From positions 1 through 32,655 of IMG/VR virus record IMGVR_UViG_3300047409_000273: DNA of 32,655 nucleotides; one strand, written 5' to 3'. Below are positions 1 through 32,655 of the stretch, in pieces. Source of the stretch: a virus. Position numbers and translations under genes: made by a program. The stretch's first letter is position 1. Each line of letters begins with the position of its first letter. The notes beneath the pieces were generated by a model. The model had not been told where the DNA came from. It saw nothing but the letters and a program-made list of their open reading frames with translations, and did no database searches.

Positions 1-126
1 CCTGTTCTTCTCAAGCGAATCTAACTTTTTCATTTCCATCTCGGCTGCGAGTTTAATTGCGTTCAGCCTTACTTTTGGGTTGTTTCGGAAAGCTGCATCA
101 TTCGCAATCGCCCAGGCTTCGGCCCG
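1..126 (-). other. in-frame continuation of the upstream gene beyond a TAG (partial at window edge)
   Basis: After the TAG at 127-129 the same minus-strand frame stays open to the window edge for 42 codons. It reads like protein: AEAWAIANDAAF, then KVRLNAIKLAAEM, then KKLDSLEKNR. The other two minus-strand frames hit stops in this stretch. The composition and the charged helical pattern resemble the C-terminal part of small terminase subunits. There is no ATG, GTG or TTG start codon for about 26 codons after the TAG, so separate initiation at the head of this segment is unlikely. It is probably the rest of the gene at 127-528, reached by readthrough or separated by a mutation or sequence error. 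Confidence 0.55.
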
Positions 127-528
127 CTACTCATCCAATGAATCCAGAGAGCTTGAGAGGATATCATTTACCTCTAAACGCTCAATCTGTCTGCGTTTAC
201 GATCTTTGAACGCATTCCACAGCTTACGACAAGCCTGAACGGAGATGTTCAGCTCTTTCGCAATATCAACCATTTTTTTGCCTTGGAGGTCGAACCGCAC
301 AAACTCTTTGTCAAGTTCTTTGATAGCCTCGTAATCACCATGAACAAGTGCGGTCTGCAATAATGCCTCGCCTTTGGACAGTTCTCCGCCCCCATTGTTG
401 CCAATCGTTGGGAAGCTCGTTTCAAGGTCATCCCGCAAATTGTAGGGGTCGCACTCCGGCTCATAATCGGATAAGTGTCGCGCAGCTTCGATAGCGTGAG
501 GACGAGGTGGATCTGGAATCTCGGACAT
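127..528 (-). CDS. putative small terminase subunit-like protein with helix-turn-helix, ended by TAG
   Basis: This gene encodes 133 residues from ATG 528; the frame is open further upstream to a TTG, but ATG 528 is preferred and lies just after a promoter at 549-577. Residues 83-110 (KMVDIAKELNISVQACRKLW, then a run of basic residues) look like a helix-turn-helix followed by a basic helix, as in small terminase subunits that bind the pac or cos site. The N-terminal third is acidic, proline-rich and probably disordered. The frame continues open beyond the TAG to the window edge. The terminase assignment is inferred from fold pattern and phage context; no large subunit is visible. A generic HTH regulator is the alternative. 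Confidence 0.5.
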   Translation of the reverse strand: MSEIPDPPRPHAIEAARHLSDYEPECDPYNLRDDLETSFPTIGNNGGGELSKGEALLQTALVHGDYEAIKELDKEFVRFDLQGKKMVDIAKELNISVQACRKLWNAFKDRKRRQIERLEVNDILSSSLDSLDE

Positions 529-548
529 GAAATGACTCAATTATTATA

Positions 549-577
549 TCTATACATTATATACCCAATTTTGTCAA
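549..577 (-). promoter_or_regulatory. sigma70-type promoter for the terminase-like gene
   Basis: On the minus strand TTGACA (572-577) is followed after 17 bp by TATAGA (549-554), with a second AT-rich TATAAT just downstream. It sits between the terminator at 583-613 and ATG 528, leaving a leader of about 14 nt. Perfect -35, imperfect -10. Confidence 0.55.
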
Positions 578-582
578 GACAA

Positions 583-613
583 GAAAAAACCGCCCCTTGG
601 AGAGAGCGGTTTT
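583..613 (-). terminator. Rho-independent terminator
   Basis: The minus strand reads AAAACCGC, a 12-nt loop, GCGGTTTT, then TT. The arms lie at 606-613 and 586-593. It comes about 20 nt after the stop codon of the 636-1997 gene and ends that transcription unit. Confidence 0.8.
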
Positions 614-635
614 AAAAAATCGAAGATTGAGTCTA

Positions 636-1997
636 TTATACCATTTCGGCCTCGGCCTCACTGTTTTCGTTCAAGAATTTGGCCTCATTTTTCTGGATGG
701 TAAGAGTAACCTCACCGTCCTCATAACGAGGAGCCAGAATCTCGCCTGTCTTACGATTGACTAAAATAGCCTCGTATTCAGGGAAGATGGCTTCTGCATA
801 GTCGATAACAGTATAAGGAGTGTGCACGACACCGTTGTCAGGGTTCAGCATGTACTCTTTAACGAGAAGGTCAACCACTTTGGAGCGATCATCCGTCTTC
901 AAGCCTGGATTCTTCTTGGCTAAAGCAGCGGCCACAGCCTCAAAGTTCTCCAGCTCATCGCTTTTGAAGTGCACCTGGAGTGTGGTCGGCTTGCTGGTAT
1001 CATGCTCTTCATCGACAAAGGCTTCAACTGAGAGAGTGCTTTTGGTTTTAATAGCCTCAAAGAGTTCTTCTTCCGTCTTGCCTGTAACTCCTGGGTTTTC
1101 TTCCCTTTCTCTCAAGACTTTCTTGATGATTCGATTCAGGCCCAGGTAGGTATGTGTTTTTGCAGCTTCTACCCATTCGCGAGCAGTCTCTTTACAGGCG
1201 ACATGCGTAATCATATTCGCCGCATGCCAGCCGATTTCAACCACATCATCCTCTGTTAAACCCCAATTGGTGAAGAACATGTAGGCTCTCATGTAGTACC
1301 AAGCACGTCTGCGCTTCATTTTCGGGAAATAACCTGAATCAATGAAGTCACCGAAGGACTTGAAGTATTCTCCGTTGACATCTTTATAGCGTGTCCAGAT
1401 GTTATTGGTGCTGATATAGCCAAACAATCCGCCTAATCGAAAGTACCCACGCTCGACTTCACGCAAGAGATCGACAGCCAATTGCACAACATCTTGGTTT
1501 GGAGACTCGTCGAATTTTTGTTTGATGTAATCGCTTGCAATCCACTCATAGCGTTCATCTTTGACATTCTTACGTGGCTTACCCTTAATGTCAACGACAC
1601 CCGTTAAGATCTCAAGATGCCAATTTGTGTCCTGTTCAGATATTGGGCCATCATAACGACCATCGCCCAGCGTAGCGAGAGGCTTAAAGACAGCATCAAG
1701 GTCTGTTGTCAGGGCTTTGTCCTTTTCCAAGGCCGCTTTCATCGTGAGTTTACTGGTTCGGCTTGTCTTTTCCTCCGCTAACTCAGCAATTTGAGAGATA
1801 GGAACAACATCGAAACGCTTGGCTCTATTCTGGATCTCAACCAGCTCTTCGCCGTTCTCACCTGTAATAAAACGATCAATACTTACTTGAGTATTTGCTG
1901 TTAAATTGCATCCCTTCGGCTTCTTACCTGTCTCAGGATCAAGCGGATACCCCGTAAACAGCACAACATCACCCACTTCAAAAGTAGAAGAACTCAT
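636..1997 (-). CDS. conserved phage protein of unknown function, possible DNA-binding regulator
   Basis: This gene encodes 453 residues from ATG 1997, preceded by CGGAG. Residues about 6-60 (VGDVVLFTGYPLDPETGKK onward) look like a small beta-barrel domain. Residues about 190-290 are basic and helical, including GYFRLGGLFGYIS, KMKRRRAWYYMRAY and LTEDDVVEIGWHAANMITHVA. This resembles helical DNA-binding regions in some plasmid and phage regulators. The C-terminal tail is acidic. It is monocistronic, with its own strong promoter (2047-2075) just downstream of a 22-bp palindrome and its own terminator, which suggests independent control. I do not recognise the family; a regulator that binds the palindrome is only a hypothesis. 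Confidence 0.8.
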   Translation of the reverse strand: MSSSTFEVGDVVLFTGYPLDPETGKKPKGCNLTANTQVSIDRFITGENGEELVEIQNRAKRFDVVPISQIAELAEEKTSRTSKLTMKAALEKDKALTTDLDAVFKPLATLGDGRYDGPISEQDTNWHLEILTGVVDIKGKPRKNVKDERYEWIASDYIKQKFDESPNQDVVQLAVDLLREVERGYFRLGGLFGYISTNNIWTRYKDVNGEYFKSFGDFIDSGYFPKMKRRRAWYYMRAYMFFTNWGLTEDDVVEIGWHAANMITHVACKETAREWVEAAKTHTYLGLNRIIKKVLREREENPGVTGKTEEELFEAIKTKSTLSVEAFVDEEHDTSKPTTLQVHFKSDELENFEAVAAALAKKNPGLKTDDRSKVVDLLVKEYMLNPDNGVVHTPYTVIDYAEAIFPEYEAILVNRKTGEILAPRYEDGEVTLTIQKNEAKFLNENSEAEAEMV

Positions 1998-2046
1998 CTA
2001 TAAAATCTCCGATATATTTTTGTTACCGTGCCAATGAATTATTTCG

Positions 2047-2075
2047 ATAATATAGGCACATAAAAAAACTGTCAA
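2047..2075 (-). promoter_or_regulatory. strong sigma70-type promoter for the 453-residue gene
   Basis: TTGACA (2070-2075), a 17-bp spacer and TATTAT (2047-2052) are on the minus strand, giving a predicted start near 2040 and a leader of about 43 nt before ATG 1997. The AAAGTGCA palindrome lies 6 bp upstream of the -35 box. Confidence 0.75.
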
Positions 2076-2080
2076 CACCC

Positions 2081-2102
2081 AAAGTGCAAATTTGTGCACT
2101 TT
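2081..2102. repeat. 22-bp palindromic site A (AAAGTGCA-N6-TGCACTTT)
   Basis: This is a perfect dyad with 8-bp arms and a 6-bp centre (AATTTG), in the gap between the RuvC-like gene and the promoter at 2047-2075. The same arms recur at 9241, 16274, 22909 and 28426. Its position just upstream of the -35 box suits a regulator site. Confidence 0.8.
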
Positions 2103-2106
2103 GCTT

Positions 2107-2682
2107 TTAGAAAGTCTGTATCTTTTTAGTCAATTTTCTATGGTCACGACTACCTTCTTGCTTTTCATGCCAGAGAAAATCTGCAAGGCAAGCTAAGGCA
2201 AAAGCGTCTACCTGATTGTCATCGGGGAATTTCTTGCCATAATCGCGCTCAATCGCTTCTGCCATTTGAGCTTTATCAGCAAACCCGTGCCCTGTTGTGA
2301 ACTTTTTTAAAGTTGTCGGTGGGACTTCGTATATCACATCAAAATCAAAACGCATGATGAGAGTCATCTTAATCATGCCAATTAATTCAGCCAAGTCGCA
2401 GATACGGCCTTTGGCATTCATGGCAAAGTGCTCAATCACAAGCACTAAATTCGTGTTACCTAGATCGACTGCACTGAGATGGTTCACAACAGTAGCGAGG
2501 ATCATCTCTACGATCTTGCGGTGACGGGTGCCTCTTTTTGGATCTCCAGGCTTCTTTTTCTGAGGAAACCCATAAGTGATATTGCCAACTGGCTTTCCGT
2601 TTTCCACTTTGTGTAATGACATCGCAGGGAAAGCAATCGAAGAGTCGATGCCGATTATAAATGTGTTCTTTTTATCTGCCAC
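2107..2682 (-). CDS. RuvC-like Holliday junction resolvase
   Basis: This gene encodes 191 residues with an RNase H/RuvC fold that resolves branched DNA during replication, recombination and packaging. The acidic active-site residues are visible: D13 in FIIGIDSS, E84 in LVLVIEHF, and D155/D159 in DDNQVDAFALA near the C terminus. Length matches RuvC-type enzymes. The GTG start at 2682 is chosen because GGAG lies 7 nt upstream and the next residues read ADKKNTFIIGID. It overlaps the end of the Cas4/RecB-like nuclease gene by 11 bp and belongs to the recombination operon. The class is secure; the substrate range is inferred. Confidence 0.85.
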   Translation of the reverse strand: MADKKNTFIIGIDSSIAFPAMSLHKVENGKPVGNITYGFPQKKKPGDPKRGTRHRKIVEMILATVVNHLSAVDLGNTNLVLVIEHFAMNAKGRICDLAELIGMIKMTLIMRFDFDVIYEVPPTTLKKFTTGHGFADKAQMAEAIERDYGKKFPDDNQVDAFALACLADFLWHEKQEGSRDHRKLTKKIQTF

Positions 2683-3568
2683 TAAAACACTCCGCCACTA
2701 CGGGGCAATCCTTCGCCATAGCACAATCTGTCGAAAAGCACTTAGTACGCTCTGGGAGATTAATTGTGTCTTTGACGTGCCTGATTTCCATTACCACTTG
2801 ATTGAAATCCTGGACGATCCTAGGATTCATGTCTTTGACTTTAATTATAAACTCTTCCAGCACTGAACCTGAGAATTTAAAGCCTTTTGAAGCGTATAAA
2901 ATTCGGAAGCTATCCGTTTTGACCTTGAATCCAAGCTTCTCGAACTTCTCTCTGTTCTTCTCAAGCAGCCGAACATAGCCGTAACCCTGCTTGATGTAGT
3001 CTTCTGACGGCTCTTTTAGGATTTTAAAGCCATCTGCACTAATGGATTTTAACTCAATGACCTCAAGCTCATTGGCCTCGTTCAGTAGAAGCAAGTCAGG
3101 ATGCGCAGCAATGATATCGTCCCAAAGAAGCGTGGCTTCGCCGTGCTCTGTCGTGATATTTGTTTTACAGACATTGCAAAGCACATGGTAGTGGTCGATT
3201 CCTAGACCTTCCATGCGAAGAGCACCACAGACGCAGCTCCAATCGGCGTAAACGTTCTCTGTGCCGTAAGCAGTAATCAGCGTATCCCGAATAATCTTCT
3301 CAGCAGCCCTTCCATATCCCCACATAAGCTTCTGAGCCACGCTAGGGCGTGTGTAGAATTTCCGGCCAGAATTCACCATCAAGTAGTGCTGACGATCACA
3401 GAACTTCGTGGCCTTGGAAAGGTGGACAGGCATAATGCCAGCACGAACTTGCTGTAAGTCCAGACGAGTGACAGCCTCAATGGCAGCGGATAAGCTATCG
3501 TATTTAGGGTAGTCGCGCTTGATTTCAGGGCGATCCAGGGATTGATAAATACTATCGAAAAAACTCAT
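2672..3568 (-). CDS. Cas4/RecB-like PD-(D/E)XK nuclease with Fe-S-type cysteines and a zinc-finger insertion
   Basis: This gene encodes 298 residues. The nuclease core shows E90 in GRAAEK, D158 in HPDLLLL and E172/K174 in EVIELK, then a QGYGY helix. C57 near the N terminus plus C277, C282, C288 and C294 at the C terminus match the split cysteine layout that holds an iron-sulphur cluster in Cas4 and AddB nucleases. A separate CxC...CxxC set (C112, C114, C131, C134) looks like an inserted zinc ribbon. Homologues process DNA ends. It lies between a second small nuclease and the RuvC-like gene, downstream of recA-like and helicase genes, so end resection or branch processing is likely. There is no CRISPR array or other Cas gene nearby. 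Confidence 0.8.
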   Translation of the reverse strand: MSFFDSIYQSLDRPEIKRDYPKYDSLSAAIEAVTRLDLQQVRAGIMPVHLSKATKFCDRQHYLMVNSGRKFYTRPSVAQKLMWGYGRAAEKIIRDTLITAYGTENVYADWSCVCGALRMEGLGIDHYHVLCNVCKTNITTEHGEATLLWDDIIAAHPDLLLLNEANELEVIELKSISADGFKILKEPSEDYIKQGYGYVRLLEKNREKFEKLGFKVKTDSFRILYASKGFKFSGSVLEEFIIKVKDMNPRIVQDFNQVVMEIRHVKDTINLPERTKCFSTDCAMAKDCPVVAECFSGR

Positions 3569-3890
3569 GACTCACCAACATCTCAAGTACGTCTAATGGG
3601 ATAACTGCCAGCTTGTTTAGGACTCGCCCTGTCGGCCCCAGGAATTCGATTTGCAGAGCTGGAATCTCATCATTAGCAAGTCCAGCCTGTTCAATCTTTT
3701 CAGCCATTTCTCGTGTGATAGAGAAGGATTTCTTTTCGGTGCATTTGTGCTCCAGGCGTAGGATTCCTCTGACTCGAACATCCCCTTTGATGCCCTTGTT
3801 GCCCGAACCTGTGGTCAAATATCCGCCGAACTTCTTGGCTGCTTCCTTCTCTAACTCTGGAGAACGTTGCTGTGCGATGTATTTACGCAT
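3552..3890 (-). CDS. small PD-(D/E)XK nuclease, resolvase-like
   Basis: This gene encodes 112 residues from ATG 3890, whose A is shared with the TAA of the recA-like gene (TAATG). GGAG about 9 nt upstream supports this start over a longer open frame reaching 3929. The motif GSGNKGIKGDVRV followed by RLEHKCTEKKSFSIT gives the acidic D and E-x-K triad of a minimal PD-(D/E)XK fold, as in archaeal Hjc-like resolvases and phage endonucleases. It overlaps the next nuclease gene by 17 bp. It probably cuts branched or flapped DNA during phage recombination. The nuclease fold is fairly sure; the substrate is inferred. Confidence 0.7.
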   Translation of the reverse strand: MRKYIAQQRSPELEKEAAKKFGGYLTTGSGNKGIKGDVRVRGILRLEHKCTEKKSFSITREMAEKIEQAGLANDEIPALQIEFLGPTGRVLNKLAVIPLDVLEMLVSHEFFR

Positions 3891-4996
3891 TATGGAAGCT
3901 CCAATCCTTTTGGGTGATACATTCCACACAGGAAGCCATCCTGTGGCAATGCAGTAAGCCCGTTGTTCTCCCGATTAGTTCCAATGATCCTGGCCTTCAG
4001 AAGGTTGTACTGATCTGGGTTCTCGTACATGAAGTCCTCAATGGAATCCAGAGTCTTGAACTTGTCCTTGATGCCGAAGACGAGATAGCCTCCAGGGCCA
4101 CTGCCTGTGATCACGTTGTGCTTCCTGCCGTAATTGATGGCAGTACGGAAGTCAGTCACAGTCCCAGGTTGAATCTTTTCTCCTGGCATTACTTGCATCG
4201 TCCACTTGCCATCCAGGATAGACATCGGGCCTTTGTATTTCTTAACGATGAAAGAGTGCTCCGTATGGTGAATCGCCTTATCTTCATCATCGTCTTTGGC
4301 CGAGATTCTTTTCACATTCCCGAACTCGACACGAGTGAAGAACGCAAAGCCTTGCTGCTCGCCTCCTGGAAGAGTACGCGGATCGGTGTTCGGAAGAGCC
4401 TTTGGATTAATGCGCCATTGGTTGATGCAAATAGCCGTCAATGTGTCGGCAGGATCTTCTTGCATACGTGAGAAAGAGGTAAGAAGGATCTCGTTGAGAG
4501 TCTTTCCAACCATCTTGGCCCTAAGTCCCCATGTCTGCTCCCCGAACTTCTTCTCATATTCCTCTTGTGGAATGATCTGAGCCAGAGAATCGACGACGAC
4601 CATTTTGCAATCGCGCTCACGGATGACTTCTTTCATCACATTGAGGCCTGTCTCGGCGATGGTTGGTTGCACTACAGCCAATCTGTCGAGATCAACGCCG
4701 TGTTGTGCCGCCCAATTCGCATCATAAGTGCCTTCAAAATCAACAAGAAGAATTCCTGAGTCTGGATACTTTTTCTGCATGGCTCCAATTGCGCGTAAGG
4801 AGATCGTGCTCTTGCCGGATGACGGGTATCCGATAAGCGCATTGCAATATCCTTCTGCAAAGCCGCCATTGTAAGCGTAGTCCAGCGCGAAGATGCCTGT
4901 GTCTAGTGTTCTTGTCCAAGGTTTTTCATTGCCTCTTGTGACCACTGGTACACCCGCCTTAGAATTTATCTTGCTGATTTTGTCGAACATTCCCAT
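3890..4996 (-). CDS. RecA/UvsX-like recombinase
   Basis: This gene encodes 368 residues of a RecA-fold strand-exchange ATPase. Walker A is GYPSSGKST (56-64), the catalytic glutamate is E88 in LVDFEGTYD, and Walker B is MVVVDSLAQ with D136. A glycine-rich stretch (TLPGGEQQG) fits the DNA-binding L2 loop. The long C-terminal region is unlike cellular RecA and closer to phage recombinases. AAGGG precedes ATG 4996. It is co-transcribed with the helicase upstream and two nucleases and a resolvase downstream, a typical recombination-dependent replication and repair operon. The stop codon overlaps the next start. Confidence 0.9.
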   Translation of the reverse strand: MGMFDKISKINSKAGVPVVTRGNEKPWTRTLDTGIFALDYAYNGGFAEGYCNALIGYPSSGKSTISLRAIGAMQKKYPDSGILLVDFEGTYDANWAAQHGVDLDRLAVVQPTIAETGLNVMKEVIRERDCKMVVVDSLAQIIPQEEYEKKFGEQTWGLRAKMVGKTLNEILLTSFSRMQEDPADTLTAICINQWRINPKALPNTDPRTLPGGEQQGFAFFTRVEFGNVKRISAKDDDEDKAIHHTEHSFIVKKYKGPMSILDGKWTMQVMPGEKIQPGTVTDFRTAINYGRKHNVITGSGPGGYLVFGIKDKFKTLDSIEDFMYENPDQYNLLKARIIGTNRENNGLTALPQDGFLCGMYHPKGLELP

Positions 4997-4999
4997 TGG

Positions 5000-5314
5000 C
5001 TATTGCCCTTGTGCGTATCCTGCTACCATGTTTTTGATGCGTTCTGGCACCCATACAGCGCAGTATTGGTAAGCCTTTTCGACACCTTCTGGCGTTGCTG
5101 GGCAAGGCATCTCAATAGATACATCCACCCGCAGGGATTCGTAATTCCCCATGTTTTTGGTTAAGCCGCCGCTGACGCGAACTCTGGTCACATTGCCTTC
5201 AAGATCTTTGATCTTTACAGGGAAGCTATTTTCGTTTGTTATGCTGTCTACCACTTGTCCACCACTTACTTTCTCAATTACCTCTGAAGCCTGTCCATAC
5301 AGTTGGTTCGCCAC
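5000..5314 (-). CDS. conserved phage protein in the recombination operon
   Basis: This gene encodes 104 residues from a GTG at 5314 with GGAGAG about 6 nt upstream. No catalytic motif is visible. The C-terminal half (MGNYESLRVDVSIEMPCPAT, then AYQYCAVWVPERI) has the look of a compact alpha/beta domain common in phage replication regions. The gene ends in TAG only 3 nt before the recA-like start and in the same frame, so translational coupling is likely. A recombination accessory role is possible from position alone; I do not recognise the family. Confidence 0.7.
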   Translation of the reverse strand: MANQLYGQASEVIEKVSGGQVVDSITNENSFPVKIKDLEGNVTRVRVSGGLTKNMGNYESLRVDVSIEMPCPATPEGVEKAYQYCAVWVPERIKNMVAGYAQGQ

Positions 5315-5831
5315 TTTTTGCTCTCCGTTTTATTTCATCTCTCACTTCTTCCAACTCATCCCAAAGATGACAATACTCAGGTGATGTTTTGCTAAAATGA
5401 CGGGAATATTTGTTGTGTTCTGCGTACCATTTGGTGATTACCAGAACCTCTTCGTACAGATAGACTCGTCTCCACCTGAACCCTGGCTCCTTCATTCGCC
5501 CGATCTTGAAAGGGAGATAGCCGTTGAATATGGCTATGGGGCCGTGGAATCGTCGCTCCCAATCAAAGGGGATTTCTCCTCCTCTGGAGAGCATTTTGCC
5601 AAGCGCTTTGAGCGAATAGACGATAGATTTGAAACGAAGCTCATTACTAGCGCATTCCGTAAGGAACCCTTTTTGATAGATTTCAACGGGATCGTGGATG
5701 ACTTGGCACGTATTGATACGGTATCCATAGTGCTTTCTCTTTGCCTGATTGTTGCCTTTACGGAGCTTCCGATAGCCGTCTCCATCTCGGATGAGCATAT
5801 CGAGTTCGTCTCGATTAAATCCCTCCGTCAT
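5274..5831 (-). CDS. hypothetical protein
   Basis: This gene encodes 185 basic residues rich in tyrosine, tryptophan and arginine (RRFHGPIAIFNGYLPF, GFRWRRVYLYEEV). Its ATG lies inside the end of the helicase gene (17-bp overlap) and its end overlaps the next gene by 41 bp. This tight packing supports a real gene. The amphipathic C-terminal helix contains WDELEEVRDEIKRR. No known motif is seen; a nucleic-acid-binding helper of the helicase/recombinase set is possible. Confidence 0.65.
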   Translation of the reverse strand: MTEGFNRDELDMLIRDGDGYRKLRKGNNQAKRKHYGYRINTCQVIHDPVEIYQKGFLTECASNELRFKSIVYSLKALGKMLSRGGEIPFDWERRFHGPIAIFNGYLPFKIGRMKEPGFRWRRVYLYEEVLVITKWYAEHNKYSRHFSKTSPEYCHLWDELEEVRDEIKRRAKSGEPTVWTGFRGN

Positions 5832-7224
5832 GGCGCACCAGCTCGACTGTTCTATCTGCCTTGTATTCCAGGATTCTCTTTTCGCAATAGCCTGAAAGCG
5901 TCTCGTCGTCTAAGTCGTTGAGTGTGTACCAAAGAGACAAATTCTTGTTCTCGTAAGGTCTGCGAACACGCCCGATGAGCTGTTTTGCCTTCTTTTGAGG
6001 AGTTGCGTCACATCCAGTATCAAAGCGGTTGTAACTTAGGCCTTCTCGCATCTGCCCATAGACTGTGAGCATGACTTGGCAATTGTCTTTGACGTAATCG
6101 TGATATTCTTTTTCTTTGAGCTTGGTTCTCATTCCACAAGCTTCTTGCATATCCGCAGAGCCGTTGTAGACCAGTCCCGCTTTTTCTGGAGGAAGCCCGA
6201 ACTCGACGGCCAGTCTGAACAATTCTCGTAGATGCTTCTTGTATTCCGAGAAGATCATCACCGTGCGGCCAGCGGCCACTAATTTACAGATAAGCTTTGC
6301 GATCTTGCAATTTCTTGTCCAGTCCTTGCTCACGCATAAGATCTTTCCCTCGCGGTTTTCTCCCCAATTCGGGCCATTCATTCGGCGATAGGGGAGGACG
6401 TGAACCTTAATGGGTAAGGCTTCTGCTTCTGCCACGACATCCCCTGTGCCAAAGTGAAGTTTATAGATCTCGTCCTTGCCATCGTCTCTATCGAGAGTCG
6501 CAGTCATAGCTAAGTTATATCGAGCGTTGACTGCTCCTAAACACTTGCTAAATTCATCTGCGCCTAGGTTATGCACCTCATCGAAGATCATCATTCCGAT
6601 TTCATCTTTGAGTTGGGCATTATATTTGCCTCGGAAGAGAGTCTGCACCATTCCGACGAGTATTTGCTTATCTGTCTCGCACTTCGCACCCTGTACAATT
6701 CCGATTTCGGAGCGGTCGATGCCTGTTAAGGCCTGAATCTCCTCAATCCATTGGTTCTTCAGTTTCTCTGATTTCACTAGGATTAGAGGCTTTTGGCCTA
6801 ACGTTCCAGCTACATGAAGAGCGATAGCTGTTTTTCCAACGCCAGTATCAGCTACGAAAAGGGAATTGTAATGGGTGATTAATTCCTGATAGACTTGCTT
6901 AACCAGGAATGGTTGATCCTTGTGTGCACGAGCATGTTTTACATCAGGTAAGCGTGGTGGATTAAATGTTGGGACATAAGCCGAGAAGTCATCTACACGA
7001 TTGATCCAAAGGTCGCCATAAAGCTCCCTGAGCTTATCTACCGCATATCGTTTGGGTAAGCCAATAAAACCATCAAAGCTAATATCGTCATAAACCTTGA
7101 TTGGATCAGGTTTTTCCTTGCCCTTGAATTGGACAGGACGGACGGTTAATTGCTCCTTGATGGCTGCAAGGTTATTAAACTTTGTTACAGGGTAATATAC
7201 CCAGCCCAAAACAAAAGGCTTCAT
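5815..7224 (-). CDS. SF2 DNA helicase (DEVH box, UvsW/RadD-like)
   Basis: This gene encodes 469 residues from ATG 7224; a GTG two codons upstream is an alternative start. An N-terminal region of about 100 residues precedes the motor. Walker A ADTGVGKT is near residue 125, DEVH in MMIFDEVHNL near 215, motif III TAT near 241, and motif VI is QLIGRVRRP in the C-terminal RecA lobe. This order defines a superfamily 2 translocase. Phage relatives such as T4 UvsW remodel forks, R-loops and branched DNA. It heads the group of recombination genes and follows a hairpin at 7254-7288. Helicase class is sure; the exact activity is inferred. Confidence 0.88.
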   Translation of the reverse strand: MKPFVLGWVYYPVTKFNNLAAIKEQLTVRPVQFKGKEKPDPIKVYDDISFDGFIGLPKRYAVDKLRELYGDLWINRVDDFSAYVPTFNPPRLPDVKHARAHKDQPFLVKQVYQELITHYNSLFVADTGVGKTAIALHVAGTLGQKPLILVKSEKLKNQWIEEIQALTGIDRSEIGIVQGAKCETDKQILVGMVQTLFRGKYNAQLKDEIGMMIFDEVHNLGADEFSKCLGAVNARYNLAMTATLDRDDGKDEIYKLHFGTGDVVAEAEALPIKVHVLPYRRMNGPNWGENREGKILCVSKDWTRNCKIAKLICKLVAAGRTVMIFSEYKKHLRELFRLAVEFGLPPEKAGLVYNGSADMQEACGMRTKLKEKEYHDYVKDNCQVMLTVYGQMREGLSYNRFDTGCDATPQKKAKQLIGRVRRPYENKNLSLWYTLNDLDDETLSGYCEKRILEYKADRTVELVRHDGGI

Positions 7225-7253
7225 CCACACTCACTCTTGGTATAAAATAGGAC

Positions 7254-7288
7254 GGGGGAAGTACGTCTACGCTTGCGCGGCTTCCCCC
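7254..7288 (-). terminator. stem-loop after the ssDNA-binding-like gene, probable partial terminator
   Basis: The minus strand reads GGGGGAAG, a 19-nt loop and CTTCCCCC, then GTCCTATTTTATA. The 8-bp stem begins 10 nt after the stop codon of the 7298-8122 gene. The T tract is weak, so it may attenuate transcription or protect the upstream mRNA end rather than terminate fully. Confidence 0.5.
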
Positions 7289-7297
7289 ACGAACTAT

Positions 7298-8122
7298 TTA
7301 CTCGAAATCTACCAGATCGCTCTCTGTATCAAAGGTTGGGAGATCACTTTCAATGATTGAATCCCAATTTTGATTAGTCTGAGGAGCTGGGGAAGCAGAC
7401 GCAGCACCACACATGCGACGAACTTCCTCGGTAGTTTTGACGACAAACTCATCTTCATACTTGATGGCCTGGATACGACCATTAGCAGGAACTACAACCA
7501 CGCCAGCCTGATTTTTAATTTCAGCATGTCCGTATTGTGTGTTGAGTTGATCTTCTGTCAAAAAGCCATAATCACCACTGTCGAGTTCTTCAGGAGAACC
7601 GATTGCGGCAGATTTATCATCTGATCCACGTACCATTTGAAGGTGCAAACCGCGAAGCTTGCCACCATTCTTGTCCTGGCGCTTTTTGAGCTTACGAAGA
7701 ATGTCGTCTTTTTGCGCTGCCTTGATAGGTAAAAGTTTCCGTGTGTGCGGATATACTTTCCCTTCTGCATTAGTGTATGGGCGCAAATCCAAAACACTAA
7801 GATAAAGAACGAACTTTGCGGGAGATTTCTTGCCATTCACCAACGGCTGCTCTTCCATCGGATCGATCATACCCTTGCTCTTAGGTGAGACAAAGGTCGT
7901 ACTTCCGATATGTGGCCGACTTGCGTCTGGGCCTGGGATTGTTTGTTCCCATAAACCGAAAGCATGATCCAGGTTTTCATCCAAGATAATGATTTCTGCC
8001 GACTCGTTTGGCTTCAACCGAAAATTATGTGTTTTCCGTTGACTGCGCTGTTTAGCGGCTTCAATACTTCTCGCTGCTTCGTCAATTGCTGCGTTACCAC
8101 GCAGACCCCAAGATCCACTCAT
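7298..8122 (-). CDS. phage single-stranded DNA-binding protein-like
   Basis: This gene encodes 274 residues. The N-terminal region is basic (KQRSQRKTHNFRLKPNE), then AEIIILDEN leads into a beta-rich core that would be an OB-type fold. A low-complexity linker (ASASPAPQTNQNWDS) ends in an acidic tail (SDLPTFDTESDLVDFE). A basic core with an acidic aromatic tail is the classic layout of phage SSBs such as T4 gp32 and T7 gp2.5, in which the tail recruits partners. It sits between primase and helicase genes, with an unusual unstructured leader upstream and a hairpin downstream. Assignment rests on layout and context, not on a catalytic motif. Confidence 0.7.
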   Translation of the reverse strand: MSGSWGLRGNAAIDEAARSIEAAKQRSQRKTHNFRLKPNESAEIIILDENLDHAFGLWEQTIPGPDASRPHIGSTTFVSPKSKGMIDPMEEQPLVNGKKSPAKFVLYLSVLDLRPYTNAEGKVYPHTRKLLPIKAAQKDDILRKLKKRQDKNGGKLRGLHLQMVRGSDDKSAAIGSPEELDSGDYGFLTEDQLNTQYGHAEIKNQAGVVVVPANGRIQAIKYEDEFVVKTTEEVRRMCGAASASPAPQTNQNWDSIIESDLPTFDTESDLVDFE

Positions 8123-8176
8123 GTACTACTCTTTTCCACTCTTAAACTACTACTTAAACCACTCGTTTTTTAACTT
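8123..8176 (-). promoter_or_regulatory. unstructured purine-rich leader of the SSB-like gene
   Basis: On the minus strand these 54 nt are almost free of C and built from repeated units (GTGGTTTAAG, AGTTTAAGAG, GAGTGGAAAAGAG). Such a leader cannot form a stable hairpin. In T4, gp32 represses its own mRNA by binding an unstructured leader, so autoregulation is possible here. GGAAAAGAG serves as the ribosome site. Confidence 0.35.
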
Positions 8177-9229
8177 TTATTTTCCACTTGTTATTACATA
8201 ATTATACGTCATATCGAGCATAAAATCAAGGTCTGCGCGAGTCAATTCGTCAGGATCTGTCTTCCCTTTGGGGTATGCTGGGATGCAAACAGGCACCTTA
8301 CCATAGAGATGATGAACTGCTCCTTCACTTACACGTAAACCGTCTTTCTCAATTCCAAATATCCCAGCTCGGCCAGCCTCGTCATTATCAAACAGAAGGT
8401 AGACGGCATTGCCTGTGCTTGCTAGAGTGTTAATCTTAGGAGGAGTAAGATATGAACCCAGAACAGCCACTAAGTTTAGCGATGCTTCTATTCCGAGTTC
8501 CACCATTCTTGCGAGCGCGAATAGGCCTTCGACCACTAACGTGGGTTTACCGTTATCCAAGTTTTGCTCATTCAGCAGGAAAAACCGTTTCTGTAGTCCT
8601 GCGTAATCCTTCACTTTCGGATACTTCCCCGTCTCCGCATGTACCGTGACCCAATCTGCTCTGATTGTTCGCCCTGTGTATCCATAAAGTTTCCCATCCC
8701 TGCCGCGAACTGGAAAAATAATACGCTCCTCAACAGCATCATAGCGTATGTCAAGCTTAGAAACAGTCCCAGAGCTAATACCACGACCGTCGAGATAAGC
8801 ACACGCAGAAGGGTGATCGTATACGTCCTCGAACATATTCTCATAAATGGCCTCGTTGATTGGTTCTGGCTTCTCTGTCATTTCGTTGATATAAATTGGA
8901 GGCATGTAGGGTAGTTCGTCAATGGCTTTTTCTTCGAGAGCTTTCATTGCCTCGATGCTGGGGATATCTCCTTGGCCTGTCAACACGAGAGCGAGTTTGT
9001 GCTTTAACGCAAAAAGCCGACCGCGCATTTTGCACGACCAGCATTGATAATAGCTGTAGCCATTGTCCACGATGCGAATACTGAGCGAAGGGTTGTGGTC
9101 TGTGCCGTTGCGATGAGTGAATGGTGCAAACGGGCAAGTATGTGCCATGAACTGTTTGTCGATACGAACCGAGCCAGGATCGAAAATCCCGATTTCTTTC
9201 AGCAATTTAACGATTCCGGCCTGATTCAT
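8177..9229 (-). CDS. DnaG-like DNA primase with zinc finger and Toprim domain
   Basis: This gene encodes 350 residues. The N-terminal zinc finger uses C32, H39, C63 and C66 (HTCPF, THRNG, QCWSC). The Toprim region shows E234 in LVVEGL and D281/D283 in LLFDNDEAG. The protein is shorter than cellular DnaG and has no fused helicase, which fits a separate DnaB-like gene at 20776-22074. It makes RNA primers for the lagging strand. AGGATCGAG precedes ATG 9229, and palindromic site B lies 12 nt upstream of the start codon. Confidence 0.88.
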   Translation of the reverse strand: MNQAGIVKLLKEIGIFDPGSVRIDKQFMAHTCPFAPFTHRNGTDHNPSLSIRIVDNGYSYYQCWSCKMRGRLFALKHKLALVLTGQGDIPSIEAMKALEEKAIDELPYMPPIYINEMTEKPEPINEAIYENMFEDVYDHPSACAYLDGRGISSGTVSKLDIRYDAVEERIIFPVRGRDGKLYGYTGRTIRADWVTVHAETGKYPKVKDYAGLQKRFFLLNEQNLDNGKPTLVVEGLFALARMVELGIEASLNLVAVLGSYLTPPKINTLASTGNAVYLLFDNDEAGRAGIFGIEKDGLRVSEGAVHHLYGKVPVCIPAYPKGKTDPDELTRADLDFMLDMTYNYVITSGK

Positions 9230-9240
9230 ATCTCGATCCT

Positions 9241-9262
9241 AAAGTGCATACGTGTGCACTTG
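9241..9262. repeat. 22-bp palindromic site B upstream of primase
   Basis: The plus strand reads AAAGTGCA, TACGTG, TGCACTTG, an imperfect 22-bp dyad with one mismatch at the outer position. It lies between the lipoprotein gene stop and the primase start. No clear TTGACA box is seen beside it, unlike sites A and D. Confidence 0.75.
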
Positions 9263-9266
9263 CGTA

Positions 9267-9599
9267 TTAACGAAAACGACGAAACTTAGAACGCTTGCCT
9301 GTAACGCTTCTGCGCTCTGCTCGTTCGCGACGTAGGCGTGTGATGGCGTTTCCGCGCTTACGTGGAACCCATAACGAGGTAGTGCTTGGGTTTGTCAGGT
9401 AAGCTTCACGACGATCATCATCTGGATAATTGTCGTAAATAGGAATTGGTTTGCGTCTGCGAGGAACACCGAAAGTTCTAATGCGAGAATGTGTATTCGG
9501 CACGGAGATTCTGGAGCGACGATAGTGACGATGATTGTCACAAGCACTCAAGGCCATAACCGACAAAAGCAGCAAAGGAAGAATATGTTTTAATCTCAT
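9267..9599 (-). CDS. small basic lipoprotein
   Basis: This gene encodes 110 residues from ATG 9599, supported by AGAGAG 6-10 nt upstream; a longer frame to 9647 has no such site. MRLKHILPLLLLSVMALSAC is a complete lipoprotein signal peptide with lipobox LSAC and cysteine 20, so the mature protein would be lipid-anchored. The mature part is very basic (GVPRRRKP, TRLRRERAERR, KRSKFRRFR). Phage lipoproteins serve as outer spanins or as superinfection-exclusion proteins. The location away from the lysis block and the length argue mildly for exclusion, but this is inference. Confidence 0.7.
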   Translation of the reverse strand: MRLKHILPLLLLSVMALSACDNHRHYRRSRISVPNTHSRIRTFGVPRRRKPIPIYDNYPDDDRREAYLTNPSTTSLWVPRKRGNAITRLRRERAERRSVTGKRSKFRRFR

Positions 9600-9616
9600 C
9601 TGTACTCTCTTTTTTG

Positions 9617-9658
9617 TATAGAAAAAGGACGACCGCGAAGTTGTCACAGCCGCCCTTA
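9617..9658 (-). terminator. Rho-independent terminator after the 9684-10175 gene
   Basis: The minus strand reads AAGGGCGGCTG, an 11-nt loop, CGGTCGTCCTT, then TTTCT. It is an 11-bp stem with three G-U pairs ending in a T run, about 27 nt after the stop codon. Confidence 0.6.
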
Positions 9659-9683
9659 ATCTTGCTTTTTTAGGTGTATCTAA

Positions 9684-10175
9684 TTAAGCGTCAGCAGCTT
9701 GGGAGCCGTCTGTAGGCTGTGATCCATCAGCAGGAGGTGCAGGTTGATCGCCTGTTGAACCTGAGTCAGAGGATGAGCCTGAGTCGCTTGTGGAACCAGC
9801 ATCACCAGCAGGGGCTGTTGAGCCATCCGCAGGAGGTGTTGAATCTGAGGAACCTGTTGAACCTGAGTCAGCTGGAGGTGTGCTACCGTCGCCACCAGGG
9901 GCTGTTGGAACTGGCTCTGTGGGCGCTGGTGTGCCACTTGTATCAGCAAGAGCTTGTAAGTGAGCTTGAAGGTTTGCACCATCAGAGTTCACGGAAGCTG
10001 CGGCTGCTGTCAATTGATCGATAGCTGCTTGTACGTCAGCATCATCATTGCCAGCAAGTTTTGCTACAAGAGCTTCAACCTTTGTGAAGTACTCGCCTAA
10101 AGATGTGTGTAAAGCGCTTTGGCCTTGAGCCACATTGCTTACAGCTGTTAAAAGTTGTGCGGATAATTCGCTCAT
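9684..10175 (-). CDS. helical protein with long low-complexity Pro/Ser/Thr/Gly/Asp tail
   Basis: This gene encodes 163 residues from ATG 10175, chosen because TGGAGAG sits 5 nt upstream. Residues 1-75 are an alanine-rich amphipathic helix (SELSAQLLTAVSNVAQG, LAGNDDADVQAAIDQL). From about residue 80 the chain is acidic and disordered, with repeated GSTPPADSG-type units. The DNA repeats themselves (TGTTGAACCTGAGTCAG occurs twice on the plus strand). Such tails are found in some surface-exposed virion or secreted linkers. The frame stays open upstream to a GTG at 10337 (see the intergenic entry). Function unknown. Confidence 0.65.
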   Translation of the reverse strand: MSELSAQLLTAVSNVAQGQSALHTSLGEYFTKVEALVAKLAGNDDADVQAAIDQLTAAAASVNSDGANLQAHLQALADTSGTPAPTEPVPTAPGGDGSTPPADSGSTGSSDSTPPADGSTAPAGDAGSTSDSGSSSDSGSTGDQPAPPADGSQPTDGSQAADA

Positions 10176-10348
10176 TTGTACTCTCCATTCCCTTTGTATT
10201 TTCATATACGCATTAGCGTGTCTAATAAACTCTTCGGCATCCTTGATAAACTTCAAGTGAGCCGTAATAAAGTCGTTTATTCTATTATACAGTGTTTTAC
10301 CTAAAACCAGAAACATAATTTTGCCCTCAACCGACACGCCCTAAAAAA
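10176..10348 (-). other. gap between tRNA-Ser and the low-complexity gene, open in frame
   Basis: These 173 nt have no independent gene that I can support. The minus strand carries TATAAT at 10284-10289 with only a poor -35, so a promoter is possible. The frame of the downstream gene is open across the gap for 54 codons, reading YNRINDFITAHLKFIKDAEEF and similar protein-like sequence, which may be an N-terminal extension or the remnant of another gene. Confidence 0.35.
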
Positions 10349-10429
10349 GGAGAAAGCGAGAATCGAACTCGCGACCCTTACGGGTAGCCGCTTTCAAGGC
10401 GGTGTCCTCGTCCATGCCGGACTTTCTCC
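10349..10429 (-). tRNA. tRNA-Ser (TGA anticodon)
   Basis: It has acceptor arms GGAGAAA and TTTCTCC, a T loop TTCGATT, a long class II variable arm, and anticodon loop CTTGAAA reading TGA. CCA is not encoded. It is the last of a group of three tRNA genes. Confidence 0.9.
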
Positions 10430-10440
10430 GAAAAGTCTAA

Positions 10441-10513
10441 AGGGGAGTGTGGGACTCGAACCCGACATTGGGTGCTTGAAAAGCACCTGTCCTGACCTTT
10501 AGACGAACTCCCC
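10441..10513 (-). tRNA. tRNA-Glu (TTC anticodon)
   Basis: The acceptor stem pairs GGGGAGT with ACTCCCC. The anticodon stem GGTGC/GCACC encloses TTTTCAA. The T loop is TTCGAGT, but the outer two pairs of the T stem are mismatched. CCA is not encoded. Confidence 0.85.
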
Positions 10514-10522
10514 TAGAAAACC

Positions 10523-10594
10523 CGCCGAGGATAGGTATTCCACCTACATCTTCAGTCCCAATGACTGACGCTCTGTTTATTAAGCTACCTCGGC
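10523..10594 (-). tRNA. degenerate tRNA-like gene, apparent Gln (TTG) anticodon
   Basis: A perfect 7-bp acceptor stem (GCCGAGG/CCTCGGC), a D stem, a 5-bp anticodon stem (TCAGT/ACTGA) and a T stem are all present in 72 nt. The loops are abnormal. The D loop AATAAACA has no GG pair, the T loop is TGGAATA instead of TTCRANN, and position 33 is A rather than T. The 7-nt anticodon loop CATTGGG places TTG at 34-36, though a one-base shift would read TGG (Pro). It may be a decayed or non-canonical tRNA. Confidence 0.6.
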
Positions 10595-10617
10595 GATAAT
10601 AGGGTGTAGAGCGGAGA

Positions 10618-10800
10618 CTAGAAGGATTCTTCAATACCTTCACCCCAGGCAGCACATTGATTTTTTAACATCATTGGCCCAAGGACATTCCAGGTGCGGC
10701 TTAGCTTGGATGCGCACTTAACTCTTACTCTACCATCACTGGAAGTAAAAGCCTCAACCACAAGGCAGGAACTCGGCTTCATTCGTAAACCACATGCCAT
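10618..10800 (-). CDS. possible small hypothetical protein
   Basis: This ATG-to-TAG frame encodes 60 residues, between the promoter at 10879-10907 and the tRNA-like gene. The sequence is mixed and protein-like (VEAFTSSDGRVRVKCASKL, LKNQCAAWGEGIEESF). The ribosome site is weak and no homologue is recognised. It could be coding or just spacer in the tRNA transcript. Confidence 0.4.
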   Translation of the reverse strand: MACGLRMKPSSCLVVEAFTSSDGRVRVKCASKLSRTWNVLGPMMLKNQCAAWGEGIEESF

Positions 10801-10878
10801 AGTCTACTTTTATTCACCGTATAGCCATCATCAGATTTGGGATGCCTCCCGCCTACTGATTTCCGCGTCTACATAATA

Positions 10879-10907
10879 ATATTAAAGCAATTGCGATAAG
10901 CTGTCAA
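10879..10907 (-). promoter_or_regulatory. sigma70-type promoter before the Gln/Glu/Ser tRNA group
   Basis: TTGACA (10902-10907), 17 bp and TAATAT (10879-10884) are on the minus strand, starting one base beyond the stop codon of the 10909-11406 gene. It would drive the 60-residue frame and three tRNAs. Confidence 0.6.
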
Positions 10908-10908
10908 C

Positions 10909-11406
10909 TTAATCGTGATCGTACTCATTGACATCTACACGACCATCGCGGTATACGGTGATCTGTACGCCGTCATCGAAGACGTACTGCATGATGTCTT
11001 CGTTATCATTCAGGATAGAGCTGATATGCTTCATTTGGGCTTGTTCTTCCTCTGTCGGAAGGTTGAAAGCTCCAGGACTCTTGTCGCCGTAATAGCTGAA
11101 TGACCACTTATCGCTGAACTGAAGGGTGATATCGCCCTCTTCATCTTCGTCTTCATCCTCAGCGTGATCCCATTCTGGGCCACCCTCTTTTTGAAGTCCT
11201 GAAACAGCAAACAATGGATCATGAACGCTAAATTCGCATGGCTCACCATCATTGAAGTGCGGTGTGTATTGAACCCAACGGAAGGCCTTAAGGCGCGGGA
11301 ATGATTCAAAGATAGATTTGAACTCTTCTTTGATTGCAATCTCACCCTCTTCGCGGATCTTTTTGTTGAATTCAGACCGCATTGAATTAATTTCTGCTAA
11401 TCCCAT
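10909..11406 (-). CDS. conserved phage protein, acidic
   Basis: This gene encodes 165 residues from ATG 11406; AAGGAG lies 9 nt upstream, which favours this start over longer frames to 11463. The core (AFRWVQYTPHFNDGEPCEFSV) is a segment I associate with conserved hypothetical proteins in many tailed phages. It is followed by a strongly acidic run (EDEDEDEEG) and an acidic C terminus. No catalytic motif is visible. It lies in the operon that starts at the 13246-13274 promoter. Confidence 0.75.
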   Translation of the reverse strand: MGLAEINSMRSEFNKKIREEGEIAIKEEFKSIFESFPRLKAFRWVQYTPHFNDGEPCEFSVHDPLFAVSGLQKEGGPEWDHAEDEDEDEEGDITLQFSDKWSFSYYGDKSPGAFNLPTEEEQAQMKHISSILNDNEDIMQYVFDDGVQITVYRDGRVDVNEYDHD

Positions 11407-11419
11407 TTTCCCATTCTCC

Positions 11420-11812
11420 TTAATCGACATAAGTCGTTCTGTTAGTCCCACTGAAGGCCTCACTTAGTGTCATTGTTCTTTTTTTCTTACGCTCTCTTGC
11501 CATCCAAGGCTCTAAAGTCATGCACTGTAGATATTTAGTCAGAGGAGGGATGTCGCCCATATCCTCGATGATATGCATCTCCGCTATGTCCCTTGGTGAG
11601 TACTCTTTGCCATCCGAATTGATGCGAGTAACACCAAACACTCGTTCGACTAGATAGCAGCCAAAGGAATTGTGAAGGATAGCGCGATGCCGCATATCTG
11701 CATGATGAGCTTTAGTCTGGTCAATAAAATCATGGATATCCTGGTAGTCCTCACGCTTGCCGCCGAACTTTTTGACAGAGCTATTGCCGTGAAGGTGCGG
11801 TTTCATTGGCAT
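11420..11812 (-). CDS. DUF6915-like conserved phage protein
   Basis: This gene encodes 130 residues. The pattern SVKKFGGKREDYQDIHDFID, then KAHHADMRHRAILHNSFG, ERVFGVT, NSDGKEYSPRDIAEMHIIED and DMGDIPPL matches what I recall of the DUF6915 family, which has many conserved histidines and acidic residues and no known function. Either M1 or M3 could be the start; AGGATGCCA precedes M3. Its start overlaps the upstream gene by 32 bp. The family call is from memory of the motif order. Confidence 0.7.
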   Translation of the reverse strand: MPMKPHLHGNSSVKKFGGKREDYQDIHDFIDQTKAHHADMRHRAILHNSFGCYLVERVFGVTRINSDGKEYSPRDIAEMHIIEDMGDIPPLTKYLQCMTLEPWMARERKKKRTMTLSEAFSGTNRTTYVD

Positions 11813-12143
11813 CCTGCTCCATGTATTTTTTACAATCCCTCACTCCGGCCAGATTATGATCTCTAATATTGTCTCTAAGGACGCGAGAGTTAGCCGAGCC
11901 GCTGTACGCATAGCGGCCACCAAAGTAGATCCCATGTTCACCTGTCGTCGTGTTCATCAGAACCGTTGTGTAAGAGGACGTGAATGCTTGGCCGTAGACA
12001 CCCCCTGCATGACAGAATCCACCGCCTGTGTTCGGCCAGGATTGAGGAAACATAGCCACGAGTTCACATTCGTGCTGTCCAGAAATAGACCTGAAGTGTG
12101 CTAAGGCGTTTTGAAGGTCTTCTACAGGGCAATGTAAATACAT
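11781..12143 (-). CDS. hypothetical protein
   Basis: This gene encodes 120 residues. The middle is rich in glycine, tyrosine and serine (GGGFCHAGGVYGQAFTSSYT, GEHGIYFGGRYAYSG), suggesting a beta-sheet core, and the end is basic and helical. It starts 2 nt after the TAG of the HslV-like gene and overlaps the next gene, so the set is translationally coupled. I do not recognise the family; a partner of the HslV-like protein is possible only from position. Confidence 0.6.
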   Translation of the reverse strand: MYLHCPVEDLQNALAHFRSISGQHECELVAMFPQSWPNTGGGFCHAGGVYGQAFTSSYTTVLMNTTTGEHGIYFGGRYAYSGSANSRVLRDNIRDHNLAGVRDCKKYMEQDANETAPSRQ

Positions 12144-12145
12144 GA

Positions 12146-12679
12146 CTATACCTCGATAATGTCGTAAGGTGCTCCGCAGCCAGTGGACATTGATCCAGCC
12201 GCTTGAAGAGCGATTTTTAACCTAGCTTTCGGATCACCTGAAGACGTGAAAAGAGAGCCGTATGCGTAATCTCTGCCGCAACCATCCGCAAAATAATGGG
12301 CATATTCCATGACTCCGAGATGACCATACATCGCAAAAATCTTTTTGGGCGTGCCAATTAAAAACGTTGTGCTTAAATCAGGCAAACTATCCGCTTCGGC
12401 ATTGCCGTGATGGAAATTGTCTTTTACCCATTTATAGAATTCCATTGCGAAGAGAGTTACGCTGTTTCGATCTGTAAATTGATAATCTTTAAACTGCTCT
12501 TGAACAGCGGCGTATTCCAGAATGGATTTATATGCTCCAATACCTGTGATGCCAATTATTGCATTGCCAAGCTTTGTGAGCTTCCCATGCTCATTTGTAG
12601 CGTGATAGTAGGAAGTCCACTGCCTATCAGCGCCAATATACACATGGCCGTCTTGTCTTAATGCAGCAATGATTGTCAT
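12146..12679 (-). CDS. HslV/proteasome beta-like Ntn hydrolase
   Basis: This gene encodes 177 residues, close to the length of HslV. After loss of the initiator Met the protein would start with Thr1, followed by R7, G10, H11, V12, I14, D17 and Q19 in the same spacing as in HslV (TIIAALRQDGHVYIGADRQ). Lysines at mature 32 and 35 are candidates for the catalytic lysine. GITGIGAYK matches the G-G turn, and GCGRDYAYGSL plus ARLKIALQAAG match the GSGGNYA and helix 4-5 regions. HslV forms a peptidase ring with the HslU unfoldase; no HslU is seen here. Its ATG overlaps the previous TGA by 4 nt. The fold call is strong; the peptidase activity is inferred. Confidence 0.75.
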   Translation of the reverse strand: MTIIAALRQDGHVYIGADRQWTSYYHATNEHGKLTKLGNAIIGITGIGAYKSILEYAAVQEQFKDYQFTDRNSVTLFAMEFYKWVKDNFHHGNAEADSLPDLSTTFLIGTPKKIFAMYGHLGVMEYAHYFADGCGRDYAYGSLFTSSGDPKARLKIALQAAGSMSTGCGAPYDIIEV

Positions 12680-12891
12680 TCTTTTCCCGTAACCAAAGTC
12701 ATATCTGCAAAATGGATGATGCTGTAAGCCTTGACTCGCAAGGTTTCTAAATCAGTTACAAAAACCATATCGACCTTGGGTAAGGTGCCAGCATTTTGGT
12801 GCTTCTCTCCAACGGTATTCCAGGCATGACCCGCGTCGAGAGCATCACACTCTTCTATGATGTCACCGATCTGAACTCTATACGGTTTCAC
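12676..12891 (-). CDS. small hypothetical protein
   Basis: This gene encodes 71 residues from a GTG at 12891, inside the end of the upstream gene (14-bp overlap). The sequence (YRVQIGDIIEECDALDAGHAW, VDMVFVTDLETL) suggests a small alpha/beta fold. Its TGA overlaps the HslV-like ATG, so the two are translationally coupled. No family recognised. Confidence 0.6.
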   Translation of the reverse strand: MKPYRVQIGDIIEECDALDAGHAWNTVGEKHQNAGTLPKVDMVFVTDLETLRVKAYSIIHFADMTLVTGKE

Positions 12892-13120
12892 ACTTAACCT
12901 CAGCTTTCGCTTTAGGCCAGAACAATGAAATATAATTTACGGTTTTAATGTGAGTTGCCTTGAAGGATTCATCAAGCTCGAAAACATGGAAATAGCTTCC
13001 TCGCTCTTCGGTGAAGTATTCCCGATGCTTTTCATAGAAGTCCCTAAGCGCTGAAGTCCAGTCTATGTCTGACTCAATCTGATCAACGAGTCCTGCATAA
13101 TAAATTTGATAAAGTTTCAT
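12878..13120 (-). CDS. small hypothetical protein
   Basis: This gene encodes 80 residues from ATG 13120, with GAGGGA about 4 nt upstream. It has aromatic and acidic content (SALRDFYEKHREYFTEERG). It is the first protein gene after tRNA-Ile, from which it is separated by 19 nt, so both share the promoter at 13246-13274. No family recognised. Confidence 0.6.
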   Translation of the reverse strand: MKLYQIYYAGLVDQIESDIDWTSALRDFYEKHREYFTEERGSYFHVFELDESFKATHIKTVNYISLFWPKAKAEVKCETV

Positions 13121-13139
13121 ACTTCCCTCAAAAATAATG

Positions 13140-13215
13140 TGGTGCTAAGAGTTGGGGTCGAACCAACGGCCTCTCGATTATCGGTCGAGCGCTCTTTCCA
13201 CTGAGCTACCCTAGC
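13140..13215 (-). tRNA. tRNA-Ile (GAT anticodon), CCA encoded
   Basis: Acceptor arms GCTAGGG and TCTTAGC pair with two G-U pairs, the anticodon stem is CTCGA/TCGAG, and the loop CCGATAA reads GAT. Position 33 is C rather than T. The T loop is TTCGACC and the 3' end is ACCA. Confidence 0.9.
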
Positions 13216-13245
13216 GTCACACTATTACCCTCACCACTCAATTTA

Positions 13246-13274
13246 ATATTACACTATGTAACGAACAATGTAAA
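13246..13274 (-). promoter_or_regulatory. sigma70-type promoter before tRNA-Ile and the HslV-like operon
   Basis: TTTACA (13269-13274), 17 bp and TAATAT (13246-13251) are on the minus strand, in the only clear gap between the gene at 13284 and the tRNA. The -10 is identical to that at 10879-10884. Confidence 0.6.
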
Positions 13275-13283
13275 CTACTTGAC

Positions 13284-13568
13284 TTACCAGTCAAAAAGCA
13301 GTAAGAATTCCTCGTCATGATCAAGAGTTGGACACTCTCTAAGAACGTTATCAATAACGAGCTGATAGCCTTCTGCCGCTTCAAGCCAGAACTGCTTATC
13401 CTTTTTGTCCTTCGCTGCATCGGCTTCACAAGCTTTGATGCTTTCTCTTAGCTCATTCACGCTGGTTTTATCGTAACTGCCATTGCCGCAGGGATCAAAA
13501 GTCTCGAAGATCTTAGTGAAAACGCCTTCTGCCCAATAGATTGGGTCGAATGTTTTATACTCAATCAC
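13284..13568 (-). CDS. small hypothetical protein
   Basis: This gene encodes 94 residues from a GTG at 13568; TGGAGG lies 9 nt upstream, which is better than the ATG at 13613 that has no usable spacing. The start overlaps the previous stop by 8 bp. The sequence is acidic and aromatic (FDPIYWAEGVFTKIFETFDP) with a helical middle (RESIKACEADAAKDKKDKQF). No family recognised. Confidence 0.6.
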   Translation of the reverse strand: MIEYKTFDPIYWAEGVFTKIFETFDPCGNGSYDKTSVNELRESIKACEADAAKDKKDKQFWLEAAEGYQLVIDNVLRECPTLDHDEEFLLLFDW

Positions 13569-13794
13569 CTCGTGCGGCCTCCAGGCTGGAATCCAGAACA
13601 GTGATTTCCACATCCTCTGAATTGGTGAACTCTTCTCTTTCTTTCTTTGCTCTTTCCAATATCAATGGTCGGAGATCATCAAAAGACACGTCCTGGTGTA
13701 AGTCAGCGTTAATGCTGATTTCACCAAACATCTCAAATTCTGTTTTTATATTCTTAACGCTATAAGAATATCTTACCCAATCATGTTCTTCCAC
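13561..13794 (-). CDS. small hypothetical protein
   Basis: This gene encodes 77 residues from a GTG at 13794 (GAGGG 6 nt upstream), overlapping the previous TAG. Beta-strand then helix pattern (WVRYSYSVKNIKTEFEMFG, LILERAKKEREEF) is compatible with a small ferredoxin-like fold. No family recognised. Confidence 0.6.
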   Translation of the reverse strand: MEEHDWVRYSYSVKNIKTEFEMFGEISINADLHQDVSFDDLRPLILERAKKEREEFTNSEDVEITVLDSSLEAARGD

Positions 13795-13985
13795 TACTCA
13801 CCCTCTTGAACTGGCCTGTATTCCACGATACGAAAAGTCATATTGTCCCCGTTGCGCTCAGCCTGTGCCGCCCATCGTCTTTGCTGAACAGCCGCCATGC
13901 TTTTGGAATTATAATGCCGATTTTTGTAATTATACTCCGTGCCATCCGCGTATGTGGCAACTACAATCCAAAGTGAATTCGTCAT
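13794..13985 (-). CDS. small hypothetical protein
   Basis: This gene encodes 63 residues from ATG 13985 with GTGAGG 5 nt upstream. The frame is open further up, but those 16 codons are the 3' half of tRNA-Trp and are excluded. The sequence (LWIVVATYADGTEYNYKNRH, then a basic AAVQQRRWAAQAERNG helix) is a compact strand-helix-strand pattern. No family recognised. Confidence 0.6.
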   Translation of the reverse strand: MTNSLWIVVATYADGTEYNYKNRHYNSKSMAAVQQRRWAAQAERNGDNMTFRIVEYRPVQEGE

Positions 13986-14000
13986 ACTTACCTCACTAAG

Positions 14001-14074
14001 TGGCGCAGCGACAGGGAATCGAACCCTGACCAAAAATTTTGGAGATTTCTATGCTACCACTACACCATCACTAC
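14001..14074 (-). tRNA. tRNA-Trp (CCA anticodon), CCA tail encoded
   Basis: Acceptor arms GTAGTGA and TCGCTGC pair with two G-U pairs. The anticodon stem GAAAT/ATTTT encloses CTCCAAA, reading CCA. T stem CAGGG/CCCTG with TTCGATT. The anticodon is the ordinary Trp one, not the TCA opal suppressor. Confidence 0.88.
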
Positions 14075-14078
14075 GCGA

Positions 14079-14279
14079 CTATTCGTCTTCTCGTTCTATT
14101 TGTTCCAGACGACGATCAATCCCCGCTCTTAACAATCTTAACTCGCCTGGAGTAAAAGCGCAAGGAGGCATTTCAACCCCCTCACGACTTTTGAAACTTA
14201 ACCAAGTACCATTGAATTCTCCATGACTTCCAGGATCGAGACTCACTTTTCCGTAAGTGTTCGAGAAACTGAAAGACAT
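14079..14279 (-). CDS. small hypothetical protein
   Basis: This gene encodes 66 residues ending in TAG 4 nt before tRNA-Trp. Short strands (FSFSNTYGKVSL, GTWLSFKS) precede a basic/acidic helix (ELRLLRAGIDRRLEQIERE). No family recognised. Confidence 0.6.
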   Translation of the reverse strand: MSFSFSNTYGKVSLDPGSHGEFNGTWLSFKSREGVEMPPCAFTPGELRLLRAGIDRRLEQIEREDE

Positions 14280-14289
14280 GGTAACTTCC

Positions 14290-14475
14290 TTATGATAATT
14301 GTGAAATAGTTACTCTATCAGCATTGATCCATTTGTCAAAGGTCTTAAGGATTTTGCCGCTATGTAAAAGCTGTGCTTTCACGCTGGCAGGAGTGTCTTG
14401 ATCTGCAACTGCGATTGCGATATCTGCTGTTTGATTTGAGTCTAGATCCGTTAAACGGTATGTATGAAGCGCCAT
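14290..14475 (-). CDS. small hypothetical protein
   Basis: This gene encodes 61 residues with a strand-rich N-terminal half (HTYRLTDLDSNQTADIAIAV) and a helical segment (PASVKAQLLHSGKILK). GAGG precedes the ATG. No family recognised. Confidence 0.55.
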   Translation of the reverse strand: MALHTYRLTDLDSNQTADIAIAVADQDTPASVKAQLLHSGKILKTFDKWINADRVTISQLS

Positions 14476-14524
14476 GTGCCTCGTTCCCCTTATTTACCCA
14501 CTAGCGACCTGAGTCGCCTAACCA

Positions 14525-14812
14525 TTATAACCGATTTGCCAATTCAACGAGAAATTCGCCATGACAAGCTTGAGGATGACACCAGCATCCGAGCGTCTTC
14601 CCTTTCAGCTCTCCAACCGCCGCCATTAATTCTGGCTGTCTGACAAACCAAGCGCGATAAGCTTCAATGGCTTCCTCTCTGGAATCCCTTAGATACATGG
14701 CCCGACTATGGGGTACATGACTGAAAGGATTGCCCCATTTGGATGGACGGCCTATGTAAACATCGTAAGGCTCTTTCTTACAATGAACTACTCGTGGTAA
14801 ATTATCTGACAT
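14525..14812 (-). CDS. DUF4326 family protein
   Basis: This gene encodes 95 residues. VYIGRPSKWGNPF near the N terminus and LKGKTLGCWCHPQACHGEFL near the C terminus are the hallmark of DUF4326, a small family widespread in phages and bacteria. The conserved Cys and His residues (CWCHP, CHG) hint at a metal or catalytic site, but the activity is unknown. AGGA lies 9 nt upstream of ATG 14812. It is divergent from the plus-strand gene, and the two start codons are only 14 nt apart. Confidence 0.85.
   Translation of the reverse strand: MSDNLPRVVHCKKEPYDVYIGRPSKWGNPFSHVPHSRAMYLRDSREEAIEAYRAWFVRQPELMAAVGELKGKTLGCWCHPQACHGEFLVELANRL
14777..14805 (+). promoter_or_regulatory. weak candidate promoter for the only plus-strand gene
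   Basis: CTTACA (14777-14782), 17 bp and AATTAT (14800-14805) each match 4 of 6 consensus bases. It lies inside the DUF4326 coding sequence, with a predicted start near 14812 and a leader of about 15 nt before ATG 14827. Confidence 0.3.
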
Positions 14813-14826
14813 AGAAAGGAATCCTC

Positions 14827-15225
14827 ATGACTTTTGACAATATTAAAGAGATACCGCGCACTCAGTGGAAGACTTATCCTTCCAGCGAAAAGCGAAGACT
14901 CAACTGCTGGGCTGGAGATACATACATCGTACAGCTTTTCAAAGAACCGAAGAACAGATTTCGCATTCAGGTTGGACGACATGATGAAGATGATTGCGTA
15001 AGCTGGGATGACATCCAGGCCTGTAAGGCTGCTATTGGTTTTGGAGATGTCGATGCCCTTGAGGTTTACCCTCGCGACAAAGACGTTGTAAACCTGGGCA
15101 ATTTTCGTCACCTTTGGATCTTAGATACACCGCTTGACTTCCCTTGGAGAGCTGATGGCAATATCGAACAATTTATGAAGCGTTACGTCAGCGACTATGC
15201 CGGTTGCGTAGGTTTGCCTCGTTAA
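14827..15225 (+). CDS. conserved phage protein (DUF7694-like), the only plus-strand gene
   Basis: This gene encodes 132 residues with AAAGGA 7 nt before ATG 14827. The motif series VSWDDIQACKAAIGFGDVDA, EVYPRDKDVVN, LGNFRHLWIL and LPR is a recurrent small phage family that I recall as DUF7694; the name is from memory. No enzymatic motif is evident. It is the sole gene transcribed against the rest of the window, sits head-to-head with DUF4326 and tail-to-tail with the gene at 15222-15449 (stop codons overlap by 3-4 bp). It may be a recent insertion or an early gene with its own control. Confidence 0.8.
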   Translation: MTFDNIKEIPRTQWKTYPSSEKRRLNCWAGDTYIVQLFKEPKNRFRIQVGRHDEDDCVSWDDIQACKAAIGFGDVDALEVYPRDKDVVNLGNFRHLWILDTPLDFPWRADGNIEQFMKRYVSDYAGCVGLPR

Positions 15226-15449
15226 GCTTCTACAACCCAATCTGGCATGTTCTGAAACAGATCTTCGCCAAAATGGTGAACACATGCTTCGCTATTGCAG
15301 ATAACCCACCAGTCAGATAATTCGGCTGTTGGACGTTGCTCGTAAAAGCTCTGATTGCAGTTATACACACTGACAGGACTACCGCACTGAATACAGGTAA
15401 GATTCTGACAGCAATCCGTGTGCCTGTCTGGAATGTCTAAATATGCCAT
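15222..15449 (-). CDS. small cysteine-rich protein, probable zinc ribbon
   Basis: This gene encodes 75 residues from ATG 15449, whose A is the last base of the upstream TGA. Cysteines are arranged as CCQNLTCIQCG, then YNC, CNSEAC and HHFGE, enough for a zinc-binding fold. Its end overlaps the end of the plus-strand gene, so the two converge. No family recognised. Confidence 0.65.
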   Translation of the reverse strand: MAYLDIPDRHTDCCQNLTCIQCGSPVSVYNCNQSFYEQRPTAELSDWWVICNSEACVHHFGEDLFQNMPDWVVEA

Positions 15450-15676
15450 CAAACGGCCTTGTCCGGCATCATTGTGAAAGCGGCATCGACTTCCCTGTAA
15501 TCGTCGTAAGCATCCTCATAAGAATCGAACATGGCTCTTGTCTCAAAAGTCGTTGTATTAAACACGCGCAAATCCCCGCCGCCGTTTCGCTTTAGAATAC
15601 CGCCCCACATCCAGGGCCAGCGCAAAACGCCATCCAAATTCTTAAGCTCGTGAATAAATTCGTCTAATGTCAGCAT
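15449..15676 (-). CDS. small hypothetical protein
   Basis: This gene encodes 75 residues, acidic and aromatic (GVLRWPWMWGGILKRNGG, DSYEDAYDDYREVDAAF). AGGAGCGAGG precedes ATG 15676, only 18 nt after the CCA end of tRNA-Ala, so it shares the tRNA transcript. No family recognised. Confidence 0.6.
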   Translation of the reverse strand: MLTLDEFIHELKNLDGVLRWPWMWGGILKRNGGGDLRVFNTTTFETRAMFDSYEDAYDDYREVDAAFTMMPDKAV

Positions 15677-15694
15677 TCCCTCGCTCCTGTTTTG

Positions 15695-15770
15695 TGGTGG
15701 AGAGTAAGGGACTCGAACCCTTAGCCTGTTGCTTGCAAAGCAACTGCTCTACCAATTGAGCTAACTCCCC
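15695..15770 (-). tRNA. tRNA-Ala (TGC anticodon), CCA encoded
   Basis: Acceptor arms GGGGAGT and ACTCTCC, anticodon stem GTTGC/GCAAC, loop TTTGCAA, T loop TTCGAGT, 3' end ACCA. Its first base directly follows the CCA of tRNA-Pro. Confidence 0.95.
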
Positions 15771-15846
15771 TGGTCGGAATAGCAAGTCTCGAACTCGCGG
15801 CCTCTAGCTCCCAAATCCAGCGCTCTACCTACTGAGCTATATTCCG
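15771..15846 (-). tRNA. tRNA-Pro (TGG anticodon), CCA encoded
   Basis: Acceptor arms CGGAATA and TATTCCG, loop TTTGGGA reading TGG, T loop TTCGAGA, 3' end ACCA. The anticodon stem (CTGGA/GCTAG) has one mismatch and one G-U pair. It abuts tRNA-Ala and tRNA-Ser with no spacer. Confidence 0.9.
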
Positions 15847-15936
15847 TGGCGGATAAGGTGGGAGTCGAACCCACAAGGGGTTTTCATACCCCCGATTGTT
15901 TAGCAAACAACTTCCTAACCAATTCGGATCTTATCC
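15847..15936 (-). tRNA. tRNA-Ser (GCT anticodon), CCA encoded
   Basis: It has acceptor arms GGATAAG and CTTATCC, anticodon loop TTGCTAA, a long variable arm (GGGGGTATGAAAACCCC), T loop TTCGACT and 3' end GCCA. A GTGCAC half-site and TATAAT lie just upstream. Confidence 0.95.
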
Positions 15937-15941
15937 AAGGT

Positions 15942-15953
15942 GTGCACATTATA
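15942..15953 (-). promoter_or_regulatory. possible internal promoter with GTGCAC half-site in the tRNA cluster
   Basis: The minus strand reads TATAAT immediately followed by GTGCAC between tRNA-Gly and tRNA-Ser. The -35 region (TCGTCA at 16 bp) is weak. TGTGCACATT matches one half of the 22-bp palindrome at 8 of 10 positions. Confidence 0.3.
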
Positions 15954-15960
15954 TCATATT

Positions 15961-16035
15961 TGGAGCGAATGACGAGACTCGAACTCGCAATCTCTTGTGT
16001 GGCGCACAAGTGCTCTACCATTGAGCTACATTCGC
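15961..16035 (-). tRNA. tRNA-Gly (GCC anticodon), CCA encoded
   Basis: Acceptor arms GCGAATG and CATTCGC, anticodon stem CTTGT/ACAAG, loop GCGCCAC reading GCC, T loop TTCGAGT, 3' end TCCA. Position 33 is C rather than the usual T, as in tRNA-Ile here. Confidence 0.92.
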
Positions 16036-16038
16036 ATT

Positions 16039-16113
16039 ACCCCCAACCAGGACTCGAACCTGGGACACGCGCCTTCGTAGGACGCTGCTCTAAATCCACT
16101 GAGCTACTGAGGG
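16039..16113 (-). tRNA. tRNA-Arg (ACG anticodon)
   Basis: Acceptor arms CCCTCAG and TTGGGGG, anticodon stem GCGTC/GGCGC, loop CTACGAA reading ACG, T stem CCAGG/CCTGG. CCA is not encoded. An ACG anticodon needs A-to-I editing by the host enzyme to read CGC and CGA. Confidence 0.92.
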
Positions 16114-16114
16114 A

Positions 16115-16190
16115 TGGCGCAACATGCGAGAATCGAACTCGCCCCTCTGCCGTGACAGGGCAGTGTTCTAAACCGATAAACTAATGTCGC
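16115..16190 (-). tRNA. tRNA-Asp (GTC anticodon), CCA encoded
   Basis: Acceptor arms GCGACAT and ATGTTGC, anticodon stem CTGCC/GGCAG, loop CTGTCAC, T loop TTCGATT, discriminator G and CCA. Confidence 0.95.
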
Positions 16191-16193
16191 AAA

Positions 16194-16269
16194 TGGCTGA
16201 AGTGGTAGGACTCGAACCTACGATAGGGAGCTTAACAGGCTCCTGCCTTACCAGCTTGGCTACACTCCA
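16194..16269 (-). tRNA. tRNA-Asn (GTT anticodon), CCA encoded
   Basis: Acceptor arms TGGAGTG and CACTTCA, anticodon stem GGAGC/GCTCC, loop CTGTTAA, T loop TTCGAGT, 3' end GCCA. It is the first of seven tRNAs in the compact group and lies 4 nt downstream of palindromic site C. Confidence 0.95.
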
Positions 16270-16273
16270 AAGC

Positions 16274-16295
16274 AAAGTGCACTTATGTGCACTTT
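16274..16295. repeat. 22-bp palindromic site C at the head of the tRNA cluster
   Basis: Perfect 8-bp arms AAAGTGCA and TGCACTTT flank CTTATG. On the minus strand a TATAAT box lies at 16304-16309, with a poor -35, placing the palindrome just after the predicted start of the tRNA transcript. This is where a repressor could block transcription. Confidence 0.8.
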
Positions 16296-16311
16296 GGTTC
16301 TCTATTATAGC

Positions 16312-16608
16312 TTAATATTCGAGCTTAATTGAGTTTCCATCAGGTAAATCGAAGTGACGCTCAGCAGGGCCACCCGTTTTGTTTTGGATAATCTCATGCT
16401 TCTTGGTGATTCCTTCATCGACCAGCTCTAATTGCTGTTCATCAATGCTCCAGGTTTCAGTCATCTTTCCATCGACTGAAGGAGCCTTAATGCCGTAGCG
16501 AACACAGCCGTTTAAGTGGAGGTCAACAGTTACAGCGATCCCTTCATAGCCACAGGTGATATCGCGCAATTTGGAACCTAAAGCATATTTATACTCAGCG
16601 GTTGGCAT
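16312..16608 (-). CDS. conserved phage protein
   Basis: This gene encodes 98 residues. ALGSKLRDITCGYEGIAV, then HLNGCVRYGI and WSIDEQQLELVDEG follow a pattern I associate with small phage proteins (G-x-x-x-D-x-x-T-G-x-x-G followed by LxGCxxYG). It is likely a small beta-barrel. It lies between tRNA-Thr and the main tRNA cluster, with GGAGAG upstream of its ATG. Function unknown. Confidence 0.75.
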   Translation of the reverse strand: MPTAEYKYALGSKLRDITCGYEGIAVTVDLHLNGCVRYGIKAPSVDGKMTETWSIDEQQLELVDEGITKKHEIIQNKTGGPAERHFDLPDGNSIKLEY

Positions 16609-16629
16609 TTTACTCTCTCCTTTGCTAAA

Positions 16630-16702
16630 AAGCTCCCGCTCAGAATCGAACTGAGAACTGATGCTTACAAGGCAGCTGTTTTACCATTAAACTAAGGGAG
16701 CT
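16630..16702 (-). tRNA. tRNA-Thr (TGT anticodon) beside the recombinase gene
   Basis: Acceptor arms AGCTCCC and GGGAGCT pair fully, loop CTTGTAA reads TGT, T stem CTCAG/CTGAG with TTCGATT. The anticodon stem (GCTGC/GCATC) has one mismatch. CCA is not encoded. It begins 7 nt after the stop codon of the tyrosine recombinase, the classic position of an integration site. Confidence 0.9.
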
Positions 16703-16709
16703 TGTTTAT

Positions 16710-17615
16710 TTATACTATCATAAGTGCTCTGGGATGCGCTTTCAAGTATGCCTCTCTAAGCTTGTCTACAGCAACGTGTGTATATATTTGTGTGCTGCTT
16801 ATTTTGGCGTGTCCGAGTAATTCCTGTACAACTCGAATGTCCACATCATGATTGATTAAATGCGTTGCAAAGCTGTGCCTTAATGCGTGTGGATGCACTG
16901 GCTTGTTGATGTTTGCCTTTTTAGCTGAATTAAGAAGCATTCGACGTATGCTGCGTACATCCAGACGACCCCCTACATAGTTCATGAATACTGGCTCAGA
17001 GCCGGATCGCTCTATCAGATAACCGTCCGGTTTCGTAAGATATTCTAGCAAATGTGACATGGCTCTGCGACTCATAAAAGCGATTCGTTCCTGGCCTCCC
17101 TTGCCCATGACTCGCATCTCATTCTTCTCAAAATCTATCTGGTCAAAGTTAAGCCCGACCAGCTCCCCAACCCGAACGCCTGATGAAAACATAACATCGA
17201 TAATGGCGACATCGCGTTTGTTCAACACTCCTTCGCCCCTTGTCGCCTCAATAAGCTTATCGACCTCATCCGAGGATAAGAAGCAGGGCAAATGCCTGGG
17301 AGCCTTTGGTAAATGGAACTTCAGTGGCAAGTCGCTGTATCTGAAATATTGCTCTTTAATCAGAAAGCCGAAGAAAGTGCGCAAGGCTGAACCCTTACGG
17401 GAAATGCTTGTCTTGGATAGTGCTTGCTTATTGAGTTCGATAAGATACTGAGTTGCCAGCTTATCAAAGCCGACTTCTTGGTATTTCGGCAACCAGACTA
17501 AAAAGTCCTGTACGTCTTTCGTATAGGCTTTTAACGTATTGGTGGAGAGGTTGCGAGTGATGTCAAGATGATCCCTGAACGCCGCTGCACCTTCTTTGAA
17601 GAGCTGAGTAGACAC
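16710..17615 (-). CDS. XerC/D-like tyrosine recombinase (integrase)
   Basis: This gene encodes 301 residues. The N-terminal SAM-like domain covers about 1-100 and the catalytic domain the rest. All six catalytic residues are present: R148 (SGVRVGEL), K172 (MGKGGQER), H243 and R246 (HALRHSF), H269 (LLGHAKI) and Y278 (QIYTHV). The size and motif spacing match XerC/XerD-type enzymes rather than large phage integrases. The start is a GTG at 17615 with AGGA upstream. It overlaps the HNH gene by 85 bp and is followed by tRNA-Thr. It may integrate the genome, or resolve dimers or circularise it; which of these is unknown. Confidence 0.9.
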   Translation of the reverse strand: MSTQLFKEGAAAFRDHLDITRNLSTNTLKAYTKDVQDFLVWLPKYQEVGFDKLATQYLIELNKQALSKTSISRKGSALRTFFGFLIKEQYFRYSDLPLKFHLPKAPRHLPCFLSSDEVDKLIEATRGEGVLNKRDVAIIDVMFSSGVRVGELVGLNFDQIDFEKNEMRVMGKGGQERIAFMSRRAMSHLLEYLTKPDGYLIERSGSEPVFMNYVGGRLDVRSIRRMLLNSAKKANINKPVHPHALRHSFATHLINHDVDIRVVQELLGHAKISSTQIYTHVAVDKLREAYLKAHPRALMIV

Positions 17616-18193
17616 TTATCTGCTTTCCTGCTGTTACATGGGAAGCACATCGTCTGGAGATTGCTCATCCAATCCCCTCCGCCGGATGCGCGAGGAATGA
17701 TGTGATCGCAAGTCATAAGGACTTCGTTACCGTCAGGAGCTTGTGCATATAAATTAATGTGTCTATCACCGCCTGTGTCTTCAACGACGGAGAAATAACG
17801 ACCTTCAAGGCCGCACTCTACGCAATTAGTCCCTTTTTCGAGGAACACTTCCAGGCGATATAATCTTCGATATTCTATGAATTTATTTCTAACAGCCCAA
17901 TTACGGTCATTCCTGAGCATATCAAGTCCGAGCTGTAAGTCAATCCGATCAATCAACTTTTTAGGATGAACTCTCTGTTTATTGCTTCTCGGCATTCTTG
18001 GGAATACAGCTTTAAGCGCCTTCCCATAAGCTTGCATGGGGGTTTGACCATACGTGCTGAACATTAAGTTATTCTTAACATTCAGAAACGTCATGCGATA
18101 TTGATCCTTCACTTGAAGGGAATAAGTATCAAACCAACCAATCGAGGTTAGCTTGTCCTTCATGTCGTCTATTTGTGCATCTACAGGCTTCAT
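17531..18193 (-). CDS. HNH endonuclease
   Basis: This gene encodes 220 residues. A zinc-bound HNH motif is formed by CVEC (C124, C127), DHIIPRASGGG with H164, SNLQ with N178, and CFPC (C183, C186) followed by NSRKADK. The N-terminal 110 residues are basic and may bind DNA. It starts in a 4-nt ATGA overlap with the polymerase stop and its tail runs 85 bp into the recombinase gene. Such genes can be free-standing homing nucleases or packaging-associated nickases. The position between polymerase and recombinase, not near a terminase, favours homing, which is inference. Confidence 0.8.
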   Translation of the reverse strand: MKPVDAQIDDMKDKLTSIGWFDTYSLQVKDQYRMTFLNVKNNLMFSTYGQTPMQAYGKALKAVFPRMPRSNKQRVHPKKLIDRIDLQLGLDMLRNDRNWAVRNKFIEYRRLYRLEVFLEKGTNCVECGLEGRYFSVVEDTGGDRHINLYAQAPDGNEVLMTCDHIIPRASGGGDWMSNLQTMCFPCNSRKADKCLLSSSKKVQRRSGIILTSLATSPPIR

Positions 18194-20772
18194 GCGGCTT
18201 TATTGTACCATTCTGGAGGGATTGCGACAACGTGTTTCATCTCTTTGAGATTGCCGAGATTAGGGCCACATTCTACATCAGCCAGGATAGGAATCGGAAG
18301 CTTCAATCCAAACATCTCTTCTGCTGGGTTGGACTCCATGTAGAATTTAACAGCCGACATCGCCACTTCCAGATAATCATTGCGAACAGCAATAACAAGC
18401 GCGTCATGGATGAACATAATCGGCTTCATGGGAATCTCTTTGCCCCAACGCTTCATATCGCGCACCATGCGTCCTAAAGCCCAAAGTCCCCAATCCGAAG
18501 CAACACCCTGAATCGGAGCATTGATAGCCTGACGTTCTGCCATTGAGTAAGCGGAGAACTCTTTGGAGTCGATATCTGCCAAGTGACGTACACGGCCCAG
18601 CAAGCCACGAATCTGCTTGTCTCTTTTGGCTAAGCGAATACACTCATCATGCCAAGGCTCAAGGCCAGGATACAACCTGAAGAACTTGCGCCTGTACTCT
18701 TCTGCCTCTTCCAGTGTCAGCTCAAGCCCGTAATCCGTGTAAGCATATTCTCGGAAGCCCTTTGCTCGCATTCCGTAGATTAAGCCGAAGTTACAAGCTT
18801 TGGCTCTATAACGATAAAGCTTCATCTCTTTCTCAGGGAGTTTCATAAACTCTTCTAAAGAAATTCCCATAAGTGTTGAAGCAGTAACGCTATGCAAGTC
18901 TTCGCCATTGGCGTAAGCTTGTAACATACGAGGTTCATTCGCCGCTATCCCTGTGAAGCGAAGCTCAGCCTGAGATAAGTCACACTGAATCAGTGTCCAG
19001 CCTGGAGGGGCAACGAAAGTCTCCCGAAATAAAACAGCATTATCCCCGCGCTTAGGGAAGTTCTGAGCGTTTGGATCGGAAGAATTGGTTCGCAGTGTAT
19101 TCGTGCCGTGAATATTGTAACTAGGATAAATCCGTCCTTCGACAATATGTTGCCAGAAACCTGTCGGCAGCTCTTCGGGCTTCTTCTCTTCTGGAATAGG
19201 AGGACTGTAAGGTGTCCCAACGTAAGTCGTCCTTAGCTTCTGTATCTGCTGGTAAGCAGTCAGCTTTTCGACGTACTTAAAACCCTTCTCTTTGTACTCA
19301 GGTCTTCGTCCATCGACCATGAAGTCCTTGAAATACGGTAAGTGTTTCTTCGTAGAACAGCTTGGTACTCGCTCCGCAGGAGGGAGCAAACGGGTTGAAT
19401 CCGTCCATTGAACTGGCGTGAGGTCGAATCCTTGCTTGGTGAAAAGGATATCGCGCACAAAAGCGTCCCGACTGAATGCCAGTTCTTTTTTTTCTTCAAT
19501 ATGCTTGCGCTTAATGCCAGGAGGAGTATGCAGGATCAGATCACTGTAGAGTTTGGTTTCCTGCAAATTCAGGTTGTCGCCGAGTTGAGAAAGCTTCTCT
19601 GTATCGATGTCAATGCCATTTGTCTCAAGAGTTTCGGCAATTGCCACAAGCGCAGGGAGCTGAATCTTGTGGTAGACCCTAAAGTGTATCGGGTCTTTCT
19701 GAAGCTCTTTCTGGAGCGTCTTAGCGAGCCTGTAAGGGCCATCAACGTCACCGCAACCATATTTACGAATCTTATCCTTTGGGACATTCCACATATCGCT
19801 TTTATCGACTTCACGATTGAAGATATCCGCATATCCAGCAAGCTCTGGCACCCACCGTTTCACGCATTCATCCAGGTTTTTACGCTGCATGTTCTCATCG
19901 ACCATTGCGGCCATCAGAATTGTGTCGTACTTCCAGCCCTGCATGTGGATGCCCAGCTTCTTGTACATGTGGAAATCGTATTTCATGTTGTGGCCGATTT
20001 TGGGAATCAGCGGATCTTCCAGAAGAATCTTCGCCTGGGCGATGAGTTTGGTTGTGTCTGCACCTAACTCTGGATAGTATCCTGGGTGAACTGGGAATAT
20101 GACTGCCTTTCCAGGTTCACGACAGAATTGAATCGTGAAAGGGAATACGGTTGAGAGTGCTCGTTTGAGGCCAGTCGTCTCACTGTCGTGTGAGAGGATG
20201 TTTGGTTTGTCCTCAATCCAGTCGTCGAGGTTCGTTACCCATTGGTAGTCCAGCTCGTCGTCATCAAGAATGGGAGCATTAACGTTACAGCCTGAGTCCA
20301 GGAAACGCCGCAGGGAACGCATATCCGTTTCAAATGTGGACAGGTTCTGAGGGCTGCGTTGTACGAATCCCAGATCCAGACTGAAGAAAACTGATGGTAA
20401 TCCCTCATAATTAAATGCTTGTCCTCTTACCTCGCCGTTCTTGATCGCCTTGTTGGTGATTTGTCTCGTCGGAAGAGCGCCTAAAGTCAGGATGACACGC
20501 GGTGAATATTCTCCTAATCGCCGCATGAATTCTTCACGATGCTCTTTCAGGTGCTTTGTCTGACGGGCAACTGAGCTAAATGTAATCTCGTCCATGTGTG
20601 GCGCGACATTCATAAAGGCAAAGTCATTTCCTGAAAAGCCGTACTTGGAGACGATTCTGGAGAATAGCAATAAATTCTCATTCGAGATTGCCATCTTGCG
20701 TTTTGTCAAAAGCTCCGATGGAGGACTTAACAACACCAGAATCGGTGCGTTCTTGTTCCCTCTTTCAAACAT
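18190..20772 (-). CDS. family A DNA polymerase with N-terminal UDG-like domain
   Basis: This gene encodes 860 residues. Residues 1-165 resemble a uracil-DNA glycosylase-like domain (LVLLSPPSE, FMNVAP, VILTLGALPTRQI), a fusion known in some phage polymerases. The 3'-5' exonuclease shows D196/E198 (SHDSETTG), D266 (HNMKYDF) and D342/D344. The polymerase domain has motif A with D598 (CDLSQAELR), motif B with K658, F662 and Y666 (RAKACNFGLIYG), and motif C H789-D790-A791 (FIHDALV). Motif C normally reads HDE; here the glutamate is alanine. It lies in the replisome operon after the DnaB helicase with a 3-nt gap. Confidence 0.93.
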   Translation of the reverse strand: MFERGNKNAPILVLLSPPSELLTKRKMAISNENLLLFSRIVSKYGFSGNDFAFMNVAPHMDEITFSSVARQTKHLKEHREEFMRRLGEYSPRVILTLGALPTRQITNKAIKNGEVRGQAFNYEGLPSVFFSLDLGFVQRSPQNLSTFETDMRSLRRFLDSGCNVNAPILDDDELDYQWVTNLDDWIEDKPNILSHDSETTGLKRALSTVFPFTIQFCREPGKAVIFPVHPGYYPELGADTTKLIAQAKILLEDPLIPKIGHNMKYDFHMYKKLGIHMQGWKYDTILMAAMVDENMQRKNLDECVKRWVPELAGYADIFNREVDKSDMWNVPKDKIRKYGCGDVDGPYRLAKTLQKELQKDPIHFRVYHKIQLPALVAIAETLETNGIDIDTEKLSQLGDNLNLQETKLYSDLILHTPPGIKRKHIEEKKELAFSRDAFVRDILFTKQGFDLTPVQWTDSTRLLPPAERVPSCSTKKHLPYFKDFMVDGRRPEYKEKGFKYVEKLTAYQQIQKLRTTYVGTPYSPPIPEEKKPEELPTGFWQHIVEGRIYPSYNIHGTNTLRTNSSDPNAQNFPKRGDNAVLFRETFVAPPGWTLIQCDLSQAELRFTGIAANEPRMLQAYANGEDLHSVTASTLMGISLEEFMKLPEKEMKLYRYRAKACNFGLIYGMRAKGFREYAYTDYGLELTLEEAEEYRRKFFRLYPGLEPWHDECIRLAKRDKQIRGLLGRVRHLADIDSKEFSAYSMAERQAINAPIQGVASDWGLWALGRMVRDMKRWGKEIPMKPIMFIHDALVIAVRNDYLEVAMSAVKFYMESNPAEEMFGLKLPIPILADVECGPNLGNLKEMKHVVAIPPEWYNKAA

Positions 20773-20775
20773 TGG

Positions 20776-22074
20776 TTATCCCCAGCCGTTTGCCTCTAAA
20801 CTGCGTCGAGCGTCATCCTCAGCCACACTTGCTAGCTCGTCATCCACTACTGTCCCGATGTAATCAAAGTTAGGAGGCTCAAATAAGTAATTGATAAGGA
20901 ATTTTATGTTCTCGCCTTCCCGCGCCTTAATGATAGAGATGGTTCTGCGTCTTCTGGATACTGGATCGTCGTTCGGAGGGTGAATCGCAATGACATTTGT
21001 GGCGATTTGTCCAACCTTGTCTGTCTCACCAATATCCTCTAGAGAAATTGATTGATCTGTAGAGCCAGCCTTTTGATTCGACTTAACACCTCTATTGAAC
21101 TGGTAAGTCAGCGTAAATGGCTTCTGAGTGCGTAAAGCAACATTCTTCAGCTCTTCCAGAACTTCTGCCTTCTCTTCAGTCCTGCTCTTACGCCCTCTCT
21201 GATTAGATGTTAAGAGATATGAAGCGTCGATATACACGGCATCAGCGTTTGTGCGCTCTACGGCGTTCTCAATATCCCCGATTGTCTTGCTCGTCTCTGA
21301 CATCATGAAGTAGAATGGGGCCATATCTCTATCGACCGTTGCGACGAAAGCTCTCATATCGTCCATCTGATAGTTGGAAATCAAACCGTCTTTGAAGCGG
21401 TCTGGATTGAGGCCATGCATTTTTGCCAGCATTCGAGTCACCATCTGAATGGTGCTCATTTCGAGGGTGACAAACAGAATAGAATTGCCAGCTAGCCAGT
21501 TCGCGTAGATGGATTGCAGCAATACATAGGACTTCCCCGTTGATGGACGACCTACAATCACATTCAGATCCCCAGCTTGCCAGCCACCCGTTAGCTGATC
21601 AAGGATCGGCCAGCCAGTCGGGAATCCCACTAAATCAGTGTATAAGGCTTGCCTCGCCCGTTCTAAAGCCTGAATCCCTGCTTGGGCAAATGATACAACG
21701 TCATCTAGGGACTGACCACTGGACAGTAAAGCCCGTAACTCCATTTGAAGCTGATTGAGTCGTGAATGGTCGGAAGAATTGCATGTGTCTCTTATGTTCT
21801 TTGCAATCAAATTCCCTTTACGTCGAACGTAATCTAATTTGGCTTTGTCGATGTAATAATCCGCGCTCTCAGGAAGCTCTTCTCGCAATATATAACCAGA
21901 CGCTGACAAGGCAGCCCTGGAAGGAAGCACACCATAATTGAGAACGTGATCGCGCATCGAATGATAAAGGCGCTGTGACTGATCCTCATCGAACCAGCTC
22001 GTATCCAGCGCACGAAAAAGTTGAAGGTTGCTATCGAGAGCAATCCTATTTAGAAGGTCTATGCTATTAGTCAA
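20776..22074 (-). CDS. DnaB-like replicative helicase
   Basis: This gene encodes 432 residues with a TTG start preceded by CAGGATG. The RecA-type motor shows Walker A GRPSTGKS (175-182), the catalytic glutamate E205 in FVTLEMS and Walker B D283 in AVYIDASYLL, with an N-terminal helical domain of about 140 residues as in T4 gp41/DnaB-family helicases. An arginine-rich RRRRTISIIKAREG segment near residue 380 fits DNA contact loops. It overlaps the putative loader gene by 8 bp. It would unwind DNA ahead of the polymerase and recruit the separate primase. Confidence 0.9.
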   Translation of the reverse strand: MTNSIDLLNRIALDSNLQLFRALDTSWFDEDQSQRLYHSMRDHVLNYGVLPSRAALSASGYILREELPESADYYIDKAKLDYVRRKGNLIAKNIRDTCNSSDHSRLNQLQMELRALLSSGQSLDDVVSFAQAGIQALERARQALYTDLVGFPTGWPILDQLTGGWQAGDLNVIVGRPSTGKSYVLLQSIYANWLAGNSILFVTLEMSTIQMVTRMLAKMHGLNPDRFKDGLISNYQMDDMRAFVATVDRDMAPFYFMMSETSKTIGDIENAVERTNADAVYIDASYLLTSNQRGRKSRTEEKAEVLEELKNVALRTQKPFTLTYQFNRGVKSNQKAGSTDQSISLEDIGETDKVGQIATNVIAIHPPNDDPVSRRRRTISIIKAREGENIKFLINYLFEPPNFDYIGTVVDDELASVAEDDARRSLEANGWG

Positions 22075-22621
22075 GGTCTACATCCTGCCCCACTGACTTT
22101 AGATGTGCTAAAAAGTTTTTCCGATAGCCCTCAAGCTGTGCGATTGGCTTGCTCGATCCCACAATGAGAAAGCCGCCTCGGTCAAAGTGGTCATATACCA
22201 TATTCTCGAAGCGCATCATCTGAGAACCTAGCTCGATATTTTGTTCCAGGTTTATTCCCGCTGCATATTCAAAGCGAGGAATGCCTATGATTGTCCTGCT
22301 CTCGAAGAGGTTACTCTCGAAAGCGTCCCCAGCCAATAGCTTCCTCAAAGAGACGAATCCCGCGCTGCGACATAGTAGCAAACAAGCCCTTATGAGGAGA
22401 GCGCATACTTCTGACCCCTTCTGATTCGTCGAATACAGATTTAGGATCTTCTTTTGGCTGGTTAGTCTCGCCCAATTTTCATACTCCCACACTATCTCAT
22501 TTAGCTGAAATCCACGATTTCCGTAGTCTTTCAGTGACAATCTCTTGTCATGAAACGACTGTGGAACACCATTCTTGCGAAGGTGATCGAAAAATTCCGC
22601 GTCGGAAATTCGCTCTTGCAT
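22067..22621 (-). CDS. putative helicase loader, possibly a degenerate DnaC-like fold
   Basis: This gene encodes 184 residues directly between the initiator and the DnaB helicase, where loaders usually lie. The order of elements echoes the DnaC/IstB ATPase core: a helix after GSEVCALLIRACLLLCRSAG where a P-loop would be, a strand RTIIGIPRF where Walker B would be, and FLIVGSSKPI resembling the sensor strand. The P-loop glycines and lysine and the Walker B acid are absent, so it would not hydrolyse ATP. This structural reading is inference from pattern and position only. Confidence 0.6.
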   Translation of the reverse strand: MQERISDAEFFDHLRKNGVPQSFHDKRLSLKDYGNRGFQLNEIVWEYENWARLTSQKKILNLYSTNQKGSEVCALLIRACLLLCRSAGFVSLRKLLAGDAFESNLFESRTIIGIPRFEYAAGINLEQNIELGSQMMRFENMVYDHFDRGGFLIVGSSKPIAQLEGYRKNFLAHLKSVGQDVDLD

Positions 22622-24601
22622 TTACTCACTCTCACTAAACCGCTTGAAACCAGGAGTCAATTCTTCCGCAAAAAACTCTTTGAGATCTTTTATGCCTTCC
22701 TGATCACCACTGGCCTCCAGTATAGCACACTCTTTATCGAATTTTAGCAAGTCCATTCTACGGTCGTAATAGCTACCGTTGTCAAAGGTCATGGAGCTGT
22801 ACACGAAACTCAAGTCACCCTTCTTGGCTTTAAATTCCTTCATAAAGACTTCCTGAAAGAGTTCTTCGGTGTAATATGCATAGTCAGGGATGTATTTCTC
22901 TATCCATGAAAGTGCACACGATTGCATTTCACTCACAGACATTCCATTCCAGTCTGTCTTAACTTGTGAAACTGGCTCTATAATAGAAAACGCTTTCTGT
23001 GGCATCTCAGAGGCTCGTAAAGAGGCTAAACGTTTTTCCTCCTTGTCAGATTCCTGCTTCAGTAAATAAATCGAATTACGGGCTTGCTGAAGCTCTTTCT
23101 GAATGGATCTGCGTTGCATCTCCAATCGCTCTTTCTCTTCCTCTAGATTTTTCAATCCTTGATGATAATCGGCTCGTGCTTTATCGTAATCGCAGTCCGA
23201 TTGCATTTTCTTCGTTGTGAGTTCCTGAACAGCCGCTTCGCCCATCCCTTTGGCACGGAGTCTGTCCGCGAACAAGTCAGCCGAGCTGAGCCTTGAGTTG
23301 AGATCCTTCTGGAAGGCACTCAGGAAATTCTTTTTGAACGTGAGGATGAATCCGAGATCGGGGAACTCAGGGTATTGGATTTCGGGCTGTCCCTTCTGTT
23401 CACGCCCACGATTGATGTACTCGAAGTGCTGAACTTTGATTGTGTCCCACTTGGATACAGCGAATTCCAGGAAGTCGAGGAAGTCACCTTGTGGGAACTC
23501 AGTATTCTGGATGGCTCGCTTCAGTTGACCCATAACCTTTTTGGCTGGGTAAGCGTAGATACGGTTAGGATATTGCTCTCTAGCCAGGAGAGAAAAGAAC
23601 TCTACTGCTTTTGGAGAGCTGACACGCATGGTCTGACCGTCTTCAATATAAGCAGAAGTGCGGCTAAGGATACGCTCACGACGCTCAATCGATGTCTCTG
23701 ACTGCTTTGTTGCCTTTCTGCCTTTGCGGGGGAAGGGTAGGGTTGGGGGAGTATCTCCGTAAGGATAAACCTCTTTTTTACTTGTAGAAATAAACAAAGA
23801 TCCCACTTCGTTAGAAGGGGGTAGCTCGCTATTGTTATTTATTAGTGTTTTTACTAAGTGTTCTTTATTAGTGTTATGGGTTATCACATTGATAACTGTT
23901 TGGTTATCACTTTGATAACCTTTTGGTTGTATATTTGATAACCCTTTAGTTATCACTTTTAGGGTCGAGAGGTTATCACTGAAGTCATAATCATCAGCCT
24001 CTTCAGTGAAGTCCATAGGCACGATATTGTTCATTTTCAGACCTCCACTTGTCTCTTTAACCCATTGATTCATTGCATCAAAATCGAGCATGTAAACGGT
24101 GCCAAAACTGACAGAATCCTTTCGGATGACTTTGCCGTGCTTTTCTCGTTTGATGAGTCCTTTCTGAAGGAGCTGCTTGATTGTCCTGCTCAGATTAGTT
24201 TTCCACTTGATATCGCAGCCTTCATCGACATTGAACACGCCGTTCAAGAAATGGCTCTGTGGGATCACCTCAAAGACTTTGAAGAACCCGATGGTTCGGT
24301 TGAAGATATACTTCATAACCGTCTCCTGCGAGGGAGTCAGTTTTGTGTATACCCATCGTTCTAAAGATGCTCTGAGGGCATTCTGGCACTTGAACTTGCC
24401 GTCTTTTGCCTTTAAAGCTACCTCCTCGAAGCCAGAGACAAACTTGCCACTCATCTTCGGGATCGAAAAATTGCCCTTCCCTAAGTAAGAAATCCCCATA
24501 CCAACGTATTCCGTGGTATAATCGGAATTACATTTTATTCCTTTCTTATAGTTTATATTCCGCTCACCTACAAGGGCGGATTTTTTTTGTTCTGTTTTCA
24601 T
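22622..24601 (-). CDS. replication initiator (lambda O-like) carrying the origin inside its gene
   Basis: This gene encodes 659 residues from ATG 24601, preceded by GAGGG; the frame is open to a TTG at 24643, but that part is the upstream terminator. Residues about 85-175 form a winged-helix domain (TPSQETVMKYIFNRTIGFF, RTIKQLLQKGLIKREKHG). Residues about 200-260 are low in complexity because the DNA there holds iterons and AT-rich 13-mers. A long coiled coil covers about 475-540 (KNLEEEKERLEMQRRSIQKE). The C-terminal region is acidic and helical. As in phage lambda O, the protein would bind repeats in its own gene and recruit the loader and helicase encoded next. Confidence 0.75.
   Translation of the reverse strand: MKTEQKKSALVGERNINYKKGIKCNSDYTTEYVGMGISYLGKGNFSIPKMSGKFVSGFEEVALKAKDGKFKCQNALRASLERWVYTKLTPSQETVMKYIFNRTIGFFKVFEVIPQSHFLNGVFNVDEGCDIKWKTNLSRTIKQLLQKGLIKREKHGKVIRKDSVSFGTVYMLDFDAMNQWVKETSGGLKMNNIVPMDFTEEADDYDFSDNLSTLKVITKGLSNIQPKGYQSDNQTVINVITHNTNKEHLVKTLINNNSELPPSNEVGSLFISTSKKEVYPYGDTPPTLPFPRKGRKATKQSETSIERRERILSRTSAYIEDGQTMRVSSPKAVEFFSLLAREQYPNRIYAYPAKKVMGQLKRAIQNTEFPQGDFLDFLEFAVSKWDTIKVQHFEYINRGREQKGQPEIQYPEFPDLGFILTFKKNFLSAFQKDLNSRLSSADLFADRLRAKGMGEAAVQELTTKKMQSDCDYDKARADYHQGLKNLEEEKERLEMQRRSIQKELQQARNSIYLLKQESDKEEKRLASLRASEMPQKAFSIIEPVSQVKTDWNGMSVSEMQSCALSWIEKYIPDYAYYTEELFQEVFMKEFKAKKGDLSFVYSSMTFDNGSYYDRRMDLLKFDKECAILEASGDQEGIKDLKEFFAEELTPGFKRFSESE
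22909..22930. repeat. 22-bp palindrome-like site E inside the initiator gene
   Basis: The plus strand reads AAAGTGCA, CACGAT, TGCATTTC. It matches 19 of 20 positions of site D (read on the minus strand) from the AAAGTGCA arm onward, although it lies in coding sequence (SCALSW codons). The second arm is imperfect. Confidence 0.55.
23838..23978. other. predicted origin of replication: three AT-rich 13-mers plus seven iterons
   Basis: Three tandem 13-bp units begin at 23838, 23851 and 23864 (TTTATTAGTGTTT, TTACTAAGTGTTC, TTTATTAGTGTTA). They are followed by seven GTTATCA sequences in both orientations: 23880-23886, 23890-23896, 23903-23909, 23913-23919, 23936-23942, 23949-23955 and 23972-23978. 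The pair at 23902-23920 is a perfect palindrome, GGTTATCA-CTT-TGATAACC. The repeats fall in different reading frames, so they do not arise from a repeated peptide. A melting region next to iterons within the initiator gene is the layout of lambda and plasmid origins. Confidence 0.75.
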
Positions 24602-24619
24602 ATTACCCTCATTCCCACC

Positions 24620-24654
24620 AAAAAAATAGACCCCAATTTTCAAGGGGGTCTATT
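24620..24654 (-). terminator. strong Rho-independent terminator of the Ycf46-like operon
   Basis: The minus strand reads AATAGACCCC, a 10-nt loop, GGGGTCTATT, then TTTTT. The 10-bp perfect stem starts 9 nt after the stop codon of the 24664-24960 gene. The initiator ATG (24601) lies just beyond it. Confidence 0.9.
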
Positions 24655-24663
24655 CATTATAAC

Positions 24664-24960
24664 TTAGATTTCCGTCAATTTTGGGATTTTCCCTTGAAGC
24701 CGTAAAGCGTCTAGGTGAGCCACTTCTGCCCTCTTCGCATCCTCATAATCAGTGAAGAAAAGGAGCTTGTCATTCTCATCCGTCAGGAATGTCTCCAGGT
24801 GGATGAAGTAGACATAAAACTTCTGCTGTTCTTCAGACCAGACGATATCAGAAGTGCGCTTGATTTTGGCTTTCCCAAGCTGCTTGAAGTCGAGGAGATT
24901 CGGACGCTCTAAGCCAGAGATTGCGCCGCCCTGGTGGACGGTAATCACTTGCTTGACCAT
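24664..24960 (-). CDS. conserved phage protein, last gene of the Ycf46-like operon
   Basis: This gene encodes 98 residues starting in a TAATG overlap with the DUF2997 gene. The sequence HQGGAISGLERPNLLDF, GKAKIKRTSDIVW and QKFYVYFI is distinctive, and the C-terminal half is helical (YEDAKRAEVAHLDALRLQG). No catalytic motif is evident. Its coupling to the DUF2997 gene suggests it works with that module. Function unknown. Confidence 0.75.
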   Translation of the reverse strand: MVKQVITVHQGGAISGLERPNLLDFKQLGKAKIKRTSDIVWSEEQQKFYVYFIHLETFLTDENDKLLFFTDYEDAKRAEVAHLDALRLQGKIPKLTEI

Positions 24961-25163
24961 TACGCTGTCTCAGCTTCTACTTCAGCCTCTTTCTTGCCAC
25001 CGCCTTCGTAGTACTCATCAGTCAAGGTGCGATTCTTAACTGAACCAAGAGACATGAGGTTTTCCAGTCCTTTGGTAGCGTTCAGACAGGCATCGCCTTT
25101 GAATCCTTCAGGCGTGAACTGAGGACGACCCGCACGGTCGATTTTGACTTTAATCTTAGGCAT
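24960..25163 (-). CDS. DUF2997 family protein
   Basis: This gene encodes 67 residues with GGAGG before ATG 25163. KIKVKIDRAGRPQFTPEGFKG, then CLNATKGLENLMSLG and LTDEYYEGG match the DUF2997 pattern: a short strand pair, G-F-x-G-x-x-C and a helix ending before LTxEYY. In cyanobacteria I recall this family next to DUF1257 and Ycf46-type genes, which is also the order here. The acidic tail (EAEVEAETA) is variable. No biochemical role is known. Confidence 0.75.
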   Translation of the reverse strand: MPKIKVKIDRAGRPQFTPEGFKGDACLNATKGLENLMSLGSVKNRTLTDEYYEGGGKKEAEVEAETA

Positions 25164-25178
25164 AGAGCCTCCTTCAGG

Positions 25179-25691
25179 TTAAGCCGCTTCTACTTCAAAC
25201 TCGAACTCGATATCACCGTTCGCATCGACGGTAATCTCACTGGTTTCGCATCCGTTGCGTAAAGCATAGTTGATAATGGCGTATTTGCTATAGCCAGTCA
25301 TCAATTTGCCCAGGCTGAAAACGTTCTGGTACTCGTCATTGTCAGCAGGACGTGCAGTGCTCAACTGAGATGCTATAGAGCCATTCCAGAAGTCTGTAAT
25401 CAGGTTGTAGTGACTCAGTTTGTCTGGGTTTTTTTCAAGATCTTCGAGCTTAATGGCTTCGTTTTTCTCGTCCATTGGCTGAACACCGATATCATATTTC
25501 GCGTTAGGCAATGCGATAGTGAATGAGCAAGCTTTGGCATAAGCGCGGGTTTGATCGCTGCTGAAAAGACGTGGGCCTTTTTTTGCGATCATGTAAATGT
25601 TCGTGCCGCCTTCGCGAAGCTCTTCTAATGCAGCTTCCAAAGCGTCGATATCTCTGATTGGAACATCACTAATTAATGAAACGTGACTCAC
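25179..25691 (-). CDS. DUF1257 (Ycf35-like) protein
   Basis: This gene encodes 170 residues from a GTG at 25691 with AAGGAGAG upstream. The N terminus MSHVSL...IRDIDALEAALEEL, the central YDIG, then YNLITDFWNG and the C-terminal LMTGYSKYAIINYALRNG followed by ITVDANGDIEFEF match the DUF1257/Ycf35 layout. The family is found in plastids, cyanobacteria and some phages; its biochemical function is not established to my knowledge. It is 15 nt upstream of the DUF2997 gene and downstream of the AAA+ gene, forming a set. Confidence 0.75.
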   Translation of the reverse strand: MSHVSLISDVPIRDIDALEAALEELREGGTNIYMIAKKGPRLFSSDQTRAYAKACSFTIALPNAKYDIGVQPMDEKNEAIKLEDLEKNPDKLSHYNLITDFWNGSIASQLSTARPADNDEYQNVFSLGKLMTGYSKYAIINYALRNGCETSEITVDANGDIEFEFEVEAA

Positions 25692-25715
25692 TCGATCTCT
25701 CCTTTGAGGTTGTTT

Positions 25716-26396
25716 TTATAGGGTTATATTTCTTTTACGCTTGCGTTCAAGAATTTCAACGGGTTTCCCTTCAACGGTGATTACTTTAACGCCAGTTTCT
25801 GCAATATCGTACTTTGCTTTTTCGATAATGTCCACCGAAAGGAAATCACTATTGATCGTATCATCAATCTGTCCAAAAAACTGAGGAGCGATGAGTTTCT
25901 GTTCCTTGACAAAGTTAGGACTGAGAATATCAAAATAACCGATTGCGAGATAGGGAAGCCCGTAGTCTCCCTTGAAGCTTATCTTGTGACGAGGGCCAGT
26001 CGAGCGTGTTCGGATCATCACATAAGACTGATGGGACATCCCACCGAACGTCTTGTTGTCAATCCTGTATTGAAGCCTGAGTATTACGCCATCTGGCACC
26101 ACATAGGATTCTTCAGTCCAGCCTAAAAGCTGGTTGTTGACTCGTGGGTTGCGATTAGCAGATGAAATGAAATCCATCGGCTGAGAATCGATGAGTCTAA
26201 CAGTGCTTCCATCGTCGCTCTTATGCTTCATCTTTGCGATTGTACGAAGCCTTGCCCATGTTTGCTGGAGCTGGTTTCGCTCAGTCCAGTTCAAGGGGCA
26301 GCTGGGATGGTTCACATAATAGTCAGAAGCAAATAGAGTCACTGTTTGCAGAGACTCTGTTCCAGCCACTAGCATTAGGAGCGTTGTGGTAATCAC
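25716..26396 (-). CDS. hypothetical protein of the Ycf46-like operon
   Basis: This gene encodes 226 residues from a GTG at 26396 in a GTGA overlap with the AAA+ gene, with AAGGAG 8 nt upstream. The chain alternates strands and loops (DGVILRLQYRIDNKTFGG, SYVMIRTRSTGPRHKISF), suggesting a beta-rich fold, and ends in a basic ERKRKRN. An N-terminal hydrophobic stretch (TTLLMLVAG) is too short for a clear signal. Tight coupling with the ATPase suggests a substrate or adaptor role; the family is not recognised. Confidence 0.7.
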   Translation of the reverse strand: MITTTLLMLVAGTESLQTVTLFASDYYVNHPSCPLNWTERNQLQQTWARLRTIAKMKHKSDDGSTVRLIDSQPMDFISSANRNPRVNNQLLGWTEESYVVPDGVILRLQYRIDNKTFGGMSHQSYVMIRTRSTGPRHKISFKGDYGLPYLAIGYFDILSPNFVKEQKLIAPQFFGQIDDTINSDFLSVDIIEKAKYDIAETGVKVITVEGKPVEILERKRKRNITL

Positions 26397-28135
26397 TTAG
26401 TAGGCTCCTTGGCCTTTCTGCGTCGAGAAGCAGCTAAAGTAGCGATATTCCCTGGTGTCGCTTCCAGTTCTTCTTCGTCTTCGACTGCTTCTTCCGGCTC
26501 CATCTCGAAGATGCTTGCAGGACGGGCGACGCGATTTGCCCATTCATGCATTCTCACAAACTGCTCTGGATAAGCAGCTGACAGAGGACGCATTTTGTTG
26601 ACCTGGATGGCAATAGACTCGCCAGTAATTTGTTTCTTGCCGTTGATGAAAGAATCCTTTACGGCCTCTTTGACAGCAGCTTCAATTTCAGCTGGGACAT
26701 AACCGCGAGTCGCAGAAACAGCCGCATCCATGTGACTTACACGATCTGGATCTTGATGGCGTTTGGCAAGATGAATCCGCAGAATCGCAAGCCGTTCGCT
26801 GGGTGTCGGTAAGCCGACATAGAAATTCTCATCCAAACGTTGCTTACGGAGCAGTTCAGAGGGCAGATTATCCACGTTGTTCGCAGCAAGCGCCCAGAAG
26901 ATTGGGTCTTTGTTGTCTGACATGAACGCCAGGATCATACCCAAGACACGTCTGGAAACCGTACCACCGCCAGCTTCCTCACCTGAGCCACTGAAGAACT
27001 TATCAATCTCATCAATAAAGACGATACAAGGTGCCAGGGCAACGATAATTGAAAACACAGTACGAACCATGCCTTCGGATTCGCCGACATACTTTTTGAG
27101 AATACGGGAGATATCCAGGCGCACAACAGGGATGCCTAGGATAGAGCCGATGACTCTCGCCATCTGCGTCTTCCCCGTTCCTGGAAAGCCAAATAAGCCC
27201 ACGCCTTTTGGTTTATCAACACCATAAGCCAATGCTTGCTCGGAGAAACACTTGGAAACACCGTAGCAATATTCTTTGAGGTGATCCATACCACCAATCT
27301 GACTGGCATCAATCGGATCAAGGAGTTCTAAAATCTGTGTACGCTTGATGATTTCAGTCTTACGTTTCAGGACGCGAGAAGCAACGGTATCTTCATTGAG
27401 AGGTTCAGAGCCAATCAACATCTGCTTCAAAGAGACAGATAGAGCGCTGCGCAGCTCGAAACCCGTCATCGCCGCTGATGCTTTTACAATCGGAGCTGTG
27501 GTGTTGAGGTAGTTAATCTTGAAATCACTCAAAACTGACTTGATGATACTGTCGCGCTCGGTTGGCCCTGGAGGATCATAGTCTAGGAAGACAATAAAAT
27601 CAGCAAGCTCAGGTGGAATTGCAACACTATGAGGAATGACAAGAATGACACAACTAGCGCAATACTGGAATTCCTCTGCGATATGCAGGAGTGCAGTCTT
27701 TGGGATCGAGTCATCGAAAGCTTCCTGGGGCCAAACAAAGTTGTAAACACCGACTGGAGCACCGTTGTCGAAACCCTTGGCAAGTTTCTTCTCTTCGCCC
27801 GTCAGCTTGCCCGTCATCAGCTGTAAAACTTTACTCAGACCCTTGACGTTGACTGTCTGTTTTTTGTTGGCTTCTGGCTTGTCGTTGAACGCATTGCGCT
27901 CATTGAATTCCATGTCAGTCGGAGATTCTATCACCAGACCGTTCAACATATCCCATTGGCCGTAGCTCAAGCGCTCTCTGTCGTTGGCTTTAGCCTTCTT
28001 CTTGTTTGCACCCACTGTGTATTGGCGAATCGCAGTCGAAGCTTCGTAAGGCTCACGAGTCCGAGTCACGATTAAGCCTGTCCCTGCTTCACGCAGAATA
28101 GACAGCTCATTGATAAACGCATCTGAGACTGACAT
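26393..28135 (-). CDS. Ycf46-like AAA+ ATPase
   Basis: This gene encodes 580 residues. Residues 1-240 form an inactive ATPase-like domain in which CVILVIPHSVAIPPELADFI and FLDYDPPGPTERDSI match the Ycf46 N-terminal half. The active AAA module has Walker A GFPGTGKT (316-323), the RLDISRILKKYVGESEG pore/second-region motif, Walker B FIDEID (373-378) and the NVDNLPSELLRKQRLDE sensor and arginine-finger region near 420-436. It starts in a TAATG overlap with the previous gene. AAA+ rings of this class remodel proteins; the target is unknown. Co-occurrence with DUF1257 and DUF2997 points to a conserved module. Confidence 0.85.
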   Translation of the reverse strand: MSVSDAFINELSILREAGTGLIVTRTREPYEASTAIRQYTVGANKKKAKANDRERLSYGQWDMLNGLVIESPTDMEFNERNAFNDKPEANKKQTVNVKGLSKVLQLMTGKLTGEEKKLAKGFDNGAPVGVYNFVWPQEAFDDSIPKTALLHIAEEFQYCASCVILVIPHSVAIPPELADFIVFLDYDPPGPTERDSIIKSVLSDFKINYLNTTAPIVKASAAMTGFELRSALSVSLKQMLIGSEPLNEDTVASRVLKRKTEIIKRTQILELLDPIDASQIGGMDHLKEYCYGVSKCFSEQALAYGVDKPKGVGLFGFPGTGKTQMARVIGSILGIPVVRLDISRILKKYVGESEGMVRTVFSIIVALAPCIVFIDEIDKFFSGSGEEAGGGTVSRRVLGMILAFMSDNKDPIFWALAANNVDNLPSELLRKQRLDENFYVGLPTPSERLAILRIHLAKRHQDPDRVSHMDAAVSATRGYVPAEIEAAVKEAVKDSFINGKKQITGESIAIQVNKMRPLSAAYPEQFVRMHEWANRVARPASIFEMEPEEAVEDEEELEATPGNIATLAASRRRKAKEPTK

Positions 28136-28398
28136 TAAACCTCCCGCTTAATAAGCTCCTGAAACTTCATATCCATTTTTAGCACTTTGTCAGGCTGTCC
28201 TTTGCGGCAGAGTTTAACATACACCGAGTCGGCTTCAGCAGCCATCATTAATGCTTTTTTATTCTTACGGATGAATGCTTTTAAACGCTTCTTGTCCTGC
28301 GGCTTAGCCCCTGTTTTCTTTTTAATGGGCTTGGAAGGAGTCTCAGGTTCCAAATTCTGTATATTTTCGAGCAAAGATTTATTCTTGTCGAATACCAT
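28135..28398 (-). CDS. small basic hypothetical protein heading the Ycf46-like operon
   Basis: This gene encodes 87 residues from ATG 28398. It is lysine-rich (PSKPIKKKTGAKPQDKKRLK, FIRKNKKALMMAAEADS). The promoter at 28401-28429 predicts a start near 28394, inside the first codons, so either a leaderless-type or an internal start codon is used, or another promoter drives this gene. Its TAA overlaps the ATPase ATG. Function unknown. Confidence 0.6.
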   Translation of the reverse strand: MVFDKNKSLLENIQNLEPETPSKPIKKKTGAKPQDKKRLKAFIRKNKKALMMAAEADSVYVKLCRKGQPDKVLKMDMKFQELIKREV

Positions 28399-28400
28399 CC

Positions 28401-28429
28401 AGCATACCTATCGCTTTTTAAACTGTCAA
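28401..28429 (-). promoter_or_regulatory. promoter of the Ycf46-like operon overlapping palindromic site D
   Basis: TTGACA (28424-28429), 17 bp and TATGCT (28401-28406) are on the minus strand. The sequence TTGACAGTTT is identical to that of the promoter at 2047-2075. The 22-bp palindrome overlaps the -35 box, so a bound protein would block or recruit polymerase. Confidence 0.6.
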
Positions 28430-28447
28430 TGCAAACGTGTGCACTTT
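28426..28447. repeat. 22-bp palindromic site D at the Ycf46-like operon promoter
   Basis: The plus strand reads TCAATGCA, AACGTG, TGCACTTT. One arm is intact; the other keeps only TGCA with a degenerate outer part where it overlaps TTGACA. It lies between the terminator at 28448-28476 and the promoter. Confidence 0.65.
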
Positions 28448-28476
28448 GCAAAAAAGTGGAGCCATTACAGCTCCAC
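28448..28476 (-). terminator. Rho-independent terminator after the GH16-like gene
   Basis: The minus strand reads GTGGAGC, a 7-nt loop, GCTCCAC, then six T. The 7-bp GC-rich stem starts 33 nt after the stop codon. It insulates the tail/lysis genes from the Ycf46-like operon promoter that follows immediately. Confidence 0.9.
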
Positions 28477-28509
28477 CTTCAATTATAGCTTTGATTTCCG
28501 TAAATTCGA

Positions 28510-29259
28510 TTATTCTTGTGCTTTGAAAGCAAAGTCTCTGATGACCACTTCAACATTACCAGCAGGAGCTTTCGCATCTTTGAGCCAGAGGTTCAAGTGG
28601 AAAGGCATTGCTGCTTGGCTGAGTTGGTTTACAGAGAACCCTTCTTCCCTGTGGCTCCAGTGAGAGCCAGTGTTAGCATCCCATACGCTCCATTCCATCG
28701 TGTCGTTGGTGCGTTCGATAGAGAAGCCGAGAGGATTCATTTTAGTGAGATCGAAGGTGTCATTGAAGTCAGCTCCACGCCACATTTGGCTGCCGCGACC
28801 TTTAGGCATCACTGGCATCCAGTTTGAGAACTGAATGAAGTTCTGGTTGTTGATAGGCAAGCATTTCGCGTCAAGTTGAGGCTGAGCGCCCCAATAGCTG
28901 AACTCAATATCGAACTCGTGTGTGCCGTCAGGGCCGAGGTCGGCAGTTGGATAGCCGAAGATGCCGAGTACAGCGTTGTTGTCCAGGTTGGTGATAGGAA
29001 CTTGTTTTCCACCGACAAGAACAGACTCAATCACGCCAGAGTACTTACCGAATCCCAAGCGATTCACAGTAACAACTTCAGGGCAAACCCAGCGTCCACC
29101 CGCATCTTTAGAGATAAGCAAGTGTAAACGCCCTTGAGGATCAACCGTTGCGCCTTGACCACTGAAGTAGTTCGGGCCTGGGCCGTAGGGAACGGGCTTC
29201 GCAGGATCGTAATCCGAGCGGATAGTCCAAGTTAATCCGCCGAAATTTAAAAGAGCCAT
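28510..29259 (-). CDS. GH16-like glycoside hydrolase, probable depolymerase
   Basis: This gene encodes 249 residues with a concanavalin-like pattern. HEFDIEFSYWG contains the family 16 catalytic signature E-x-D-x-E (E115, D117, E119), and GKYSGVIES upstream matches the conserved strand of GH16 lectin-like folds. Length is right for a single catalytic domain, and no signal peptide is visible. GH16 enzymes cut beta-1,3/1,4 glucans, agarose, carrageenan and related polymers. Next to tail and lysis genes it probably degrades a host surface polysaccharide or biofilm matrix; whether it is in the virion is unknown. Confidence 0.7.
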   Translation of the reverse strand: MALLNFGGLTWTIRSDYDPAKPVPYGPGPNYFSGQGATVDPQGRLHLLISKDAGGRWVCPEVVTVNRLGFGKYSGVIESVLVGGKQVPITNLDNNAVLGIFGYPTADLGPDGTHEFDIEFSYWGAQPQLDAKCLPINNQNFIQFSNWMPVMPKGRGSQMWRGADFNDTFDLTKMNPLGFSIERTNDTMEWSVWDANTGSHWSHREEGFSVNQLSQAAMPFHLNLWLKDAKAPAGNVEVVIRDFAFKAQE

Positions 29260-29274
29260 TTTCTAACCCACTTT

Positions 29275-29769
29275 CTAGAGCACTTCCAAGGGAAGATACT
29301 CATATAACCCACTTAAGCTTCTTAACCAGATTGAGAAACGCATAAACTCCTTCTTTCGAGCTTCTGTGTCCCAGAGAAAGACGATACAACCAGCCGATCC
29401 AGGGTATATGTTTTCTGGATGGCATCCGCAGGAATTGCGGATCTGTCCGTTCTCTTTTCCGATTATGAGGTTTGTATCATTACTTGGGGAGTTGTAGATG
29501 TGCCAGAATTCACCGATGCCGCCTCCGGTTGGGAAGGTGCCATAGTTGAGGGGGTTGCGGAGGTCGATGCGGAGGGTGTATTTGCACTCTTGTGAATATG
29601 GTATAGGTGACTTTCCAGTTTGCCAGCTAGTGTCAAGATATCCTCTCTGCCCTGACCTGACAGGTAGTTGATTAAAAGGTTTATGCCCTGTTCTACTATC
29701 AACGATACTAAACTTCCCATCGAGCTGTCCTTTCGTTCTATCGAAGTATGCTTTGTAAGGGTTTTCCAT
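29275..29769 (-). CDS. possible cell-wall enzyme of the lysis block
   Basis: This gene encodes 164 residues. CGCHPENIYPGSAGCIVFLW is an H...SxGCI motif as found around the catalytic cysteine of L,D-transpeptidase-like and DUF5675-type proteins; GEFWHIYNSP precedes it with another histidine. The rest is a beta-rich fold (YTLRIDLRNPLNYGTFP). It follows a membrane protein and precedes the GH16-like gene, where an endolysin is expected. No standard lysozyme or amidase motif is seen, so the endolysin call is weak. Confidence 0.5.
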   Translation of the reverse strand: MENPYKAYFDRTKGQLDGKFSIVDSRTGHKPFNQLPVRSGQRGYLDTSWQTGKSPIPYSQECKYTLRIDLRNPLNYGTFPTGGGIGEFWHIYNSPSNDTNLIIGKENGQIRNSCGCHPENIYPGSAGCIVFLWDTEARKKEFMRFSIWLRSLSGLYEYLPLEVL

Positions 29770-30047
29770 TAGCGTCTAGCCTTTTCATCTCTGCGCATAG
29801 CGCTGATTGAAATCTTTACGTCCGTGATTTTGTCATTGAGCTTATCCAGCTTCTCTTCCAATCGAAGGAAGGTAGGGACAATCTCGGATCTACTCATATA
29901 TGTCTGAGCAGACTCCTGTTTGAGTGCGGCACTCATGGCGTTGAGATCAGATTGTGTGGCGAAGACTTTGGCTACAATGAGTTGCCACCCTAAATAAGCA
30001 ACCATCATCCCGGCCATTGATCCCATTGCCATCTTTTGAGGCATCAT
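29769..30047 (-). CDS. one-helix membrane protein with coiled coil, holin or spanin candidate
   Basis: This gene encodes 92 residues. Residues about 8-28 (MGSMAGMMVAYLGWQLIVAKV) form one membrane segment, followed by a coiled coil of about 60 residues (FLRLEEKLDKLNDKITDVKIS) and a basic end. It overlaps the next gene stop-to-start (TAATG-type). One-helix proteins with coiled coils occur as XhlA-like holins and inner-membrane spanins. It is the first gene of the block after a strong terminator. Confidence 0.6.
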   Translation of the reverse strand: MMPQKMAMGSMAGMMVAYLGWQLIVAKVFATQSDLNAMSAALKQESAQTYMSRSEIVPTFLRLEEKLDKLNDKITDVKISISAMRRDEKARR

Positions 30048-30067
30048 TAGTCATCCTTAATAGGCAA

Positions 30068-30114
30068 TTTAAAAAGCCAAGTTGTTATTATTATAATAGC
30101 AAACTTAGCTTTTT
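30068..30114 (-). terminator. Rho-independent terminator of the tail operon, bidirectional
   Basis: The minus strand reads AAAAAGCTAAGTT, an AT-rich loop of 18 nt, AACTTGGCTTTTT. The 13-bp stem with one G-U pair is flanked by A and T runs, so it can stop transcripts from both sides. It starts about 35 nt after the stop codon of the 30149-30700 gene. Confidence 0.8.
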
Positions 30115-30148
30115 ACTGCTCTATATTACCCAACTGGCTAATAGACTT

Positions 30149-30700
30149 TTAGCAGTCAGTAGTCTCTCCAACGTCACGAGCGTTTTTCAGGCAAAGGTAG
30201 GCGAATCCCATGAGGCCCAGCTCTTTAACTTTTGCTTCGTCGTAAGGGAATGTGAATACAGGATTAGAGACGCTATTCGGACTAGGATCTGTAGGCAGTG
30301 CTTCCCTTGCGAGTTTGTGCTCTTTCTGAGCGTTTGCTAAAGCCGCAAGAGCTTCATGCTGTTTCGCTTGAGCAGCAATGACTTGATCAATATCCTTTTG
30401 GATCTCATCTTTGCTTTTGCCTTCGGTGTCGTTGGCAATCTGAGTGATGGTATCCAGTTTAGTAGATGCCTCGTGATAAGCATTCTCAGCGTTCTGTGAG
30501 GCATTTCCTGCTTTATGAGCATGGAAGTGCATCTCAGCAAGTTTCTTTTGTTTTTGACGTGCTTCAGCCGCAGCCAGAACCGAAACATGGACGTTCATAG
30601 TCTTGGTGTCTGGAAGGTATTGAACATTAGTGATATAGGCATAGGCATCATCAAATGTCACGCCTAATCCCTGATGGATAAATTTAGTCTTTAAAGCCAT
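30149..30700 (-). CDS. tail-operon protein with inserted coiled coil
   Basis: This gene encodes 183 residues. The ends (ALKTKFIHQGLGVTFDDAYAY and VFTFPYDEAKVKELGLMGFAYLCLK) look like one folded domain interrupted by a long alanine/glutamine/lysine-rich coiled coil (about 45-135). It follows the tail-fibre gene by 11 nt. Fibre-associated proteins and chaperones often occupy this place. The family is not recognised. Confidence 0.7.
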   Translation of the reverse strand: MALKTKFIHQGLGVTFDDAYAYITNVQYLPDTKTMNVHVSVLAAAEARQKQKKLAEMHFHAHKAGNASQNAENAYHEASTKLDTITQIANDTEGKSKDEIQKDIDQVIAAQAKQHEALAALANAQKEHKLAREALPTDPSPNSVSNPVFTFPYDEAKVKELGLMGFAYLCLKNARDVGETTDC

Positions 30701-30711
30701 TGCGCCCTCGT

Positions 30712-31767
30712 TTAGGTCTTAATGATATAGTTCAAAATCATGTATGGAGGCATGTTGTTGTGCGAACCGCCGCCGCCATCTGTCGTACCAGAGATGGTTG
30801 TCGCCCCTGTACCGCTTCCGTTTGAAGCAGTGTGACCCGATGTGCCGCCTTGATAAGTAAATGTCACAGGAGGTACTTCAGCTTGAGTCAGGGTATGTTT
30901 TTCCTCACCACCACTCGCTGCGAATATTGTACCATTTGTAACGATACGATTGGCTGCTGTGCCACCCATATCATCACGGCCAAATGGAGTACGACCTCTT
31001 AAATCGGGAACGTTGAAAGTCGTTGAGCCATCGCCTGAGCCGAAGTTAGTCCCAATATTGGTGAACAACGCAGCGTATGTTGTACGCGAGACAGCTTGAC
31101 CATAGCAGAGCAACCAGCCGACAGGAGCAGAGTTTCCACACCAGGGAACAGGAACACCCGCTGGGAATGTGTTTGAGTTAGCTGTGACGTAGCTTTGCAG
31201 GAATGAATAACGAACCAAATCATTCGCATTGGAAGGATCGGAGCCGCCACGAGGTGACGTGATGAAAGTCTTCAAATCCTGAATAGACTGAGCACCAGAT
31301 ACTTTTACGTTTTGCGAAAGAATGAAGTAGCCAAGAGTCGCACGATAAGTAATCGTGATCTCTGTACCCGCTGGAATATCGCCTGTCTGAAGGGTCGTAC
31401 CATCGGAGCGATTGATATTTTTTACACCAAGCGCGTTGATATTGACTGTACTCGCGCCTGTGTTAGCATTAGTGGTGAAGAATCGTACTTGCATCCCGTC
31501 AAAATAATTTGTAGGACTTTGACGTGGAGATGGAGCAGACAGAACGTAAGCGTTTGCGCCTGAACCTGAATCCAGCAAATAGGTTCCACAAATGGAATAA
31601 TTTGCCATCGACTTTGCTATCTGAAAAAGATCCGCACCTGATAAAGTGATCCCTGCTGATGTGATGATGTTCTCAAGCTCGGAGATGAAATTATTGAACT
31701 CAGCCGCTGTCAAGTTGCCATCTGCTGATGTCGGATTGCTGTCTACCTTAGTGTTGTAATTAAGCAT
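30712..31767 (-). CDS. tail fibre protein with phage tail collar domain
   Basis: This gene encodes 351 residues. The C-terminal part carries the collar signature: PVPWCGNSAPVGWLLCYGQA, YAALFTNIGTNFGSGDGS, FNVPDLRGRTPFG, then a glycine-rich loop and NNMPPYMILNYIIKT. The N-terminal 170 residues are beta-rich and probably form the shaft and the attachment to the baseplate. The variable glycine/threonine tip (GSGTGATTISGT) probably contacts the receptor. It follows the DUF2313 protein in the usual baseplate-to-fibre order. It could serve as a short tail fibre. Confidence 0.9.
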   Translation of the reverse strand: MLNYNTKVDSNPTSADGNLTAAEFNNFISELENIITSAGITLSGADLFQIAKSMANYSICGTYLLDSGSGANAYVLSAPSPRQSPTNYFDGMQVRFFTTNANTGASTVNINALGVKNINRSDGTTLQTGDIPAGTEITITYRATLGYFILSQNVKVSGAQSIQDLKTFITSPRGGSDPSNANDLVRYSFLQSYVTANSNTFPAGVPVPWCGNSAPVGWLLCYGQAVSRTTYAALFTNIGTNFGSGDGSTTFNVPDLRGRTPFGRDDMGGTAANRIVTNGTIFAASGGEEKHTLTQAEVPPVTFTYQGGTSGHTASNGSGTGATTISGTTDGGGGSHNNMPPYMILNYIIKT

Positions 31768-32381
31768 TATGCCCCCTGATCAAAAACGAAGAAAATTTCC
31801 ACGTTCGCTGGCTTCATTCGATTGAAGAGACAGCGTAAAAGTCTGTTGTCTGGTCTGATGAACTTAATTGGAAATGCGTATTGAAACCCTACGTTCGCGT
31901 CCTCAGCTGGCATGTGGATGATGATGCTGAATTTCGCGTCTTTCCCACTTGGAAAGAGATAAATTGGAAACGCCGCCGGAAATAACCCATGAGTGGAGCA
32001 CGGCTCTACTTTAATAGTATAACCTAGTTTTGCGGCCAGATTGACCATTCCATCCAGTGAGTTGTCGTGTAAATCGTTCAGCATCATAAGCAAATGCGTT
32101 CTGCGCTGATCGTTGGTGAATTCGTAGTCGTTAAAACAGGTCGATGGGATACCTAATGCCTTTTCCCATTCGTTTAATAGCGCCTGGGTTTTAGAGAGAT
32201 CATACTCAGTTGCCGTGTCTTCGAGAATGGTCTGATAGCGTTGAAGCTCAGAAGCAAGCGCCCTGAGCATCTTTCTCAGGTTAGTTCCATCAATCCATTT
32301 CGCCTCATAAAGCTCACCCTGTGGAAGGTAATGAGCTAGGCTGTCGGCTTGATCGTCTTTGGTTCTGGTTTTAAATAACAT
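31767..32381 (-). CDS. DUF2313 (YmfQ/gp48-like) baseplate protein
   Basis: This gene encodes 204 residues. The LPQGELYEAKWIDGTNLRKM opening, then a helix with LLNEWEKALGIP, a TNDQRRTHLLMMLNDLHD segment and the central AAKLGYTIKVEP match the DUF2313 family, which completes the baseplate in Mu- and P2-like phages. It lies directly after a baseplate J-like gene and before the tail fibre, which is the expected order. Its last codon overlaps the fibre start. Confidence 0.85.
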   Translation of the reverse strand: MLFKTRTKDDQADSLAHYLPQGELYEAKWIDGTNLRKMLRALASELQRYQTILEDTATEYDLSKTQALLNEWEKALGIPSTCFNDYEFTNDQRRTHLLMMLNDLHDNSLDGMVNLAAKLGYTIKVEPCSTHGLFPAAFPIYLFPSGKDAKFSIIIHMPAEDANVGFQYAFPIKFIRPDNRLLRCLFNRMKPANVEIFFVFDQGA

Positions 32382-32387
32382 TGAAAC

Positions 32388-32655
32388 CTACACGAAATTC
32401 ACGTTGCCCAGAACGGCTAATGAGCCAAGGGGAACGGTAATGTTGCTGATCGGTGTTGTTACGCTAAAGGTTTTTACAAAATCCCCATTTGTTAAATCGA
32501 CGGTCTGCCAAATAGCAGATGTCCATAGAGCTGCGGGAACGTCCACGCCCTCGTCCACGGACTCAGCAAAGGCCACTGAGAGGCTATCTTTGATAGCTTG
32601 CTGCATCGTGATTGTATTCGGATTCAAACCCGCAATCGTGAAGTTGACAACGACT
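32388..32655 (-). CDS. baseplate J/gp47-like protein, C-terminal part (partial)
   Basis: The frame is open to the window edge, so this is the last 88 residues of a longer gene that starts outside. FTIAGLNPNTITMQQAIKDS, VDVPAALWTSAIW and the ending ISNITVPLGSLAVLGNVNFV match the C terminus of baseplate J-like proteins, which typically close with G-x-L-x-x-L-G-x-V-x-F. The TAG stop lies 6 nt before the DUF2313 ATG. It would form the baseplate wedge. Confidence 0.8.
   Translation of the reverse strand, partial: VVVNFTIAGLNPNTITMQQAIKDSLSVAFAESVDEGVDVPAALWTSAIWQTVDLTNGDFVKTFSVTTPISNITVPLGSLAVLGNVNFV

Follow-up and report, generated by a model that had tools for sequence, protein, structure and literature searches.

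Ycf46 and Ycf35 (DUF1257) are retained in red plastids and cyanobacteria without a known biochemical function, and both belong to the plastid genes whose pattern of loss in red algae is linked to habitat (PMC5940233). In cyanobacteria ycf46 lies away from the duf2997-ycf35-fed7 cluster (PMC4284462), and Ycf46, which is stress-induced, is tied to stress response and carbon use, not to replication (PMC7496141); the literature searched describes no function for DUF1257 or DUF2997. Because the genes lie apart, the link between Ycf46 and Ycf35 is not obvious in plastids and cyanobacteria. In the viral record IMGVR_UViG_3300047409_000273, the whole 32,655-nucleotide stretch of which is called the window here, all three families are encoded in one cassette next to genes of DNA replication:

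28440-28482, minus strand: terminator-like hairpin closing the upstream gene (-18.5 kcal/mol, z -3.6, 1 of 200 shuffles equally good)
28430-28450, unstranded: operator-like palindrome TGCAAACGTGTGCACTTTGCA, directly adjoining the -35 box (exact match)
28401-28429, minus strand: sigma-70-type promoter TTGACA-17-TATGCT (consensus scan, 10 of 12)
28135-28398, minus strand: lysine-rich orphan protein, 87 aa, occurring in the window only
26393-28135, minus strand: Ycf46-like AAA+ ATPase, 580 aa (PF00004, phrog_8638, hhalign of N and C parts, tree)
25716-26396, minus strand: P3, 226 aa, rich in beta structure, candidate for adaptor or substrate (profile matches in 20 loci)
25179-25691, minus strand: DUF1257/Ycf35 family protein, 170 aa (hhalign 99.6%, E 1.5e-24)
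24960-25163, minus strand: DUF2997 protein, 67 aa, carrying the cysteine that is invariant in its family (PF11211, 8.8e-10, exceeding the cut-off)
24664-24960, minus strand: P6, 98 aa, conserved cassette member (phrog_38408, 1.7e-15; seen in 24 loci)
24612-24662, minus strand: intrinsic terminator separating P6 from the initiator gene (-16.1 kcal/mol, z -2.1, followed by TTTTTTT)
22622-24601, minus strand: REPw, lambda-O-like replication initiator with winged HTH, ATG start at 24601 (Aeromonas phage relative)
22067-22621, minus strand: 184-aa protein between initiator and helicase (position; no family match)
20776-22074, minus strand: DnaB-like replicative helicase (phrog_19, 1.4e-48)
18190-20772, minus strand: DNA polymerase of type I, PolA (phrog_17, 4.7e-121)

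The original prediction had placed six ORFs at 24664-28398, with a promoter, an operator-like site and a terminator, and all of these were located, the ORFs on the minus strand. That the genes form one coupled module is borne out by their joins, which are overlaps of 1 nt (87-aa gene/ATPase; DUF2997/P6) and 4 nt (ATPase/P3) and gaps of 24 nt (P3/DUF1257) and 15 nt (DUF1257/DUF2997), and by the fixed order of the core genes in related loci. The count of six has to be revised to five conserved genes plus an orphan, since the 87-aa protein matches nothing in Pfam, PHROG or NCBIfam and its gene is absent from every other locus found. The TTGACA-17-TATGCT element is the best minus-strand match of the promoter scan; promoter-like matches are no commoner than chance (10 observed, 9.7 expected), so the promoter call rests on its position and the abutting palindrome. 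The palindrome occurs in five places in the window (the derived pattern gives 7 rows, against 0.17 expected), one operator-like site lying directly upstream of the primase gene; control of the module is therefore probably not exclusive, and the description "separately regulated" fails in the strict sense. The hairpin at 28440-28482 insulates the module from the gene upstream.

The ATPase matches the AAA family (PF00004, E=6.6e-29) and, over residues 4-545, the phage AAA proteins of phrog_8638 (E 5.9e-107). Its N-domain aligns with that of the cyanobacterial Ycf46 type (hhalign 99.6%, E=2.3e-24, 217 columns, without P-loop), its AAA part aligns with the Ycf46-type counterpart (E=1.9e-93), and a C-terminal W..A..AS tail (WANRVARPAS here) is present in 13 of 19 members of the phage clade and 15 of 16 of the Ycf46 type; with the PF00004 match, these features sustain the assignment as Ycf46-like. 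A Ycf46 orthologue it is not, for the phage ATPases form a separate, supported clade (18 rows, support 97/84) beside Ycf46 and not inside it, in a tree whose cyanobacterial rows were identified as Ycf46 from length and family rather than from names. The window ATPase, used as a single query protein, had no match among viral contigs; relatives there were recovered only with an alignment as query. Walker A (GFPGTGKT), Walker B (IVFIDEID) and arginine finger (RKQRLD) are complete, and the N-domain matches the second half of the AAA domain weakly, in register (hhalign 40%, E 3e-4), which favours a remodeller in which a catalytically dead AAA-like domain would precede one active domain of the Cdc48/FtsH type. 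Such an ATPase would be expected to assemble into a hexamer and to pull on proteins, threading them by means of a hydrophobic pore loop. The loop reads YVG in the window and mostly LVG, FIG, WVG or LIG across the clade; classical unfoldases have an aromatic pore residue, which most relatives lack, a point against this reading. The AAA+ remodelling machine proposed originally is kept as the likeliest biochemistry.

P3, the DUF1257 and DUF2997 proteins and P6 are predicted to be dedicated partners of the ATPase. P3 profile matches always lie directly after the ATPase, whereas P3 alone as a tblastn query finds no phage relative. The same slot is filled by P3, DUF3150 or C288 in three virus classes, families with no detectable mutual homology, an alternation of sequences that fits a swappable adaptor; P3 is thus the best candidate for an adaptor or substrate, as its early nomination for that role had suggested. 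This alternation favours a remodeller, as does a cyanobacterial plasmid version of the system that adjoins grpE and hsp70. Structural comparison assigned neither of two modelled partners: P3 (pLDDT 64, pTM 0.64, a low-confidence model) reaches at best Z 3.4 against solved structures (rmsd 4.8, 84 aligned) and DUF1257 (pLDDT 94.7) Z 4.8 (rmsd 3.1, 79 aligned), with no Z >= 5 in the Foldseek top 1000, which is not proof of a new fold. The two DUF families named in the original prediction both stand. The DUF2997 protein passes the PF11211 cut-off by itself (38.7 vs 24.1 bits, profile 1-47 of 47), with a cysteine invariant in 50 of 50 sequences, the window included. The DUF1257 protein alone falls below that of PF06868 (13.0 vs 22.2 bits, E=0.13), which is matched by 5 of the 9 proteins of the first DUF1257 alignment (two wrong rows included; best 3.9e-9), and is assigned through the alignment of the phage profile with cellular DUF1257 listed above, over 126 columns and the whole length. 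Both DUF alignments are too variable for pattern scans. A beta-hairpin shared by DUF2997, P6 and DUF1257 is hinted at by hhalign (E 2e-5 and 1.5e-4, probability 52-76%), too weakly to be used.

The order ATPase-P3-DUF1257-DUF2997-P6 is identical in all 20 P3-bearing loci and holds down to about 26-37% ATPase identity, while inserted surrounding genes vary. The initiator gene comes next in 19 of the 20; the exception, L058, ends shortly past P6. A scan anchored on DnaB yielded 25 loci with the initiator gene, of which 21 have all five genes, 2 are partial and 2 have too little upstream sequence, so that the complete cassette lies upstream in 21 of 23 assessable loci (with about 13 contigs not previously in the set); there is no clear loss where upstream sequence suffices, save the ambiguous L224. 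An initiator-anchored scan returned previously known loci and none new. Scattering of the genes in relatives, which would have spoken against a module, is thus not seen in the phage lineage; it is seen in cyanobacteria, where ycf46 lies apart from the other genes (co-occurrence in cells covered 12 genomes). Initiator, DnaB and PolA follow the cassette, which is thus as stable as the polymerase, and the nearest relatives of the window PolA come from the same module-bearing phages. This constant coupling to the replication genes was missed by the original prediction. The initiator of the Aeromonas phage relative matches Phage_rep_O at 5.6e-5, that of the window at just 0.12. The 184-aa protein is, by its position, a possible helicase loader; helicase loading by the ATPase itself was judged less likely, because this separate gene lies between initiator and DnaB.

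Tentatively, at slightly less than even confidence, we regard the five genes as encoding one AAA+ remodelling complex that acts outside the virion and belongs to the core of the replication region in a lineage of large tailed phages; its likeliest task would be the reshaping or disassembly of a replication assembly. Its target would be an assembly in phage genome replication, for example the complex of the neighbouring lambda-O-like initiator with DnaB, and its action would resemble that of DnaK-DnaJ-GrpE and ClpX for lambda and Mu. The fixed order, the 21 complete DnaB-anchored loci, the polymerases, the lambda-O-like initiator of the Aeromonas relative and the operator-like site upstream of the primase gene argue for this; the terminator between module and initiator gene, the stress and carbon roles of cyanobacterial Ycf46 (PMC7496141) and the viruses outside the P3 class, where DnaB or primase lies near the ATPase in about one in eight, close to chance by our own rough estimate, argue against it. 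Action on the virion, one of the two targets first suggested, is disfavoured, since the related ATPase of mycobacteriophage Corndog was found in infected-cell extracts only and not in purified particles (PMC4351075).

The other suggested target, the host, is less probable, though it is the strongest of the alternatives: the same complex might act on host proteins early in infection, in take-over or in disarming a defence or stress protein, as would suit a relative made during infection and absent from the virion, the stress induction of the cyanobacterial relatives (PMC7496141), and the occurrence of related systems on numerous plasmids and in classes of viruses that show no replication linkage. 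The PADLOC matches to IetA of the IetAS anti-phage defence cover nothing beyond the generic AAA domain, and the module proteins include neither an IetS-type protease nor a subtilase. Host-directed phage genes are usually patchy, unlike this cassette, which is strictly co-retained with the phage's own replication genes. Rather improbable is an enzyme-maturation or redox device, in which the ATPase with DUF1257 and DUF2997 would insert or repair a metal, Fe-S or radical cofactor by way of the invariant DUF2997 cysteine; the fed7 ferredoxin neighbours related systems (PMC4284462) and radical-SAM/Fer4_12 proteins adjoin the ATPase on a Rhodococcus plasmid and in the virus locus L030, but such neighbours are just a handful overall, and neither the window nor the annotated P3-class loci have one beside the module. 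Adjacency to the replication genes may also simply be inherited in one lineage, as the related DnaB and PolA of all P3-class phages imply descent from one ancestor; a functional module of unrelated purpose, held there by frozen gene order, is nevertheless improbable given that the order survives so much ATPase divergence among varying inserted genes, with no clear loss beyond L224. A phage proteasome, in which the ATPase would feed unfolded proteins to a 177-aa threonine peptidase (12146-12679) that resembles BPH (PDB 5ovs, E 4.4e-10; 5ovu, 5.2e-5) and has Thr directly after Met1, is highly improbable and was rejected as a general mechanism, because searches with the protein and with the Pfam proteasome model find the peptidase in none of the 20 further records that bear the module, and the ATPase ends in ASRRRKAKEPTK, without an HbYX docking tail.

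If the replication-linked remodeller is real, the replication region of an entire phage lineage gains a core, unexplained element. A further step, possible but doubtful, is that one ancient AAA+ remodelling machine has Ycf46, Ycf35 and DUF2997 as its subunits and became obligatory in the replication apparatus of this lineage, where P3 would be its dedicated adaptor; it would then be a phage replication chaperone of a new kind. The tightly coupled cassette speaks strongly, on genetic grounds, for a single machine and names two new partners, P3 and P6, and the Rhizobium, Pseudomonas and Rhodobacter phages offer a tractable system for finding the substrate.

Among known systems, Ycf46 (Synechocystis Slr0374; cyanobacteria and red plastids) shares with the phage ATPase the two-domain layout, homologous N-domain, AAA signature and C-terminal tail, but sits in a stress operon and not in this five-gene cassette, and is not known near replication genes. 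The cyanobacterial duf2997-ycf35-fed7 cluster (PMC4284462) has both DUF families as neighbours, as in the phage, whose cassette lacks the ferredoxin and adds the ATPase, P3 and P6; additional loops distinguish the DUF1257 proteins of the phages from cyanobacterial Ycf35. The Corndog-cluster mycobacteriophages have a related AAA-ATPase with a partner gene immediately after it, but that partner shows no detectable relation to P3 and no DUF1257 or DUF2997 was found nearby. PHROGs groups the ATPase by itself as phrog_8638 and does not describe the cassette. The closest counterparts are in Rhizobium phages L338C and RHph_I4, Aeromonas phage HJ05, Pseudomonas phages PA_L9 and SM1 and Rhodobacter phage RcTiptonus (ATPase identity about 26-37%), which lack the 87-aa gene and carry the five-gene cassette in the same order, adjoining the initiator and DnaB or PolA, with intergenic gaps that in the Rhizobium phages are longer than in the window.

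The main genes of the 32,655-base virus record lie on the minus strand, among them six tightly packed open reading frames (overlaps of 1, 4 and 1 nt; gaps of 24 and 15 nt), which are bracketed by putative control signals:

28398-24664, minus strand: open reading frames of, in order, 87 aa, 580 aa (ATPase), 226 aa (P3), 170 aa (DUF1257), 67 aa (DUF2997) and 98 aa (P6)
28429-28401: promoter TTGACA-17-TATGCT, at the start of the module unit
28430-28450: 21-bp palindrome, adjoining the module promoter
28440-28482: second hairpin, separating the module from the upstream gene
24612-24662: hairpin and T7, at the module's closing end

Promoter-like matches are no commoner in the module stretch than by chance (10, versus 9.7 in shuffles), and so the promoter call rests on position. 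The palindrome recurs at five window sites (2078-2105, 9245-9265, 16271-16298, 22906-22926 and 28430-28450), with a consensus, derived from three of them, of about CAAAGTGCA-N6-TGCACTTTG. It is fused to two TTGACA promoters (of a 453-aa gene and of the module), and is also found upstream of primase, beside tRNA-Asn and within the initiator gene; these are probably sites for one phage regulator or initiator. Twelve tRNA genes are located at 10348-16702, and an integrase gene (16710-17615) adjoins tRNA-Thr.

The ATPase belongs to the classical AAA proteins (PF00004, 6.6e-29; phrog_8638, 5.9e-107); its ATPase motifs are complete, and its pore loop, YVG, is hydrophobic. Cyanobacterial Ycf46-type proteins of ~500 aa have an N-terminal domain homologous to its own (99.6%, E=2.3e-24), its AAA part matches theirs (E=1.9e-93), and a C-terminal W..A..AS tail is common to both; these comparison proteins, nameless in the sequence collection, were equated with Ycf46 by length and family. 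Because a tree of 72 AAA domains sets the phage ATPases (all 17 sampled P3-bearing loci and locus L086) in their own clade (18 rows, support 97/84) apart from the Ycf46 clade, the window ATPase is classed by sequence as Ycf46-like, not Ycf46 itself. The N-domain, with a weak match to AAA (40%), may be a dead AAA domain. The DUF2997 protein is over the Pfam cut-off; the window DUF1257 (Ycf35 family) protein alone is under it (13.0 versus 22.2 bits needed), and an alignment of DUF1257 from P3-bearing phages matches cellular DUF1257 proteins (99.6%, E=1.5e-24). The DUF1257 model is confident (pLDDT 94.7) and alpha/beta, with no clear relative in the PDB (best Z 4.8, rmsd 3.1, 79 aligned); that of P3 is beta-rich, of moderate confidence (pLDDT 64; best match Z 3.4, rmsd 4.8, 84 aligned). 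Neither predicted structure demonstrates a new fold.

Among 92 loci with a clear ATPase match, window included, P3 is present in 20, and all 20 have the order ATPase-P3-DUF1257-DUF2997-P6; they include Rhizobium L338C and RHph_I4, Aeromonas HJ05, Agrobacterium JP1, Rhodobacter RcTiptonus and Pseudomonas PA_L9. A Rhizobium phage-like plasmid is annotated with the identical five-gene arrangement. Rhizobium bangladeshense plasmid p7 (L173; 109 kb), with tail genes and the entire cassette, is probably a phage-plasmid. The 87-aa gene was found in no ATPase-bearing locus except the window. The genes after the cassette are the initiator, then DnaB and PolA. In a second scan, anchored on DnaB so that loci were not picked by the module itself, all five module genes lie upstream in 21 of 25 loci with an initiator gene and related DnaB (~13 contigs new, the others overlapping the first set); two are partial (L228, cut by the locus end, and L224, an unclear case) and two have too little upstream sequence. 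Since the named phages with the best-matching polymerases are again those that carry the module, one phage lineage keeps the cassette like a core gene. Rhodobacter phages carrying it have been described as apparently virulent (PMC8601537). Shorter AAA proteins (~400 aa), without DUF1257/DUF2997, occur in phages L008-L012, L230 and L231, most of which have the gene not far upstream of DnaB, at the cassette's position.

Other viruses have the ATPase without P3, either with DUF1257 and/or DUF2997 and in some cases P6 (20 loci), or with none of these (52 loci). Two families then often occupy the position immediately behind the ATPase: DUF3150 (12 distinct sequences) and a 288-aa family (23 distinct sequences). 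They show no detectable relatedness to each other or to P3; such alternation is as expected of exchangeable adaptors or substrates. DUF3150-family proteins lie near a Ycf46-like ATPase and DUF1257 in L056, L069, L092, L034 and L022, a second virus class. On plasmids, ATPase relatives adjoin grpE-hsp70 (Pseudanabaena), a radical-SAM protein (Rhodococcus) or a WGR protein (Anabaena), and IncC plasmids carry a more distant AAA relative (E. coli L174, 5533-6996, a gene common on IncC plasmids, flanked by genes without names; E about 4e-29 over 57% of the query). Pseudanabaena galeata pPg_01 (L180) has the single run grpE, hsp70-like, DUF1257, SMC-like ATPase, unknown, DUF2997, Ycf46-like ATPase, WD40 protein. 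Radical-SAM (NrdG-like, Fer4_12) proteins or a C-x3-C-x2-C motif are encoded near ATPase or DUF1257/DUF2997 genes in L176 (Rhodococcus aetherivorans plasmid), L030, L039 and L060.

The cassette is real and conserved; the literature searched gives no function for DUF1257 or DUF2997. The Ycf46 of Synechocystis, Slr0374, is encoded in an operon that stress induces, and without it an extracellular carbonic anhydrase activity falls (PMC7496141). In cyanobacteria, duf2997, ycf35 and fed7 cluster together (PMC4284462), with ycf46 located away from them. Both ycf35 and ycf46 belong to the red-algal plastid genes whose loss follows a marine/freshwater pattern (PMC5940233). The related ATPase gp96 of Corndog was detected in infected-cell extracts alone, and not in particles (PMC4351075). 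The worth of the cassette is that it would join Ycf46, Ycf35 and DUF2997 in one machine, for which the phages carrying it are a tractable test system.

The best reading is that the cassette product would be a hexameric protein remodeller, the ATPase threading substrate proteins and P3, DUF1257, DUF2997 and P6 possibly serving as adaptors. Its target probably lies in replication, because the module is inseparable from DnaB, PolA and a lambda-O-like initiator (Phage_rep_O, E=5.6e-5 for that of the Aeromonas phage) and the operator-like palindrome recurs upstream of primase. Alternatively, the remodeller may serve host take-over; the cassette may encode a redox or cofactor device, in keeping with the invariant DUF2997 cysteine; or frozen gene order may account for the replication adjacency. 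Proteasome partnership of the ATPase with a 177-aa protein (12146-12679, minus strand) resembling the bacterial proteasome homologue BPH (PDB 5ovs, E 4.4e-10) does not hold as a general mechanism, this peptidase being present in 0 of 20 other records; it has Thr immediately after Met1 and is rare among phages (4 weak tblastn matches). In lambda and Mu, initiator complexes are remodelled by host chaperones and ClpX; as a replication remodeller, the cassette may be this phage lineage's own supply of such an activity for its initiator complexes.
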